This document shows positions 1 through 64,000 of a stretch of DNA of 64,000 nt, one piece after another (position 1 is the stretch's first letter; each line of letters opens with the position of its first letter). This DNA is from Cypionkella psychrotolerans (GTDB lineage: Bacteria; Pseudomonadota; Alphaproteobacteria; Rhodobacterales; Rhodobacteraceae). Made by a program: the position numbers and the translations under genes. The stretch lies in NCBI RefSeq assembly GCF_001294535.1, contig NZ_LGIC01000033.1, positions 186,001-250,000 of the forward strand, read 5' to 3'. The notes beneath the pieces are model-generated. The model saw only the letters and a program-made list of their open reading frames with translations. It searched no databases and was not told the origin of the DNA.

Positions 1-2
1 TC

Positions 3-287
3 CGTTTTGATCCCGACGGCGCGATCAAGGCGGGTTTCGTGTTTTTGCGGATGGATGAGCATTTACAGGCGATTGCGGCGGCGGATTTGGCGCTTGCGCA
101 GGCGGCGCAGGTGATTTGCTTGTGGTCGGATAGGGCGTTTGCCGAGGTGTCGCCGCTGGCGTTGATCGACGGTCAGGTGATTTTGCGGCCCGATGTGGCG
201 GGGCTGATCCGGGCGGGCTATGCGCGGCATATGCCAGTGGTGGCGCGGGATGCGTCCCACGCGTTCCGTTTGGCGGCGCGGCTGTGA
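3..287 (+). CDS. Hypothetical protein, 5' end outside window
   Basis: The reading frame is already open at the first bases of the window and runs to a stop at 285-287, so only the C-terminal 94 residues are visible. They are alanine-rich with several hydrophobic stretches but show no motif I recognise. The stop overlaps the GTG start of the next gene (GTGA), so the two are probably translationally coupled. I cannot assign a function; the frame and the overlap are the only support that it is a real gene. Confidence 0.55.
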   Translation, partial: RFDPDGAIKAGFVFLRMDEHLQAIAAADLALAQAAQVICLWSDRAFAEVSPLALIDGQVILRPDVAGLIRAGYARHMPVVARDASHAFRLAARL

Positions 288-964
288 AAGAAGCCGATCT
301 TTACCCGGACCTGAAGGCCTATCTGGAGGCGCAGGGTTATGTGGTGAAGGGCGAGGTTGGCGCTTGCGATATTCTGGCGCGGCGGGGAGATGAACCTGCG
401 GTGGTGGTCGAGATGAAACTGTCCTTCAGCCTCGCTTTGGTGATGCAGGGTGTGGCGCGGCAGGCTCTGTTTGACGATGTCTATCTGGCGGTTCCGGTGA
501 CGGAAAAAGGTTGGAGGCTGCGCTATAAGGATATTGTGGCTTTGTGTCGGCGCTTGGGGTTGGGGCTGCTCGCGGTGAAGCCGGGGCTGGTTGAGGCGCA
601 TCTGGACCCCGGCCCGTATAGCCCGCGCAAGAACACCCTGCGGGCGGGGCGGTTGTTGCGCGAGTTTGAGCGGCGGGTGGGCGATCCGAATTTGGGTGGC
701 ACCACTGGGATCAAGCGGGTGACGGCGTATCGGCAGGATGCGTTGCGGTGTTTGCTGGCACTGCAGGCGGGGGCAGTGAAACCCGCCGCCATCGCCAAAG
801 TTGCAGGTGTTGCACGGGCAGGCGATATTTTGCGCGCGGATCATTATGGCTGGTTTGAGCGCGTCTCGGTGGGGATTTACGCTTTGACGCCGCAGGGGCA
901 GGCGGCGATTGTCTCTGAGGCTGCCGAGATCGCGCGGCTTGGGGGGCAAGATGCATCAGTTTGA
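284..964 (+). CDS. DUF2161 family PDDEXK-type nuclease-like protein
   Basis: This 226-residue protein starts at a GTG that overlaps the previous stop. The N-terminal third has the layout of a PDDEXK nuclease fold: a conserved Asp in GACDILARR (residues about 26-34) followed by VVVEMK, which supplies the E-x-K catalytic pair. This matches the DUF2161 family, common in Rhodobacteraceae. The C-terminal part resembles a small winged-helix domain. No substrate is known. The gene overlaps ybgC by 14 bases. Nuclease activity is inferred from the motif only. Confidence 0.75.
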   Translation: MKEADLYPDLKAYLEAQGYVVKGEVGACDILARRGDEPAVVVEMKLSFSLALVMQGVARQALFDDVYLAVPVTEKGWRLRYKDIVALCRRLGLGLLAVKPGLVEAHLDPGPYSPRKNTLRAGRLLREFERRVGDPNLGGTTGIKRVTAYRQDALRCLLALQAGAVKPAAIAKVAGVARAGDILRADHYGWFERVSVGIYALTPQGQAAIVSEAAEIARLGGQDASV

Positions 965-1349
965 TTTGCGGGTGTATTATGAGGACACCGATCTGGCGGG
1001 CATCGTCTATTACGCCAATTACCTGAAATTCATCGAGCGTGGGCGGTCTGAATGGGTGCGGGCTTTGGGGGTGGATCAGGTCGCGCTGAAAGCCGCACAG
1101 GGCTTGGTGTTTGCGGTGCGCAGGGTCGAGGCCGATTATCTGCGGCCCGCGAAGTTTGACGATGCGTTGCAGGTGACGACGGAATGTTTGGCCGTTTCCG
1201 GTGCGCGCATTGAGCTCAGTCAAGCGGTTTTGCGCGCGGGTGAGCGGCTGTTTGTGGCGTTGGTTACATTGGTGTGTCTGACGGAAACGGGCCAGCCTGC
1301 GCGGATTCCCGTGGATATCCGCGCTAAGCTGTTGCCAAAGCGGCATTAA
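951..1349 (+). CDS. ybgC: Tol-Pal associated acyl-CoA thioesterase YbgC
   Basis: This 132-residue hot-dog thioesterase opens the Tol-Pal cluster. The N-terminus carries the diagnostic segment YEDTDLAGIVYYANY, including the Asp used in 4-hydroxybenzoyl-CoA thioesterase-type catalysis. Family members hydrolyse short-chain acyl-CoA or acyl-ACP thioesters and are linked to phospholipid synthesis. I chose the ATG at 951 because homologues begin right before the hot-dog strand; an upstream in-frame TTG would only add residues that overlap the DUF2161 gene. A 154-base gap with a promoter candidate separates it from tolQ. Confidence 0.93.
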   Translation: MHQFDLRVYYEDTDLAGIVYYANYLKFIERGRSEWVRALGVDQVALKAAQGLVFAVRRVEADYLRPAKFDDALQVTTECLAVSGARIELSQAVLRAGERLFVALVTLVCLTETGQPARIPVDIRAKLLPKRH

Positions 1350-1427
1350 AGCCGCGCGGCAAATTTAAGCACCTGTTCACGCAATCGAACTTTGGGGGCG
1401 GTTTGTTGCTTGGATCGCGCCATTGTG

Positions 1428-1456
1428 TTGGCAATAGGGTTCAATTCTTGTTAAGA
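1428..1456 (+). promoter_or_regulatory. Candidate sigma-70-type promoter for tolQRAB
   Basis: In the 154-base gap between ybgC and tolQ, TTGGCA (1428-1433) is followed after 17 bases by TTAAGA (1451-1456). This is a reasonable match to a housekeeping promoter and lies 48 bases before the tolQ start. It is inferred by eye only. Confidence 0.4.
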
Positions 1457-1503
1457 TTAGGGCAATAAGCGGCCAAAGAGCCCCGATAACAAGAGCAGGC
1501 ATA

Positions 1504-2199
1504 ATGAACACGGAAGCCGTCGGCATGGCGCAAGAGATTGATTTCTCTATGCTCGCCCTATTTTTTCGCGCAACCCTCACGGTGAAGCTGGTGATGATGT
1601 GCTTGATTATCATGTCGTTTTGGTCATGGTCGATCATCATCCAGAAACACATCCTGTTCCGCAAATCGCGCGGCGAAGCGACGGTGTTTGACCGCGAGTT
1701 CTGGTCGGGAGAGCCTTTGGATGGTCTGTTCGAGAAGATCGGTGGCGATCCGCAGGGTCCGTCCGAGAAGATTTTCGCTGCCGGGATGCTGGAGTGGCGA
1801 CGCTCACACCGGCAGGATGGCGGCTTGATCGCGGGGGCGCAGGCGCGGATTGACCGGGCGATGGATGTGGCGATTGCGCGCGAGGCCGGGGTGTTGAACA
1901 AAGGCCTGTCGTTCTTGGCCACCGTGGGGGCGACAGCGCCGTTCATCGGGCTGTTCGGCACGGTCTACGGCATCATGCACGCCTTTACCCAGATTGCGGC
2001 GACGAAGAACACCGATCTTGCGACGGTGGCTCCGGGTATTGCCGAGGCTTTGATGGCGACCGGGATTGGTCTGGTTGCGGCTATTCCAGCGGTTATTTTC
2101 TACAACAAGCTGAATGCGGATAGCGAGCATATCACCAGTGGATATGAGGCGTTTGCCGACGAGTTTGCGACGATCCTGTCGCGCCAGTTGGACGCTTGA
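1504..2199 (+). CDS. tolQ: Tol-Pal protein TolQ (proton channel subunit)
   Basis: This is a 231-residue inner-membrane protein of the ExbB/TolQ/MotA family. One transmembrane helix lies near residues 20-42 and two more at about 135-160 and 175-195, separated by a large cytoplasmic loop. The segment LATVGATAPFIGLFGTVYGI is the conserved TolQ/ExbB helix-2 signature. With TolR it forms the channel that converts proton-motive force into movement of TolA, needed for outer-membrane constriction at division. tolR follows after one base. Confidence 0.96.
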   Translation: MNTEAVGMAQEIDFSMLALFFRATLTVKLVMMCLIIMSFWSWSIIIQKHILFRKSRGEATVFDREFWSGEPLDGLFEKIGGDPQGPSEKIFAAGMLEWRRSHRQDGGLIAGAQARIDRAMDVAIAREAGVLNKGLSFLATVGATAPFIGLFGTVYGIMHAFTQIAATKNTDLATVAPGIAEALMATGIGLVAAIPAVIFYNKLNADSEHITSGYEAFADEFATILSRQLDA

Positions 2200-2200
2200 T

Positions 2201-2665
2201 ATGGGCGCGGGGGTGGTCAAGAAATCCGGTGGCGGTGGGCGCAGGCGGCGGCGGGGTTCGTCGGCGGCGATGGCCGATATCAATATCACGCCGTTTGTCG
2301 ATGTGATGCTGGTGCTGCTGATCATCTTCATGGTGACAGCGCCAATGCTGACGGTTGGGGTGCCGCTGGAGCTGCCGAAGACGGCGGCGGCCAGCTTGCC
2401 GACCGAGCAAGAGGAGCCTCTGACGGTGTCGATCACCAAGGAGGGTGTGTTGATGATCCAGACCTCGGAAGTGGCGGACGCCGATCTGATCGCCAAGCTG
2501 CAAGCGATTGCCTCGCAGCGCAAATCCGACAAGATTTTCCTGCGCGCCGATGGGGCGCTGCCTTACACGCGTGTCGCCGAGGTGATGGGCGCGCTTTCAG
2601 CGGGCGGGTTTAGCAATATTGGGCTGGTCACCGATGCGGGCGGGCCGAAGATGGACGGCAACTAG
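2201..2665 (+). CDS. tolR: Tol-Pal protein TolR
   Basis: This is a 154-residue ExbD/TolR family protein. It has a glycine/arginine-rich cytoplasmic N-terminus and then MADINITPFVDVMLVLLIIF, which contains the essential transmembrane Asp of TolR/ExbD. The remainder is the periplasmic domain. I chose the ATG at 2201, one base after the tolQ stop; an earlier in-frame start would lie inside tolQ. It pairs with TolQ and contacts TolA. Confidence 0.95.
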   Translation: MGAGVVKKSGGGGRRRRRGSSAAMADINITPFVDVMLVLLIIFMVTAPMLTVGVPLELPKTAAASLPTEQEEPLTVSITKEGVLMIQTSEVADADLIAKLQAIASQRKSDKIFLRADGALPYTRVAEVMGALSAGGFSNIGLVTDAGGPKMDGN

Positions 2666-2671
2666 GGCGCG

Positions 2672-3925
2672 ATGGACAAGAGCCAGATCCTTTCCGGCAT
2701 CGGCCATGCGGTCGTCATCACCTGGGTTGTCCTGGGCGATTGGCTGTTTGCGCCGCGTGAGTTACCGCCACCGGATTCGGTGCAGGTCTCGATGGTGTCC
2801 GAGTCGGATTTGAAGGCGATGCAGGATGCGGCGGCTAAATCCGTCAAGCCGAAGGCGGATAAGCCTGAGGTGAAGCCTGCCAAGCCTCCATCCAAACCGC
2901 AGGTTGAAGCGCCTGCTCCGGTCGAGCCTGAGGTGGCGGTGGCGGAACCTGCTCCGGTGAAGCCTGCGCAGCCCTCGCCCGATATTCCGGTGGCCGCCGA
3001 TCCGCAGCCGAATGAAGCGCCGCCGCCGGTGGCCCCGATTGCCGAGGCAGAACAGCCGATCCCGGTGCCGACGGTGAATGAGAAACCGAAGCCCCGGCCT
3101 GCGACGCGGATCACCGATACGCCGATGGTCAGCCCTGAGAAAACCCCGGAAATGGCCGATACAGCCACGCCGGAGGTGACGGATCAGCCGACCGATCAGC
3201 CGGTGGTCGAGGAGCCGAAACCCGCAGCCGCCCCGGAAGAGGCCGCAGCCCAGACTGCACCGGATGCGGTGGTGACGGATGCGCCGGAACTGGCCCCGAC
3301 CTCCAGCCGTCGCCCGCAGACCCGGCCGGACAAGCCTGTGGTCGAGACGCCTGTGGAAGACCCGCAGGTTGCGCTGGATGCGCAGGCCGAGAAGGATGCC
3401 AAGGCCAAGGCTGACGCGCAGGCCAAGGCGGATGAAAAGGCGGCGAAAAAGGCCAAAGAGAAGGCCGATGCGCAAGCCAAGGCTGATGCTGAGGCAGCGG
3501 ATCAGGCGGCGATTGATGCGGCTTTGGCCGATGCGGCCTCGGATGCTCCGGCGACCGATGGCGGTCAGACCGATATTCCCGAAGGCCCGCCGATGACGGC
3601 GGGTGAGAAAGAAGGCTTGCGGGTCTCAATCAACCAATGCTGGAACATCGGCACGCTTTCCACGGCGGCGCAGCGGATCAAGCTGACCTTGCGGGTTGAG
3701 ATGAAGGAAGACGGCACGCCGGATAGCAATGGCATCACCATGACCACCTTCTCGGGTGGCGATGAGGCGACAGCGAGCCAAGCCTTTGAAGCCGCCCGCC
3801 GCGCCGTGATCCGGGGTGTTAAGGGCTGTGGCGGCAAGGCTGGCTACGACCTTGACCCTGCCAAATACGCCGAGTGGAACGTGATGAACCTGAATTTCGA
3901 CGCTTCGGGCATGAGGTTGAGATGA
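2672..3925 (+). CDS. tolA: TolA-like energy transducer
   Basis: This 417-residue protein has an N-terminal transmembrane helix (about residues 8-28) and a long Pro/Glu/Ala-rich periplasmic stalk. A Lys/Ala/Asp heptad-like helix (roughly residues 235-290) precedes a globular C-terminal domain. The C-terminal domain has the TolA/TonB-like strand [12 protein letters not shown] and a second Cys in VKGCGGKA. Sequence similarity to enterobacterial TolA is expected to be low, so the assignment rests mainly on domain order and position between tolR and tolB. It transmits TolQR energy across the periplasm to Pal/TolB. Confidence 0.92.
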
Positions 3926-4020
3926 TTTTCTTAACTTTCCCCTGCAAACTCCGCGACAAACCCACAGACTTACAAGGCCAGAGCAGGCCACATAATTCGC
4001 CCTTGAAAAACGAGGACAAG

Positions 4021-5337
4021 ATGCGCCCTTTCAAATCCCTGACCGCCGCCCTGCTGATTGGGCTTTCCAGCCTGACCACAGCCGCCCAAGCCGAAATCAC
4101 CATCGACATCAACTCTCCGGTGATCGAACCGATGCCGTTCGCGGTGCCGGATTTCATTGATGAGGGCGGGGCGGGAGAGTTGGCCGCGAATATCTCGCGG
4201 GTGGTGGCGGCAGACTTGGCGGGCACGGGGCTGTTTATTGAGACGCCGAAGGATGCCTATATCAGCCGAGTCACCTCGTTTGATGCACCGATTTCGTATC
4301 CCGATTGGCAGGCGATCAACACCCAAGCCCTGATCACCGGAGCAGTGCAGGCCGGTGGCGACCGGATTGTGGTGAAGTTCCGTTTGTTTGACGTGGCCTC
4401 GGGGCAGCCGCTGGGCGAGGGGCTGCAATTTGCGGGCACGCCGGCCAGCTGGCGGCGGATGGCGCATAAGGTCGCGGATGCGGTCTATAGCCGGATCACC
4501 GGGGAAGGCCCATATTTCGACAGCCGCGTGGTCTATGTCGCGGAAAGTGGGCCGAAAAACCAACGCCAGAAACGCCTCGGCGTGATGGATTATGACGGCG
4601 CGAATGTGAAATATCTGACCGACAGCAGCAGCATCGTACTGGCGCCGCGGTTCTCGCCGAATGGCGACCGGATTCTGTTCACCTCGTATGCCTCGGGCTT
4701 TCCGGCGATTTATGTGATGAACGTCGGCAATCTGAAAACCCGCAATCTGGGCGAAGTGCCCGGCACGATGACCTTCGCGCCGCGCTTCAGCCCCGATGGC
4801 AATACCGTGGTGTTCAGCCTTGAGAAGGGCGGCAATACCGACATTTACTCGATGGATATCAACTCGGGCGCGATGAGCCAGCTGACCAATGCGCCGTCGA
4901 TTGAAACCTCGCCCAGCTTCAGCCCGGATGGGTCGCAGATCGTGTTTGAGAGCGACCGTTCCGGCAGTCAGCAGATCTATATGATGCCCGCGGGCGGTGG
5001 CGAAGGGGTGCGGATTTCCGGCGGCAAGGGGCGGTATTCGACCCCGGTGTGGAGCCCGCGCGGCGATATGATCGCGTTCACCAAGCAAAACGAGGGCCGC
5101 TTCCACATTGGCGCGATGCTGACCGATGGCACCGAAGAACGTCTGCTGACGGCGTCTTTCCTCGATGAAGGCCCGACCTGGGCGCCGAATGGCCGGGTGA
5201 TCATGTTCACCCGTGAAGGTGCGGGCGCGGGCGGTCAGGCGGGGTTGATGTCGGTGGATGTCTCGGGGCGGAACCTGAAGGCGATCCCGACCGAAGGCCC
5301 GGCCTCGGACCCGTCCTGGTCGCCGATGTTGCCATAA
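4021..5337 (+). CDS. tolB: Tol-Pal beta-propeller protein TolB
   Basis: This 438-residue periplasmic protein has a Sec signal peptide ([20 protein letters not shown], cleavage after AQA), an N-terminal alpha/beta domain, and a WD40-like beta-propeller. The propeller is marked by repeated blades with [39 protein letters not shown] and [13 protein letters not shown]. TolB bridges TolA and Pal. I chose the ATG at 4021 because it begins the signal peptide; upstream in-frame starts would overlap the end of tolA. A 95-base gap precedes it. Confidence 0.96.
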
Positions 5338-5421
5338 TTCTTAAAGCGCGGCTGATTCCCTTAGCCGTGCAAAGCTGATATAACGGGCGCAATCGAGCCC
5401 ATAAGAAAAGGATAACCCCTG

Positions 5422-5949
5422 ATGACCCTGCTTCCGAAAGCCCTTCTGATCGTCGCTGCCCTTGGTTTGGCCGCCTGTAACAACCCCGACCGCTATAAAA
5501 ACGGCGCTGGTGCCGATGGCATGAACAATGGCGCGGGCTCTGGCATCAACACCAATGGTCTGGGTGATCCGAGCAATCCGCGCTCCATCGCCTATTTCAA
5601 CCAATCGGTGGGCGACCGCGTGCTGTTCCCGGTGGACACCTCGACCCTGACGCCGGAAGCGCGTGGCGTGCTGGCGGGGCAGGCCGCGTGGCTGGCGACG
5701 AACGGCGATTACGCGATCATCATCGAAGGCCATGCCGATGAGCAGGGCACCCGCGAGTATAACCTTGCACTCGGCGCGCGTCGGGCGGCTTCGGTGCAGG
5801 ATTTCCTGATCAGCCAAGGCGTGAAACCCAGCCGGATGCGGACGATTTCCTACGGCAAAGAGCGCCCGATTGAGGTGTGTTCGGAAGAAGCCTGCTATGC
5901 CAAGAACCGCCGCGCTGTGACGGTGCTGTCGATGGGAACCGGGGCCTAA
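5422..5949 (+). CDS. pal: Peptidoglycan-associated lipoprotein Pal
   Basis: This is a 175-residue outer-membrane lipoprotein. The lipobox LAAC puts the lipidated Cys at residue 19. A flexible Gly/Asn linker leads to an OmpA-like peptidoglycan-binding domain with IEGHADEQGTREYNLALGARRA, in which the Asp and Arg that bind diaminopimelate are present. It anchors the outer membrane to the cell wall and recruits TolB. AAAGGAT lies before the ATG. It follows tolB by 84 bases. Confidence 0.97.
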   Translation: MTLLPKALLIVAALGLAACNNPDRYKNGAGADGMNNGAGSGINTNGLGDPSNPRSIAYFNQSVGDRVLFPVDTSTLTPEARGVLAGQAAWLATNGDYAIIIEGHADEQGTREYNLALGARRAASVQDFLISQGVKPSRMRTISYGKERPIEVCSEEACYAKNRRAVTVLSMGTGA

Positions 5950-6016
5950 CTTGACGGTTTAAACTAACAGGGGCTTGCCGCAGGGCGGGCCCCGATCTGA
6001 AACGGAGACTGATCTG

Positions 6017-6841
6017 ATGCGTTGGCTGGTTCTGTGTCTTGCTCTGCTTCCCTTACCTGCGCTTGCGCAGGACAAGGCGCAGACCCTTGCTGATCTGAAG
6101 GCCGAGTTGGGCCAGTTGTCGGCTCAGTTCAATGGCTTGAAGGCCGAGCTGGTGCAATCGGGGGCGGCCTCGACCGGGGCTGCGGGCGGTGACGCCTTGC
6201 AGCGGATGGATGCGATGGAAGCCGAGCTGACACGGGTGACAGCGAAGGCCGAGGAAATTGAGCTCAAGCTGAACCGGGTGATCAGCGATGGCACCAACCG
6301 GATTGGCGATATCGAGTTCCGGTTGTGCGAGCAGACCGAGGGCTGCGATCCGTCGAATATCCCGGAGACGCCGGTTTTGGGTGGGAATACGGCAGCGGCA
6401 GCTCCGGCGGCGACGGCTCCGGCTGCGACCGCTCCGGCCAGCGATGCGCCGGAATTGGCAATGGGCGAAAAGAACGATTTTGACCGGGCCAAGGGGGTGC
6501 TCGGTCAAGGTGACTTTCGCGCCGCCGCGGACCTCTTTGCGACCTTTACGCAATCCTATCCTGGCAGCCCATTAAGCGAGGAAGCCAATTTCAACCGCGG
6601 CGAGGCTTTGACCAAGCTGGATGATACCGCCAACGCGGCGCGGGCTTATCTGGAGGCGTTTTCCGGCAAGCCGGATGGGCCGTTTGCTGCCGAGTCGCTG
6701 CTGAAGCTGGGGCAGGCCTTGGGCGCATTGGGTCAGGTGCCGGATGCTTGCGTGACCTTGGCCGAAGTGGGCAACCGCTTTCCGGGGACGATTCACGCCA
6801 CCAATGCGCAGGTTTCCATGCAGGGGCTAGGGTGCCAATAG
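6017..6841 (+). CDS. cpoB: Tol-Pal system protein CpoB (YbgF)
   Basis: This 274-residue periplasmic protein has a signal peptide (MRWLVLCLALLPLPALA), an N-terminal coiled coil (about residues 20-110) and an Ala/Pro linker. The C-terminal TPR-like domain starts with FDRAKGVLGQGDFRAAADLF. This matches CpoB/YbgF, which coordinates peptidoglycan synthesis with Tol-driven outer-membrane constriction. The ATG at 6017 begins the signal peptide and follows a GGAG-type site. Its stop lies 10 bases inside the next gene. Confidence 0.93.
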   Translation: MRWLVLCLALLPLPALAQDKAQTLADLKAELGQLSAQFNGLKAELVQSGAASTGAAGGDALQRMDAMEAELTRVTAKAEEIELKLNRVISDGTNRIGDIEFRLCEQTEGCDPSNIPETPVLGGNTAAAAPAATAPAATAPASDAPELAMGEKNDFDRAKGVLGQGDFRAAADLFATFTQSYPGSPLSEEANFNRGEALTKLDDTANAARAYLEAFSGKPDGPFAAESLLKLGQALGALGQVPDACVTLAEVGNRFPGTIHATNAQVSMQGLGCQ

Positions 6842-8100
6842 GCGCGCCAGCCTCTGACTTAGAAACGCGCCTGCTGAATGAAGTCGCGCAAAGCTATGCG
6901 TGGCGAGACCCTGTGCCGCAGGTGGTGGGGGTGATGGTTTCGGGCGGCGGCGATTCGATGGCGCTGCTGCATTTGATGCACAGGGCAGGGGTCTTGCGCG
7001 GCTGGCGAGTGGAAGCGATCACCGTAGATCACGGATTGCGCGCCGAGGCGACGGCAGAGGCCGCGATGGTGGCGCAAGTTTGCGCAGGTCTTGGGATTGC
7101 GCATCAGACAAGCGTTTGGGATCATGGCGATATTCCAGGAAACCTGATGGATCAGGCTCGGCGCGCCCGCTATAAGTTGGTGGCCGATTGGGCGCATCAG
7201 CGCGGCATTGCCGATGTGGTTTTGGGTCATACCGCTGACGATCAGGCCGAGACATTTTTGATGGGGCTTGCGCGGAAGGCCGGATTGGACGGGCTTTCCG
7301 GGATGCGGGTGGCTTGGCCAGAGCATGAGATTGGCTGGTTGCGTCCGCTGTTGTCGGTGACGCGCGCGGAATTGCGCCAGTATTTACGCACGCGGAGTTT
7401 AGCTTGGGTGGAAGACCCCAGCAATGACGATGAGGGCTTTGCCCGCGTGAAAGCGCGCCGTGTACTACAGGCGCTGCGTCCTTTGGGAATTACTGCGGCC
7501 ACGTTGGCGGCGGTCAGTGAAAATCTTGCTATGGCGCGCGGGGCGATTGGCTGGCAACTCGCCAAGACGGCGCAGATGGTCACGCAGACGGCGGCGGAAT
7601 CATTGAGCTTTTCGCGTGACCAATATCTCGCGCTCCCTATGGAAATTCAACGCCGCCTGTTGATTGCCGCGCTGCGCTGGACGTCGGGCGTCGAATATCC
7701 GCCGCGCGAAAGTGGGCTGATGGCGGTGCAATGGGCGATTGCTGCGGGGAAAGACGCGACTCTCGGCGGTGTGCGCTTTAAGGCCCGCGCCGATACGATC
7801 CAGATTTTGCGCGAGGCGAAGGCGGTGCAAAGCCTTGCCTGCCCGACCACACAGCTGTGGGATCATCGCTGGCAACTGATCGGCCCACATGCCCCCAATC
7901 TAACCATCCGGGCGCTTGGCACCGCAGGTCTGGCCGCCTGCAAAGACTGGCGCAGCCTTGGCCATCCCCGCGATGCGCTGCTGGTGACCCCGGCGATCTG
8001 GCAGGGTCAGACGCTTATTGCCGCACCCCTCGCCGGGTTTCCGAACGATTGGTGCGCGAATTGCGGCCCCAGCTTCGCTTCCTTTGTCTTATCGCATTGA
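6832..8100 (+). CDS. tilS: tRNA(Ile)-lysidine synthetase TilS
   Basis: This 422-residue N-type ATP pyrophosphatase modifies C34 of the CAU-anticodon tRNA(Ile) to lysidine. The P-loop SGGGDS is at about residues 37-42, and the conserved GHTADDQAET follows near residue 130. I chose the GTG at 6832, which overlaps the cpoB stop by 10 bases and leaves the usual short N-terminus before the P-loop; longer starts would reach further into cpoB. The tilS-ftsH order is widespread in Proteobacteria. Confidence 0.93.
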   Translation: MPIGAPASDLETRLLNEVAQSYAWRDPVPQVVGVMVSGGGDSMALLHLMHRAGVLRGWRVEAITVDHGLRAEATAEAAMVAQVCAGLGIAHQTSVWDHGDIPGNLMDQARRARYKLVADWAHQRGIADVVLGHTADDQAETFLMGLARKAGLDGLSGMRVAWPEHEIGWLRPLLSVTRAELRQYLRTRSLAWVEDPSNDDEGFARVKARRVLQALRPLGITAATLAAVSENLAMARGAIGWQLAKTAQMVTQTAAESLSFSRDQYLALPMEIQRRLLIAALRWTSGVEYPPRESGLMAVQWAIAAGKDATLGGVRFKARADTIQILREAKAVQSLACPTTQLWDHRWQLIGPHAPNLTIRALGTAGLAACKDWRSLGHPRDALLVTPAIWQGQTLIAAPLAGFPNDWCANCGPSFASFVLSH

Positions 8101-8184
8101 ACCCGGCGGACTTATCTCTATCTTAAGAACAACCGCCGAAACTGGCCCCGTTCGGGCCTCCCGGCCAATCATACGGAGAAGTTC

Positions 8185-10098
8185 GTGGGTAACGCACGAA
8201 ACATTGCATTCTGGGTCGTCCTCTTTCTGCTGATCCTTGCGCTATTTCAAATGTTCAACACCGGGGCGGGCACGTCGGGGTCGTCCAACGTGCCTTATTC
8301 TGAATTTATTCAGCGGGTTGACGCGGGTGAGGTTGCCTCGGCAACGCTGGATGGTGAAAGCGTGATCGTCAAAGGCAAGGATGGCAGCTCTTACGCCACC
8401 ATCGCGCCGAATGACCCGATGCTGACCGATCGGCTGCTGGCCAAGGGCGTGGAAGTGCGCGCGAAAAGCCAACAGCAGTCGGGAATCCTGTCGCTGATGT
8501 CGGTCTGGTTGCCGTTCATCGTGCTGATCGGGGTGTGGATTTTCTTCATGAACCGGATGCAGGGCGGCGGCAAAGGCGGGGCGATGGGCTTTGGCAAATC
8601 GCGCGCCAAGCTGCTGACCGAAAAGCAAGGCCGGGTGACGTTTGACGACGTGGCGGGCATTGATGAGGCCAAGGAAGAGTTGGAAGAGATCGTTGAATTC
8701 CTGCGCAATCCGCAGAAATTCTCGCGGCTTGGCGGCAAAATTCCGAAGGGCGCACTGCTGGTCGGCCCTCCGGGCACCGGTAAGACCCTGCTGGCGCGGG
8801 CGATTGCGGGCGAGGCCGGTGTGCCGTTCTTTAGTATCTCGGGTTCGGATTTTGTTGAGATGTTTGTGGGTGTGGGTGCAAGCCGTGTCCGCGATATGTT
8901 TGAACAGGCAAAGAAAAACGCGCCCTGCATCGTGTTTATCGACGAGATCGACGCCGTGGGCCGCGCGCGTGGCGTCGGCGTCGGCGGCGGTAATGATGAA
9001 CGCGAGCAGACTCTGAACCAACTGCTGGTGGAGATGGATGGCTTTGACGCCAATGAAGGCGTGATCATTGTGGCTGCGACCAACCGTAAGGATGTTTTGG
9101 ATCCGGCTTTGCTGCGTCCGGGCCGGTTTGACCGCACCATCCATGTGCCGAACCCTGATATCAAAGGTCGCGAGAAAATCCTGTCGGTGCATGCCCGCAA
9201 AGTGCCCTCGGGCCCGGATGTGGACCTGCGGGTGATTGCACGCGGCACGCCGGGATTCTCGGGTGCTGATCTGGCGAACTTGGTGAACGAGGCGGCTCTA
9301 TTGGCCGCCCGCGTTGGCCGTCGCTTTGTCACCATGTCGGACTTTGAATCTGCCAAAGACAAGGTGATGATGGGGGCCGAGCGCCGCTCGATGGTGCTGA
9401 CCGATGAGCAGAAAGAGCATACAGCTTACCATGAGGCCGGCCACGCGATTGTTGGCATGGCTTTGCCGAAATGCGATCCGGTTTACAAAGCCACGATCAT
9501 CCCGCGCGGTGGCGCTTTGGGCATGGTGGTGTCTTTGCCCGAGATTGATCGGCTGAACTGGCACAAGGATGAGTGCAAGCAGAAGATCGCCATGACGATG
9601 GCCGGGAAAGCCGCTGAGATTATGAAATGGGGCGAAGATACCGTCTCAAACGGGCCGTCGGGCGACATTCAGCAAGCCTCGGGCCTTGCCCGCGCGATGG
9701 TGATGCGCTGGGGAATGTCGGATGCGGTTGGCAATATCGACTATGCCGAAGCACATGAAGGCTATCAGGGCAAAACCGCCGGGCTTTCGGTGTCGGCTGA
9801 GACGAAAATGCTGATCGAACATGAGGTTAAGGGCCTGATTGATGAGGGCTACGAGACCGCGCGCCGCATCCTGATCGAACAGGCCGAAGGCTTTGAGCGG
9901 TTGGCGAAGGGGCTGCTGGAATATGAAACCCTGACCGGCGAAGAGATTCGCAAAGTGGTCGCGGGCGATACACCGAGTGCTGTCGATGACGGTATGGGCG
10001 ATGGGCCAAGCGGCGGCTCGGGGGTGATTGCGATCCCGAAAACCCGGGCGCGCAAGCCGAAAGCGGTGCCTCCGGTGGCACCGGAGCCCTCTGCGTGA
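8185..10098 (+). CDS. ftsH: ATP-dependent zinc metalloprotease FtsH
   Basis: This is a 637-residue membrane AAA+ protease. Transmembrane helices lie at about residues 8-24 and 104-124, Walker A GPPGTGKT at 194-201, and the Walker B FIDEID follows. The SRH region has [18 protein letters not shown], and the zinc site HEAGH is at 416-420. It degrades misfolded membrane proteins and short-lived regulators. The start is a GTG preceded by CGGAGAAG. Its stop overlaps the next gene in a GTGA arrangement. Confidence 0.98.
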
Positions 10099-10877
10099 GC
10101 GCAGACGACAAAGACTGGAGCCCCGAAACCTACGCAAGGTTTCGGGGTTTGCGTTTGCGCCCTGCACTGGATTTGCTGGCGCAGGTGGGGGAATTGCCTA
10201 AGGGTGAGGTGGTTGACCTTGGCTGCGGCGATGGCGCGGTGGCCGAGGCTTTGGCTGTGCGGCTTCCGGGGCGCGTGTTGCGGGGCGTGGATAGCTCGCA
10301 GGCGATGTTGGCACAGGCTCGGGGCTTGGGGATTTATACCAGCCTTGAGGCGGTTGATATCGCGGGCTGGCGGCCTGAAACACCGCCCGCGCTGATTTAT
10401 TCAAATGCGGTGCTGCAATGGCTGCCAGATCACGCCAGCCTGATGCCTCGTCTTGCGGGCTATTTGGCGCCCGGTGGTGTGCTGGCGGTGCAGATGCCGC
10501 GACAGTTCAAAGCCGCCTCGCATCGGTTTCTGCGCGACATTGCGGGGTCGATGTTCCCCGACCGCTTTGATTTCTCGAAAGAAACCTCGCCCTGCGCCAA
10601 GGCTGAGGAGTATCACGCGCTGCTCTCGCCCTTGGGCGCGGTAGAGGCTTGGGAAACCGAATATATCCAACGGCTTGATCCGACTGCTGCGATGCATCCG
10701 GTGCGCGCTTTCACTCAAGCCACCGCGATGCGACCGATTGCCGACAAGCTGTCGGTGACGGAGTTGGCCACCTTCTGTGCCGCCTATGAAGCCAGCCTTT
10801 CGGCCGCCTATCCGCTGCAAAAGGATGGCGCGGTGCTGTTCCCGTTCAAGCGGGTGTTCTTCACGCTAAAGATCTGA
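10095..10877 (+). CDS. Class I SAM-dependent methyltransferase, Tam-like
   Basis: This 260-residue protein has the SAM-binding motif [15 protein letters not shown] near residues 39-53 and the later segment [11 protein letters not shown]. Both are typical of the trans-aconitate 2-methyltransferase (Tam) family. The C-terminal half is helical, as in Tam. The natural acceptor is not certain; trans-aconitate is a family-based suggestion. The GTG start overlaps the ftsH stop and suggests co-translation. Confidence 0.8.
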
Positions 10878-10878
10878 G

Positions 10879-11490
10879 ATGCCCGCACTTATCCCCACCG
10901 AATTTTACGGCACCATCACTTGGCTGGGCCGCGTGGCGGACCGCGATGCGGCGCTGGAAAGTGCCGCGCTGACCGAGATTTTCGCAGGCTTCGATGGCCC
11001 CGAGGGTGAGGCGCATGGCGGGATCAACCGCCCTGCCTGTAGCCGCGTCGCAGCCCTTTACAAACGCAACCACACCATCCGCAACACACGGCAATTCGCG
11101 GTGATGGCGGCAGAGGATTTGGCGCAGATCGCGGCGAAGATGGGCCTCGACAGTCTTGACCCCGCGCTGCTCGGCACCAGCCTTGTGATTTCAGGTATCC
11201 CGGATTTCAGCCATCTGCCGCCCTCCAGCCGCTTGCAGGCCGAAGGCGGGGCGACGCTTGTGGTCGATATGGAAAACCGCCCCTGCACTTTGCCCGCCCG
11301 CCCGATTGAGAGCAATCACTCCGGATATGGCAAACATTTCAAGCCCGCCGCGCAAGGTCTGCGTGGCATCACTGCTTGGGTTGAAGCCGAGGGCATGTTG
11401 CGGATTGGCGCGAAAATCCGGCTGTTCGTGCCTGATCAACCGGCGTGGAGCCAGCTTGACCGCGTCAGAAGCGGTCATAGCCTGATCTGA
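10879..11490 (+). CDS. MOSC domain-containing protein
   Basis: This 203-residue protein begins one base after the methyltransferase stop. It has the MOSC core: HGGINRPACSRV early on, then LGTSLVISGIPDFSHLPPSSRL, and later ENRPCTLPARPIE containing a conserved Cys. MOSC domains bind sulfur or molybdenum-cofactor intermediates and occur in sulfurtransferases and amidoxime-reducing proteins. The specific substrate cannot be read from the sequence. It ends 11 bases from the convergent RTX gene. Confidence 0.8.
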   Translation: MPALIPTEFYGTITWLGRVADRDAALESAALTEIFAGFDGPEGEAHGGINRPACSRVAALYKRNHTIRNTRQFAVMAAEDLAQIAAKMGLDSLDPALLGTSLVISGIPDFSHLPPSSRLQAEGGATLVVDMENRPCTLPARPIESNHSGYGKHFKPAAQGLRGITAWVEAEGMLRIGAKIRLFVPDQPAWSQLDRVRSGHSLI

Positions 11491-11501
11491 GGCTGCACAC
11501 G

Positions 11502-12713
11502 CTACAGCATGAAGTCGGTATCGACCAACACGCTGACATTCTTCACCAGTATCGCGAAATCCGCTGTCAGATCGCCGTTCAGATCGCCACTGACGATCAC
11601 ATCATTGCCCGATGTGGTGTAATGGAGCAAGCCTTGACGATGATCGAACGGATCGGTGCCGATAAAAGTAAATGCTTGATCTGTGCCGCCCGGGATGGCG
11701 TCTATATCCAGCAGGTCGATGCGGTCAGCCTCGGCACGATGAAAATCGCTAATGGTATCGCGCCCAGCGACAGCCACCGTCGAACTTGACGTTTTTTCAA
11801 ACACAAACCGATCCGATCCAACCCCGCCATAGAGCCGGTCTGCGCCCGCGCCGCCCACCAGTGCATCATTGCCATCGTCGCCGTACAAGAGATCATTGCC
11901 CAACTCGCCGAGTAACGTGTCCCTGCCTGCGCCGCCGTGGCCATCATCTGCGCCGCCACCAAGGATCAAGCCATCATTACCCAAGCCACCGTAAAAGCTG
12001 TTGGCATTGCCGCCAAAGGCGACCGTGGTCTTGATAGTGTCTGTCAGACGGTCATCAAAGCTGGAGCCTATGATGTCACTGAAGCCGCCGATGACATCCC
12101 CCTGAGCATCGCCACCAATGCCGGTGGTGGTGGTGCCAAAGGTCAAGGCCACAACGACACGCGCCGATGATCCCGCATAAGACAGCGTGTCGTTGCCATC
12201 CGCGCCGCCAAACATCACGTCCGCGCCTGCGCCGCCGATGATCAGATCGCGGCCGCCGCCGCCGTTGAGGCTGTCGGCCCCGGTGCCGCCATACAGCCGA
12301 TCATTGCCGAGATCGCCGTTGACCGTATCATCCCCCGCGCCGCCATAGATGCTGTCGTTGCCGTCAAAACCCGAAATCGTATCATTGCCGCCCGGTCCGG
12401 TGGCAGCCGCGTCGCCGTAAAGAATGTTCGCAACCTCGTTGCCTTGGATAAAATCGGCGCTGATCGCGCCGCGCACGTTCTCGATCAGCCCATTGACCAC
12501 CAAGCGGTGGCTGTCGGTGGCCGAGGTGTCAAACCGCGCCGAGGCTTGGGTTGAGATGCCGTCCACCGCCCACCAGCTGAGCCGAACGTCCGTTGCCAAA
12601 GCGTAGCTGCCACCCACCACCAGCCAATCCAGCCCGACGTTGTTGGGGTCGTTCACGGTCACCGTTGCGGTGGTTGGTGCCAAAATGTCGGCGTTATAGA
12701 TGTCGTTGCTCAT
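11502..12713 (-). CDS. RTX-type calcium-binding secreted protein
   Basis: This 403-residue acidic protein has an N-terminal domain of about 110 residues with no known motif. Two blocks of nonapeptide repeats (GGxGxDxLx type, for example YGGAGDDTVNGDLGNDRLYG and YGGVGSDRF) follow, separated by a non-repeat stretch. It ends with a serralysin-C-like segment (RDTISDFHRAEADRIDLLD). Such repeats bind calcium outside the cell after type I secretion, usually with an uncleaved C-terminal signal. No transporter gene is adjacent and no protease motif is visible. I prefer the ATG at 12713, eight bases after AGGA; another in-frame ATG lies at 12719. Confidence 0.85.
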   Translation of the reverse strand: MSNDIYNADILAPTTATVTVNDPNNVGLDWLVVGGSYALATDVRLSWWAVDGISTQASARFDTSATDSHRLVVNGLIENVRGAISADFIQGNEVANILYGDAAATGPGGNDTISGFDGNDSIYGGAGDDTVNGDLGNDRLYGGTGADSLNGGGGRDLIIGGAGADVMFGGADGNDTLSYAGSSARVVVALTFGTTTTGIGGDAQGDVIGGFSDIIGSSFDDRLTDTIKTTVAFGGNANSFYGGLGNDGLILGGGADDGHGGAGRDTLLGELGNDLLYGDDGNDALVGGAGADRLYGGVGSDRFVFEKTSSSTVAVAGRDTISDFHRAEADRIDLLDIDAIPGGTDQAFTFIGTDPFDHRQGLLHYTTSGNDVIVSGDLNGDLTADFAILVKNVSVLVDTDFML

Positions 12714-12719
12714 ATGCAT

Positions 12720-13037
12720 GTTCCTGTGAAAAGTGTGTTTAAGTCGGGCGAGAAAGCCAATTTCAAGTCTTTGGGTGCTAAATTGATCTCAGGTTAGGCC
12801 AGGTTTTGACTTGGCTCAAGCCTGCAAAGCCGCGTTCAGATGACAACTGCTGTCATGCGCCGTTATGGAATATGTGTTCCAAGCGTAGAATTTTTCCTCC
12901 ACCCGCCCCGCACTTTCCGATCGGAAACATCGGCTGGCGATTTTGCATGGGAAGAAGTCGGAAAAGCGCGTTTGAATCGTCATTTTCTCCGGTATCACGT
13001 CGCCAACGGGACAGTCCGTGCCCCTTGGGAGAATGAA
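12720..13037. other. Divergent intergenic region between RTX gene and fhs
   Basis: This gap of about 318 bases must hold the promoters of both divergent genes. I see no conserved gene and no recognisable riboswitch. Small dyads are present, for example GGAATATGTGTTCC at about 12865-12878, but no convincing -35/-10 pair. GGGAGA just before 13038 is the likely ribosome-binding site of fhs. Confidence 0.4.
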
Positions 13038-14714
13038 ATGGCCTTCAAAACCGACATCGAGATTGCACGCGAAGCCAAGAAAAAGCCGATCATGGAGATT
13101 GGCGCGAAGCTGGGCATCCCGGCTGAGCATCTGCTGCCCTACGGCCATGACAAAGCCAAGGTGAGCCAAGAGTTCATCAAATCTTTGGCCGGCCGCCCAG
13201 ACGGCAAGCTGATCCTTGTCACCGCGATCAACCCGACGCCCGCTGGCGAAGGCAAGACCACCACCACCGTGGGTCTGGGCGATGGCCTGAACCGCATCGG
13301 CAAAAAGGCCGTGGTCTGTATTCGCGAGGCGTCCTTGGGCCCGAACTTCGGCATGAAGGGCGGCGCTGCGGGCGGCGGCTACAGCCAAGTCGTGCCGATG
13401 GAAGAAATGAACCTGCATTTCACCGGCGACTTCCACGCGATCACCAGCGCCCACAACCTGCTGTCGGCGATGATCGACAACCACATCTACTGGGGCAACA
13501 GCCTTGAGATCGACGCCCGCCGCATCGTCTGGCGTCGCGTGATGGACATGAACGACCGCGCGTTGCGTGATATTGTGGTCAACTTGGGCGGCGTGTCGAA
13601 CGGCTTCCCGCGTCAGACTGGCTTTGATATCACCGTGGCTTCGGAAGTCATGGCGATCTTGTGCCTGTCGAACGATCTGGAAGATCTGGAAAAGCGTTTG
13701 GGCGATATCGTCGTGGCCTACACCCGCGCCAAAACCCCGATCTATTGCCGCGACATCAAGGCGGACGGCGCTATGACCGTTCTGCTGAAAGACGCGATGC
13801 AGCCGAACATCGTGCAGACGCTGGAAAACAACCCCGCCTTCGTGCATGGCGGCCCGTTTGCCAACATCGCCCACGGCTGTAACTCGGTGATCGCCACCAA
13901 GACCGCGCTGAAGCTGGGCGAATATGTGGTGACCGAAGCTGGTTTCGGTGCTGACTTGGGCGCTGAGAAATTCTTCGACATCAAATGTCGCAAAGCGGGC
14001 CTGAAGCCTTCTGCGGCTGTCATCGTCGCCACCGTGCGCGCGATGAAGATGAACGGCGGCGTGGCCAAGGCTGACTTGGGTGCGGAAAATGTTGAAGCGG
14101 TGAAAAAAGGCTGCCCGAATTTGGGCCGTCACATCGGCAACGTCAAAGGCTTTGGCGTGCCGGTTGTGGTTGCGATCAACCACTTCTTCAGCGACACCGA
14201 TGCCGAGATTGCAGCCGTGAAAGCCTATGTGGCCGAGCAGGGCGCAGAGGCGATCCTGTGCAAACACTGGGCCTTGGGGTCGGAAGGCATTGAAGAACTG
14301 GCGCATAAGGTCGTTCAAATGGCCGAGTCTGGTGCGGCCAACTTCGCACCGCTGTATCCCGACGAGATGCCTCTGTTCCAAAAGCTGGAAACCATCGCCA
14401 AGCGGATCTATCATGCTGACGCTGTGATCGCCGACAAGTCGATCCGTGATCAGTTGCGCGTTTGGGAAGCGGCGGGCTACGGCCATCTGCCGATCTGTGT
14501 GGCCAAGACCCAGTACAGCTTCACCACCGATCCGACCGTCCGCGGTGCGCCGACTGGCCATACCGTGCCGGTGCGTGAAGTGCGGCTGTCGGCAGGGGCT
14601 GGTTTCATCGTCGCGATCTGCGGTGAGATCATGACCATGCCGGGTCTGCCGAAAGTGCCGTCGGCTGAAGTGATCCGCCTGAACGCGGATGGCAATGTCG
14701 AAGGACTGTTCTAA
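13038..14714 (+). CDS. fhs: Formate--tetrahydrofolate ligase
   Basis: This 558-residue enzyme makes 10-formyl-THF from formate, ATP and THF. The phosphate-binding loop [18 protein letters not shown] lies near residues 65-82, and [21 protein letters not shown] follows as expected for the family. Length is typical (about 555-560). The ATG at 13038 follows GGGAGA and gives the usual [10 protein letters not shown] start; an in-frame extension upstream is not conserved-looking. It heads a cluster with chorismate mutase and two folD genes, so the module links formate to methylene-THF in either direction. Confidence 0.98.
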
Positions 14715-14802
14715 GCCACGATTGAAACAGGCTGGGGCCATTCGTCGCCTTGCCTTTGGACCGCATCGGAATTAACTCCATGCCAGCCCAAAGGAGAGCG
14801 CG

Positions 14803-15105
14803 ATGAAGGCCCCCGCCGATTGCCTAACGATGCAAGATTTGCGTGTGCAGATTGATCTTCTGGATGCGGAAATCGTTGCAAAACTGGCGGCGCGGGCGAG
14901 CTATATCGACCGCGCTGCTGTGCTCAAACAAACCGAAATGCTGCCCGCGCGGATCAATGACCGGGTGGAGCAAGTGGTAGATCGGGTGCGGGCAGGGGCA
15001 GAGGCCGAAGGTCTGGACCCGGCGCTTGCAGAAGATCTCTGGCGGCGGATCATCGAATGGTCGATCGCCCGCGAGGAACAGGTTCTGGGGCCGGACAGCC
15101 CCTGA
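14803..15105 (+). CDS. Chorismate mutase, AroQ class (type II)
   Basis: This is a 100-residue all-helical protein with the AroQ pattern. LRVQIDLLDAEIVAKLAARA forms the first helix; ARINDRVEQVVDRVR and DLWRRIIEWSIAREE form the others, placing the usual Arg, Lys and Glu active-site residues. It would convert chorismate to prephenate. The closely related isochorismate-pyruvate lyase fold cannot be fully excluded. AAAGGAGAG precedes the ATG. Its location between fhs and folD recurs in Rhodobacteraceae, but the reason is not obvious. Confidence 0.85.
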   Translation: MKAPADCLTMQDLRVQIDLLDAEIVAKLAARASYIDRAAVLKQTEMLPARINDRVEQVVDRVRAGAEAEGLDPALAEDLWRRIIEWSIAREEQVLGPDSP

Positions 15106-15114
15106 AAGGGCGGT

Positions 15115-15993
15115 ATGACGGCGACGCTGATTGACGGAAAAGCCATTGCGGCGCGGATGCGCGGCGAGACTTTGCTCGAAGCGCAGGCTTTGACGGACGC
15201 GGGCTGGACGCCGAAGCTGGTGTCGATCTCGGTCGGTGATGTGGCTGCTGCGGAATTGTATGTGCGCAACCAGCAGCGCCAAGCGCAGGATGCGGGCGTT
15301 GGGTTTGAGGCGCGGAATTATCCGGAAAGCATTAGTTTAGAGCAACTTACCGGGGTTTTGGCCGGCCTGAACGCTGATCCTCGGGTGAACGGCATCATCA
15401 TTCAGCGGCCCTTGCCTGCGCATATCCCGGTGAAGGCGTTGCAAAAGGCGGTGCATCCGTTGAAAGATGTTGAGGGGATGCACCCGGCCTCGATTGGCAA
15501 TATCGTCTACAACGATCTGGCGCTTGGCCCCTGCACGGCGGTTGCCGCCGTGGAAATCCTGAAAACCCTGCCGTTGAAGCTGGAAGGCCTTGATGTCTGC
15601 GTTATCGGCCACTCTGAAATCGTCGGCAAACCGATTGCCTTTCTGATGATGGGTCTGGGGGCAACCGTGACCGTCTGCCACCACATGACCCGTCAGGTTG
15701 CCGTGCATAGCCGCGCGGCGGATGCGGTGTTCGTCGCGGTGGGCAAGCCGGGGCTTGTCACCGGAGCGATGCTGAAGCCCGGCTCGGCTTTGATCGACAT
15801 TGGCATCAACCGCGTCGATGGCAAAACTGTCGGGGATGCGGATTTTGAAAGCTGCTCGAAGGTCGCTGGCTGGATCACCCCGGTTCCCGGCGGTGTTGGC
15901 CCGGTGACCGTCGCCACATTGATGAAAAACGCCGTTCTGGCGACCCGGATGCAAATGGACCATTATCGCAGCGCCTTCGCGGCTGCGAGCTAG
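15115..15993 (+). CDS. folD: FolD paralogue 1, catalytic Lys and Asp replaced
   Basis: This 292-residue protein has both FolD domains: the substrate domain, and a Rossmann domain with VIGHSEIVGKP and [17 protein letters not shown]. The YxxxK active-site motif reads Y49-V-R-N-Q53, so the cyclohydrolase Lys is Gln. The KDVDG motif reads KDVEG, so the second Asp is Glu120. The PCTPxG motif is PCTAVA. In human MTHFD1 the equivalent Lys-to-Gln change is reported to abolish cyclohydrolase but not dehydrogenase activity. I infer a dehydrogenase-only or otherwise specialised paralogue. The next gene is a canonical FolD nine bases downstream. Confidence 0.92.
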   Translation: MTATLIDGKAIAARMRGETLLEAQALTDAGWTPKLVSISVGDVAAAELYVRNQQRQAQDAGVGFEARNYPESISLEQLTGVLAGLNADPRVNGIIIQRPLPAHIPVKALQKAVHPLKDVEGMHPASIGNIVYNDLALGPCTAVAAVEILKTLPLKLEGLDVCVIGHSEIVGKPIAFLMMGLGATVTVCHHMTRQVAVHSRAADAVFVAVGKPGLVTGAMLKPGSALIDIGINRVDGKTVGDADFESCSKVAGWITPVPGGVGPVTVATLMKNAVLATRMQMDHYRSAFAAAS

Positions 15994-16002
15994 GAGAATA
16001 AC

Positions 16003-16893
16003 ATGACCGCTACAGTGATTGACGGCAAAGTTTTCGCGGCCAAAGTGCGCGCGCAGGTGCAGGCGCATGTCGCCAAATTGCGCGAAAGCCATGGCATCCA
16101 GCCGGGCCTCGCGGTGGTTCTGGTCGGTGAAGACCCGGCGTCTCAGGTTTACGTGCGCAACAAACACGCCTCGACCATCGAAGTCGGCATGGCATCTTTC
16201 GAACATCGCTTGCCTGCGGACACCTCTGAGGCCGATCTGCTGGCCTTGGTCAACAGCCTGAACGCCGATCCGAAAGTTCATGCCATTCTCGTGCAGTTGC
16301 CGCTGCCTGCTCATCTGAATTCTGAACTGATCATCAACACCATCGACCCCGCTAAGGATGTCGACGGCTTTCACATTTCCAACGTTGGTCTCCTGGGGAC
16401 CGGACAAAAGAGCATGGTCCCTTGCACGCCGCTCGGCTGTCTGATGATGCTGCGCGATCATCATGGCAGCTTGGCGGGCCTCAACGCGGTTGTCGTCGGC
16501 CGCTCCAACATCGTCGGCAAACCGATGGCACAACTGCTGCTGGGCGACAGCTGCACCGTGACCATTGCGCACAGCCGCACCAAGGATCTCGCCGTCGTCT
16601 GCCGGGGCGCCGATATCCTCGTCGCCGCCGTCGGGCGCCCGGAAATGATCACCGGAGATTTCGTCAAACCCGGTGCCACGGTGATCGACGTCGGCATCAA
16701 CCGCATTGAACGCGATGGCAAAAACAAGCTGGTCGGTGATGTACACTACGAATCAGCCGCGAAAGTGGCGGGCGCGATCACCCCGGTTCCGGGCGGCGTT
16801 GGCCCGATGACCATCGCTTGCCTGCTGGCCAATGCCCTGACGGCATGCTGCCGCGCCAATGGCCTGCCCGAACCAGAGGGTTTGACGGCCTGA
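16003..16893 (+). CDS. folD: Bifunctional methylene-THF dehydrogenase/cyclohydrolase FolD
   Basis: This 296-residue protein is a canonical FolD. The active-site YVRNK gives Tyr50 and Lys54, VQLPLP supplies the conserved Gln, and KDVDG supplies Asp121, all at the E. coli numbering. PCTPLGC and the NADP-binding [11 protein letters not shown] are intact. It interconverts 5,10-methylene-THF and 10-formyl-THF. GGAGAATAAC precedes the ATG. Together with fhs it gives a complete route between formate and methylene-THF. Confidence 0.97.
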
Positions 16894-16923
16894 AACCTGT
16901 AAAGCGTTGTTAAAACGCAGCAG

Positions 16924-16939
16924 TTATCCATTTGGATAA
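16924..16939. repeat. Short inverted repeat upstream of LytTR gene
   Basis: TTATCCA and TGGATAA form 7-base arms separated by two T residues in the gap between folD and the LytTR gene. The size suits a small operator. There is no direct evidence for which protein binds it. Confidence 0.3.
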
Positions 16940-17010
16940 TTGAAATGATTGCCACAAGGTTAACCAGTCGCTAAGCACCGCCGAAGTAACCAGTAACGCG
17001 CCAGAGGCCC

Positions 17011-17799
17011 ATGTCGGCGTTCGCCCAAAGATTTAAACAGGAAATAAGCTCGGGCGTGTCCATTAGTTTTTGGGCCGTCCTGCTGCTTTTTGTCGCTTTG
17101 ACGGGCCCGTTTGGCACCTATGCCGCCTATAGTTTTGGCCAGCGTTTGCTGGCGGTCGCCCCCCTACTGGCGGCGATCATGTTGGTGGGCGTGGCGATCC
17201 GGGTGCTGGTGTTCAGCACGCTGCCGCCGCGGCGGTTTCGCTGGGCCTCGGCGCTGAATGCGGGCCTTGCCAGCCTGATCATCGCGCCAATGCTGGATCA
17301 ATTTCTGCACCAGATCCCGCCGACCGACACCGTCAGCTATCCCGGTTTGGGTGAGTTGATGCTGCTGGTGTTTTCGCTGTCATTAGGGCTGTCGTCGTTG
17401 CGCCGCACGGTCGCGTTAGACTTTGACCCGCCGCCCGCTGCGCCGGAGCCCGCGCTCGCGCCGGAACCAGAACCCGAAGCGCCGCCTCTGCCCCGGCTGT
17501 TGCAACGGTTGGATGTCGTGACCCCCGGCGCTTTGTGGTCGATTTCGGTGCGCGATCACTATGTTGACGTGCAGACCAGTTGTGGCACCACCAGCCTGCT
17601 GATGCGGCTCAGCGATGCGATGGTCGAGACGGCTCCGGTTGAGGGTGCGCAAATCCACCGCTCGCATTGGGTGGCGTGGGAGGCGGTGCAGGGGGTAGAG
17701 CGCGACGGTGCCAAGCTGTTCGTGGCGCTGGAGGGCGGCAATCGTCTGCCGGTGTCGAAAAACCACCGTGAAAAACTGGTGGCGCGCGGCTTGCTGTAG
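17011..17799 (+). CDS. Membrane-anchored LytTR DNA-binding regulator
   Basis: This 262-residue protein has about four transmembrane helices in residues 18-135. A Pro/Glu-rich linker (about 140-162) leads to a C-terminal LytTR domain. The domain is recognisable from LWSISVRDHYVDVQTSCG, then IHRSHWVAWEAVQGVERDG and the final LPVSKNHREKL. LytTR domains bind DNA through a beta fold, and the membrane part may sense an envelope signal. The target genes are unknown; autoregulation is possible. No kinase is adjacent. Confidence 0.85.
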   Translation: MSAFAQRFKQEISSGVSISFWAVLLLFVALTGPFGTYAAYSFGQRLLAVAPLLAAIMLVGVAIRVLVFSTLPPRRFRWASALNAGLASLIIAPMLDQFLHQIPPTDTVSYPGLGELMLLVFSLSLGLSSLRRTVALDFDPPPAAPEPALAPEPEPEAPPLPRLLQRLDVVTPGALWSISVRDHYVDVQTSCGTTSLLMRLSDAMVETAPVEGAQIHRSHWVAWEAVQGVERDGAKLFVALEGGNRLPVSKNHREKLVARGLL

Positions 17800-17801
17800 G
17801 G

Positions 17802-18443
17802 CTAGCGCGGCATCGGCAAGGGCAGGGCGGTTTTGCCAATCGCCACCGCCAAGGCTTGCGGCTGCATCAGCGCGGTCAGGGTAGGATCATGGCTCCACAA
17901 CCCGCCCGTATAGCTGCCATAGGCGGGCAAGATCACCCGGGCTTGGTCCAGCAGAAAACAGCGCCGCGCCTGTCCCGCCAGCCGCAGCTTTGGGTGGTAA
18001 TGGCCGGAAATTTCAGGTGTTTGCGTGGTGGCGATATGGCGAAACGCCAGCGGCCCGATCTGCAGTTCCGCCCGGTGACTGCCGCCCAAAGCAAACGGGC
18101 CCGCGTCATGGTTGCCCTCAATCCAGACCCAATCGCGCCCCGCCATCAAGCGGGTGAGCCAAAGCTGATCGGCGGGGTCCATCGCTTCGGCGGCGCGCAG
18201 ATCATCAAAGCTGTCGCCCAAACAGATTACCCCCCGCGCGCCCGTCGCCTCCAGATCATCATCCAACCGTTGCAAGGTGTCGCGGGTCTCGAACGGTGGT
18301 AGCAGCGCACCACCCCGCCGCGCGAGGCGTTCCGACTTGCCGAAATGCAGGTCAGAGACGACCAACAGCTGTTCGGCAGGCCAATGCAATGCGCCCGAGG
18401 GCAGGGCGTGCAGATCAGCCGAAGACAGGGAAAACCGATACAT
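17802..18443 (-). CDS. pdeM: Ligase-associated DNA repair endonuclease PdeM
   Basis: This 213-residue calcineurin-like metallophosphoesterase has the metal-binding motifs VVSDLHFGKS (about residue 28), GDSFDD, EGNHD and GHYHPK, in family order. It matches PdeM of the ligase-associated DNA damage response set. I start it at the ATG at 18443 (MYRFSLSSADL); a longer in-frame start would add 33 unconserved-looking residues. It lies downstream of the Lhr-like helicase on the same strand, 105 bases away, and the two probably act together. Confidence 0.85.
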   Translation of the reverse strand: MYRFSLSSADLHALPSGALHWPAEQLLVVSDLHFGKSERLARRGGALLPPFETRDTLQRLDDDLEATGARGVICLGDSFDDLRAAEAMDPADQLWLTRLMAGRDWVWIEGNHDAGPFALGGSHRAELQIGPLAFRHIATTQTPEISGHYHPKLRLAGQARRCFLLDQARVILPAYGSYTGGLWSHDPTLTALMQPQALAVAIGKTALPLPMPR

Positions 18444-18548
18444 GGCGAGCAGCTTTGCCCTGTGATGGTCAACTTGACAAGACCTGCCCGCATCCCGTGG
18501 CAACGCCGATGAGTGGGGGCTCGATGCCCCCCGAAGCGGCATCTGTTG

Positions 18549-20939
18549 CTAGGTCAACCCGGCATCCCGCATCAGCTGTGCCGCCGCATCTTCCGCCAAA
18601 CGCTCGCGACCCTTGCCGTCGACTGGAACCTTGCCCATCTCTAAAAACAGCGGCGCCGCGAGGGGCGAGGGGCGCTCCAGCCGGACATGATCCAACCGGT
18701 CGCCAATCCGTTGCAACATCGCCTCCAACCGCCCGAAATCAACCAGCCCGCGCATCGCCGCATCCTTGGTGATCGCCAGCATCAGATGGCCCGCATCATA
18801 TTTGCGCAGCGTGTCATAGAGGATATCGCTGGAGAACGTCGCTTGCCGCCCGGATTTGCGCCGCCCTTGATGGCTGCGCTCGATCAGCCCAGCGATGATC
18901 GCCACATTGCGGAAGGTGCGCTTCATCACCGCATTGCCGCCCAGCCAGCCCTCCAGATCGGCGCGTAAGCTGGCACGGTCAAGCAACGCCGCCGGATCAA
19001 GCACCTCTGTCAGCCCCCAGATCATCGTGGCATAATCGGTGGCGACAAAGCCCAAAGGATGCAGCCCCTGATCCTCCATGCGTTTGGTCAAGAGCAGCCC
19101 CAAGGTCTGCTGCGCATTGCGCCCCGCGAAACCATAGAGCACCAGATGCTGCCGCGCCTCATAGCCAAAGGTTTCCACCAGCAGCCGCCCCGGCTGCGGC
19201 AGCTGCGAGACTTCACGCTGCAAGCTCAACCACTGCGCGGTGTGGGAGGGCAGGTCAGGCCAGTCCCCCTGCTGGAAAATCTGCAAAATCCGCTCGGACA
19301 GCTGGGTCGAGGTGGCGAATTTCGTCCCCGAGAACACCGCCACTTTCGGATCACGTCCGGGCTGGCGCGTCACCTCTACCGTCATCTCGCGCAAGCCATC
19401 GTAGCGCACCACCTGCCCGCCGATCAGAAAGGTATCGCCGGGGGTCAGGGTGCTGGCAAACGCCTCCTCCACCTCGCCCAAAGGTGTGCCACCCATGCGA
19501 CCCTTCAGCCGCACCTTCAGGGTCTCGGTGTCGATGATCGTACCCAAATTCTGCCGGATCACCGCTGCTGTGCGCGGATCGCGCAGCGACCATTTGCCGT
19601 CGCGGATCATCAGCCGCTGCCATTTGTCATAGGCGCGCAAAGCGTAGCCGCCCGTGGCGACAAAATCCAGACAGCTGTCGAATTCCGCCCGCGTCAGGCC
19701 CGCATAGGGCCCCGCCGTGATCACCTCGCCGTAAAGCGCACCCGCGTCAAACGGCGCGGCGCAGGCGGTTGCCAGAATATGCTGGCACAAAACATCCAAC
19801 GGCCCCGGCCCGCGCGGATCGCCATCGAGCTGATGCGCTTTCACCGCTTGTAGAGCCGCCTGACATTCCACCACTTCAAAGCGATTGGCGGGCACCAGCA
19901 GCGCTTTTGATGGCGCGTTGTAACGGTGGTTGGCGCGGCCAATGCGCTGCACCAAACGTTTGACGTTCTTGGGTGCGCCGACCTGAATCACCAGATCAAC
20001 ATCGCCCCAGTCGATGCCCAAATCGAGGCTACCCGTGCAGACAATCGCCCGCAGCCTGCCGTCCACCATCGCCTGCTCCACCCGGTCGCGCTGTTCGCGC
20101 GACAGCGAGCCGTGATGGATGCCAATCGGCAAATCCTCGGTATTCAGCAGCCACAAACGGTGAAAGAAAATCTCGGCCTGCGCGCGGGTGTTGTGAAAGA
20201 TCAGCGTGGTTTTATGCAGCTTCACCTGATCCAAGATCGCCGGAATCGCATAATGCGCACCGTTGCCCGCCCAAGGCGGCGGCTGTTGCGTGATCAGCAT
20301 TGAAATGTCCGGGTCCGGTCCCGGATCGGCCTGCATCACCTGCGTGCCCGCCCCCAAAAATGCCGCCAGCGCAGGCGGGTCCTCCACCGTCGCCGACAGC
20401 CCCACCCGTCGCAGGCCGGGGGCCAGAGTCTCCAACCGCGCCAGCTGCAACATCAACTGATCGCCACGCTTGCTTTCGGCGAGGGCATGGATTTCATCGA
20501 CAATCACCCGCGACAGCCCGGCGAATATCCGTGGCGCATCCTCGTAACTCAGCAGCAGCGCAAGGCTTTCCGGCGTGGTCAGCAGAATATGCGGTGGATC
20601 GGCGCGCTGCCTACGGCGCTGGGTGTAAGTGGTATCCCCGGTGCGATCCTCGATGCGAATCGGTAGACCAACACCTTCGACCGGACGGCGCAAATTCCGT
20701 CGAATATCCGCCGTCAGCGCTTTCAGCGGCGAGATATACAGCGTGTGCAGCCCCTTGTGCTTGCCATCCGCCAGTTCTGCCAAACTCGGCAAAAACCCCG
20801 CGAGGGTCTTGCCCCCGCCAGTCGGCGCGATCAGCAAAGTCGAAGCATCCCCCGCCCGCTCCAACATCGCCAACTGATGCGGATGCAAGGCCCAGCCTTG
20901 GGCGGCAAACCAATCGGCAAGGGCTGCGGGCAATTCCAT
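18549..20939 (-). CDS. Ligase-associated DEXH-box DNA repair helicase (Lhr-like)
   Basis: This 796-residue superfamily 2 helicase has Walker A APTGGGKT (38-45), PLKALTADIRRN, TTPESLALLL, the DEIH box in VIVDEIHALAES, SAT in RVGLSATVE, and QRIGRANHR in domain 2. The length and the C-terminal Lhr-type DEAD-associated domain match the shorter 'ligase-associated' helicases rather than full-length Lhr. It is paired with pdeM. The usual partner genes for an ATP-dependent DNA ligase and an exonuclease are not in this window. Role: DNA repair, inferred from the family. Confidence 0.9.
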   Translation of the reverse strand: MELPAALADWFAAQGWALHPHQLAMLERAGDASTLLIAPTGGGKTLAGFLPSLAELADGKHKGLHTLYISPLKALTADIRRNLRRPVEGVGLPIRIEDRTGDTTYTQRRRQRADPPHILLTTPESLALLLSYEDAPRIFAGLSRVIVDEIHALAESKRGDQLMLQLARLETLAPGLRRVGLSATVEDPPALAAFLGAGTQVMQADPGPDPDISMLITQQPPPWAGNGAHYAIPAILDQVKLHKTTLIFHNTRAQAEIFFHRLWLLNTEDLPIGIHHGSLSREQRDRVEQAMVDGRLRAIVCTGSLDLGIDWGDVDLVIQVGAPKNVKRLVQRIGRANHRYNAPSKALLVPANRFEVVECQAALQAVKAHQLDGDPRGPGPLDVLCQHILATACAAPFDAGALYGEVITAGPYAGLTRAEFDSCLDFVATGGYALRAYDKWQRLMIRDGKWSLRDPRTAAVIRQNLGTIIDTETLKVRLKGRMGGTPLGEVEEAFASTLTPGDTFLIGGQVVRYDGLREMTVEVTRQPGRDPKVAVFSGTKFATSTQLSERILQIFQQGDWPDLPSHTAQWLSLQREVSQLPQPGRLLVETFGYEARQHLVLYGFAGRNAQQTLGLLLTKRMEDQGLHPLGFVATDYATMIWGLTEVLDPAALLDRASLRADLEGWLGGNAVMKRTFRNVAIIAGLIERSHQGRRKSGRQATFSSDILYDTLRKYDAGHLMLAITKDAAMRGLVDFGRLEAMLQRIGDRLDHVRLERPSPLAAPLFLEMGKVPVDGKGRERLAEDAAAQLMRDAGLT

Positions 20940-21084
20940 CCCGCTAACCTAAGCGCAAGCCATGCAAAGAAAACCCCCGCGCAATTTCATCTTGGCCTAA
21001 ATACTCCCGCCGGAGGCTCCCACCGCCGCCACAATGTCGCGGATGGACTTGCTGCCACCGCGATCACAGCCTAAGCCGATTGCC

Positions 21085-21897
21085 ATGAAAATACTATTTT
21101 TAGGCGATGTGATGGGGCGGGCAGGGCGGGCGGCGATTGTGGATCGCCTGCCCACATTGCGCCGCGATTGGGGTCTCGATTTTGTCGTGGTCAATGGCGA
21201 GAATGCATCACAGGGCGCGGGCTTGACGGCGGAGCACGCCCGCGTCTTGCTCGGCGCGGGGGCGGATTGTCTGACCTTGGGCGATCATGCGTTCGACCAA
21301 AAAGACATGCTGCAATATATCGAGCAGGAACCCCGGATCATCCGGCCGTTGAACTTCTCCAAGGTCGCTCCGGGGCGGGGCGTGAAGATTTTCGACGCCA
21401 CGCAGGGGCGCAAAGTTCTGGTGACGCAGGTGCTGGGGCAGGTGTTTATGAAGCGCCCGTTTGACGATCCGTTTTCTGCGGTGGAAACCATCCTGAAAAC
21501 CCACCGCATGGGCGCAAGCGTTCAGGCGGCGGTGGTGGATGTCCATGCCGAGGCCACGTCCGAGAAGATGGCGATGGGGCATTGGTGCGACGGGCAGGCG
21601 TCCTTGGTTGTCGGCACCCACACCCATGTGCCGACCGGAGACGCGCAAATCTTGGCCGGTGGCACGGGCTATATGACCGATGCCGGGATGTGCGGTGATT
21701 ACAACTCGGTGATCGGCATGGAAAAGCTGGAGCCTTTGCGCCGCTTCATCACCGGCATGTCAAGCGCGCGGTTTACCCCCGCCGAAGGCCCCGCCACTTT
21801 GTCAGGTGCCTATGTCGAAACCGATGATCGCACTGGCAAGGCGCTGAAAATCAAGATGATCCGCAATGGTGGCACTTTAGAGCAATCCTCGCCATGA
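21085..21897 (+). CDS. YmdB-family metallophosphoesterase (TIGR00282)
   Basis: This 270-residue protein begins MKILFLGDVMGRAGR, with the first metal Asp, followed by VVVNGENASQGAG, GDHAFDQKD and GTHTHVPTGD as further metal ligands. It fits TIGR00282/YmdB proteins, which hydrolyse 2',3'-cyclic nucleotides in Bacillus. I chose the ATG at 21085 because the fold starts there. It diverges from the helicase gene, and its stop overlaps the next gene (ATGA). Confidence 0.87.
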   Translation: MKILFLGDVMGRAGRAAIVDRLPTLRRDWGLDFVVVNGENASQGAGLTAEHARVLLGAGADCLTLGDHAFDQKDMLQYIEQEPRIIRPLNFSKVAPGRGVKIFDATQGRKVLVTQVLGQVFMKRPFDDPFSAVETILKTHRMGASVQAAVVDVHAEATSEKMAMGHWCDGQASLVVGTHTHVPTGDAQILAGGTGYMTDAGMCGDYNSVIGMEKLEPLRRFITGMSSARFTPAEGPATLSGAYVETDDRTGKALKIKMIRNGGTLEQSSP

Positions 21898-22838
21898 TCG
21901 CGACCCCACCCCACGCCCAGACTCAAGTCGCGCCAAAACGCCTGCAACTGTTGCTGATCCTACTGTGCCTTGGCCTCGGCTGGGGGTTGACGCAACCGCT
22001 TGGCAAGATCGCGGCCTCGACCGGGCATAAGCCGTTCGGGCTGATCTTCTGGCAGTTGATCGTTTGCACGCTTGTCTTGGGCAGCGTAACCTTGCTGCGC
22101 GGCAAACGCCTGTCGTTGCGGCCCGAGGCTTTGCGGTTCTACGTCGTCGTCGCCGTGCTTGGCACGCTGGTGCCGAATGCCACCTTCTACATCTCGGTGG
22201 CGCGCTTGCCGTCGGGGATCATGTCAATCCTGATCTCGATGGTGCCGCTGTTGGCCTTCCCGATGGCGATGGCCTTGGGGATGGACAATTTCTCACCCCG
22301 CCGTTTGGCGGGTCTGGGCATGGGGCTGGCCGGAGTGCTGCTGATCGCTTTGCCCAATGCCAGCCTGCCTGATCCGGCCATGGCTGCCTTCCTGCCGGTG
22401 GCGATGATCGGGCCGCTGTTTTACGCGATGGAAAGCACCTATGTCGCCAAGACCGGCACCGCTGGGATGGACGCGCTGCAAGCGATGTTCGGGGCCTCTC
22501 TCGTTGGGTTGATCCTCTGCACGCCGATCATGCTGGCCTTGGGCCACGGCTTTGCGATGCCGCTGCCGCCGGGAAAGGCGGAATGGGCGCTGATCGCCTC
22601 GTCTGCCCTGCACGCGCTGCTCTATTCCGCCTTCGTCTGGCTCGCCGCCAAGGCCGGAGCCGTCTTCGCCTCGCAATCAAGCTACATCGTCACCGCCTCG
22701 GGCGTGATCTGGGCGATGCTGCTGTTGGGCGAGCGCTTCAGCCCTTGGGTCTGGGCAGCGGCGGCGGTGATGCTGGCGGGTCTCAGCCTTGTGCAGCCGA
22801 AACTGCGGCACCAAACCCTGCAACCGTTGAACGAATAG
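21894..22838 (+). CDS. EamA/DMT family transporter
   Basis: This 314-residue protein has about ten hydrophobic helices in two EamA halves, for example LLLILLCLGLGWGLTQPLGK at the start and YIVTASGVIWAMLLLGERFS near the end. The latter is the typical DMT signature preceding the last helices. Such proteins export metabolites or amino acids; the substrate is not predictable. It overlaps the upstream gene by four bases. Confidence 0.85.
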   Translation: MIATPPHAQTQVAPKRLQLLLILLCLGLGWGLTQPLGKIAASTGHKPFGLIFWQLIVCTLVLGSVTLLRGKRLSLRPEALRFYVVVAVLGTLVPNATFYISVARLPSGIMSILISMVPLLAFPMAMALGMDNFSPRRLAGLGMGLAGVLLIALPNASLPDPAMAAFLPVAMIGPLFYAMESTYVAKTGTAGMDALQAMFGASLVGLILCTPIMLALGHGFAMPLPPGKAEWALIASSALHALLYSAFVWLAAKAGAVFASQSSYIVTASGVIWAMLLLGERFSPWVWAAAAVMLAGLSLVQPKLRHQTLQPLNE

Positions 22839-22922
22839 CGTGGATTTGCGGTCGGGGTTGCAGCCGCACCCTTGGCTGGTGTAAGGCAATCCAACACCTG
22901 AATTAGGGATCGGAGACGGGTC

Positions 22923-23666
22923 ATGGCAGGCCATTCAAAATGGGCGAACATCCAGCACCGCAAGGGCAAGCAGGATAAAGCCCGCTCGAAAGTGTTCTCA
23001 AAGCTGGCGAAGGAAATCACCGTCGCCGCCAAAATGGGGATGCCCGACGTGGATATGAACCCGCGTCTGCGTTTGGCCGTGAAGGCCGCGAAAGCGGTGT
23101 CGATGCCGAAAGACGTGATCGACCGCGCGATCAAGAAATCGCAGATGGGTGATGGTGCCGATTACACCGAAATCCGCTATGAAGGTTACGGCGTCAACGG
23201 CATCGCCATCATGGTTGAGGCGATGACCGACAACCTGAACCGCACCGCTTCGAACGTGCGCAGCTATTTCAGCAAATGCGGTGGCAATCTGGGGCAAACC
23301 GGGTCGGTTTCGCACGGCTTTGACCGCATGGGCGAGATTTCCTATCCCGCCTCGGCTGGCTCTGCTGATGACGTGATGATGGCGGCTTTGGATGCCGGGG
23401 CCGATGATGTCGAATCCGATGAGGATGGCCACTGGATTTATTGCTCGGTCGAAAGCCTGAACGAGGTTTCCGACGCTTTGGAAAAAGCCTTGGGCGAGTC
23501 GCTGGAATCCAAGCTGATCTGGAAGGCGCAAGTGCTGACTGAGGTGGATCTGGACACCGCCACCAAACTGATGCGACTGATCGACATGCTGGAAGAGGAT
23601 GACGATGTGCAAACCGTCACCCATAACTTCGATATGTCTGAGGAAGTGGCGGCACAGCTGGAGTAG
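22923..23666 (+). CDS. yebC: YebC/PmpR family regulator
   Basis: This 247-residue protein has the invariant start [20 protein letters not shown] and continues with [14 protein letters not shown] and [20 protein letters not shown]. Both are diagnostic of the YebC family. Members were described as DNA-binding regulators, and some act in translation of polyproline stretches. A strong intrinsic terminator lies about 35 bases after the stop. Confidence 0.96.
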
Positions 23667-23700
23667 GGTGCGCTTCAGCGCACCATACGCGCCCAAACCC

Positions 23701-23730
23701 AAAGCCGCGCACATCCTGCGCGGCTTTTTC
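23701..23730 (+). terminator. Intrinsic terminator after yebC
   Basis: AAAGCCGCGC (23701-23710) pairs perfectly with GCGCGGCTTT (23718-23727) around a 7-base loop, followed by further T residues. A second small dyad (GGTGCGC/GCGCACC) lies just upstream at about 23667-23684. Confidence 0.85.
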
Positions 23731-23773
23731 AATGCTTTAACGGCCCCGCGTCAGCAATCCGGCGCTATTCGCC

Positions 23774-24652
23774 TTACGGCTTGACCTGATTTAACGGCGG
23801 GGCCACGGCACGGCGGTAGAGATGCCAACTGGCATGGCCCAGCACCGGCAACACGAACATCAGCCCGACGAAGGCGGTAAGCACCCCAAATCCCAGCCCG
23901 ATCACCACCACCGCCCCCCAAGCCGCTGCCGCCAGCGGAGAGCGCCGCGCCACGCTGAATGAGGTCATCACCGCCCGCACCACGCCGACATGGCGGTCGA
24001 CCAGCAGCGGGAAAGACACCAGTGACAGCGCAAGCACAACGCAAGCAAACAGAAATCCCACCCCGATGCCCGCGGCCGCCATCGTCCTGCCCGCCGAGGT
24101 CATCAAAATATCCTGCAGAAACCCCTGCACCGAGGCGGGTGCTGCCGGGCCAAGCGTGGCGTTGTAAATCTCATTCGCGCTGAGCAACCAAGCCAAGAAG
24201 ATCCCGAACAGGTAGACCCCCAGCGTCAGGATCGGGAACAGCGAGGGCGATCCAAGCACGCCAAATGCATCGGCCCAAGTCGTCGGTAACCCCAACTCGC
24301 GCCGTCGGCTCATCTCATAAAGTCCGATGGCGGCGACGGGGCCAAGCAAGGCAAAGCCCGAAATCATCGGAAACAGCAGCGGCAACATGCCCCGGTTGAG
24401 TGCGAATCCTGCCAGCGCCAGCCCGATGATCGGATACATCAGCACAACAAAGATCACATCGGTGCGTAGGGCCAAGAAATCCTGCAGCCCCTTTTTCAGC
24501 GCGATGCGCAGATCGGCGATCTGCAAGCCGGTGATGACGATCGGGGCGCGGTCGCTGCCGGCGATTTCTGCCGTCCCGTCCTCAATGCGATGAAAACCCG
24601 CGCCAAGTTGCCGCGCGGCCCATGAGAGCGGATTGCCGATTGTTTCTGCCAT
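23774..24652 (-). CDS. DUF2189 family membrane protein
   Basis: This 292-residue protein has about six transmembrane helices. Conserved-looking segments are DLRIALKKGLQDFLALRTD and later FPLLVDRHVGVVRAVMTS, which match DUF2189 proteins, predicted integral membrane proteins of unknown role. I use the ATG at 24652 because GGAGGA sits six bases upstream and an earlier in-frame start would add about 70 low-quality residues. It converges on yebC and diverges from the CobW-family gene. Confidence 0.85.
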   Translation of the reverse strand: MAETIGNPLSWAARQLGAGFHRIEDGTAEIAGSDRAPIVITGLQIADLRIALKKGLQDFLALRTDVIFVVLMYPIIGLALAGFALNRGMLPLLFPMISGFALLGPVAAIGLYEMSRRRELGLPTTWADAFGVLGSPSLFPILTLGVYLFGIFLAWLLSANEIYNATLGPAAPASVQGFLQDILMTSAGRTMAAAGIGVGFLFACVVLALSLVSFPLLVDRHVGVVRAVMTSFSVARRSPLAAAAWGAVVVIGLGFGVLTAFVGLMFVLPVLGHASWHLYRRAVAPPLNQVKP

Positions 24653-24792
24653 GACGTTTCCTCCACCTGTTTCGGCGGGCACATCGCAAGAATGCGACCG
24701 CATCCAAGGACAACAACACTGAAGCCACTTTAGCACGGATGCGGCCCGCAGTCGCGCCCCATCGTCTGGATCACGCAGGCGTGTCGGTGGAT

Positions 24793-24832
24793 GGCGGTCA
24801 GGCGCTGTGCCCGGCGGCGCTTTCGCGCCTTG
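24793..24832. repeat. Dispersed 40-bp repeat, copy A
   Basis: This segment is nearly identical to 26240-26277 in the same orientation. It is a GC-rich dyad-containing sequence beginning GGCGGTCAGGCGCTG and ending CGCGCCTTG. The two copies bracket the CobW-family gene. It looks like a REP-type intergenic element. Confidence 0.6.
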
Positions 24833-24898
24833 AAGTCTGGGGGGTGAGTCATTCTGCACGGCAGAAACGATCTCGCCTTGCAGCCTTCACTTCCGCTT

Positions 24899-24921
24899 GT
24901 TATGTTATAGTATAACATAAC
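24899..24921. promoter_or_regulatory. Zur operator upstream of CobW-family gene
   Basis: GTTATGTTATA and TATAACATAAC form perfect 11-base arms around a central G. The core ATGTTATA-N-TATAACAT is the textbook alphaproteobacterial Zur box. A candidate promoter overlaps it: TTGCAG at 24878-24883, 17 bases, then TATGTT at 24901-24906, so bound Zur would block the -10 region. The site ends 11 bases before the presumed coding start. Confidence 0.88.
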
Positions 24922-24932
24922 GGAATCACGCT

Positions 24933-26087
24933 ATTCCCAAACTCCCCGTCACCGTCCTCTCCGGCTTTCTCGGCGCGGGCAAAACCACCTTGCTGAACCA
25001 TATCCTGAACAACCGCGATGGCCGCCGGGTGGCGGTGATCGTCAACGATATGTCCGAGGTCAATATTGACGCAGACCTGATCCGCGACGGCGCCTCGCTG
25101 TCACGATCAGACGAAAAGCCGGTTGAGATGACCAATGGCTGCATCTGCTGCACCCTGCGCGATGATCTGCTGATTGAGGTCCGCAAACTGGCCGCCGAGG
25201 GCCGTTTTGACTACCTGCTGATCGAATCCACGGGTATTGCCGAGCCGCTCCCCGTCGCCGCCACCTTCGATTTCCGCGATGAGCATGGCGATAGCCTGTC
25301 GGATGTGGCGCGGCTTGATACGATGGTCACGGTGGTGGATGCGCTGAACCTGCTGCGCGATTTCTCCAGCCAAGATTTCCTCAGTGATCGCGGCGAAACC
25401 ACGGACGAGGGCGATCAGCGCACATTGGTCAACCTGCTGACCGAGCAGATCGAATTCGCCAATGTGATCATCCTGAACAAGATCAGCGATGCCGGGCCTG
25501 CGCGCGCCGATGCCGTCCGCAAGATCATCCGGGCGCTGAACCCGGATGCACGGTTGATTGAAACCGACCACAGCATCGTCTGCTCCGATGTGATCTTTGA
25601 CACAAACCTGTTCGATTTTGACCGCGCGCAAGAGCATCCTTTGTGGGCGAAAGAACTCTACGGCTTCGCGCATCACACGCCGGAAACCGAGGCATTCGGC
25701 ATTACCTCTTTCGTCTACCGCGCCCGCGCGCCGTTTGATCCCGCCCGCATCCATACCGTGCTGAATGGTGAATTGCCGGGGGTGATCCGCGCCAAGGGGC
25801 ATTTCTGGATCGCCAGCCGCCCGAATCTGGCGCTGGAATTCAGCCTTGCCGGGGCTTTGTCCAGCGTCACGCCGCTCGGCGGCTGGTGGGCGAGCGTGCC
25901 GCCGACGCGCTGGCCCACACATCCTGATGCGCTGGCAGAAATGGCCGCGAAGTGGACTGAGCCTTGGGGCGATCGGCGGCAAGAGCTGGTCTTCATTGGC
26001 GCATGCATTATCCCACACCACCGCCAAGCAAGACCAAGCCCCCAAGCCGCAAATCCGGCCCGCCGATGCCATCTTGGCGAGCCCTGA
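24933..26087 (+). CDS. COG0523/CobW GTPase, putative Zur-controlled zinc metallochaperone
   Basis: This 384-residue G3E GTPase has Walker [10 protein letters not shown] (residues 11-19), the metal-binding GCICC motif (69-73), ESTGIAEP, and NKIS for guanine recognition. The frame needed for an intact Walker A begins right after a stop at 24918-24920 and has no ATG, GTG or TTG before it. The only plausible start is ATT at 24933, seven bases after GGAA; the first standard start, TTG at 24990, would delete the P-loop. After ELVFIGA the C-terminus turns into Pro/Arg-rich sequence unlike the family, so the tail looks replaced. The upstream Zur box points to zinc-limitation response. Confidence 0.75.
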
Positions 26088-26239
26088 ACCGCAAGGCCGG
26101 GAGCCCGCGCGTTGCCAGATGAGGGCATTGCGGATGCTGCGCGCTCTGAACGGTCACAACACGAGGGCAACGCCTGACCGCCGGGTGGGCGAGCCCCAGC
26201 AGTTCTAAGCGAGACAGCGCAATAGCGCCCGCCCGAGGG

Positions 26240-26277
26240 GGCGGTCAGGCGCTGCCCGGCGGCGCATTCGCGCCTTG
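26240..26277. repeat. Dispersed 38-bp repeat, copy B
   Basis: This copy matches 24793-24832 except for a two-base gap and one or two substitutions. Its first 11 bases are the reverse complement of 26172-26182, so it can also form the right arm of a large stem. Confidence 0.6.
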
Positions 26278-26520
26278 TTTCCGGGCGGGTTGTTTGCTTG
26301 TGAGGGCGGAAGAAGGAGTTTTTGGGAATGAGTGCTAGGCGGACCAAGCGGGCCTAGAAGCTCTTAGCACGCAAAATCGGGCTCCCCAAGATACGCTTCG
26401 GAAAACAGAACGCTTATGGCAGGCAAAACAGAACAATCCTGCGGCTCAGGTTGGCAGCTTTTGGGATCAAACGTTAAAAATCCCTTAAATCACCCACCCT
26501 ATCCATCTGATATCAAACAA

Positions 26521-26546
26521 TAAAAAAAGGTCCCGAGTTGGGACCA
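26521..26546 (-). terminator. Intrinsic terminator of argP
   Basis: Read on the minus strand, GGTCCC and GGGACC form a perfect 6-base stem with a 5-base loop followed by seven T residues. It sits about ten bases downstream of the argP stop. Confidence 0.88.
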
Positions 26547-26555
26547 CTGCTATCC

Positions 26556-27434
26556 CTACACCAAAACCCGCCCCGCCGCCGCCCGAATTTCTCGAGTCAG
26601 CGGAGCCAAAGCCGGGGCCGTCAGGCGACTGAATTGCCAGTGCAGGGCGACATCCAACGGTGTGCCCGCCACCATCTCGATCAACGCGCCCGAGGCGAGG
26701 TGGGGGGCCACCAGAGCCTCCGGGTTCAACGCCCATCCCAAGCCCGCCAAGCAGCCATCGACGAAGCCCTGACTGCTCGCCAGCCGATGGCTTGGAAACG
26801 CCCGTTTGGATTGCCGCCCGATCTGCCGCTCCACCCAAATCTCTTGCAGCCGATCGTGATCCGAGAAGTTCAGCCCAGGTGCCGCCGCAAGGCTGGCCGC
26901 CGTCACCCCCTCGGCCATCCAGCGCGCCATATAGGCGGGCGAGGCCGTGGCCCGGTAGCGCAAAGCTCCCAGTGGGATCGTATCGCAGCCCTGCAACGGG
27001 CCGGGATGGGCGGTGATGGCGGCGGCAACCTCGCCGCGCTTCAGCCAGTCTTGGCTGACCTCCTGATCGTCGATCACCAGATCGAATAGGAAGCCCTCGG
27101 TTGCCGCCAACGCCGGGATCACCCAAGTGGCCAGACTGTCGGCATTGACCGCGATCCGTAGCGTGGCGGGGCGAGGCGACAGCCACGGCAGGTCGGTGGC
27201 GAGGGTGCGTTCCAGCAGCGTCACCTCATCATGGTGGCGGATCATCCTGAGGCCCGCCGGGGTGGCGGTGCAGGGCTGGGCGCGGCGGATCAGCAGGGTG
27301 CCCGCAGTTTCCTCCAGCGCTTTGAGGCGTTGGGATATTGCCGAGGGGGTGACGTGCAGCTCAGCCGCAGCAAGGTCAAACGAGCCACGACGATGCACGG
27401 CGGCGAGGGCTGCGAGTTGGGCGGGATCGAACAT
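26556..27434 (-). CDS. argP: LysR-type regulator ArgP
   Basis: This 292-residue LysR-type regulator has an N-terminal winged helix-turn-helix (FDLAAAELHVTPSAISQRLK, about residues 18-37) and a substrate-binding domain. Overall resemblance is to ArgP/IciA, which senses lysine and arginine and activates the exporter gene argO/lysE. The matching lysE gene is divergent nearby (27754), which supports the name. It has its own terminator. Confidence 0.88.
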   Translation of the reverse strand: MFDPAQLAALAAVHRRGSFDLAAAELHVTPSAISQRLKALEETAGTLLIRRAQPCTATPAGLRMIRHHDEVTLLERTLATDLPWLSPRPATLRIAVNADSLATWVIPALAATEGFLFDLVIDDQEVSQDWLKRGEVAAAITAHPGPLQGCDTIPLGALRYRATASPAYMARWMAEGVTAASLAAAPGLNFSDHDRLQEIWVERQIGRQSKRAFPSHRLASSQGFVDGCLAGLGWALNPEALVAPHLASGALIEMVAGTPLDVALHWQFSRLTAPALAPLTREIRAAAGRVLV

Positions 27435-27518
27435 TAGCTAGGCTTATCTAATTGGAGAATGATTAACTTGAGTGAAGTTGCGACAGGCTGCTAGGTCAAG
27501 CCGAAAGTGGAGGATGTG

Positions 27519-27761
27519 ATGGCGGGTGAGGTGGATTTGGCGATGTGGTTGCGGTCTATGCAGCCGGAGTTGCATGCGGTGGCTTACGGATATGTGGTGA
27601 CCGATACGGCGGTGGGACTGACGGCGACGATCTCGGCGGCTTTGGCGGGGCCAGGGATCAGCGCCAATGTGGGGGCGGGGTTTTATCATGATCATGTGTT
27701 TGTGCCTTGGGAGCGGCGCTTGGAGGCGATGGCGGCGCTGCGGGAGTTGAACGATGCTTGA
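27519..27761 (+). CDS. Short ACT-domain-like protein
   Basis: This 80-residue protein keeps the start (LAMWLRSMQPELHAVAYGYV) and the end (ISAALAGPGISANVGAGFYHDHVFVPW) of an ACT_7/DUF2241-type protein. The full-length family usually has about 45 more residues in the middle, so it looks internally shortened yet in frame. Its position between argP and lysE suggests amino-acid sensing. I chose the ATG at 27519, five bases after GGAGG. Its stop overlaps lysE by eight bases. Confidence 0.65.
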   Translation: MAGEVDLAMWLRSMQPELHAVAYGYVVTDTAVGLTATISAALAGPGISANVGAGFYHDHVFVPWERRLEAMAALRELNDA

Positions 27762-28359
27762 GGCGGCGGTTCAGGGTTATTTGGTGTCACTCAGCCTGAT
27801 TTTGGCGATTGGGGCGCAGAACGCGTTCGTGTTGCGGCAGGGCTTGCGGCGCGAGCATGTCGGCGTGGTGGTGCTGGCTTGCGCCATTTCGGATGCGATT
27901 CTGATCGCGCTTGGCGTGACGGGGTTTGGCGTGGTTTCCGCATCGGTGCCGTGGATTGGTGAGGCGATGCGCTGGGGTGGGGTGATTTTTCTGCTGGTTT
28001 ATGGTGGCCTGCGGTTCAAGGCGGCTTTGGCGGGGGGTGAGGCTTTGAAGCCGGGGGATGGGGCGGCAACCAGCGTGTCAAAAGTGCTGACGACGGTGTT
28101 GGTGCTGACATGGGCCAATCCGCATGTTTATCTGGATACGGTGGTGCTGCTGGGATCCATCTCGGCGCAGTATCCGGGGCATCGGCTGGCGTTTGGGGCG
28201 GCGGCGGCTTGCGGCAGTTTCAGCTTTTTCACCGCTTTGGGCTATGGTGCGCGGCTTCTGGCCCCGGTGTTTGCCAACCCGAAGGCTTGGGTGGTGTTGG
28301 AGATTATTGTCGGGGCGACGATGTGGGCGATTGCGGCAGGGCTTGCCTTTGGCGGTTAG
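27754..28359 (+). CDS. lysE: LysE/ArgO family amino acid exporter
   Basis: This 201-residue membrane protein has about six helices. The N-terminal SLSLILAIGAQNAFVLRQGL is the LysE/ArgO signature, and TWANPHVYLDTVVLLGSIS is the conserved central motif. It exports basic amino acids (arginine or lysine). Divergent argP is the expected activator. Confidence 0.93.
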   Translation: MLEAAVQGYLVSLSLILAIGAQNAFVLRQGLRREHVGVVVLACAISDAILIALGVTGFGVVSASVPWIGEAMRWGGVIFLLVYGGLRFKAALAGGEALKPGDGAATSVSKVLTTVLVLTWANPHVYLDTVVLLGSISAQYPGHRLAFGAAAACGSFSFFTALGYGARLLAPVFANPKAWVVLEIIVGATMWAIAAGLAFGG

Positions 28360-28377
28360 GCTTGGTTCTGTCCGCGG

Positions 28378-29259
28378 ATGAATATGACTGATTTGGGGCG
28401 CCCCCGCGAGGGGGTGATGTGGATGGTGCTGTCGGGGCTTTCCTTCGTGGGGGTCAACGGCATTGTGCGCTATCTCGGCACTGATCTGCCTGCTGCACAG
28501 TCGGCGTTTTTGCGGTTTGCCTTTGGAGTGGTGTTGCTGGCTCCGGTCTTGCCGGGGTTGGCGCGCGGGATGAGCGGGCAGGTGTTGAAGCTGTTCGCAT
28601 GGCGCGGGGTGATGCACACGATTGCGGTGCTGTTCTGGTTCTATGCGATGGCGCGAATCCCGGTCGCCCATGCCACGGCGATTGGCTATCTGAACCCGGT
28701 TTTGATGCTGATCGCCGGGGCATTGATTTTGCGGGAGCGGCTGACAGCACGGCGGATTATCGCGGTTGGGGCGGCGTTGGCGGGGGCGCTGATTGTGCTG
28801 CGTCCGGGGGTGCAGGCGCTGAATATGGGACATTTCAGTCAGATCGGGGCTGCGGTGTTTTTCTGCGGAAGTTATTTGTTTGCCAAGCGGTTGACGGGGT
28901 TGGCGAATGCCTCGGTGATCGTGGCGATGATGTCGGTGACGGTGACTTTGGGGCTGGCACCGCTCGCATGGTGGGTTTGGGTTCCGGTCAGTTGGGCGCA
29001 GCTTGGCTGGCTGGCGGTGGTGGCGGGCTGTGCGACCTCGGGGCATTATTGCATGACGCGGGCATTCCGGGCGGCTCCGCTGACTGTGACGCAGCCGGTG
29101 ACCTTTCTGTCGCTGATCTGGGCGACGGCCTTGGGGGCTATCTTGTTTGGCGAGGCGGTGGATGTGTTTGTGCTGCTGGGCGGTGCGATGATTATTGGCG
29201 CGATCACCTTTGTGACATGGCGGGATGCCGTCGATAGCGCGGCGTTGCAGCAAGAGTAA
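28378..29259 (+). CDS. EamA/DMT family transporter
   Basis: This 293-residue protein has ten predicted helices in two EamA repeats, including HATAIGYLNPVLMLIAGALI followed by RERLTARRI, and a matching second half (VTQPVTFLSLIWATALGAILF). It resembles S-adenosylmethionine- or riboflavin-type DMT exporters in layout, but the substrate is unknown. It follows lysE by 18 bases. Confidence 0.85.
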   Translation: MNMTDLGRPREGVMWMVLSGLSFVGVNGIVRYLGTDLPAAQSAFLRFAFGVVLLAPVLPGLARGMSGQVLKLFAWRGVMHTIAVLFWFYAMARIPVAHATAIGYLNPVLMLIAGALILRERLTARRIIAVGAALAGALIVLRPGVQALNMGHFSQIGAAVFFCGSYLFAKRLTGLANASVIVAMMSVTVTLGLAPLAWWVWVPVSWAQLGWLAVVAGCATSGHYCMTRAFRAAPLTVTQPVTFLSLIWATALGAILFGEAVDVFVLLGGAMIIGAITFVTWRDAVDSAALQQE

Positions 29260-29337
29260 CCACCGCGCGCTCTGGTGCGGCGGTGTTAACGGGGTTTTCA
29301 TAGCTTCTGCCTCCACGAGCGTTTTGCGGAGGTCTAT

Positions 29338-30948
29338 ATGCCCGATACATCGACAATCCTGTCGCTGCCCCTGATCCAACCCGCGCAAGCGCAAAAACAT
29401 GTGACGCATAATGAGGCTGTGCGGTTGCTGGACCTGATGGTGCAGCTGTCGGTCAAGGCGCGGGCTGTCAGCGCACCGCCTGTTGGTCCGGTGTTGGGCG
29501 ACCGCTATATCGTGCCTGTGGGCGCGAGCGGGGCTTGGGCGGGGCAGGCGGGGAAGATTGCGCTGTTCGAGACCGGGGTTTGGCAGTTTTTCACGCCACT
29601 GGCGGGCTGGCAGGCCTATGTCGTGGCCGAAGCGGCGATGGCGGTTTACAACGGCACGGCTTGGCTTGCGCTGACCGATGGGCCGTTGTTGGTGGGGCAG
29701 CTTGGCGTGTCGGCGACACCGGATGCGACCAATCGGCTGGCCGTCTCCTCGCCTGCATCGCTGTTCGATCATGCGGGCGCTGGGCATCTGATGAAGCTGA
29801 ACAAGGCCAGTGCGACGGACAGCGCCAGTCTGGCATTTCAGACCGGGTATTCCAGCCGCGCTATGCTGGGCACGCAAGGCTCGGATGATTTCAGCCTAAA
29901 AGTCTCGCCCGATGGCAGCAGTTTTCTCGATGCCGTAACAGTGGCGGCGGCGACGGGTTATGTGGCGATGCCGCAGGGGATGCTGGCAAGTGGGTTCAGC
30001 CTGCGCGATCCGACGGACCCTACCAAGCGCGCGAGTTTCTCGGTGGCGTCGGTGACGACGGGCACGACGCGGAGCTATACGCTGCCGAATGGCGCGACTG
30101 AATTGGCGGGGCTGGCGCTGACGCAGACCTTCACCGGAGCCAAGACGTTTTCGGGCGGCTTTACCATCAGCGGGGCCACGGCGAGCCTTGGCACTTCAAC
30201 TGCGACCAGTACCTATAGCATGGGGAGCGGGGCTACGGCTGCGGGCAATACCTCGACGATCAATCTCGGCACTGGCGGGATCAGTGGCTCGACCACGGTG
30301 GTCAATATCGGATCGAGCGTGACGGGGGCGCTGGGCACAACGGTGATCAACTCGCCCAGCGTCAGCTTTGCGGCGAGCGTCACCAGCATTTCGGCCCCAG
30401 CGGCGGCGGTCACGGCGGATAAGCTGGGTCTGGGGGGGGCTACCCCCGATGCGACCAACCGCTTGTCGGTCAATGCAGCCGCGACATTGTTGAACCATGC
30501 CGGAGCCGGGCATCAGGTCAAGCTGAACAAGGCGGCGGCAACAGATACCGCCAGCTTGACGTTTCAGACTGGGTTTTCCGGGCGGGCCGAGATGGGGACC
30601 ACCGGCTCGGATGATTTCGCGATCAAGGTCAGCCCGGATGGCAGCACGTTTTACACTGCGCTGACGGTGGCGCGGGCGACGGGGCAAGCGACACTGCCGC
30701 AGGTGCTGAATTTGGGCGGGCAGGCGGCGGATCCTGCCAGCCCGGTGAATGGCATGGTCTGGCTGAATACCACCTCGGGACAGGTCAAGGTGCGCAGCGC
30801 TGGGGTCAGCCAAGTGATCAGCGCCGGGATCAGCGATGGGGTCAAGGGCGATGTCACGGTATCGGGCGGCGGCACGGTTTGGACGCTGGCGGCTTCGGCA
30901 AAATACGGCGTGCAGGTCGCGCTGAATCAACAAGCATTCATCAACTAG
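29338..30948 (+). CDS. DUF2793 surface or tail-fibre-like protein with internal duplication
   Basis: This 536-residue protein starts with a DUF2793 domain (residues about 1-115; LPLIQPAQAQKHVTHNEA is typical). Two copies of a module of about 90 residues follow, at about 124-214 and 366-456. Both begin ATPDATNRL and contain HAGAGH, KLNKA, FQTG, GSDDF and KVSPDGS. Between them lies a Ser/Thr/Gly-rich repeat region suggestive of a beta-solenoid. DUF2793 is common near phage tail or gene-transfer-agent genes, but no other phage gene is here. A G8 tract lies at 30432-30439. Confidence 0.8.
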   Translation: MPDTSTILSLPLIQPAQAQKHVTHNEAVRLLDLMVQLSVKARAVSAPPVGPVLGDRYIVPVGASGAWAGQAGKIALFETGVWQFFTPLAGWQAYVVAEAAMAVYNGTAWLALTDGPLLVGQLGVSATPDATNRLAVSSPASLFDHAGAGHLMKLNKASATDSASLAFQTGYSSRAMLGTQGSDDFSLKVSPDGSSFLDAVTVAAATGYVAMPQGMLASGFSLRDPTDPTKRASFSVASVTTGTTRSYTLPNGATELAGLALTQTFTGAKTFSGGFTISGATASLGTSTATSTYSMGSGATAAGNTSTINLGTGGISGSTTVVNIGSSVTGALGTTVINSPSVSFAASVTSISAPAAAVTADKLGLGGATPDATNRLSVNAAATLLNHAGAGHQVKLNKAAATDTASLTFQTGFSGRAEMGTTGSDDFAIKVSPDGSTFYTALTVARATGQATLPQVLNLGGQAADPASPVNGMVWLNTTSGQVKVRSAGVSQVISAGISDGVKGDVTVSGGGTVWTLAASAKYGVQVALNQQAFIN

Positions 30949-30958
30949 GAGAGCGGCA

Positions 30959-31372
30959 ATGCCCGGCAATACTTCCCCGATTTTCTCAAAAGTTGCCCGT
31001 GTCGAGTGGGCGGGCGGCATTACGGCGGCCAATACCGCCAAGGATGGCACTGGCACTGTCGATACGGTGTTCACGGCGGATGCGACGAATGGCTCGTATC
31101 TGCAAAAGCTGAATGTGAGGCCGAAAGGCACCAATGTGGCCTCGGTGCTGCGGGTGTTTTTGAACAATGGTGCGACCAATGCGACGGCCGCCAATAACGT
31201 GCTGATCGCGGAATTGTCGCTGCCTGCGACCACGCTTTCGGAAGCGGCGGCTTTGTCGGGCAATGAACTGCCGCTGAACATCCCGGTTCCCCCCGGCTAC
31301 CGGGTGCAGGTGGCTTTGGGCACGGCGGTGGCGGGCGGTTATGCGGTGGCAGGTTTGGGGGGGGATTACTGA
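30959..31372 (+). CDS. Hypothetical protein of the DUF2793 cassette
   Basis: This 137-residue protein looks beta-rich (VEWAGGITAANTAKDGTG, RVFLNNGATNATAANNV). I do not recognise a family. AGGAGAG precedes the ATG 11 bases after the DUF2793 gene, and its stop overlaps the start of the glycine-rich gene (TGATG), so the three form an operon. It contains a G8 tract at 31357-31364 close to its end. Confidence 0.7.
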   Translation: MPGNTSPIFSKVARVEWAGGITAANTAKDGTGTVDTVFTADATNGSYLQKLNVRPKGTNVASVLRVFLNNGATNATAANNVLIAELSLPATTLSEAAALSGNELPLNIPVPPGYRVQVALGTAVAGGYAVAGLGGDY

Positions 31373-32238
31373 TGAGTTTTCCGCATTTCCTGCCGCGAGA
31401 GGCAGGACAGACCCGGCGGTTTGATCCTTCGGGTGCGGCGGGCCAATGGCAGAGCTACACGGTGCCGCTGGGCGCTGTGCTGCTGGAGATCGTGCTGGTC
31501 GGCGGGGGGGGCGGCGGTGGGGCTGGCTTTGCAGCGGCAGCGGCTGCGGCGCGCGGCGGTGGCGGTGGCGGTGGCGGTGGGGCGGTGTCGCGCATCGTCG
31601 TCGCGGCGGCACTGCTGCCGGGGACGCTGTTCGTATCGGCGGGCGCGGGCGGTGCGAGTGGGGGGGCGGGGGGGGGCTCAACCATCGGTGTCGCCCCGGT
31701 TGCGGCGGTGGCGAGCGGCTTGGCCAGCGCCAATGGCGGTGGCGCGGGTGGCACGGGCACCGGGGCGGCGGTGGGGGCTGCGGGGGCTGCGGGCACTATC
31801 TCCACCGGCGGGGCCTATTCGGCGCTGGGCAGTTTTATCAGCGTCGCGGGGCAAGCGGGCGGCGCGGGTGGGGCTGTGGCGGGTGGCACTGGCACGGCGG
31901 TGGCGTTTGGTGGCGTCAATATTTTCATCACAGGCGGCGCAGGGGGGGGCGGGGCAACCTCGGCTGATTTCGCGGGCGGCGCGTTGAATGGGGCTGGGCT
32001 GTGCCCGACGCTTGCAGGCGGTGCGGCGGGCAGCAACAACGGTGCGGCGGGCTATGAGCTATGGTTGCCGCCAACCTTCTCGGGTGGTTCGGGCGGTGGG
32101 GCTTCGAACACTGCTGCGGGCGGGACGGGTGGCGCGGGCGCGCGCGGCTCGGGCGGCGGCGGCGGCGGGGCTGGCGTTACCGCAGGTCAGGGTGGGCGCG
32201 GCGGCGACGGCTTTGTGCTGATCACCTGTATTTCGTAA
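31372..32238 (+). CDS. Glycine-rich surface/tail-fibre-like protein
   Basis: This 288-residue protein has a short N-terminal strand region (YTVPLGAVLLEIVLVGGGGG) followed by long Gly/Ala/Ser runs. It ends GGRGGDGFVLITCIS, a layout like the glycine-rich domains of phage tail-fibre adhesins and some surface proteins. Poly-G tracts occur at 31504-31511, 31660-31666, 31668-31676 and 31942-31949. A terminator follows the stop. Function is inferred as surface binding only. Confidence 0.7.
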   Translation: MSFPHFLPREAGQTRRFDPSGAAGQWQSYTVPLGAVLLEIVLVGGGGGGGAGFAAAAAAARGGGGGGGGGAVSRIVVAAALLPGTLFVSAGAGGASGGAGGGSTIGVAPVAAVASGLASANGGGAGGTGTGAAVGAAGAAGTISTGGAYSALGSFISVAGQAGGAGGAVAGGTGTAVAFGGVNIFITGGAGGGGATSADFAGGALNGAGLCPTLAGGAAGSNNGAAGYELWLPPTFSGGSGGGASNTAAGGTGGAGARGSGGGGGGAGVTAGQGGRGGDGFVLITCIS

Positions 32239-32256
32239 ATTGCGGCAAGCGCGCGG

Positions 32257-32283
32257 GGCCGGGGGCAAGTCCTCCGGCCTTTT
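32257..32283 (+). terminator. Intrinsic terminator of the DUF2793 cassette
   Basis: GGCCGGGGG and CCTCCGGCC pair (one G-U) around a 5-base loop, followed by TTTT. It lies 19 bases after the glycine-rich gene. Confidence 0.75.
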
Positions 32284-32392
32284 GCATGGCTCGCGACTTT
32301 TCGCTTGATTTTCCACGCTTTGATTGTTCGCGGATTTGACACAGTGCCCGGCTCTGCCTAAGACAAGACTGGAACAGCCAGGAGCGTTTGGC

Positions 32393-33697
32393 ATGAAGAT
32401 TGCGATGATCGGAACCGGTTATGTCGGTTTGGTTTCGGGCGTGTGTTTCTCGGATTTCGGGCATGAGGTGATTTGCGTCGACAAAGATCCCGGCAAGATC
32501 GAGCGTTTGCGCGCGGGTGAGGTGCCGATCTTTGAGCCGGGGCTAGAGGCCTTGATGGCGAAGAACGTCAGCGCCGGGCGGTTGTCGTTCACGCTGGATC
32601 TGGCCGAGGCTGTGGCGGGCGCAGATGCGGTGTTTATCGCGGTGGGCACCCCGACGCGGCGCGGTGACGGCCATGCAGATCTGACCTATGTGATGACGGC
32701 GGCGGAAGAAATCGGCCGCGCCTTGACGGGTTATGCGGTGATTGTCACCAAATCGACGGTGCCCGTGGGGACCAACCGCAAGGTGGCCGAGGCTGCTGCT
32801 GCGGCCAACCCGGATGCCAAGTTCGACGTGGCCTCAAACCCGGAATTCCTGCGCGAAGGCGCTGCGATTGACGACTTCATGCGGCCCGACCGGGTTGTGG
32901 TGGGGGTCGAATCTCAGCGCGCGCGCAAGGTGATGGCGGATATTTACCGCCCGTTGTTCCTGCGCGAATTTCCGGTGGTCTACACCGGGCTTGAGTCCGC
33001 CGAGATGATCAAATACGCGGCCAATGCGTTTCTGGCGACCAAGATCACCTTCATCAACGAAATCGCGGCTTTGTGCGAGAAGGTTGGCGCGGATATCAAG
33101 GATGTGTCGAAAGGCATGGGGATGGATGGCCGCATCGGCAATAAGTTCTTGCACGCAGGCCCCGGTTATGGCGGGTCGTGTTTTCCCAAGGATACCATGG
33201 CTTTGGCCCGTATTGGTCAGGATCATGCTGTGCCGATGCAGATCACAGAGACCGTGATCAAGGTTAACAATGAAATCAAGCGCCGGATGATCGACAAGAT
33301 CGTTGATCTGTGTGACGGCAGCCTGAACGGCAAGACCATCGCCGTGCTGGGTGTCACCTTCAAGCCCAACACCGACGATATGCGCGACGCGCCCAGTTTG
33401 ACCATTGTGCCCGCCTTGGTGGGCGGTGGTGCGAAGGTGCGCGTCGTTGATCCGCAGGGCCAGCGCGAGGGCGAGGCGCTGTTGCCGGGGGTGAAATGGG
33501 TCGAAAGCCCGTATCAGGCGGCGCATGGTGCTGATCTGGTGGTGCTGCTGACCGAATGGAACGAGTTCCGCGCCTTGGATCTTGCGAAGCTGGCGAAGAA
33601 GATGGTCACGCCGCGGATGGCCGATCTGCGCAATATATACTCGCTGGAAGAAGCCACCGAGGCAGGGTTTGAAACCTATGTCGCGGTGGGGCGCTAA
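32393..33697 (+). CDS. ugd: UDP-glucose 6-dehydrogenase
   Basis: This 434-residue enzyme oxidises UDP-glucose to UDP-glucuronate for exopolysaccharide or LPS. The NAD-binding GTGYVG is at residues 7-12, and the catalytic Cys263 lies in GPGYGGSCFPKD. The C-terminal domain has VLGVTFKPNTDDMRDAPS. The ATG at 32393 follows AGGAG and starts at the Rossmann strand. It groups with a glycosyltransferase and galE downstream. Confidence 0.97.
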   Translation: MKIAMIGTGYVGLVSGVCFSDFGHEVICVDKDPGKIERLRAGEVPIFEPGLEALMAKNVSAGRLSFTLDLAEAVAGADAVFIAVGTPTRRGDGHADLTYVMTAAEEIGRALTGYAVIVTKSTVPVGTNRKVAEAAAAANPDAKFDVASNPEFLREGAAIDDFMRPDRVVVGVESQRARKVMADIYRPLFLREFPVVYTGLESAEMIKYAANAFLATKITFINEIAALCEKVGADIKDVSKGMGMDGRIGNKFLHAGPGYGGSCFPKDTMALARIGQDHAVPMQITETVIKVNNEIKRRMIDKIVDLCDGSLNGKTIAVLGVTFKPNTDDMRDAPSLTIVPALVGGGAKVRVVDPQGQREGEALLPGVKWVESPYQAAHGADLVVLLTEWNEFRALDLAKLAKKMVTPRMADLRNIYSLEEATEAGFETYVAVGR

Positions 33698-33714
33698 GCC
33701 GAGGGAAGTGGTTT

Positions 33715-33749
33715 AAGCTTTGCCGGGGCGACAGGCTCTGGCAAAGCTT
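33715..33749. repeat. Perfect 10-base inverted repeat between ugd and glycosyltransferase gene
   Basis: AAGCTTTGCC and GGCAAAGCTT flank a 15-base loop. It has no following T tract, so it may be an mRNA stability or Rho-associated hairpin, or an operator, rather than an intrinsic terminator. Confidence 0.5.
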
Positions 33750-33769
33750 GGTGCAAGTGAGGTGCTCGG

Positions 33770-34687
33770 ATGTCTGAGGCGAAAGACTCGATCCTTTTCG
33801 TGGTGGATGGCCCGGGGCTTGAGGCGCAGTCTATGCTGCTGGCCGCGTCTTTGGCCAAGTATCACCCCGATCGCAGCAAGGTTGACCTGATCGCCTATGT
33901 CTCGCCACGCTCGGCGGACAGCTTGTCAGAGGTGACGCGGGCGCTTTACGCCGATTGCGGTGTGCAGGTGCAGCCCTTGCCCTCGGCTGACGGTGTTTGG
34001 GCCAAGCCCTATCCGCATGGCAATAAGATCCTCGCCTGTGCGGCCCCGCGCAGCTCACACCGCAGCCTGTTCATTGACACCGATACGGTCTGCCTTGGCC
34101 CGCTGACCGGGCTTGATCTGGTGGGTCCTGATGCGGTGGCGGTGGTGCCGGAGGGTCTGCCGACTTGGGGCAAAGAGCCCGACAAATGGCCGCGCGCCTA
34201 TGATTTCTTTGGCCTGCCGCTGCCGGAAGATCGGGTGCAACTGACGCGGGGGCGGCAGCTGGATTATCTGCCCTATTTCAACGGCGGTTTTATCAGCTTT
34301 AGCGACCTGCCGCGCTCCGGTTCGACCACGAATTTTGCGCAAGACTGGTTGCAGACCGCCATCGACTTTGACCATGGCTGCCCGATCAAGGGCAAGCGGC
34401 CTTGGCTGGATCAGATCACGCTGCCGCTGACGATGAAGCGGTTCGGCTTTTCCTATCAGGTGCTGCATGAGCTGTGGAACTTCTCGATCGCGGACCGTTT
34501 GAAGCTGAACCGCGCGAAAAAGGCCCGGTTGATCCATTATCACCGTTTTGTCCATCTGAAGCGGCTCGACTTCCACGCCACCTTCATCGCTGATGCGCTG
34601 GCCTGTGTGCCTGCCGCGATGGCGGAGGCGCTGCTGGCGCAGTTGAGCAGTCTCGCCGTCGATCCGGTGGAAACAGCGGCGGCGTGA
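33770..34687 (+). CDS. Putative glycosyltransferase (GT-A fold, DxD motif)
   Basis: This 305-residue protein has SLFIDTDTVCLGPL, giving a DxD metal/nucleotide-sugar motif at about residues 103-105. YFNGGFISFSDL and LDQITLPLTMKRFGF follow, a pattern seen in GT8-like and related transferases. The donor and acceptor are unknown. Its setting between ugd and galE supports a role in polysaccharide or LPS assembly. The family assignment is by motif only. Confidence 0.7.
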   Translation: MSEAKDSILFVVDGPGLEAQSMLLAASLAKYHPDRSKVDLIAYVSPRSADSLSEVTRALYADCGVQVQPLPSADGVWAKPYPHGNKILACAAPRSSHRSLFIDTDTVCLGPLTGLDLVGPDAVAVVPEGLPTWGKEPDKWPRAYDFFGLPLPEDRVQLTRGRQLDYLPYFNGGFISFSDLPRSGSTTNFAQDWLQTAIDFDHGCPIKGKRPWLDQITLPLTMKRFGFSYQVLHELWNFSIADRLKLNRAKKARLIHYHRFVHLKRLDFHATFIADALACVPAAMAEALLAQLSSLAVDPVETAAA

Positions 34688-34782
34688 CGTGTAAATTTGC
34701 CCGCAGTCTCGGCGATTGCGCTGGACCTTGGCGCTAAAACTCTCGTTTAGTCGCGGCATTGGCTGGGGATGGGCGAAAGCGG

Positions 34783-35772
34783 ATGATGCAAAAGCATGTG
34801 TTGGTGACGGGCGGGGCGGGCTATATTGGCGCGCATGCCTGCAAGGTTTTGGCGCAGGCGGGCTTTGTGCCGGTGGCGTTTGACAACCTGTCGACCGGCT
34901 GGGCGGAGGCCGTTAAATTCGGGCCATTTGTGCAAGGCGATCTGCTGAATCGTGCCCAGATCGACGCGGCCTTCCTGCGCTATCGCCCCGTTGCCGTCAT
35001 GCATTTTGCCGCGCTGTCGCTGGTTGGCGAGTCGATGTCCGACCCGGGGCGCTACTGGCGCACCAATGTCAACGGCTCGCTCAATCTGGTAGAGGCGGCG
35101 GTGGCGGCGGGCTGCATGAACTTCGTGTTCTCCTCGACCTGCGCGACTTATGGCGATCAGGATGGCGTGCTGCTGGATGAAAACACCCCGCAGCATCCGA
35201 TCAATTCCTATGGCGCGTCAAAGAAAGCCATCGAGGAAATTCTGAAGAATTTTGGCGCGGCTTACGGTCTGAACCATGTGATCTTCCGTTATTTCAACGT
35301 CGCAGGTGCCGACCCCGAGGCCGAGGTGGGCGAACAGCACCGCCCGGAAACCCATCTGATTCCGCTGATGCTGGATGCGATTGAGGGCCGCCGCCCGGCG
35401 CTGACGGTGTTTGGGCAGGACTATCCGACACCCGACGGCACCTGCGTGCGCGATTATGTGCATGTGATGGATCTGGTCGACGCGCATGTGAAGGGGCTGA
35501 ATTGGCTGCTCGACGGACGCGGCAACCGGGCGTTCAATCTGGGCACCGGGCATGGCTTTTCGGTGCGTCAGGTGATTGATGCCAGTCGTGTTGTGACCAA
35601 CCGCGACGTACCGATCCTCCAAGGCCCGCGCCGCGCAGGCGATGCGGCGGCGCTGGTGTCGGGTTCGGACCGCGCCCGCGCCGAATTGGGGTGGGAGCCA
35701 ATACGCTCCACCCTGCCCGAGATGATCCGTGATGCGCTGGGCTGGAGTCAGACGCCGGGATTTCTGCGCTAA
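34783..35772 (+). CDS. galE: UDP-glucose 4-epimerase
   Basis: This 329-residue short-chain dehydrogenase has TGGAGYIG for NAD binding, Ser/Thr in FSSTCATYGD, and the YxxxK pair in NSYGASKKAIEE. FRYFNVAGADP follows. All are diagnostic of GalE. It supplies UDP-galactose (or the uronate analogue). I use the ATG at 34783; a second ATG follows directly, and an in-frame TTG at 34759 is less likely. Confidence 0.95.
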   Translation: MMQKHVLVTGGAGYIGAHACKVLAQAGFVPVAFDNLSTGWAEAVKFGPFVQGDLLNRAQIDAAFLRYRPVAVMHFAALSLVGESMSDPGRYWRTNVNGSLNLVEAAVAAGCMNFVFSSTCATYGDQDGVLLDENTPQHPINSYGASKKAIEEILKNFGAAYGLNHVIFRYFNVAGADPEAEVGEQHRPETHLIPLMLDAIEGRRPALTVFGQDYPTPDGTCVRDYVHVMDLVDAHVKGLNWLLDGRGNRAFNLGTGHGFSVRQVIDASRVVTNRDVPILQGPRRAGDAAALVSGSDRARAELGWEPIRSTLPEMIRDALGWSQTPGFLR

Positions 35773-35826
35773 TTCCTAAAACTTAGCTAAAATTGTCATC
35801 CTCTGTGCGCAAATATCCTCGGGGGG

Positions 35827-35871
35827 CACTATTGGCCCTTCGCCAATAGTGTTTGGGGGCAGACAGCCCCC
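35827..35871. terminator. Tandem hairpins between convergent genes
   Basis: CACTATTGGC/GCCAATAGTG (35827-35836 and 35842-35851) form a perfect 10-base stem, followed by TTT and a second stem GGGGGC/GCCCCC (35855-35860 and 35866-35871). The position between galE and the convergent hydrolase gene suits a two-way terminator, but the T tracts are short. Confidence 0.6.
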
Positions 35872-35877
35872 ACGCGC

Positions 35878-36651
35878 TTAGGGCAGGGCGATGTCGCGAT
35901 AATCCTGCGCTTGGCTCGACAGCCTCCCCGCCTCTACCTGAGGTACATCGGCAATCAGCAAGGCAGGCCCCATCCCGGCTTGCGCCAACAGCTCACCGTC
36001 TGCCCCCACGATCAAAGACCCGCCCGCATAGGTCAAATCGCCCTCTATCCCGCAGTAATTGGCATAGACGATGCTGATGCCATGATTGGCCGCCATCGCG
36101 GGCACCGTGGCACGCATCACATGGGTATAGGGCAGCATATTGGCGGTGGGCACCAGTAGAACCGTCACGCCTGCCGCCGCCAAAGCCGCGATATGGGGCG
36201 CGAATTCAACATCATAGCAGATCAGCAGTGCGGCCTTATGCCCGGCCAGATCGAAGGTGACATAGGCGTCGCCCGCGCGATAGATCGACGCCTCACGCGC
36301 GCCATAAAGCTGGATTTTGCGGTAATGCGCCAGTTCTGCGCCATCCGGCCCCAAGGCCAAAGCGGCGTTATAGACCACATCACCATCCCGCTCGGCATAG
36401 CCGAACACCAGCCCGCAGCCTGCGCCGTGACAGGCATCGGCAAGACGATCCTGCCACGCGCCGCCATGCAGCAGCGCCAATTCTGCAATCGCATCGCTGT
36501 TATAGCCCGGCGCGAAACTTTCCGGCACCACCAGCATGTCGGCCCCTGCCGCCCCCGCTGCGCGCAGGGCACGCTCCACGGCCACAAAGGCAGCCTCGCA
36601 ATCGCCGGCGGACGAGGGTGCTTGCATCAGCGCAAGACGAAGATCGGGCAT
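35878..36651 (-). CDS. Carbon-nitrogen hydrolase (nitrilase superfamily)
   Basis: This 257-residue protein shows the Glu-Lys-Cys triad: Glu in VVPESFAPGY, Lys in YRKIQLYG and Cys in LICYDVEFAP. It hydrolyses a non-peptide C-N bond such as an amide or nitrile; the substrate is unknown. I use the ATG at 36651, eight bases after AGGAG, because homologues begin at the first beta strand; a longer in-frame start would add 34 residues. Confidence 0.87.
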   Translation of the reverse strand: MPDLRLALMQAPSSAGDCEAAFVAVERALRAAGAAGADMLVVPESFAPGYNSDAIAELALLHGGAWQDRLADACHGAGCGLVFGYAERDGDVVYNAALALGPDGAELAHYRKIQLYGAREASIYRAGDAYVTFDLAGHKAALLICYDVEFAPHIAALAAAGVTVLLVPTANMLPYTHVMRATVPAMAANHGISIVYANYCGIEGDLTYAGGSLIVGADGELLAQAGMGPALLIADVPQVEAGRLSSQAQDYRDIALP

Positions 36652-36770
36652 CGGAGGACTCCTGCTTTGGTTTGGCTGCATCATGGCGCGTGGCGCTTGC
36701 CCTGTCACCCCCAGCCGCACTGACTTTCCCTGCGTGCTTTCTGCATCTGACACAAAACCAAGAGGTCCGC

Positions 36771-36857
36771 TTGCCGCCCCGCCACACTCTGATTTCCAGC
36801 GTCAAAGACGAAGGCCCGTTCCTGCTGGAATGGGTGGCGCATCATCTGGTGTTGGGG
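36771..36857 (+). pseudogene. 5' fragment of a family 2-like glycosyltransferase
   Basis: The segment encodes TLISSVKDEGPFLLEWVAHH, the typical beginning of a glycosyltransferase family 2-like protein. After HLVLG the similarity stops and the frame runs straight into the restriction-methylation pseudogene. Only about 29 residues remain, without catalytic motifs, so this is a deletion remnant. The fusion point is near 36857. Confidence 0.65.
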
Positions 36858-39800
36858 GGTGAACCGCCAAAGCCCGCCACCAGTGATGGCCAGAACAACG
36901 ACTACCGCTTTGAGCGCCCGGTTAGCTTCACCCATACCGGAGCGATCAGCCGGGGCGCATCGACCTCTATCGCCGGGGCTGTTTCATCCTAGAGGCCAAG
37001 CAGGGTGCCAACCCTGATCCCACCCGACCACCCAGCTTTCGCTGCTGGGCGACGACGCCATCACCCAGAAAGGCCATGCCCGGCGCGGCTCGGCGAAATG
37101 GGATGACACCATGCTGCGCGCCCGCAATCAGGCCTATGGCTATGCCCGCGCGGTGGCGAAAGAGGATGGCTGGCCGCCGTTTCTGCCGGCGGTCGATGTC
37201 GGCCATGTCATTGAGGTCTATGCCGATTTCTTGCGCCAAGGCCAAGGTTATACCCAGTTCCCCGACGATCTGCACAACCCTGAGGTCCGCGCTCGGCTGA
37301 TCGCGATCTGGAATGACCCCTTGTCGCTCGATCCCGCCAAGATCAGCGCCGCTGTCACCCGCAAGGTTGCGGGGCATCTGGTGGAACTTGGCCAATTCTT
37401 TGAGGGGCAGGGCCATGCGCCCGAAGATGTCGCCACCTTCCTGATCCGCTGCCTGTTCACCATGTTTGCTGAAGATGTCGAACTGATCCTGCAGGGCAGC
37501 TTTACCGCCAAACTGCAAGACCTGCGCGGCCATCCGCAGCATGCGCAGCCGACGCTACAATCCCTGTGGCAGACCATGGACACAGGTGGGTTTTCCACCG
37601 TGCTGTCCACCGATCTGAAACGCTTCAACGGCGGGTTGTTCAAGAACGCCACGGCCCTCCCGCTGAACGCCCTGCAACTCGGCCTGTTGATCGAAGCCGC
37701 CTCTCACAACTGGCGCGAGGTCGAACCCGCGATCTTCGGCATCCTGTTGGAGCGGGCCTTGGACAAACGTCAACGCCACAAGCTGGGCGCGCATTACACC
37801 CCGCGCGCCTATGTCGAACGCCTCGTGACCCCAACCGTGATGGAGTCTTTGCGGGCCGATTGGCGGGATGTGCAGGCCTCGGCACTGACCTATGCCACCC
37901 AAGACAACCTCAAGGACGTCCGCGCCACGGTGGAGGCTTTCCACCGCCGCCTGTGTGACATTCGGGTGCTCGATCCGGCCTGTGGCTCGGGCAACTTCCC
38001 TTATGTCGCGCTGGAGCTGATGAAACGGCTGGAGGGTGAGGTGATCGCCTTGCTGCGCGATCTGGGGCAGGATCAGGCCGCCTTGGGGCTTGTCGGCCAT
38101 ACCGTCGATCCGCATCAGTTTTTGGGGCTAAAGCTGAACCCTTGGGCCGCTGCCGTCGCCGAATTTGTGCTGTGGATCGGCTATCTGCAATGGCATTTTC
38201 GCACCCATGGCAAGGCCAGCCCCGCCGCGCCTGTGCTGCGCGACTTCAAGAATATCGAAAACCGCGATGTCGTGCTGGATTGGGATGCAAGGCGCGAACG
38301 CCGCGATACCACCGGCGCGCTGGTCACCCGCTGGGACGAAATCGGCACCTTTGTGCATAATGTCACAGGTGAGCGGGTGCCTGATCCGCAGGCCCGCACC
38401 CAAGTCTTGGATTACACTAAACTCCGCCCCGCCAAATGGCCCGTGGCCGATTTCATCATCGGCAACCCGCCGTTTTTTGGCGCCTCACGGATGCGCGAGG
38501 CTTTGGGCGATGGCTATACCGAGGCGATCCGGGCGGCCTATCCAAAGGTGCCGGATTCTGCCGATTTCGTGATGTTCTGGTGGGAGAAAGCCGCTTTGGC
38601 CGCCCGCGCCTATGCGCCTGCCCACGACAAAGGCTGCCGCCGTTTTGGGCTGATCGCCACCAATTCCCTGCGCCAAACCTTTAACCGCAAGGTGCTGGAG
38701 ACGCATCTGAACGACCCCACAACCCCCGCCAGCCTGATCTTTGCCATCCCTGACCACGCTTGGGTCGATGCAGGCGACGGGGCTGCGGTGGGGATTGCGA
38801 TGACCGTCGCCGAAAAGGGTCGCTGCGAGGGTCGCCTGTTCACCGTAGCCACCGAGTCAAAAACGCCGATGCCAACGAAGCCGCGATGTGTCGCTGAATA
38901 TGCAACGCGGCATGATCTTCGCTAAGCTGCGGGTTGGGGGCGGAGGTGGCGGGGGCGAAGACGCTAAGTGCCAATCAGGATATTGCTTATCAGGGAGTTA
39001 CGCCATTGGGCGAAGGATTCCGCGTCTCCGCGCAAGAGGCGCAGCAACATCAGCTAGCAATAAAGAAAGGCGCACTGCGCCGCTACATAAACGGAAAGCA
39101 GTTCATAGCCGCCAAAGTGCCAGGATACATTATTGATTTCATTGGAAATACTGAAGCAGAGGCGCGCGTTCAATATCCGGAGTTTTTTTCAACAGGTTCT
39201 TGATAGGGTTAAGCCCGCAAGAGCGGAACAGAAGCGGGATAGCTACAGAACAGGCTGGTGGCAATTTGCTGAAACGCGCGTGAACCTCAGAAAGTCTTCA
39301 GCGGGCCTCGCACGTTTTGTTGCAACTTGCAGAACTGCAAAACACAGGGTCTTTGGTTTTCTTGACGCTGATATTTTGCCAGACGCAAAACTGATCGCAA
39401 TATGCCTCGATGATGCTTGGTTGCTTGCCGTGTTATCATCGCGCTTTCACATCAGTTGGGCGCCCGCTTCCGGTGCATTCCTAGAAAATCGTCCTAATTA
39501 CAATCACGCTCAATGCTTCAACCCTTTCCCCTTCCCAACCCCGTCCGAGCCGCTCAAAGCCGCGCCTGCGGCAACGCGGCGAAGACCTCGACGCGCATTG
39601 CAAGCTGCGGCAGGTGCAGCACCCCAAGCTGACGCCGACGGCGATGTATAACTGCCTCGAAAAAAACTCCGCGCGGGCGATCGGATTGAGGGTCGCGATA
39701 AAGAAACCGACGACCAAGGCCTGATCGGCAGCCTGCGGGATCTGCTTGACCAGATCGACGCCGCCGTGGCCGAAGCCTACGGCTGGCCCGCCAGTCTGAG

Positions 39801-40167
39801 TGACGATGAAATCCTGCACAACCTTGTCGCCCTGAACCGCAGCCGCACGGCGGAAGAAGCCAACGGCCAAATCCGCTGGCTGCGCCCCGAGTATCAAAAC
39901 ACCGCAGGCCAAGCCGCCGCAGCACAGGGCGAGCAAACCAGCATGGACATCGGCCCCGTCCTCACCACCGACAAAACCCCATGGCCGAAAACCATGCCCG
40001 AGCAAATCGCCGCCGTCCGTGCAGCCCTTGCTGCGATGGGCGAGGCGACCCCTGACCAGTTCGCCCGCCACTTCGCCCACGCCACTTCGGCGCAACCCCT
40101 GCTGGAAAGCCTCGCCGCCCTCGGCAGCGCCACCCGTGCCGAAGGTGGGCAGTTCTTGAGTCCGTAA
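36858..40167 (+). pseudogene. MmeI-like type IIG restriction-modification enzyme, frameshifted
   Basis: Pieces of one protein occur in order but in different frames: NNDYRFERPVSF (about 36890), PGRIDLYRRGCFILEAKQG (about 36955), and a long frame 37111-38880. The long frame has the SAM motif DPACGSGNFPYVALE and the N6-adenine methylase motif IIGNPPFFGAS. Then come DVSLNMQRGMIFAKLRVG (about 38885), a stretch at 38934-39190, another at 39190-39540, and YGWPASLSDDEILHNLVALN to the stop at 40165-40167. At least five frame changes and a missing N-terminus make it inactive. The target-recognition region (about 39000-39500) differs in base composition from its neighbours. Confidence 0.85.
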
Positions 40168-40172
40168 CCGCT

Positions 40173-42020
40173 TTAGCTGCGGCGCAGACCAAAGCGCAGG
40201 ATCTGGCGATGCACCGTGCTGCGGTCCACCGCAAGTTGCCGGGCGACGGCAGACACATTCCAGCCTTGTTCGGTCAGCAAATGCTGCAACAGCGCGGGCC
40301 CGGTGGTGGTGCGATCGGGCTGCGCCCGCGGCAGATGCGGCAGCAGATCGGCCTTGCCCAGTGTCGCCTCGCCTGCCTGCAGCGGGTAATTGGCGGCAAG
40401 GCATGCGGCCAGCGCCACCATCTGATGCAGATTGCCGCCCCAGTCCTGTGCCGCCAGCAGTGCCGCCGCTTGGGCATCAAAGCACACCGGCACACCAAAC
40501 GCCCGCGCGAACAGCCGCTCGGCCAGCGCGATCAAATCCTGCCGCTGCCCGATGGGGGGCAGATGCAGCGCCGCGCCCGCCAAGCGGTGCAGCAGATCCG
40601 GCCGGATGCCGCTTTGCTGATCGGTGCTCAGCGTGGCGATGATCCGCGCGTTTGAGCGGCGCTCGCGCAACGCCCCCACCGGGCGATAGCTGCCCGCCGC
40701 GATCAACGTCAGCAGCCTGGCCTGCAAGCGCGGCGGCAGTTCATTGAGGTTCTCCAGCAGCAAGGTGCCGCCCTCTGCCGCGTCAATCAGGCCGGGGCTG
40801 TGGCCGCGCGGATCGCCGCGCCCGAACAGCACCGCCGCCTCATCTTCGGTCAAGCTTTCACAGGCGACCGGGATGCAGGGACCTTGGCGGCTGATGGTAT
40901 GGATGGCTTGCGCAAGGCTGGTTTTGCCCGCGCCACTTGCGCCCGTGATCAGCAGCGGCATCTGCCCCGGTGCCAACAGGGTGGCGCGGTTCAATAGCTG
41001 CCGCATCGCCGGATCATCCCCCGCCAAAGCGCGCAGGGCAGGCGGCACCGTTGGGCTGCGCATGACTTGCGGCATCGTGGTGCGGCGCGGCTCAATCGCA
41101 TGGGCGAACAGGCGATAACCGTCGCGGGTCTGGATCAGGCGATCCCGCGCAGCGCGCTGGCGGGTTAGGCCTTCCAGCGTCTCAAGGCCAAGCTCGAACA
41201 CCTCGGACACATGCCGCCCGATCAAGCCCAGCCCCTTGCGCCAATCCTGCCCCAAGGTGCGGGCCATTAGACGAGCTGCGCCATTGGTCATGCCGATGAC
41301 ATGGCCGCCCGCATCCAGCGTCAGCGCGGCCTCGGGGTCGACATCCAGAAAATCCGGGCTGCTGGCCAGTCGCAGCACCCAATCGGATCGGCTTTCGGCC
41401 ATGATATTGGCCATCTCGATCCGCCGCGCGGTCTGGCGCACTAGGTTCAGCGCCAAGAACTGGCTGGCCCGCGCCAAGGGCGAGGACAGCAGCGAGATAT
41501 CCAGCACCGCCGCAAGACTGCCTGCGGTGTCATAGATTGGCGCGGCGGTGCAGGACAACCCGCCATGCGTCACATCGAAATGATCGCTTTGATGGATGAT
41601 CAGCGGCTCACCCGTCTCAATACAGGCCCCCAGCGCACAGGTGCCCGCCCGCGCCTCGGACCATTCCGCACCCATGTAAAGCCCGCTGCGGCGCAGGTCC
41701 TGTTTGTGGTTATCCTCGCCGAGATATTCCACCGTCACGCCATCGCGGTCCGACAGCAGCAGCACATAATTCTGCCCGGCGACCAGCTTGTACAGGTCAT
41801 CAATCCCCGAGCGCGCAATCGAAATCAGATCTTCCGAGCGTTGCCGATGCTGGCGCAGCGCAGTATCGGGCAGAATATAGGCCTCTGCCCGTGCGGTCGG
41901 GTCCAGCCCGTGTTTGTCCAGACAGCGCAGCCAGCTTTGCACCACCAGCGGATCACGGCTGCCGCTGCCATGGCGGGCGGCACCTTCGATTTCGCGGATA
42001 TGCTCGATATCGCTCTGCAT
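40173..42020 (-). CDS. AcoR-like transcriptional activator lacking GAFTGA
   Basis: This 615-residue protein has a GAF-type sensor region (about 80-200), an AAA+ domain with Walker A TGASGAGKT (359-367), and a Fis-type HTH at the C-terminus (VSAVARQLAVDRSTVHRQIL). It is an AcoR/DhaR relative, but the loop that should contain GAFTGA is absent (FGRGDPRGHSPGLIDAAEGG). Walker B is degraded to TLLLENL. It therefore probably does not drive sigma-54 polymerase and works as a conventional activator. GGGAGGG sits before the ATG at 42020. It is divergent from the dehydrogenase gene it likely controls. Confidence 0.85.
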   Translation of the reverse strand: MQSDIEHIREIEGAARHGSGSRDPLVVQSWLRCLDKHGLDPTARAEAYILPDTALRQHRQRSEDLISIARSGIDDLYKLVAGQNYVLLLSDRDGVTVEYLGEDNHKQDLRRSGLYMGAEWSEARAGTCALGACIETGEPLIIHQSDHFDVTHGGLSCTAAPIYDTAGSLAAVLDISLLSSPLARASQFLALNLVRQTARRIEMANIMAESRSDWVLRLASSPDFLDVDPEAALTLDAGGHVIGMTNGAARLMARTLGQDWRKGLGLIGRHVSEVFELGLETLEGLTRQRAARDRLIQTRDGYRLFAHAIEPRRTTMPQVMRSPTVPPALRALAGDDPAMRQLLNRATLLAPGQMPLLITGASGAGKTSLAQAIHTISRQGPCIPVACESLTEDEAAVLFGRGDPRGHSPGLIDAAEGGTLLLENLNELPPRLQARLLTLIAAGSYRPVGALRERRSNARIIATLSTDQQSGIRPDLLHRLAGAALHLPPIGQRQDLIALAERLFARAFGVPVCFDAQAAALLAAQDWGGNLHQMVALAACLAANYPLQAGEATLGKADLLPHLPRAQPDRTTTGPALLQHLLTEQGWNVSAVARQLAVDRSTVHRQILRFGLRRS

Positions 42021-42105
42021 TGTCCCTCCCGCCACGGCCCCGGTTTTGCCGATAGGTTCGGCGCGATCCTAGCCGACAATTTCCGATTGCATAACCCAGC
42101 CGTCT

Positions 42106-42129
42106 GCATGGCGCAGCATTCCGCCATGC
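42106..42129. repeat. 8-base inverted repeat near regulator promoter
   Basis: GCATGGCG (42106-42113) and CGCCATGC (42122-42129) flank 8 bases. It lies directly beside the larger palindrome and could be a second operator. Confidence 0.4.
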
Positions 42130-42132
42130 CGC

Positions 42133-42169
42133 GCGCGCACCTGTTGCAGCCGATGCAACAGGTGCGCGC
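42133..42169. promoter_or_regulatory. Perfect 15-base palindrome, probable activator site
   Basis: The arms GCGCGCACCTGTTGC and GCAACAGGTGCGCGC are perfectly complementary across a 7-base spacer. The TGTTGC/GCAACA halves resemble AcoR-type upstream activating sites, and a further TTGCAACA lies at 42174-42181. The palindrome is 113 bases from both the regulator start (42020) and the dehydrogenase start (42282). Confidence 0.75.
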
Positions 42170-42281
42170 AAGGTTGCAACAGGCGGGCGGGTTAAGCCGT
42201 TGAAATCGCTTGCGGTGGTTTTCAAGCTTCGGCGCGGTGAGGCCGCGCGCCACTCTGTCCCCCAAGTTGAGGGAGGACCAC

Positions 42282-43352
42282 ATGAAAGCCTTACGTTTCC
42301 ACGCCGCCAAGGATTTGCGGATTGAGCAGATCGACGCTGTTCCCACTCCCGGACCGGGGCAGGTGGCAATCCGCAATCGCTTTGTCGGCATCTGCGGCAC
42401 CGATCTGCATGAATACGCCTATGGGCCGATCTTCATTCCTTCCGCACCGCATCCCTTCACCAAAGCCAAGCTGCCGCAGGTTCTGGGCCATGAATTTGGC
42501 GGTGTGGTGACAGCCGTGGGCACGGGCGTTGCCCATGTGCGGGTGGGCGACCGGGTGTCGGTGCAACCCCTGATCATGCCACGCGCCGGGGATTACTTCG
42601 CAGATCGCGGGCTGTTTCACCTGAGCGAAAATCTGGCACTGGCGGGGTTAAGCTGGATTTCGGGCGGCATGGCGGAAGCCGCTTTGCTGAACGATTACAA
42701 CGTGGTGAAAATACCCGATGCGATGCGCGATGAGGAGGCCGCTTTGGTCGAACCCACCGCCGTTGCCGTCTATGCCTGTGATCGAGGGCAGGTTTCGGCG
42801 GGTCAGTCGGTGCTGATCACCGGGGCTGGGCCGATTGGAATTCTGACCCTGCTCGCCGCCAAAGCCTTTGGGGCAACCAAGCTGTTTCTGTCCGATCTCA
42901 ACGACACAAGGCTGGAGCTTGCGCGCAATATCCTGCCCGAAGTCATCACGCTGAACCCCAAACGTGACGATATCGGCGCCGTGATCCGGGCGCAGACCGA
43001 GGGCGGTGTCGGTTGCGACGTGGCACTGGAATGTGTCGGCAATGAAAAGGCACTGCAAAGCTGCCTCGATGCTGTGCGCAAGCAGGGCACCATCGTGCAG
43101 GTCGGTCTGCATCCGGGGAACTCGGGGATCAACTGGCACAATGTCACCTTCAAGGATGTCGATATTCGCGGCTCTTGGGCCTATCCGACCCACCTTTGGC
43201 CGCGCGTCATCGACCTGATCGCCAGTGGAGCGATTCCGGCGATGAAGGTGGTGACGAAGAAAATCCGGCTGGATGACGCGGTGGCGCAGGGCTTTGACGC
43301 CCTGCTCGATCCTGCCGGGACGCAGTTGAAGATCCTGATTGATCTTGGGTGA
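42282..43352 (+). CDS. 2,3-butanediol dehydrogenase-like zinc alcohol dehydrogenase
   Basis: This 356-residue medium-chain dehydrogenase has catalytic-zinc ligands Cys38 (VGICGTD) and His70-Glu71 (GHEFGG), and a Rossmann GAGPIG. The four-cysteine structural zinc lobe is missing, replaced by PRAGDYFADRGLFHLSENL, as in one branch of butanediol dehydrogenases. The neighbouring AcoR-like regulator supports a diol/acetoin substrate. GGGAGGACC precedes the ATG at 42282. A monooxygenase gene follows. Confidence 0.85.
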   Translation: MKALRFHAAKDLRIEQIDAVPTPGPGQVAIRNRFVGICGTDLHEYAYGPIFIPSAPHPFTKAKLPQVLGHEFGGVVTAVGTGVAHVRVGDRVSVQPLIMPRAGDYFADRGLFHLSENLALAGLSWISGGMAEAALLNDYNVVKIPDAMRDEEAALVEPTAVAVYACDRGQVSAGQSVLITGAGPIGILTLLAAKAFGATKLFLSDLNDTRLELARNILPEVITLNPKRDDIGAVIRAQTEGGVGCDVALECVGNEKALQSCLDAVRKQGTIVQVGLHPGNSGINWHNVTFKDVDIRGSWAYPTHLWPRVIDLIASGAIPAMKVVTKKIRLDDAVAQGFDALLDPAGTQLKILIDLG

Positions 43353-43433
43353 CACGCAATCGCCGCGCAGGTCACGGGTCTGGGAGGGCCTGCGCGCGGC
43401 ACTTCAACACGAAAGCAAAAGGGAGGAAACCAT

Positions 43434-45236
43434 ATGCTTGATAATACCCCTCAGGGCGCACTTGCGACGCTTGTGGCTGATCTGGATCGCGCGCTGGTGG
43501 CGCAGGACGGCGATGCGGTAGCGGATTTGTTTCTGGAAACCGGATATTGGCGCGATCTTGCCGCCTTCACTTGGAATTTGAAAACCTGCGAAGGTTGGGC
43601 GCAAATCGGCGCGATGGCCAAGGCGCAACTGCCAAAAATCGCGCCGAAATCGCTTACACTTGATCCTAGTGAAGCGGTCGCCCACGCTGATGGCGTCACC
43701 GAAGGTTGGCTAGTGGTGGAAACCGCCACCGGGCGCGGTCAGGGCTATATTCGGATGAAAGACGGGAAGATCTGGACGCTTTTGACCACCTTGCATGAAC
43801 TCAAAGGCCATGAAGAACCGCGCAAGCTGCGCCGCCCGATGGGGGCCGAGCATGGCCATGATCCTGAGCGTAAGACATGGAAGGAAAAGCGCGAGGACGA
43901 GGCCGCGCGACTTGGTTACGCCGATCAGCCCTATGTGCTGGTGATCGGCGGCGGGCAGGGCGGCATAGCTCTAGGTGCGCGGTTGCGGCAGTTATCGGTG
44001 CCGACCATCGTGATCGACAAAAACCCCCGCCCCGGCGATCAGTGGCGCAACCGCTACAAATCGCTCTGCCTGCATGATCCGGTCTGGTACGATCACCTGC
44101 CCTATATCCCATTCCCCGACAACTGGCCGGTGTTCGCGCCCAAGGACAAGGTCGGCGATTGGTTGGAGATGTATACCAAGGTCATGGAGCTGAATTACTG
44201 GTCCTCTACCACTGCCACATCCGCCAGCTATGATGAGGCGAAAGGCGAATGGACCGTCACCGTTCTGCGTGACGGACAGGAGGTTATTCTGCACCCGAAA
44301 CAGCTTGTGCTGGCCACCGGCATGTCGGGCAAGGCGAATGTGCCGGTCTTCAAAGGGCAGGACATCTTCAAAGGTGAGCAGCAGCATTCCAGCCAACACC
44401 CCGGCCCGGATGCCTATCGCGGCAAGAAGGTGGTGGTGATCGGGGCCAACAACTCAGCGCATGATATCTGTGCCGCCCTGTGGGAGAATGGTGCGGATGT
44501 GACGATGGTGCAGCGGTCTTCCACCCATATCGTCAAATCCGACAGTCTGATGGAGGTTTGTCTGGGCGGGCTTTACTCGGAACAGGCAGTGGCGAATGGC
44601 ATCACGCATGACAAGGCCGATATGATCTTTGCCTCGGTGCCCTATGGCATCATGGCGGGGTTCCATGTGCCGCAATATGACGAGATCAAGAAGCGCGACG
44701 CGGGGTTTTATGCGGCGCTGGAAAAGGCCGGCTTCCAGTTGGACTTCGGCGATGATGAGTCCGGGCTGTTCATGAAATATCTGCGGCGCGGGTCGGGCTA
44801 TTACATTGATGTCGGGGCGTGTGATCTGATCATCGACGGCTCGATCAAGCTGCAATCGGGCAAGGGCATCAGCCATTTGTCAGAAACCGCTGTGGTTTTG
44901 GATGATGGCACCGAACTGCCCGCCGATCTGGTGGTTTATGCCACCGGCTATGGTTCGATGAACGGCTGGGCCGCCGATCTGATCAGCCAAGAGGTTGCCG
45001 ATAAGGTTGGCAAATGCTGGGGCCTTGGTTCCGATACCACCAAAGACCCCGGCCCGTGGGAGGGCGAGCAGCGCAACATGTGGAAACCGACGATGCAACC
45101 CGGGCTGTGGTTTCATGGCGGCAACCTGCACCAGTCGCGGCACTACTCGCGCTATCTTGCACTGCAACTGAAGGCGCGCCATGCCGGGTTGGATACCTCG
45201 GTCTGGGGGCTGGAGCCACCGCACCATTTGCGTTGA
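43434..45236 (+). CDS. Flavin-containing monooxygenase with NTF2-like N-terminus
   Basis: This 600-residue protein has an N-terminal NTF2/SnoaL-like domain (about 1-125) and then an FAD domain with VLVIGGGQGGIALGARL (about 164). A second dinucleotide motif VVVIGANNSAHDICAAL and the closing ATGYGSMNGW are typical of flavin monooxygenases. With the dehydrogenase upstream it may oxidise a ketone or alcohol-derived intermediate; Baeyer-Villiger chemistry is possible but unproven. GGGAGGA lies before the ATG. Confidence 0.85.
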   Translation: MLDNTPQGALATLVADLDRALVAQDGDAVADLFLETGYWRDLAAFTWNLKTCEGWAQIGAMAKAQLPKIAPKSLTLDPSEAVAHADGVTEGWLVVETATGRGQGYIRMKDGKIWTLLTTLHELKGHEEPRKLRRPMGAEHGHDPERKTWKEKREDEAARLGYADQPYVLVIGGGQGGIALGARLRQLSVPTIVIDKNPRPGDQWRNRYKSLCLHDPVWYDHLPYIPFPDNWPVFAPKDKVGDWLEMYTKVMELNYWSSTTATSASYDEAKGEWTVTVLRDGQEVILHPKQLVLATGMSGKANVPVFKGQDIFKGEQQHSSQHPGPDAYRGKKVVVIGANNSAHDICAALWENGADVTMVQRSSTHIVKSDSLMEVCLGGLYSEQAVANGITHDKADMIFASVPYGIMAGFHVPQYDEIKKRDAGFYAALEKAGFQLDFGDDESGLFMKYLRRGSGYYIDVGACDLIIDGSIKLQSGKGISHLSETAVVLDDGTELPADLVVYATGYGSMNGWAADLISQEVADKVGKCWGLGSDTTKDPGPWEGEQRNMWKPTMQPGLWFHGGNLHQSRHYSRYLALQLKARHAGLDTSVWGLEPPHHLR

Positions 45237-45246
45237 GGGCAAGAGT

Positions 45247-45276
45247 CACCGCCGCGCATCGCCTTGCGCGGCGGTG
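45247..45276 (+). terminator. GC-rich hairpin after the monooxygenase gene
   Basis: CACCGCCGCGC and GCGCGGCGGTG are perfectly complementary with an 8-base loop, 10 bases after the stop. There is no T tract, so termination here may need Rho or be weak. Confidence 0.6.
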
Positions 45277-45310
45277 GGCTTGAAGAGTCACAGCTTCGAC
45301 GCGGCGGCGG

Positions 45311-46098
45311 CTAAACCTCTGCTAACCGCAGCACTTCGGCAAGCTTCACGTCAACGACAAGATGATCGACAAAGCCGCCACGCAGCGCCGCGCGGGTAGC
45401 TGCGGCTTTGTGCAGGCCGCTGACCACCAGCAGCCCGATCATCTCGGCCAAAGTGGCATGATCGGCCCCAATCAACCGATCATCCAGCGGCCCAAGCAGG
45501 GCAGCACCTTGGTGGCGATCAGGAACTGCACCACATGCGTGTCAGGCGTGCAGGGGCTCAGCGAGTAGATTACCTTGTTGCAGCGCCGCAGATTGATCAG
45601 TTGTTCGGCGATGATCGGCTCGGCCCGCAGCATCGTGGCCAAATCGGCGGGGGTGCAGACCGCAGGTGCGTTCAGGTTGATGCAAGCCGCAGACAGCCGC
45701 CGGGCGATTTCGCTTTAACAGCTTTCCGAGGTTGGCAGCAGCGGGTTGGCCATTGATCCGATCAACTGGCGCACCGTCAGATCCGCCACTGGCCACCACG
45801 GCACGCTTTGCAGGCTGAACCGTTCCTTCAGCGCATCCGCAGCGGCATTGACCCGAAAATGGTCCCCGCAATCTTGACGCAGACAATCTGGCGTTCGCGG
45901 GCCAAGCGCAAATAGCTGATCACGGTGGGGCGCGACAGGTTCAGCGCCTTGACGATATCGCCCTGAGTCATTTCCTTGGTGTAGTAAAGCCAAGCGACCT
46001 CGGCCACATTGCGGTTTGACGGGTGATTGACGCGGGTTATGGGGCTTCCGGTATGGGTCAGCGCGCGGCGGGTCAGTGTGCGCCGGGGCGGAGCGCAT
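45311..46098 (-). pseudogene. SorC/EryD-type sugar-responsive regulator, frameshifted
   Basis: On the minus strand the segment VAEVAWLYYTKEMTQGDIVK plus LSRPTVISYLRLARER is a SorC-family HTH. Frame changes follow, then DHFRVNAAADALKERFSLQ and SMANPLLPTSES, then further shifts through AAIST-like sensor-domain sequence to LAEVLRLAEV at the end. At least three frame breaks and one premature stop prevent a full product. It lies at the end of the decayed polyol operon, which it probably once controlled. Confidence 0.75.
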
Positions 46099-46204
46099 CT
46101 TCAGTGATTGTCAGGTCAAAGTCCAATGCGGTATCAGCGGTCAAACCAAGGGCGGCCAGATCGGAGTGGTAGCCGCGCAGGGCGTCGGTGGAACCGAGCT
46201 CAGT
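46099..46204 (-). pseudogene. Unidentified 3' gene fragment
   Basis: In one minus-strand frame the segment DALRGYHSDLAALGL followed by ALDFDLTITEDALRPG looks like the C-terminus of a real protein that I cannot name. It is joined directly to the truncated permease, so it marks a deletion that removed the rest of the operon (second permease, ATPase or an enzyme). Confidence 0.4.
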
Positions 46205-46930
46205 ATCGGTAAAACGATTGTGAAAGCTACAGTGGTGGTGATCATCAGCAAGATCGCCATCGCCGAGGCGTAAGAGATCTTGCCGCCCATGTTGATGCCA
46301 ACCCGATAGGCATAAACATCCAGCGTCTCGGTCGCGGTGCCGGGGGGCCGCCGCCTGTCATCACAAAGATCAGATCGAAGGATTGCAGCGACTCGACGGC
46401 TTTGACCAAGGCCAGGCTGATCAGCGGCGCTTTCAGCATCTGCAGGGTGATATAGGCATGAATTTCCTATGTTCGGGCATTGTCGAGCATCGCGGCTTCG
46501 ACCGGGGCGCGGGGCAGGGTTTCCAGCAGCTTCACAAAGATCACGGTGAAAAACAGCCCCCATTGCCAGATATCCACCACCGGCACCGCGATCAAAGCGA
46601 TGGACGGATCGGCCAGAAAGGCAAAGCAGATCAGGTTGCGCCACTAGGGCTTTTTCACGGTTTCATGCATCAAAACCGCCATGCCCATCGCCAGTAGTAA
46701 CACGTGCCAGTGACGGTGATCACCTCCCACAGCGCCGAGATTTGCAGCGCAGTCAGAAAGCGGGGATCGCGCAGCAGTCGGGCGAAGTTATAAAGACCGA
46801 CAAAATCCGCATCCGCATTGCGCAAGGTGCGGTTCATCAGCGCCTGCCAAGACGGTACCTGCGGTGGAGACAAAGGCAAGACTGGCCTGCTCCAGCGTGG
46901 TAGGCGCGAGTGTTCAGAAAACGGCTTCGG
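46205..46930 (-). pseudogene. Sugar ABC transporter permease (MalF type), broken
   Basis: Minus-strand pieces in successive frames read GLYNFARLLRDPRFLTALQI, then ALWEVITVTGT, LEAMLDNARTE-like and ISLALVKAVESLQSFDLIF, then TETLDVYAYRVGINMGGKIS and SAMAILLMITTTVAFTIVLP. This is the order of a MalF-type permease including the EAA-loop region. At least three frameshifts and internal stops are present, and the C-terminus runs into an unrelated fragment. Confidence 0.75.
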
Positions 46931-46991
46931 GTCATGGTCAATTCCGATGCGAAAAGCGCTTGCCGGAACATCCTCCCGGCGAGCAGAGGGA

Positions 46992-48274
46992 TCATTTCAC
47001 GGCGGCGAGACTGTCTTCGGCGGAAAAAGCCACCTTATCCAGGGTGGCTTTGATGTCGGTTTTTCTGCCAGTGAACAGCTCTTCCAGCGCAAGATCCAGA
47101 TTGTCGCCGATCTCTGGCCGCGCTGGACTTGCCATGATCAGCAGGTTGGTTTTAGGGTTGGTATCCAGCAGCGCCTGAATATATTCCGCAGGCCCCAATT
47201 TCTTGTAAGCCGCGCTTTGCAGGGTTGAAACCCGGCCAACGTCGGACGAAATCCCTTCCGCCAGACGGCTGGCTTCCATATCTTTCGAGGCGGCCCAACA
47301 CACGAAATCACCCGCCACGATCTTGGTGCAATCGTCCTTCGTGCCCACTGTCGACACCGCCCAGCCATGGCCCCAGCCCGCCGAACGCAGCGGGTCCGGC
47401 GGCGGCGCATAGCCAACCTTGCCCACCGCAGTTGATTTTGAGGCATCCTCTATCCAAGGCCCGAACACATCGGATTCAATCAGCAAGGCAACTTGGCCGC
47501 CACGGAACGCCTCAACCGAATCCGACCAGTTGAAGGTGCCACCGCCCGGAGGCGCGTTCTGCATCAGATCCATGTAAAGTTTGGTCGCCTTCGGCGGCTT
47601 CCGAGGCGAAGGCCGGGCTGCAGTCTCCGTTCAGCCGCTCACCACCCACCGCCCGGATGAACGGCGTCCAGCGCCAGACGTTCATCCCCGAGCCGCGCTG
47701 ACCGCGTGCCGACCAGCTTGTTGTCAGGATCGTTGGTGGCTTTGATGGCTGCCACAAGTTCGTCCAGTGTTTTGGGCAAGGCGATGCCCTTGGCCTCAAG
47801 AACGTCCTTGCGATACATCAGCACGTCGCCGCCGCCGACGAAGGGCGTGAAATACTGCACGCCGTTGTAGCTGGCCACATTGGCCAGATCGACATGGAAG
47901 CTTTTGATATCATTGGGATCCGGCACCACCTCCGCCAGCGGATAGACCCAGTCCGCGCTAGCACATTCCGCCAGATTGGCCTCGTCGATATAGATCACCT
48001 GATAGGCACCCGCCCCGGTCGAGGCATCCAACCGGGCTTTTGAGCGGCGCTCGTTCTCGCCCAGCGGGGTAATCTTAACCTCGGTGCCCCATTTGGCGTT
48101 GAGCGCGACCAGATGTACATCGAGTGCGGTTACGGCGGGCACGCCTTGGGCGATCACCCCCAATGTCGGCACCTTACCGATGCAGGCGTCGGCGTCGTGC
48201 GCGGAGGCAATCCCCGGCAGCAGGCTTAGAATCATCGGGCATGCCGTGCCCAAAAGCAGATGTGTCAGTTTCAT
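46992..48274 (-). pseudogene. Extracellular sugar-binding protein, frameshifted
   Basis: The N-terminal half starts at the ATG at 48274 behind AGGGAGA with signal peptide MKLTHLLLGTACPMILSLLP and continues to KTLDELVAAIKATNDPDN. After a break at about 47570-47700 the C-terminal half resumes with GTFNWSDSVEAFRGGQVALL and ends at 46992. The two halves together match a family 1 solute-binding protein of a sugar ABC transporter. At least two frame changes disrupt the middle. Confidence 0.8.
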
Positions 48275-48328
48275 GTCTCCCTCTTCCTTGTTGCAGTCCG
48301 TTTTTCGCAATCCCAGCGCGCCACTCCC

Positions 48329-48816
48329 TCAGGCAGTCAGCGCCAGCATCCCCAGATCAAACCTGACGAATTCTTGAAACCTTTGGTCGTCAAACCCAGC
48401 GTGGTCCGGGTTCGGATCATACCTGCGCCCCACGCTAGGCATCGCAGCTGTGGCGCGGGTCAGATAGGGGTGCAGACCGCCCGCAACCGCGGCACCAAAT
48501 CGCCGCCCCCAGCGCGCCAACTTCTTCAGCTTCGCAAATCTCGACGGGAAGTTGGTAGATGTCGGCAAAGATCTGGGCCCAAGGCCCGCTGCGCGCCGCA
48601 ATCCTACCCGCGTGGCTGAAATCCTCGGCCAACAGTGCCGAAATGGCGGCGACGGTAGCAAGTCAGAACGCCTCGGGGTCGCGTTCTACCCGACCATCGG
48701 GGTGATGCATCGTCACTACCGAGGCCATGCGCAGCCCAATCAGCCCCCGTCACAGCGGTCAGCAAGACCTTTACGCCGGTTCCGCCTGTATCAATCGCCA
48801 GAACAAGATCAGCCAT
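48329..48816 (-). pseudogene. FGGY carbohydrate kinase, large internal deletion
   Basis: The first residues MADLVLAIDTGGTGVKVLLT are the FGGY phosphate-binding start, and the end (IFADIYQLPVEICEAEEVGA plus LGAAIW) is the FGGY C-terminal domain. Only about 160 codons remain of about 500, in more than one frame. The kinase is certainly inactive. It overlaps the end of the GlpD-like gene by eight bases, as expected for an operon. Confidence 0.8.
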
Positions 48817-50262
48817 GCGCGGCACCCCGATCCGGGTGGCGCAGAGCAAAGATCCGCGGGTCGGCCATGGCGCGTGCCAGTTCTGCCGCCCGCCGCTCCG
48901 GGTCTTCGCCAAGCGCGGCTGCGAGGATCGCTGCCAAATCCTGCAGCGTGGCCGCGCCGAGATGGGCCCCCAGCGCCAACTGGGTGCGCCGCAACTCCAG
49001 ATCGTCCAAATAACAGGCCGCGCGGTTGCGGATCAATCACAGGGTTTCGCGCATCGTATAGCTGGGTGCATCCACCACGGGCCGATCCACGGCCTCGTCG
49101 GAAAACCGCGCGACCTCCGCGCCAATCCGGTCATAGCGCCGCCCCTGCGCCGGTATAGCCGCGGTCGCGCGTCGAGAGCTGTCGTGCGCGGCCCAAATGC
49201 GCCAGCATGCGATCAGAGGCGAGTTCTGCAAACGAGCGAAACGTCATCCACTTGCCACTGACCAGTGACAGCAACAGCCACGCTCTGTGGCAAGTGATCC
49301 TCGTGCAAAGCGTGGTCGCGCGGGGCGCGATTGACCGAGCCGTCAGCGTTCTGCAATGGCCTGATCCCGGTGCCACGGAAACCAGATGCGCTATGATCAC
49401 GGTGATGTCGTCGAACAGCCGTGAGATCGCAGCCAACAGATAGCTGATTTCCGCCAAGGGCAGGCAAATCACCATACGCCCGCGCCCGTCATCAAAGTTA
49501 AACCCCTGGCCCGCCAGACGGGCGTGCAAGGCCGGATGGTGCAGCATCATATGCGCGCCCTTGACGCCGCGCACATGCTGGATCTCCACGCCAAGCCGTG
49601 CATTGACTCGGTCAATCCATGCCCCGGTCGCATTCAGGATCACCCTTGGCCGCAACATCAGCGGACCACTGGGGCGATCGACCACGACGTCACAATCTGC
49701 CGATACAGTCCAACGGGCATGGTTCAGCGCCGCCACGGCGGGATGGGCCGCAACCGATTCCGCCAGCACCTCAAAGATCAGCGCTTCGGGATTGCTGATC
49801 TGACCGTCAAATACTGCACCACGGCGCGGGTGCCCCTGCGAAAGCTGATGGGAAATTTGGCCGTGTCGGTTGTGGCCTTATGGGCTGGCAACATACGCTC
49901 GATGGCACCGAACCATTCGTAGAGCACCAGACCCGCTTTCAACGCGAACAGACGCATCGGACCGGATTTCTGCGACACGCCGACAAAGCGCATCGCCTCG
50001 CCAAACAGCCCGCGTGGGATCCCATTCAGCGCCCCCACGATTTCCAGCGGCCTGACCAGATGCGGCGCATGACGCAACAGCAGATTACGTTCACGCGCCG
50101 CTTCGGCAACGAGGCGGAATTCGCGCCCCTCAAGATAGCGCAAACTGCCACCCCATTCACCCCGCCGCCAAGCACCAGCACCTCGGGGGCAAGGCTCTGC
50201 GTAATCCGGGCAATCCCAGCCTCGCGAAACGTCAGGATAGAAGGGGGCAGCATTTCGGACAT
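48809..50262 (-). pseudogene. GlpD/EryB-like FAD-dependent polyol phosphate dehydrogenase, decayed
   Basis: Minus-strand pieces in order are: APEVLVLGGGVNGVA (start), then after a deletion of about 35-45 residues RYLEGREFRLVAEAARERNL, then PRVILNATGAWIDRVNARLG, SGKWMTFRSFAELASDRML, and DLELRRTQLALGAHLGAATL near the end. They match GlpD-type dehydrogenases. The missing stretch holds FAD contacts, and at least four frame changes occur. The gene headed the decayed operon. Confidence 0.82.
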
Positions 50263-50541
50263 GGGCTCATTGGGTTGAAGCGTTTGATCTGCTCCAAATT
50301 CATCACATCTTTTCTTTTGTAAGATATGATTATCAAATATTAGGTGTGTGTCACGACGGACCGGTGCCTGAAAAGCCCGATGCCCGGCCTGCCAACGGCC
50401 TGCCGCAGTCGCCTTTCCGACTTTCGCAGAGCGACAAGACGCCCCATGCCATTGAATTTCGCACGCCAGCAGGCTGGAGCGACCAACCGTGCAATGTTCA
50501 GGAATCGTGATGCAATGCTGTCATCCGCGGTGTGACTGCGT
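50263..50541. other. Intergenic region between decayed operon and apbE
   Basis: The left end (50290-50345) is AT-rich and probably held the old operon promoter. The rest encodes no protein I recognise, although one minus-strand frame (50340-50540) stays open and ends GLFRHRSVVTHT. No terminator is evident after apbE. Confidence 0.4.
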
Positions 50542-51516
50542 TCATACCTTGCCCCGGTGGTCATGACGCGGGCCGAACAGCGCGCCCACCCGGGTTTCAC
50601 GAAAACCCTCGCCTGTACGATCAAGGAAAAGCGCGTCAATCCGGTGTCTGCGCGCCACTACCGCGCCCTCCACGCTGCCTTTGACCATCAGGGCTGTGGC
50701 CCAAGCATCGGCCTGCATACAAGTGGCGGCGATGACCGTGACAGAGGCAGGTGACTCTGCCAGCGGACCGCCGCGCGCAGGGTCAATTGTGTGCGACAGC
50801 TGCTTTGCTCCAAGCGTGATCCAGTGGCGGTAATCCCCCGAAGTGGCCACCGCCGCGTCTTGCAGGGCGAGCATGGCATGGGGTGCCCGGATCTGGCGAT
50901 CTGGACGCTCGACAGCAATGGTCCACGGCGCGCCGTCAGGTTGCAGGCCTATGGCGCGCAGTTCACCGTCGATCGCAACAAGGGCGTTCGTGATGCCAAA
51001 GTCTGCCGCAACTTCGGCCAAGCGGTCCACGCCGTAGCCCTTGGCAATGCCTGACAGATCAAGGCTGATCGGGCCGTGTTTGCGCGCGCGCAGGTTGGTG
51101 GGATCGAGTTCCACCACGTCGTGCGCAGGGCGGCGGGGGCGCGCAAGTGCGGCACGAATGGCGGTTTGATCCACCTGTGCTGCCCCAAAACCCCAAGCAG
51201 TGACGGCATCGCCGACGCCAATGTCAAACGCGCCACCCGAGGCTTGCCCAATGGTAAGCGCGGTCTGAAGCACCTGCATCAGGCGGGCGGGCAGAGGTCG
51301 CCAGACCTCCGGTGGGGCTGCATTGAACTGCATTAGGGCGCTGTCGGCGCGCCATGTCGACATTTGCGCATCAACTTCAGCCACGGCAATTTGGAGGGCT
51401 GCGGTCAGTGGGGCGGGGGCAAAGCCCTGTGGCATATCGAACAAAACCTGCCACCGCGTGCCCATCGTCTGCCCGTTCAAAGCATGGCGGGTCAGCTCAG
51501 TAGATATCTTCAACAT
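50542..51516 (-). CDS. apbE: FAD:protein FMN transferase ApbE
   Basis: This 324-residue protein has the ApbE motifs: TMGTRWQV at the mature start, SGGAFDIGVGD, DLSGIAKGYGVDRL for FAD, SHTIDPARGGP, and ADAWATALMV with the metal-binding Asp. It transfers FMN from FAD to Thr or Ser in target proteins. No signal peptide precedes TMGTRW, unlike classical exported ApbE. The ATG overlaps the reductase gene by 20 bases. The DUF2271 protein encoded upstream has a matching target motif. Confidence 0.93.
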   Translation of the reverse strand: MLKISTELTRHALNGQTMGTRWQVLFDMPQGFAPAPLTAALQIAVAEVDAQMSTWRADSALMQFNAAPPEVWRPLPARLMQVLQTALTIGQASGGAFDIGVGDAVTAWGFGAAQVDQTAIRAALARPRRPAHDVVELDPTNLRARKHGPISLDLSGIAKGYGVDRLAEVAADFGITNALVAIDGELRAIGLQPDGAPWTIAVERPDRQIRAPHAMLALQDAAVATSGDYRHWITLGAKQLSHTIDPARGGPLAESPASVTVIAATCMQADAWATALMVKGSVEGAVVARRHRIDALFLDRTGEGFRETRVGALFGPRHDHRGKV

Positions 51517-53701
51517 AGCGTCCCTCGGCTTTCAGCGCCGCCGGGGTCAGGCCCGAGGGTGCTAGGATTTCGGTCAATGCCACGGCCACGCCAGCCGCCA
51601 TCTCGCGCCCGCCGCAGACCATCACGCGTGCCCCGTCGCGGATCAGACGGGCGATTTGGGCGGCCTCGCCGCGCAGCGCGTCTTGGACGTAATGTGGCTT
51701 AGTGCCGCGCGAAACGGCGGTGGTCAGCATGGCAAGGCGGTCTTTGACCTGCCACCGGCTAAGCTCTGCACCATAGAGAAAATCACTGTCAGGGTGGCGC
51801 ATACCAAAAAACAGGTGGATCGGGCGCAGCCGGTGATTGCCCCGGATGATGCCAGCCAATGGCCCTATGCCCGTGCCCGCGCCGATCAGGATCAGTGGCA
51901 CGCGATCACGTCCGGCGTGGAAGTTGGGGTTGTGACGCAGGAAAGCGCGCACAGTATCACCGGGCTCCAGCGCCAGAAGTTGGCCCGAGCAGAGCCCGCC
52001 TGTGCGTTTCCTTACCACGATTTCAACAAAACCATCCCGGCTGGCAGAGGCCAGTGAGTAGAACCGCGCCACATCAGCGCCTTCTGGCAGAATGCCCAGC
52101 AAATCACCCGCCTGAAAACGGCTGATACCGCGCCCGACAAGGCGCTGCCACAGCGAGGTCTTGGGCAAGGCAAAGCGCAGTATAGACGTCGGGGCCTGCA
52201 CCTCGGCACCATAATCGTGCCGCGACAGCAGGGTCAGGCTTTGGGTGGTAGCCAAGATGGGCTGATGGGCAAGTGTGAGCGGGACATCCAGCGCCGCGCC
52301 CAGCGCTTGACCCCAGCGGGCAAAGTCCTGCGGTGACTGGCGGTCGATGGTGTCGAAGGGCAACAGAATGGCGTAGCCCTTGGCCGCGGCCTCTGCGGCG
52401 ATGGTTTTGGCAAAAGCGCAAAAGGCTGGAAAGCTGCGGTCGCCAAAGCCCAATACGGCCAGTGCGGCGGCGGGCGTATCAGACCGCGCCAAGCGATTAA
52501 GAAACCCCTTGGCCGATGCCGGGGCGTCACCGTCGCCATAGGTCGCGGTCAGTATCAAGATGCGCTGGGCCTTGGCGTAGCGGGCCGGGTCATAGCTTGA
52601 AAGCGCCGCAGCATGGACGCTTTGCCCCGCTGCCGTCAACGCTGCCTGCAGCGTGGCCGCAAAGCCCCAAGTGCTGCCGCCTTCGCTGCCAACCAACAGG
52701 ATCGTCTCGGCATGGGCAGCGCTTACATTGCCTTTGATCTTCGGGCGCACGCGCCGCCCTGTCAGCCACAGGATCACCCCAGTGCCACCCATCACAGGCA
52801 CGCCCAAGGCCATCAGCCCCAACACCAGCCCCAATGCCGCCGCACCTTGGCCGGTGTGCAGCATGTAGATGGTTTCCGAGACACGCTGCCATGTCGAAAG
52901 CCCTGCCCAGGAAAGCTGCACCCCGGTGCCCTGATCCAGTGTGGTGATACCGGACTCTGTCGTCAGGGTGAAAACATCGCTGGCGTCGCCCGCATAGGGA
53001 AAGGATAATTCCCGCAGCGTGTTCACCGGGGTGTGCTGCAACTGCTGGATGGACGTCAGAGCGATCCCGGTTTTGCCACTCGGCTCGGCCAAGACGGTCG
53101 GCGGGGCTGCGTTATCGGGCAACAGATCGAAGGTTGAGGCTGTCATCCACAAAGCCGTGCTGGACGACAGCAGCAACCCAATCACCGCGATACGGGCGAT
53201 CTCCACATGCAGCCGCCCTGAAAGCGGGCCACGCAACCGCGCAAACCAGCGCTGCCACCCGCCCGCCCTCCGCGCCACCAGCACCATGCCCGACAGCGCC
53301 AAGACCAGCATCGCCGCCGCGCCGCCTGCGGTGACGATCCGCCCGCCATCGCCCAGAAACAGCGCGCGATGCAGGTTGATCAGCCAACGCTCGGTCTGAT
53401 TGGGATCTGCCGAGGCGATGGCTTGCCCGGTGCTTGGATCAACCAGCGCAGAGCCGGGGGTGCCGCCATCGAACCAATAGGCGGTGATCCGCCCCGACGG
53501 CGCGCGGACAATCTGCTCCACCGCCGGGATGGCCTTTTGCACCCGCTGGGCAAGCTCGGCCACGGTTAAGCCAGCCTCTGCCGGGGTAACGCCAAGACGC
53601 TCGGCGGCGGGAAACACCGAAAGCGCCGCGCCGCTCAGCGCCAGCACGGTGAGAAGGGCAAGGGCCAACAGCCCTGGCCAGCGGTGAAGCGCGCGGATCA
53701 T
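51497..53701 (-). CDS. PepSY-TM / flavodoxin / ferredoxin-reductase fusion
   Basis: This 734-residue protein starts with a PepSY-associated membrane module (helices near 8-30, 125-147, 165-190 and 290-318) and continues with a flavodoxin-like domain (ILLVGSEGGSTWGF, TATYGDGDAPASA, about 340-470). It ends with an FNR-type reductase: RFYSLASAS for FAD, LIGAGTGIGP and VMVCGGREMAAG for NADPH, and a terminal EDIY. It can take electrons from NAD(P)H through FAD and FMN to the membrane. The neighbouring flavinylated-type DUF2271 protein is the likely acceptor. Confidence 0.88.
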   Translation of the reverse strand: MIRALHRWPGLLALALLTVLALSGAALSVFPAAERLGVTPAEAGLTVAELAQRVQKAIPAVEQIVRAPSGRITAYWFDGGTPGSALVDPSTGQAIASADPNQTERWLINLHRALFLGDGGRIVTAGGAAAMLVLALSGMVLVARRAGGWQRWFARLRGPLSGRLHVEIARIAVIGLLLSSSTALWMTASTFDLLPDNAAPPTVLAEPSGKTGIALTSIQQLQHTPVNTLRELSFPYAGDASDVFTLTTESGITTLDQGTGVQLSWAGLSTWQRVSETIYMLHTGQGAAALGLVLGLMALGVPVMGGTGVILWLTGRRVRPKIKGNVSAAHAETILLVGSEGGSTWGFAATLQAALTAAGQSVHAAALSSYDPARYAKAQRILILTATYGDGDAPASAKGFLNRLARSDTPAAALAVLGFGDRSFPAFCAFAKTIAAEAAAKGYAILLPFDTIDRQSPQDFARWGQALGAALDVPLTLAHQPILATTQSLTLLSRHDYGAEVQAPTSILRFALPKTSLWQRLVGRGISRFQAGDLLGILPEGADVARFYSLASASRDGFVEIVVRKRTGGLCSGQLLALEPGDTVRAFLRHNPNFHAGRDRVPLILIGAGTGIGPLAGIIRGNHRLRPIHLFFGMRHPDSDFLYGAELSRWQVKDRLAMLTTAVSRGTKPHYVQDALRGEAAQIARLIRDGARVMVCGGREMAAGVAVALTEILAPSGLTPAALKAEGRYVEDIY

Positions 53702-53714
53702 TGCAGTCGCCTCC

Positions 53715-54179
53715 TTAAAGACCGTAGGCGAAGCTGGCGATGTAGCGCCGCCCCTGTGCCGAGGCCCCCGCCGTGGTCAGCGGCACAGCGATCTCATTCG
53801 GACTGTTGCGCATGTCTTCAACCGCCGCATCAATATGCAGCGTGTAGCCCGCATCAAACAGCGCATCGGCCAGATCAAGCGTGATTTCAAGCGAGCGACC
53901 CGCACCCACACTGGCGCCAGTAATCCCGTTGATCTGCGCGGTATCGCCGCTCGTGGCCGCATACCAGTCTGACAAATGCGGGTAATACTTCGATTTGCCA
54001 CCTGCCATCCACAAGCTGCCCGCATAAGCGCCTTGTGGATCGGTGACATAGATCGCGAGATAAGCGCCGTTGCCGCCGTAATCGTTCAGCGTGGTGGTCA
54101 GCGTAACCGGGCGGGCCATCGCTAGACCGGGAAGCGTCAGCGCGGTGGTTAGGGCAAGGGCGGTGAGCAAGGATTTCAT
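53715..54179 (-). CDS. Secreted DUF2271 protein with flavinylation motif
   Basis: This 154-residue protein has a Sec signal peptide (MKSLLTALALTTALTLPGLA, cleavage after AMA) and one DUF2271 domain. Residues 84-90 read NGITGAS, which fits the ApbE target pattern (D/N)xx(S/T)GA(S/T); Thr88 would carry FMN. The ApbE gene and an NAD(P)H-flavodoxin-type reductase lie directly downstream on the same strand. I infer a periplasmic flavin electron carrier. It starts 35 bases after the acidic-protein gene. Confidence 0.85.
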   Translation of the reverse strand: MKSLLTALALTTALTLPGLAMARPVTLTTTLNDYGGNGAYLAIYVTDPQGAYAGSLWMAGGKSKYYPHLSDWYAATSGDTAQINGITGASVGAGRSLEITLDLADALFDAGYTLHIDAAVEDMRNSPNEIAVPLTTAGASAQGRRYIASFAYGL

Positions 54180-54214
54180 AGCAGATCTGCCTTATGGGTT
54201 GGGGAAGGGGTGGC

Positions 54215-54544
54215 TCAGTTCACTTGCACCTTCGGCGGCGCACCCGTGCCGAACAGCCCGTTCGAAGGGGGCGCTACGGTGCCAGCGGGGGCAGGATTGC
54301 TTGTGCCACCGCAAGCGGCACCACCATCGCCATCATCCCCACAGTCATCCTCCGAACTTTCGTCGTCATTATCGTCTTCGTCGCTGTCGATCAGCACGAG
54401 CGGAAGCGCCTGCGCCCCGCCCGGCATCATCGAAGCGACGGAATCTGCCGGGGTGGGCGGCGAACTTGTGGCACTGAAGGCTGGTAAGCCAAGGCAAACG
54501 GTGAAGGCGGTAGAAGCAGCCAGCAGGGCGCGCGTGGTTTTCAT
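54215..54544 (-). CDS. Small secreted Asp/Glu/Cys-rich protein
   Basis: This 109-residue protein has a signal peptide ending at about residue 25 (MKTTRALLAASTAFTVCLGL). An acidic stretch at about 52-72 (DSDEDDNDDESSEDDCGDDG) and two Cys (CGDDGDGGAACGG) follow, then a Pro/Gly-rich tail. I do not recognise a family. The acid/Cys patch could bind metal ions. GGAGACTGACC precedes the ATG at 54544. It is conserved in position within the flavinylation cluster, between the PepSY and DUF2271 genes. Confidence 0.7.
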   Translation of the reverse strand: MKTTRALLAASTAFTVCLGLPAFSATSSPPTPADSVASMMPGGAQALPLVLIDSDEDDNDDESSEDDCGDDGDGGAACGGTSNPAPAGTVAPPSNGLFGTGAPPKVQVN

Positions 54545-54620
54545 GGTCAGTCTCCTGTTTCGATGTGGCCAATTTGGCCGTCTCACCTGAGCGATTCCTG
54601 ACAGCCGCGCAGTTTCTGCT

Positions 54621-54635
54621 TCAGCTTGGCGTCAG
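54621..54635. promoter_or_regulatory. Putative response-regulator box, copy 1
   Basis: TCAGCTTGGCGTCAG contains two TCAG units 11 bases apart, the spacing used by OmpR/PhoB-type regulators. The identical 15-mer occurs at 55129-55143. This copy lies about 77 bases upstream of the acidic-protein gene on the minus strand. Confidence 0.6.
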
Positions 54636-54637
54636 GA

Positions 54638-54664
54638 AGAAAAACCCCGGCCAAAACGGCGGGG
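54638..54664 (-). terminator. Intrinsic terminator after the PepSY gene
   Basis: On the minus strand CCCCG...CGGGG (with inner CC/GG pairs) is followed by five T residues, about 64 bases after the PepSY stop. It would isolate the PepSY transcript from the acidic-DUF2271-reductase-apbE operon, consistent with a separate promoter at the first response-regulator box. Confidence 0.65.
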
Positions 54665-54727
54665 CGAGGTTGGGCCGTGGGACAGTCGACCGGTGGGGGA
54701 GGCGACAAGACGATTGCGCGGCTGGAC

Positions 54728-55045
54728 TCAGTCGTCACTTTTGACCTTGCCACCTTTGCGGGCGCCATCTTCGTCGTGACCTTCGAATTCGATCTGAAGC
54801 ACCTGAAGTGTTGCGGGTTGCACCGTCACTTTAATCCGCCGACCAGACGCGTCGCTGCCATCAATCTGATAGCAGCCGTCGTCAATTTTGATGCGGCGCA
54901 CGCTCCAGTTGTTCTTGACGGCCAATGCAGCCACGGTCTCACGCGGCTGCCAATCGGCCATTGGCACAAAGCAGTCGTCGTCAGCCAGCGCCTGGCTCGC
55001 CGGAAAAGCGGCGAGAAAGGTTAGAATTGTCAATGTCTTCATCAT
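54728..55045 (-). CDS. Secreted PepSY-domain protein
   Basis: This 105-residue protein has a signal peptide (MKTLTILTFLAAFPASQALA) and a single PepSY-like domain: VAALAVKNNWSVRRIKIDDG, then CYQIDGSDASGRRIKVTVQP. It is divergent from the response-regulator gene with the inverted repeat between them. PepSY proteins are often targets of neighbouring two-component systems and may bind or inhibit partners in the envelope. Two adjacent ATG codons (55045 and 55042) are possible starts after GGAG. Confidence 0.85.
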   Translation of the reverse strand: MMKTLTILTFLAAFPASQALADDDCFVPMADWQPRETVAALAVKNNWSVRRIKIDDGCYQIDGSDASGRRIKVTVQPATLQVLQIEFEGHDEDGARKGGKVKSDD

Positions 55046-55091
55046 GGGCCAAACTCCGGGTTGCGGCCGTCTTGCGTAGGTTTGCACCATG

Positions 55092-55135
55092 AAGCTGACG
55101 TGAGCCTGAAGCTGTGCATCTGCTCACGTCAGCTT
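55092..55135. promoter_or_regulatory. 14-base inverted repeat in divergent promoter
   Basis: AAGCTGACGTGAGC (55092-55105) and GCTCACGTCAGCTT (55122-55135) are perfect complements separated by 16 bases, centred between the PepSY gene and the response-regulator gene. The right arm overlaps the second TCAGCTTGG motif. Confidence 0.7.
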
Positions 55136-55143
55136 GGCGTCAG
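55129..55143. promoter_or_regulatory. Putative response-regulator box, copy 2
   Basis: TCAGCTTGGCGTCAG is identical to 54621-54635. It lies 45 bases before the response-regulator start and 84 bases upstream of the PepSY start, so it could serve both divergent promoters. Confidence 0.6.
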
Positions 55144-55187
55144 CCCCGGCGCATAGACGGGTCCAACACCAAAGGAAGACACACGCC

Positions 55188-55847
55188 ATGCGCATCTTGC
55201 TGATCGAGGACGACACGGTTCTGGGTGCTGCGGTGCGCGACCAGATCGCAGGCGATGGCCATTCGGTCGATTGGGTGACGCGGCTGGACGCGGCGGCAGA
55301 TGCGATGGCGGTGGCGGGCTATGATCTGGTGCTGCTTGATCTGATGCTGCCTGATGGGCGCGGTATTGGGTTTCTGAAAACCCTGCGTCAGCGCGGCGAT
55401 GTCAGCCCTGTGATCATTCTGACTGCGCTGGATCAGGTGTCTGACCGCATCGAAGGGCTGAATGCCGGGGCGGATGACTATCTCGTCAAACCCTTTGATC
55501 TGGCAGAATTATCAGCGCGAATCGGATCGGTCGCGCGGCGCTATAGCGGCAATCCGAACCCGATCATCAGCCACGGCGTGCTCGACATCGATCTCGCCGC
55601 GCGCAGCTTACGGCGTGACGGCAAGGCAGTGCCGCTGACCGCGCGCGAATGGGCGCTGCTTGAGGCATTGCTGGCCCGTCCCGGTCAGCTTTTGTCGAAA
55701 GCGCAACTGGAAGAAAAGCTTTACGCCTTCGATACCGAGATCGAAAGCAACACGATTGAGGTGCATGTCAGCCGCCTGCGCAAAAAGCTGGGTGCCGCGG
55801 TGATTGAGACCGAGCGCGGGCTTGGCTATCGGCTGGGCACGGCATGA
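55188..55847 (+). CDS. OmpR/PhoB-family response regulator
   Basis: This 219-residue regulator has a receiver domain with the acidic pair in LLIEDD, phospho-acceptor Asp51 (LLDLMLPDG) and Lys in VKPFD. A winged-helix effector follows, with EVHVSRLRKKLG and ERGLGYRL. The ATG at 55188 follows AAGGAAG. Its stop overlaps the kinase start (ATGA). By position it controls the divergent PepSY/flavinylation genes. Confidence 0.94.
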   Translation: MRILLIEDDTVLGAAVRDQIAGDGHSVDWVTRLDAAADAMAVAGYDLVLLDLMLPDGRGIGFLKTLRQRGDVSPVIILTALDQVSDRIEGLNAGADDYLVKPFDLAELSARIGSVARRYSGNPNPIISHGVLDIDLAARSLRRDGKAVPLTAREWALLEALLARPGQLLSKAQLEEKLYAFDTEIESNTIEVHVSRLRKKLGAAVIETERGLGYRLGTA

Positions 55848-57184
55848 GCCGCCCGCGCAGCCTGCAAGCCCGGCTCGCTCTGTCGCTCGGGGCGCTGCTG
55901 ACGGTGCTGTGGCTGGCGGCGGCTTGGGTGACCGGGCTGGTGTTGCGTCACGAGATGGACGAGGTCTTTGACTCGGCGCTGCAAGAAACCGCGCAACGTC
56001 TGCTTCCACTGGCGGTGCTGGATATTCTCGGCCGCGATGATGATGGCGTGACCCAACGGCTTGGCGCGATCCGCACACATGGCGAGTTCTTCACCTATAT
56101 CGTCCGCGACGCGCAGGGGCGGATTTTGTTGCAATCCCATGCGGCGGACCCTGCGGATTTTCCGGCCTATGACGGGGCGGGGTTCCGGCAGACCGACAGC
56201 CATCGCTTCTATAGTGAGGACGCCGTGCAGGGCAGCGTGCGGATCACCGTGGCCGAGCCACTAGAACAACGCGCCAAAGTTGCTTGGGAAATCCAGATGG
56301 TGCTGGGCCTGCCGATCTTGCTGGTGATCCCGATTGCTTTGCTGGCGATCATACTGGCAGTGCGCGCCAGCCTCGCACCGCTGCGCCGCTTTCGCGAAAC
56401 GCTGTCCGCTCGCAGCGCGCGCGATTTGTCGCCAGTGACGGTTAGCGGCTTGCCTGCTGAAATCCTGCCCGTAGCCGCCACATTGAACGGCGTGTTAGAG
56501 CGCCTGAAGGCGGCCTTTGAGGCCGAGCGCAGCTTTGCCGCCAATGCCGCCCATGAGTTGCGCACACCCTTGGCGGGGGCCATCGCGCAGGCGCAGCGGT
56601 TGCAGGTGGAAACCAAGGATGCGAGTGCAGTGCGCCGCGCGGCGGATATCGAAGCCGCGCTGAAGCGGCTGACCCGGATGGCCGAACGGCTGTTGCAACT
56701 GGCCCGTGCCGAGGGCGGGCCGCTGCGCTTGGATCACGCGACCGATCTGGGGCTGGTGGCGCGGCTGATCGTCGAGGATATGCGGCGCGCAACCGCCTCC
56801 CAAATCCGGTTGACCCTACCGGATCAGCCGGTTTTGTCGGACCTGGACCCTGATGCTTTTGGCATCATTTGCCGCAATCTGGTCGAGAACGCCCTGCGGC
56901 ATGGCACGCCACAAGGACAAATCGACGTGACTTTGGCGCAAGACGGCACATTCCGCGTTGGCAATGATGGCCCGCTCGTTCCAGCGCAAAGCCTCAGACT
57001 GCTCACCCGACGATTTGAGCGCGGCGACGCTGGCACCGAGGGCAGCGGTCTTGGCCTTGCGATTGTCGCAGCCATTGCCGACCGCATATCGACACGGCTC
57101 ATTCTCACCTCCCCCCGACCCGGCACAGCGTCGGGATTTGAAGCCGCTTTGACAGTGCCAATCGCTGCCACGGCCCCCCTTTGA
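55844..57184 (+). CDS. Sensor histidine kinase
   Basis: This 446-residue kinase has transmembrane helices at about 12-34 and 153-173 and a periplasmic sensor of roughly 120 residues. The HisKA motif AAHELRTPLAG holds phospho-acceptor His237, and an HATPase region follows with NLVENALRHG and GSGLGLAI. The N box and G boxes are intact. It overlaps the response-regulator gene by four bases. The stimulus is unknown; the setting suggests a redox, metal or flavin-related envelope signal. Confidence 0.92.
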   Translation: MSRPRSLQARLALSLGALLTVLWLAAAWVTGLVLRHEMDEVFDSALQETAQRLLPLAVLDILGRDDDGVTQRLGAIRTHGEFFTYIVRDAQGRILLQSHAADPADFPAYDGAGFRQTDSHRFYSEDAVQGSVRITVAEPLEQRAKVAWEIQMVLGLPILLVIPIALLAIILAVRASLAPLRRFRETLSARSARDLSPVTVSGLPAEILPVAATLNGVLERLKAAFEAERSFAANAAHELRTPLAGAIAQAQRLQVETKDASAVRRAADIEAALKRLTRMAERLLQLARAEGGPLRLDHATDLGLVARLIVEDMRRATASQIRLTLPDQPVLSDLDPDAFGIICRNLVENALRHGTPQGQIDVTLAQDGTFRVGNDGPLVPAQSLRLLTRRFERGDAGTEGSGLGLAIVAAIADRISTRLILTSPRPGTASGFEAALTVPIAATAPL

Positions 57185-57384
57185 CCCAGTGATTCCATTC
57201 CGGCATCTGCTGCAAGGGACCGAGGACGGCATAGTCTTTTCCCACGACTGAGAGGCTAGTTCTGCGCTTGGCACCCCGCTCCACACCCAGGCCTATTGCC
57301 GCAGGCAGCCCGCCGAGGGCTGGATTCCATTGCTGTATGATGCGGCACAGATTAGGCATTTCCCGATCTAAGACCGGGCGGGAC

Positions 57385-59037
57385 ATGACGCAGCAGGGCG
57401 ATCAGAGCAGTGCCAAAGTGCTGGCCGAATTGGTCGCACCCGAGCGGCGTGCGCTGCGTTGGGCGGCGGTTTTGTCCGGGCTGGCGGCGCTGATCTGGCC
57501 GTTGCAAGCGGCTTTGGTGGCAGGCGCTCTGGCCGGATTGCTGACCGATACCGCGCCGCTTTGGTCATATGTCGCCGGATTTGCGCTGCTGGGGGTGCTG
57601 CGTGCGCTTCTGAACCACTGGGCCGAGGGCATCGCCTTCACCGCAGGTCTGCGCGTCAGCAGCCAGTGCCGGGCTGCGATTGTGGCGCGCGAGGCTTGCC
57701 GCAGTGATGGCCCCGCCGCTGGACCCATCGCCGCCCTTGCCACCGAAAAGCTGGAGGCGCTTTTGCCCTATGTCAGCCGCTACGCCCCGGCGAAGGCGCG
57801 GGTGATGGTGGTCCCCGCGCTGATCTTGGCGCTGGCGTTCTGGCAATCCTGGGCGGTGGGGGTGATTTTTCTGATCACCGGCCCGTTGATCCCGGTGTTC
57901 ATGGCGCTGATCGGTTGGGCCGCACAAGCCGCCAGCCAACGTCAGATGGCGGAGATCGGCAGCCTGAACGATCTACTGGTTGAACGCCTGCAAGCGCTGC
58001 TCGACATCCGGCTGCTTGGCGCGGGCGAGGCTGTGGTTAGCAGCTTTGCCGAAGCTGCCGACCGTCTGCGCGCGCAAACCATGGCGGTGCTGCGGGTGGC
58101 CTTTCTGTCCTCGGCGGTGCTGGAGTTGTTCGCAGCCATCGGGGTTGCGATGGTGGCGGTTTATGTCGGGTTTTCCCTGTTGGGCCTGCTGGGGTTTGGC
58201 AGCTATGCAACACCTCTGACCCCCGCCGCTGGCATCTTCCTGCTGCTGTTGGCCCCAGAATTCTACCAACCGCTGCGCGATCTGTCGGCGGCATGGCATG
58301 ACCGCGCGGCGGCACTGGCGGTAGCTTCGGAATGGGCCGAATGGCAGGCGCGCGCCGATCCGTCGCAGCTGGGGCAGGGCGCTACGGCGGCGCGATTGGC
58401 AGGACCGGCGGATATCGTCGCCACCGGGCTGCAGGTACGCCTTGGACAGCATTTGCTGACCCTGCCGGATTTCAGCCTTGCCGCAGGCGAGACGCTCGCG
58501 CTGCTCGGGCTAAGCGGCGCGGGCAAGACCACGCTGTTGCGGCTGCTCGCCGGGATGCTGCAACCTGAATCAGGGCAAATCCGTGTCGCAGGCCAGCCCT
58601 TGAACGACCAGACCGCCGATGGCTGGCGCGCGCGCCTCGGCTGGATGCCACAACAGCCGCATTTCCTGAACGCCAGCCTGCGGCACAATCTAAGCTTCGG
58701 GCGACCCGGCGATCTGGCTCCCGTGCTGCGGGTGGTGTCGATGCAAGACGTGGTCGCGGGGCTGCCGCAGGGCCTGACAACCCGGCTGGGCGAGGGCGGC
58801 GGCGGGCTTTCGGGCGGCGAGGCGCGTCGCCTGACCCTTGCCCGTGCCCTGCACGCCCGCCCGGATGTGCTGCTCGCCGATGAGCCAACCGCCGATCTTG
58901 ACGCCACCACCGCCGAGGCTGTCACCGCTGGCCTGATGGCGCTGGCAGCCACCGGGTGCAGCCTGATCGTCGCCACCCATGACGAGGCGCTGGCCGCCCG
59001 GATGGATCGGGTGATCCGGCTGGAGGCGCTGGTATGA
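57385..59037 (+). CDS. cydD: Thiol reductant ABC exporter subunit CydD
   Basis: This 550-residue ABC half-transporter has six membrane helices and then a nucleotide-binding domain: [16 protein letters not shown] for Walker A, GEGGGGLSGGEARRL for the signature, VLLADEPTADLD for Walker B. With CydC it exports glutathione/cysteine to the periplasm, needed to assemble bd oxidase. I use the ATG at 57385; an earlier in-frame start would add 39 unlikely residues. The preceding 200 bases hold no clear gene. Confidence 0.93.
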   Translation: MTQQGDQSSAKVLAELVAPERRALRWAAVLSGLAALIWPLQAALVAGALAGLLTDTAPLWSYVAGFALLGVLRALLNHWAEGIAFTAGLRVSSQCRAAIVAREACRSDGPAAGPIAALATEKLEALLPYVSRYAPAKARVMVVPALILALAFWQSWAVGVIFLITGPLIPVFMALIGWAAQAASQRQMAEIGSLNDLLVERLQALLDIRLLGAGEAVVSSFAEAADRLRAQTMAVLRVAFLSSAVLELFAAIGVAMVAVYVGFSLLGLLGFGSYATPLTPAAGIFLLLLAPEFYQPLRDLSAAWHDRAAALAVASEWAEWQARADPSQLGQGATAARLAGPADIVATGLQVRLGQHLLTLPDFSLAAGETLALLGLSGAGKTTLLRLLAGMLQPESGQIRVAGQPLNDQTADGWRARLGWMPQQPHFLNASLRHNLSFGRPGDLAPVLRVVSMQDVVAGLPQGLTTRLGEGGGGLSGGEARRLTLARALHARPDVLLADEPTADLDATTAEAVTAGLMALAATGCSLIVATHDEALAARMDRVIRLEALV

Positions 59038-60671
59038 CTGCGCTGTGGCAGGTGTTTCACTTAATCTGGCGCGATCAGCGCACGTCCCTGTTACGAGGGG
59101 CTTTACTGAGCGTGGTGGTGCTGCTGGCTGGGGTGGCGTTGCTGGGGCTGTCTGGCTGGTTCATCACCGCTGCCGCTGCGGCAGGGCTGGCCGGGGTCGG
59201 GGTTTCGTTTGACGTGTTCCGCCCCTCGGCCTCGGTGCGTTTCCTCGCCTTGGGGCGCACCGCTGCGCGCTATGGAGAGCGGGTTTTGACGCATGACGCG
59301 ACCTTGCGCGCTTTTACCACGCTGCGGGTGCGCCTGCTGCAAAGCTATACACGCGCGCCTTATGATCGCCTGAGCCGCTTGCGTGGTCCGCAGATGCTGA
59401 ACCGTCTTACCGCAGATATTGACGCGTTGGATGGCCTGCCATTGCGGCTGATCTTGCCACTGATCGCTGGGATCACCACACATCTGCTCACTTTCGCGGT
59501 ACTTTGGGCGCTGGTGGGGATGGGCGTTGCCGCTACCTTGGCGTTGGGCTTTATCGGCGGTGGCGCTGTGGTGCTGATGTGGGCGGGCAGGGTGGGCTTT
59601 GCGCCCTCGCGCCGCGCCGAACTGGCCGCCCAAGCCTTCCGCAGCCGCTTCATTGATCTGGTGCAAGCGCGTGGCGATCTTGCAGTTTACGGCCAACTGA
59701 CTGTGCAGAAAAACGCGGTTCTGGCCGCAGACAATCGCAGGCAAGCCGCCCGCCTTGCACAAGACCGTGTCGAGCGCCGCGCAGGCCTCGCGCTGTCCTG
59801 CCTCGGCACTGGGCTGGCGACGGCGGCCTTGGCGCTAGGGATGGCGCTGGCGCAAAACGGGCAACTCAGCCCTGCGCTGGCCGCGATGGGCTTCTTCGCT
59901 GCCCTCGCCTTGTCGGAAACCGTGTCCCCGCTGCGCCGTGCGGTGGCCGAATTGGGCCGGATGACCCTCGCCGCCCGCTGCGTGGTGCAGGGCCTGTCTG
60001 CACCGGCCCTCCAAATCGGACAAAACGACACGGCGACCACGCTGCGCTTTGAGGCCGTCAGCCACCACCGCACCGGAGCCAGCCGCCCCAGCCTGCACCC
60101 GCTCAGCTTCACCCTGCACCCCGGCGAAACCCTCGCCCTTGCCGGTCCCAGCGGTGCGGGAAAATCCACCGCTTTGCTGCTGGCCGCAGGTCTGCTCCGC
60201 CCCACCAGCGGCGCGATCTGGCTAGGCGACCACAAGCTGCCCGACTGGAGCGAAACCGCCCTGCGCGCGCAACTGACCCTAATCCCGCAACGCGCCGCCC
60301 TGATGGCGGGCAGCATCCGTCAAGCGCTGACCCTCGCCGCGCCCGAGGCCGACGACGCCAGCCTCTGGACCGCGGTGCAAGCCGTGGCGCTCGACCAAGT
60401 GATCCGCGCCAAAGGTGGCCTTGACGCCCAACTCGGCCCGCGCGGCGCGGGCCTTTCCGGTGGAGAATCCCGCCGCCTGACCATCGCCCGCGCCCTGCTG
60501 CGCTGCCCCGCGATCCTGCTGTTGGATGAGCCCACCGAGGGCCTCGATACCGCCACCGCCCGCGACGTCTTGCACGGCATCCGCCGCTATCTGCCCCATG
60601 CAGGGATCCTTACTGCGTCACATCGCCCTGTCGAGCTGGATTGGGCTGACATTGTGCGGATGCTGCCCTAA
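59034..60671 (+). CDS. cydC: Thiol reductant ABC exporter subunit CydC
   Basis: This is the 545-residue partner half-transporter of CydD. It begins with six membrane helices and continues with an ABC domain containing AGPSGAGKSTALLLA, GPRGAGLSGGESRRL and ILLLDEPTEGLD. It overlaps cydD by four bases (ATGA). It lies directly before cydA, the arrangement typical of alphaproteobacterial bd oxidase loci. Confidence 0.93.
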   Translation: MTALWQVFHLIWRDQRTSLLRGALLSVVVLLAGVALLGLSGWFITAAAAAGLAGVGVSFDVFRPSASVRFLALGRTAARYGERVLTHDATLRAFTTLRVRLLQSYTRAPYDRLSRLRGPQMLNRLTADIDALDGLPLRLILPLIAGITTHLLTFAVLWALVGMGVAATLALGFIGGGAVVLMWAGRVGFAPSRRAELAAQAFRSRFIDLVQARGDLAVYGQLTVQKNAVLAADNRRQAARLAQDRVERRAGLALSCLGTGLATAALALGMALAQNGQLSPALAAMGFFAALALSETVSPLRRAVAELGRMTLAARCVVQGLSAPALQIGQNDTATTLRFEAVSHHRTGASRPSLHPLSFTLHPGETLALAGPSGAGKSTALLLAAGLLRPTSGAIWLGDHKLPDWSETALRAQLTLIPQRAALMAGSIRQALTLAAPEADDASLWTAVQAVALDQVIRAKGGLDAQLGPRGAGLSGGESRRLTIARALLRCPAILLLDEPTEGLDTATARDVLHGIRRYLPHAGILTASHRPVELDWADIVRMLP

Positions 60672-60673
60672 AT

Positions 60674-60679
60674 TATAAT
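60674..60679 (+). promoter_or_regulatory. TATAAT element upstream of cydA
   Basis: A perfect TATAAT lies three bases after the cydC stop, with TTGTGC 16 bases upstream inside the cydC end. It could be an internal promoter for cydABX. I did not find a clear Fnr box in the 92-base gap. Confidence 0.35.
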
Positions 60680-60763
60680 CTCTGATATAGCTTAGCCCGT
60701 GCGATTGGGTGCAGGCTTGAGACAGCAAGCGACATCGGCCCCCCGATCAGCAGGAGTACATCT

Positions 60764-62374
60764 ATGGAATTCGGCATCGTCGAACTGTCGCGGTTGCAAT
60801 TCGCCACCACCGCGATGTTTCACTTTCTGTTCGTGCCGCTGACCATCGGCCTGTCGATCATCGTCGCCATTATGGAGACGGTCTATGTGATGACCAACCG
60901 GCCGATCTGGCGGCAGATGACCAAATTCTGGGGGGCTTTGTTCGGCATCAACTTCGCGATTGGTGTGGCGACCGGCATCACCATGGAATTCCAGTTTGGC
61001 ATGAACTGGAGCTATTACAGCCAATACGTTGGCGACATTTTCGGAGCACCCTTGGCGATCGAAGGCCTGATGGCGTTCTTTCTGGAAGCCACCTTCGTCG
61101 GGCTGTTTTTCTTCGGCTGGGACAAGCTGAGCAAAACCGCCCACTTGGCAGTGGCTTGGCTGGTCGCGATTGGTTCCAACTTCTCGGCCCTGTGGATTCT
61201 AATCGCCAACGGCTGGATGCAAGACCCGGTTGGCGCCGCATTCAACCCGATGACGATGCGGATGGAGATGACCGATTTCTGGGCCGTTTTGTTCAACGAA
61301 GTCGCGCAGGCGAAGTTCGTCCATACCGTCTCGGCGGGCTATGTCACGGCTTCGGTCTTCGTGCTCGGCGTCTCGGCGTGGTATCTGCTGCGCGGACGCC
61401 ACATCGAACTCGCTCGCCGTTCTATAGCGGTGGCCGCCGCCTTCGGTCTGGCCTCGGCGTTCTCGGTTGTGCTTTTGGGCGACGAATCCGGCTACAACGC
61501 CACCCACAGCCAAAAGATGAAACTCGCCGCGATTGAGGGCATGTGGCACACCGAACCCGCCCCTGCCGCGATCACCGCCTTCGGCTTCCCAGATCAAGAG
61601 GCGCGCAAGACGCACTATGCCATCCATATCCCCTATGTGATGGGCCTGATCGGCACCCGGTCATTGACCACCGAAATCCCCGGCATCTCGGAACTTGTCG
61701 CCCAAGCCGATACCCGCATCCGCTCTGGCATGATCGCCTATGAAGCGCTGCTGACCCTGCGCGCCGAGCGTGAGGCTACGCCGCAGGTGGTGAAAGATAC
61801 GTTCGAGCTGCACTCTGCCGATCTCGGCTTTGCTCTGCTGTTGCGCAAATATACCGATACGCCGCAGCTGGCGACCGAAGCGCAGATCAAAATGGCCGCC
61901 AATGACACCGTGCCCACGGTCTGGCCGTTGTTCTGGGCGTTCCGCATCATGGCGGGCTTGGGTTTCGCCTTCATCGGCACCATGATCTATTTCTTCTATC
62001 GCGCCTCGTTCAAGCGGATGCAATTCCCGCGCCCGGCGCTGCATCTGGCGGTCTGGATGATCCCGGCACCATGGATTGCCGCTGAAATGGGCTGGTTTGT
62101 TGCCGAATTTGGCCGCCAACCTTGGACGGTGGACGGGGTGCTCCCCACCGCGATGTCAGTGTCAGCGCTGTCGATGACCGAGGTGGCGATCACGCTGGCA
62201 GGCTTTGTGATCTTTTATTCCGTGCTGTTCGTCGTCGAGATGGGCCTCATGCTGAAATACATCCGCAAAGGCCCCTTCCTTGAAGTCGCGGAAACCGAGG
62301 CTTGGATGCAGCGCCACGATGCCCGGTTGGCAGGGCGCAAAAACGCCGATGCCATCGCGATGGTAAGGGAGTAA
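60764..62374 (+). CDS. cydA: Cytochrome bd ubiquinol oxidase subunit I
   Basis: This 536-residue integral membrane subunit has heme-ligand His20 (TTAMFHFLFVPLTIG) and conserved GDESGYNATHSQKMKLAAIE. A long Q loop is present (about residues 240-390), so it belongs to the long-loop, E. coli-like class rather than the short-loop CIO class. It oxidises quinol and reduces oxygen to water with high affinity. AGGAG precedes the ATG. cydB follows four bases after its stop. Confidence 0.96.
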   Translation: MEFGIVELSRLQFATTAMFHFLFVPLTIGLSIIVAIMETVYVMTNRPIWRQMTKFWGALFGINFAIGVATGITMEFQFGMNWSYYSQYVGDIFGAPLAIEGLMAFFLEATFVGLFFFGWDKLSKTAHLAVAWLVAIGSNFSALWILIANGWMQDPVGAAFNPMTMRMEMTDFWAVLFNEVAQAKFVHTVSAGYVTASVFVLGVSAWYLLRGRHIELARRSIAVAAAFGLASAFSVVLLGDESGYNATHSQKMKLAAIEGMWHTEPAPAAITAFGFPDQEARKTHYAIHIPYVMGLIGTRSLTTEIPGISELVAQADTRIRSGMIAYEALLTLRAEREATPQVVKDTFELHSADLGFALLLRKYTDTPQLATEAQIKMAANDTVPTVWPLFWAFRIMAGLGFAFIGTMIYFFYRASFKRMQFPRPALHLAVWMIPAPWIAAEMGWFVAEFGRQPWTVDGVLPTAMSVSALSMTEVAITLAGFVIFYSVLFVVEMGLMLKYIRKGPFLEVAETEAWMQRHDARLAGRKNADAIAMVRE

Positions 62375-62378
62375 CGCC

Positions 62379-63542
62379 ATGATCTTGCATGAACTTCTCA
62401 GCTACGAAACCCTGCGCCTGACATGGTGGGTCTTGGTCGGTGTGTTGCTGATCGGCTTTGCGCTGACCGATGGCTTCGATATGGGGGTAGGGGCCTTGCT
62501 GCCTTTCGTCGCCAAAACCGATACCGAGCGCCGGGTGGCCATCAACACAGTCGGCCCGGTGTGGGAGGGCAATCAGGTCTGGTTCATCGTGGGCGGCGCT
62601 GCGATTTTCGCCGCGTGGCCGCCGCTTTATGCGGTGTCATTCTCTGGCTTCTACCTTGCGATGTGGATCGTACTGGCGGCGCTGATCGTCCGACCCGTGG
62701 CGTTCAAATACCGCTCGAAACGCGATGATCCGCGCTGGCGGGCGGTGTGGGATTGGGCGCTGTTTGCGGGCGGCGCTGTGCCTGCCACAATCTTCGGTGT
62801 GGCGGTTGGCAATGTACTGCAAGGTGTGCCGTTCCATTTCACCGACGATCTGCACGCGATCTACGAAGGCGTGTGGTATATGAAATTCCTGAGCCTTCTC
62901 AATCCATTCGCTTTGTGTGCGGGTTTGGTTTCGCTGTCGATGCTGGTGATGCACGGCGCGGCTTGGCTGACCCTGAAAGCCGAAGGTCCGGTGCAAATCC
63001 GCGCCCGTCGTCTCGGCTCGTGGGCCGCATTGGTGGCGGTTGGCGGCTATATAGGCTTAGGCCTCTGGCTGGCCTACGGCTTTGACGGCTACCAAATCGC
63101 GGGCGCTTACGTCACCGACGGCCCCTCCAACCCGTTGCATTTTCAGGTGAACAAGGGTGGCAGCTGGATGGATGCCTACGCCTTACGCCCATGGATCGCG
63201 ATTGCCCCCGCGATGGGCGTGGTCGGCGGCTTGCAGGCATTTTTGGGACTGAGGGCAGGACGCGAAATTACCACCTTGCTTGCCTCTAAAATGGCAATTT
63301 TCGGCATGATCGCCTCGGTTGGCCTGACGATGTTCCCGTTCATCCTGCCATCCTCCAGCGACCCAAGATCCTCGCTGACGGTCTGGAACGCATCCTCCTC
63401 GCACCTGACCCTGTTCATCATGCTGGTGGTCACGGCGATTTTCCTGCCGCTGATCTTGATCTACACCGCATGGGTTTACAAAGTGCTGTGGGGCAAAGTC
63501 ACCGAGGCGGACGTGTCTGAAAACTCCCATGGCCTCTACTGA
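62379..63542 (+). CDS. cydB: Cytochrome bd ubiquinol oxidase subunit II
   Basis: This 387-residue membrane protein begins with the CydB pattern WWVLVGVLLIGFALTDGFDM and has VGPVWEGNQVWFIVGGAAIF. About eight helices are predicted. It supports heme binding by CydA. It sits between cydA and the small subunit gene with normal spacing. Confidence 0.96.
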   Translation: MILHELLSYETLRLTWWVLVGVLLIGFALTDGFDMGVGALLPFVAKTDTERRVAINTVGPVWEGNQVWFIVGGAAIFAAWPPLYAVSFSGFYLAMWIVLAALIVRPVAFKYRSKRDDPRWRAVWDWALFAGGAVPATIFGVAVGNVLQGVPFHFTDDLHAIYEGVWYMKFLSLLNPFALCAGLVSLSMLVMHGAAWLTLKAEGPVQIRARRLGSWAALVAVGGYIGLGLWLAYGFDGYQIAGAYVTDGPSNPLHFQVNKGGSWMDAYALRPWIAIAPAMGVVGGLQAFLGLRAGREITTLLASKMAIFGMIASVGLTMFPFILPSSSDPRSSLTVWNASSSHLTLFIMLVVTAIFLPLILIYTAWVYKVLWGKVTEADVSENSHGLY

Positions 63543-63554
63543 AAGGACAGATAG

Positions 63555-63677
63555 ATGTGGTATTTCGCTTGGATGCTCGGCCTGCCGCTGGCCGCGATGT
63601 TCGCCGTGGTCAACGCGATGTGGCTGGAGATGCAGGAAGACAGCCGCAAAATCGGCACTCTTGAAGACGACGCATAA
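63555..63677 (+). CDS. cydX: Cytochrome bd oxidase small subunit CydX
   Basis: This 40-residue single-helix protein reads MWYFAWMLGLPLAAMFAVVN and then an acidic tail (LEMQEDSRK). It matches CydX/CbdX (YbgT family), which stabilises the bd oxidase. The gene starts 12 bases after cydB with AAAGGACAG as the ribosome-binding site. It is easily missed because of its size. Confidence 0.92.
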   Translation: MWYFAWMLGLPLAAMFAVVNAMWLEMQEDSRKIGTLEDDA

Positions 63678-63689
63678 GCTGCCGCGAGA

Positions 63690-64000
63690 TTAACGCAGCC
63701 ACAACCCTTCACGCTTCAGCACAAACCTAATCGCCTGCTCGCGCCGCGGCAGGTCGTTACGGTCAAACAACGCCCGAACCTTTTTACCCCGATTCTGATA
63801 AATCATCAGCCGTGCAGGCTCGTGATCCCGCAAAATCCGCCGCAACTCTTTCTGCCCCGCCACATGCTCTAAAACCTCAACCACCCGGTCACTTTCCCGC
63901 GCATAAAGCAGCGGCAAAGTGCGGTAATGACAAGTCACGTCGCCATCCAGCCCCGCCAATGTCGGCCCCGGACGCCCGCCGCCAAAGCTGTGGATGACCA
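63690..64000 (-). CDS. Unknown protein, 5' end at or beyond window edge
   Basis: The minus-strand frame is open to the end of the window. About 103 residues are visible, ending EQAIRFVLKREGLWLR. The sequence has a basic/acidic helical character (HVAGQKELRRILRDHEPAR) and no motif I can name. The start probably lies right at or just outside position 64000. It converges on cydX with a 12-base gap. Confidence 0.55.
   Translation of the reverse strand, partial: VIHSFGGGRPGPTLAGLDGDVTCHYRTLPLLYARESDRVVEVLEHVAGQKELRRILRDHEPARLMIYQNRGKKVRALFDRNDLPRREQAIRFVLKREGLWLR

Follow-up and report, generated by a model that had tools for sequence, protein, structure and literature searches.

Gene content and conservation of the locus

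The locus lies at positions 50542–57184 of the window (the whole 64,000-nucleotide stretch of Cypionkella psychrotolerans DNA that was analysed), where all seven ORFs are present and intact and form two divergent units. The plus-strand unit consists of an OmpR/PmrA/QseB-like response regulator (55188..55847; Pfam, NCBIfam) and a QseC/PmrB-like sensor histidine kinase (55844..57184; Pfam, NCBIfam and conservation) with 2CSK_N, HAMP, HisKA and HATPase domains, of which 2CSK_N is assigned to the periplasm; the two frames overlap. The minus strand encodes a small exported PepSY_2 protein (54728..55045; PF13670, 7.4e-23), an exported acidic protein recognized as an ORF, with the conserved tail NPAPAGTVAPPSNGLFGTGAPPKVQVN at its end (54215..54544), a periplasmic DUF2271 protein with a Sec-like signal peptide (53715..54179; Pfam, 2.3e-32), a fusion of PepSY_TM, Flavodoxin_1, FAD_binding_6 and NAD_binding_1 domains (hereafter PepSY-TM; 51497..53701; Pfam) and an ApbE-type FAD:protein FMN transferase (50542..51516; PF02424, 2.6e-75; PDB relatives such as 6nxi), whose frame overlaps the stop of the PepSY-TM gene. 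ATG starts at 54544 (acidic protein), 55045 (PepSY_2) and 55188 (regulator) are the likelier ones. The ORF list and the Pfam and NCBIfam assignments agree with the coordinates and domains that a sequence-only reading had given for the named ORFs, and with its seven-gene unit containing a divergent two-component pair. That reading placed the FMN attachment site at Thr88 of the DUF2271 protein; the ApbE target motif NGITGAS puts the threonine at residue 87 (codon 53919–53921).

Relatives were collected by similarity of their DUF2271 protein to that of the window, and all counts therefore describe this clade rather than all DUF2271 systems. The 129 loci comprised 40 stretches, 80 named loci (the best 80 of at least 535 confirmed DUF2271 matches), 8 chosen plasmid regions and the window. 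Loci whose PepSY-TM proteins were ≥98% identical in their final 400 residues were merged, which gave 106 groups; leaving out 20 with short flanks, 86 full-flank non-redundant loci remained, window included. In the gene-set count over these 86, kinase and regulator matches below 90 bits and P-type ATPase matches below 150 bits were ignored. The two-component pair, DUF2271, PepSY-TM and ApbE occur together in 78 of the 86 loci (window included), with kinase plus regulator in 80, PepSY_2 in 80 and ApbE in 84 (it is absent from L116 and L154); the islands of Klebsiella and Marinobacter have no adjacent apbE. The neighbourhood survey suggested with the sequence-only reading thus finds the genes co-conserved, and since gene order and operators are kept across genera and orders, the locus is not a chance arrangement. 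Seven genes are nevertheless not the full set: within the island, 5′ of DUF2271 and co-oriented with it, 40/86 loci have a cytochrome b561 gene (PF01292) and 16/86 a ferric-reductase-like gene (PF01794 plus FAD/NAD domains), 56 in all, and the window is among the 30 with neither at that place. Some relatives also encode a 168-aa ORF for which no Pfam family was found.

DUF2271 relatives are patchily distributed in the order, occurring in 37 of 244 genomes (own genome included) with up to 88% identity. The C-terminal halves of PepSY-TM are ≥98% identical in Paracoccus, Mesorhizobium and Labrenzia records, and along 6.8 kb the DNA of these copies is about 98% identical. Among 72,556 plasmid records, 97 contained a DUF2271 match, of which 71 are predicted to be conjugative and 38 form one species-level cluster of Pseudosulfitobacter plasmids. 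From the co-conservation, the near-identical copies across genera and the plasmid matches, the island is a conserved unit by sequence and can be mobile, with some copies on predicted conjugative plasmids.

Operators, sensor and the confined tail

A double operator of 49 bp, CTGAM-N6-CTGAM followed by KTCAG-N6-KTCAG, lies between the regulator and the PepSY_2 gene (55095..55143; CTGAM-N6-CTGAM-N17-KTCAG-N6-KTCAG), with the second box 33–34 bp after the first. Of 95 promoters, 71 carry it without mismatch and 92 with no more than one mismatch per box, against a chance expectation of 0.000 in Markov-sampled controls; the three promoters without it are those of L070 and of the Cupriavidus loci L155 and L158. 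A second copy is found about 94 bp upstream of the tail gene, 5′ of the acidic–DUF2271–PepSY-TM–ApbE unit in the window (54587..54635, one mismatch), and a same-sense box is present there in 89/106 loci, where about one would be expected. Some relatives have a third operator, upstream of extra island genes. Across the 5.08-Mb genome, 55095–55143 and 54587–54635 are the only sites with at most one mismatch at this spacing, the former being the sole exact one; two further sites elsewhere have three mismatches, and the reversed-pattern control gave none. The two-component control proposed from the sequence alone gains support from these two conserved operators. We conclude that the regulator is dedicated to a regulon of essentially one locus, with both operators as its predicted binding sites. 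In Shinella (L156, one locus with which its near-twin L130 was merged), an exact operator also precedes a PepSY–VIT–P1B ATPase operon 9.2 kb away, so that metal exporters would join the same regulon there.

The periplasmic part of the kinase has an ExxE motif at residues 37–40 (E37 in 92/97 sequences, E40 in 83/97), which is possibly general to the kinase family. Such a motif has been described, in the excerpts of the source, for iron-sensing kinases of the BqsS/PmrB type (PMC12666569). We do not take this resemblance as proof of iron sensing.

The acidic protein matched no Pfam or NCBIfam family. The sequence-only reading described it as an acidic Cys protein; the acidic exported ORF holds, whereas the cysteine is not conserved, 16 of 61 proteins of this type having none. 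The protein as a whole is not conserved either, its poly-Asp regions being variable. What is conserved is a C-terminal tail, ..NPAPAGTVAPPxNGLFGxGxPPxVxxN, found in 84/106 loci and carried, when split by a simple pattern, by the acidic protein in 61 loci and by the PepSY_2 protein in 23. A DNA pattern for PPxNGLFG yielded 22 sites in the 244 genomes, all within 200 bp of DUF2271, and was present in 21/37 DUF2271-positive genomes versus 0/207 negative ones, counts that apply to this pattern, tail variants beyond it being outside the scan. The reversed control pattern gave 9 matches in the same genomes. This distribution suggests a docking motif dedicated to this machine.

Proposed electron path and flavinylation

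How the bacterial envelope exports electrons by way of flavins is still poorly understood, and most regulators and acceptors of the process are uncharacterized. The core of the locus belongs to the known class of PepSY/DUF2271 flavinylation systems, and the locus is a new variant of it. With the PepSY clusters of Meheust 2021, it shares PepSY_TM (PF03929) near ApbE and a DUF2271 protein with [ST]GA[ST]; according to excerpts of that paper, a subset of those clusters has a NAD-binding domain and a subset has VIT1 (PMC8238504). The window differs from them in its dedicated two-component pair with double operators, its tail-bearing acidic or PepSY_2 protein, its fused flavodoxin and FNR domains and an ApbE with no visible signal peptide; in the excerpted class descriptions, these traits were not met as features (PMC8238504). 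To the sequence-only reading, which holds in outline, the analysis adds the operators with the predicted single-locus regulon, the confinement of the tail to the neighbourhood of DUF2271, the ApbE with no visible signal peptide, the missing b561 or ferric-reductase-like gene, the mobility on plasmids and the link of relatives to metal exporters.

In PepSY-TM, His6, His111, His165 and His282 are invariant in 105 rows. A profile comparison with solved structures gave FoxB of P. aeruginosa (7abw) as the only significant relative (E 6.2e-9); His6, His111 and His282 align with FoxB histidines and His165 lies outside the aligned stretches. According to excerpts of its description, FoxB has two heme sites, each provided with a pair of His (PMC11334425), and heme is by homology predicted here. 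At 382 aa, the FoxB chain is too short for a flavodoxin/FNR part, and its entry has no flavinylated partner. The C-terminal half of the fusion, by sequence and fold comparison, is a diflavin reductase resembling CysJ and P450 reductase, with the flavodoxin and FAD/NADPH module of that family. The fold model has a pLDDT of 86.8 and a pTM of 0.59; FoxB was not among the 50 fold matches listed for it. SHP/DHC clusters (Meyer et al. 2010) offer a second comparison: in the available excerpts they share a membrane cytochrome b, a small periplasmic protein and a two-component pair with the window, include a sensor kinase and Orf1, with SK2 called QseC-related, and are partly divergent (PMC2909971). 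Their carriers, in contrast, are c-type hemes, with no DUF2271 or ApbE described in those excerpts (PMC2909971), and the nine window proteins scanned include no cytochrome c family to match SHP or DHC.

The TGAS of NGITGAS is kept at ≥97% across 106 rows of DUF2271. The structure model of the protein (pLDDT 85.5) is a beta-sandwich; among solved structures, its best fold match has an E of 0.033, above the cut of 0.001, and by sequence nothing matched at E≤0.1. Upon co-expression in E. coli, the ApbE of another bacterium attached flavin to the corresponding motif of that bacterium's DUF2271 protein, as reported in excerpts of PMC8238504, and by analogy flavinylation of DUF2271 would be expected in this organism. 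PepSY-TM was rejected as an ApbE target, as the motif is sporadic in it (6/41). Given the homology to FoxB with four invariant histidines, the diflavin fold and the flavinylation of DUF2271 elsewhere, a path from NAD(P)H through FAD, FMN and two hemes to the FMN of DUF2271 is a reasonable prediction. The genome holds one DUF2271 match, one ApbE match and no FMN_bind match; having its own sensor and two mapped operators as well, the locus is compact enough for single deletions to test flavinylation, its compartment and the signal.

The topology of ApbE is at odds with periplasmic flavinylation. Judged by a hydropathy heuristic rather than by SignalP, a signal-like hydrophobic N-terminal segment is present in the ApbE of 0/101 loci, also when translation is begun at the farthest in-frame start, and in 104/106 DUF2271 (positive control) and 95/96 PepSY_2 proteins. 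The signal peptide or lipidation that served as a filter in the 2021 survey is hence not found on ApbE in this clade. The trait is not unique to this variant: among 15 class-level loci outside the order, 11 ApbE N-termini were scored and none reached the hydropathy cut of 1.6 (highest 1.44), L175, L183, L184 and L185 standing outside that scoring; the start of L185 is signal-peptide-like by eye. An unusually conserved signal peptide on DUF2271 was also considered and is unsupported, its mean identity being 0.78 versus 0.79 for the mature part. As the survey, by its excerpts, excluded genes without a signal peptide (PMC8238504), such ApbE enzymes may have been overlooked. In excerpts of a review, the cytosolic ApbEs named target fumarate reductases, the Klebsiella case being a soluble enzyme (PMC12052999); that ApbE likewise lacks a signal peptide, but its substrate is cytosolic, whereas the only candidate found here is exported. 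A search of titles and excerpts of open-licence papers yielded no recognized report of a signal-less ApbE with an exported substrate. Since ApbE has no visible signal peptide and its likely substrate is exported, either the DUF2271 precursor would be flavinylated ahead of export or the modification differs from what is assumed. If ApbE does act before export, current ideas on the making of periplasmic flavoproteins would change.

Metal exporters and the possible role of the module

A P1B ATPase gene directly follows apbE in 29/86 loci, and in 23 of these 29 it is followed by a VIT gene; in L152 the apbE–ATPase gap is 5 bp and ATPase and VIT genes overlap by 4 bp. Anywhere in the flanks, the ATPase is found in 36/86 loci, VIT in 33 and either in 42, approximately half. 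VIT proteins move Fe or Mn out of the cytosol, as known from plant and yeast homologues, and we presume that the island-linked VIT and P1B transporters are exporters. Among the P-type ATPases of all 129 loci, 51 of 61 have a TPC motif, 8 SPC and 2 another; we take TPC and SPC to denote P1B-5 and P1B-4 ATPases. A scan that scored at most five candidates per genome at E≤1e-150 found P1B relatives in 17/37 DUF2271-positive versus 19/207 negative genomes (Fisher p=4e-7), 11 of 39 copies lying within 5 kb of DUF2271. The Cupriavidus ATPase carries a hemerythrin domain, as do some P1B-5 ATPases according to excerpts of PMC9388753. In excerpts of PMC4932525, Fe2+ and Ni2+ are reported to induce the P1B-5 member Nia (S. 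meliloti) and to accumulate in its mutant, and P1B-4 ATPases are described as Co/Ni/Zn transporters; given that P1B-4 also occurs among the relatives, the metal is not fixed. ATPases related to Nia are island-linked in relatives only, and the window has none. No close P1B-5 is encoded elsewhere in the genome, the best match reaching about 40%, and about 135 kb of the contig separate the locus from its nearest VIT gene.

The gene set suggests that a sensor of the environment probably turns on membrane machinery by which electrons leave the cell for a flavin-carrying protein. The plasmid copies and the frequent metal-export neighbours of relatives suggest a role in coping with metals, and plasmid copies beside exporters would amount to a transferable metal-handling trait. 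We favour, with confidence slightly above even, a self-contained, sensor-switched transmembrane reduction module for metal stress, whose acceptor would be an oxidized metal, most likely Fe(III). The kinase would respond to a signal in the envelope, for which a metal is the likeliest candidate, and the regulator would bind both double operators, turning on its own operon, the PepSY_2 gene and the acidic–DUF2271–PepSY-TM–ApbE unit. Electrons from NAD(P)H would pass through the FAD domain to the flavodoxin domain and cross the membrane via two bis-His hemes of the PepSY-TM part; FMN placed by ApbE on Thr87 of the periplasmic DUF2271 protein would take them up, and reduced DUF2271 would hand them to a periplasmic acceptor, probably an oxidized metal and most likely Fe(III). 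The module would thereby serve metal tolerance beside divalent-metal exporters rather than Fur-type iron uptake. Counting against metal tolerance, exporters are in neither flank of 44/86 loci, window included, and only 11 of the 39 P1B copies are beside DUF2271; moreover, excerpts of PMC8238504 and PMC12004947 connect PepSY/DUF2271 clusters under Fur control in other bacteria with iron uptake.

A more elaborate proposal, held only tentatively, is that of a mobile, sensor-switched metal-tolerance module in which a cytosolic ApbE would flavinylate the DUF2271 precursor before Sec export, which would make FAD export unnecessary. The acidic and PepSY_2 proteins with PPxNGLFG tails would be its dedicated periplasmic partners, binding metal and docking on reduced DUF2271 or PepSY-TM, and would act jointly with VIT and P1B exporters in one regulon.

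The iron uptake of those clusters raises an alternative that we consider rather unlikely, namely that periplasmic Fe(III) bound to siderophores or citrate is what this electron path reduces, for ferrous uptake. In the excerpts available, Meheust 2021 treats PepSY clusters, including 167 with VIT1, as assimilatory and interprets VIT1 as uptake (PMC8238504), and Caulobacter CCNA_03155-03159 are up in iron-uptake mutants, their disruption lowering fitness in EDTA (PMC12004947). Against this, the promoter here holds a dedicated two-component-type operator, and neither a TonB receptor nor DUF4198 (PF10670; a common but not universal companion of PepSY clusters) was found among the nine window proteins scanned. 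The linked transporters, besides, are annotated as members of families presumed to be exporters.

It is improbable that the module mainly supplies reducing power for periplasmic repair or oxidant scavenging, with the exporters as a side association. This envelope redox defence would fit cydDCAB, which adjoins the locus in the window, and the hemerythrin-type and ferric-reductase-type partners of relatives also suit O2 or redox chemistry; however, a CydA, B, C or D protein (≥45% identity, ≥200 aa) occurs in 1/86 loci, the window only, and we reject a link to cydDCAB. L150 has a CydB-like match at 32%.

It is about as improbable that ApbE serves a cytosolic substrate other than DUF2271, which would then function without covalent FMN: the missing signal peptide, the islands without apbE and the Klebsiella ApbE that modifies soluble fumarate reductase (in excerpts of PMC12052999) are in line with it, but the genome with its single ApbE and DUF2271 has no FMN_bind match (DUF3570 and NqrB/RnfD families being outside that search), and TGAS, sporadic in PepSY-TM, is kept in DUF2271.

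Genes beside the island in the window

Downstream of apbE, broken reading frames lie at window 46992-50262 on the minus strand, the place where genes for a P1B ATPase and VIT, both of metal-exporter type, sit in some relatives. Two pieces matched SBP_bac_1 (solute-binding protein), one above and one below the cut-off, and a single sub-threshold match to DAO (FAD-dependent oxidoreductase) was detected among these split frames, which are apparently decayed genes. Downstream of the kinase gene, and co-directional with it, lie cydD, cydC, cydA and cydB (window 57385-63542). Cyd genes adjoin the island in the window alone (1 of 86 loci with full flanks), and this neighbourhood is not kept in relatives. 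Elsewhere, a 604-aa ORF with MmeI-type DNA methyltransferase domains (window 37111-38925) is possibly part of a restriction-modification gene.

Accessory genes and ApbE N-termini in relatives

A family of exported 168-aa ORFs, with no Pfam match, sits between the cytochrome b561 gene and the tail gene and is preceded by its own copy of the operator. Members occur in L045 (8477-8983), L078, L099, L110, L111 and L117, and a fragment in L074; judged by eye, the family's His/Glu pattern resembles that of hemerythrin-like helices. An MgtC/DUF4010 membrane protein family was detected in 8 of the 106 loci (L156:7266-8531 and seven others), in five of them directly behind the kinase gene. In other Alphaproteobacteria (class-level loci L174 and L176-L182), the ApbE adjoining DUF2271 likewise lacks a hydrophobic N-terminus.

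Islands on plasmids

Closely similar islands are present on a Klebsiella pneumoniae plasmid (L154), recorded as a conjugative resistance plasmid, and a Marinobacter plasmid (L157). Both encode a two-component system, a ferric-reductase-like protein, PepSY, DUF2271, PepSY-TM and VIT1, without apbE, and are adjoined by phosphonate/phosphite genes. Plasmid replication genes of the RepC type are found 8-10 kb away from PepSY-TM in L152, L153 and others, 11 of the 106 loci in all.
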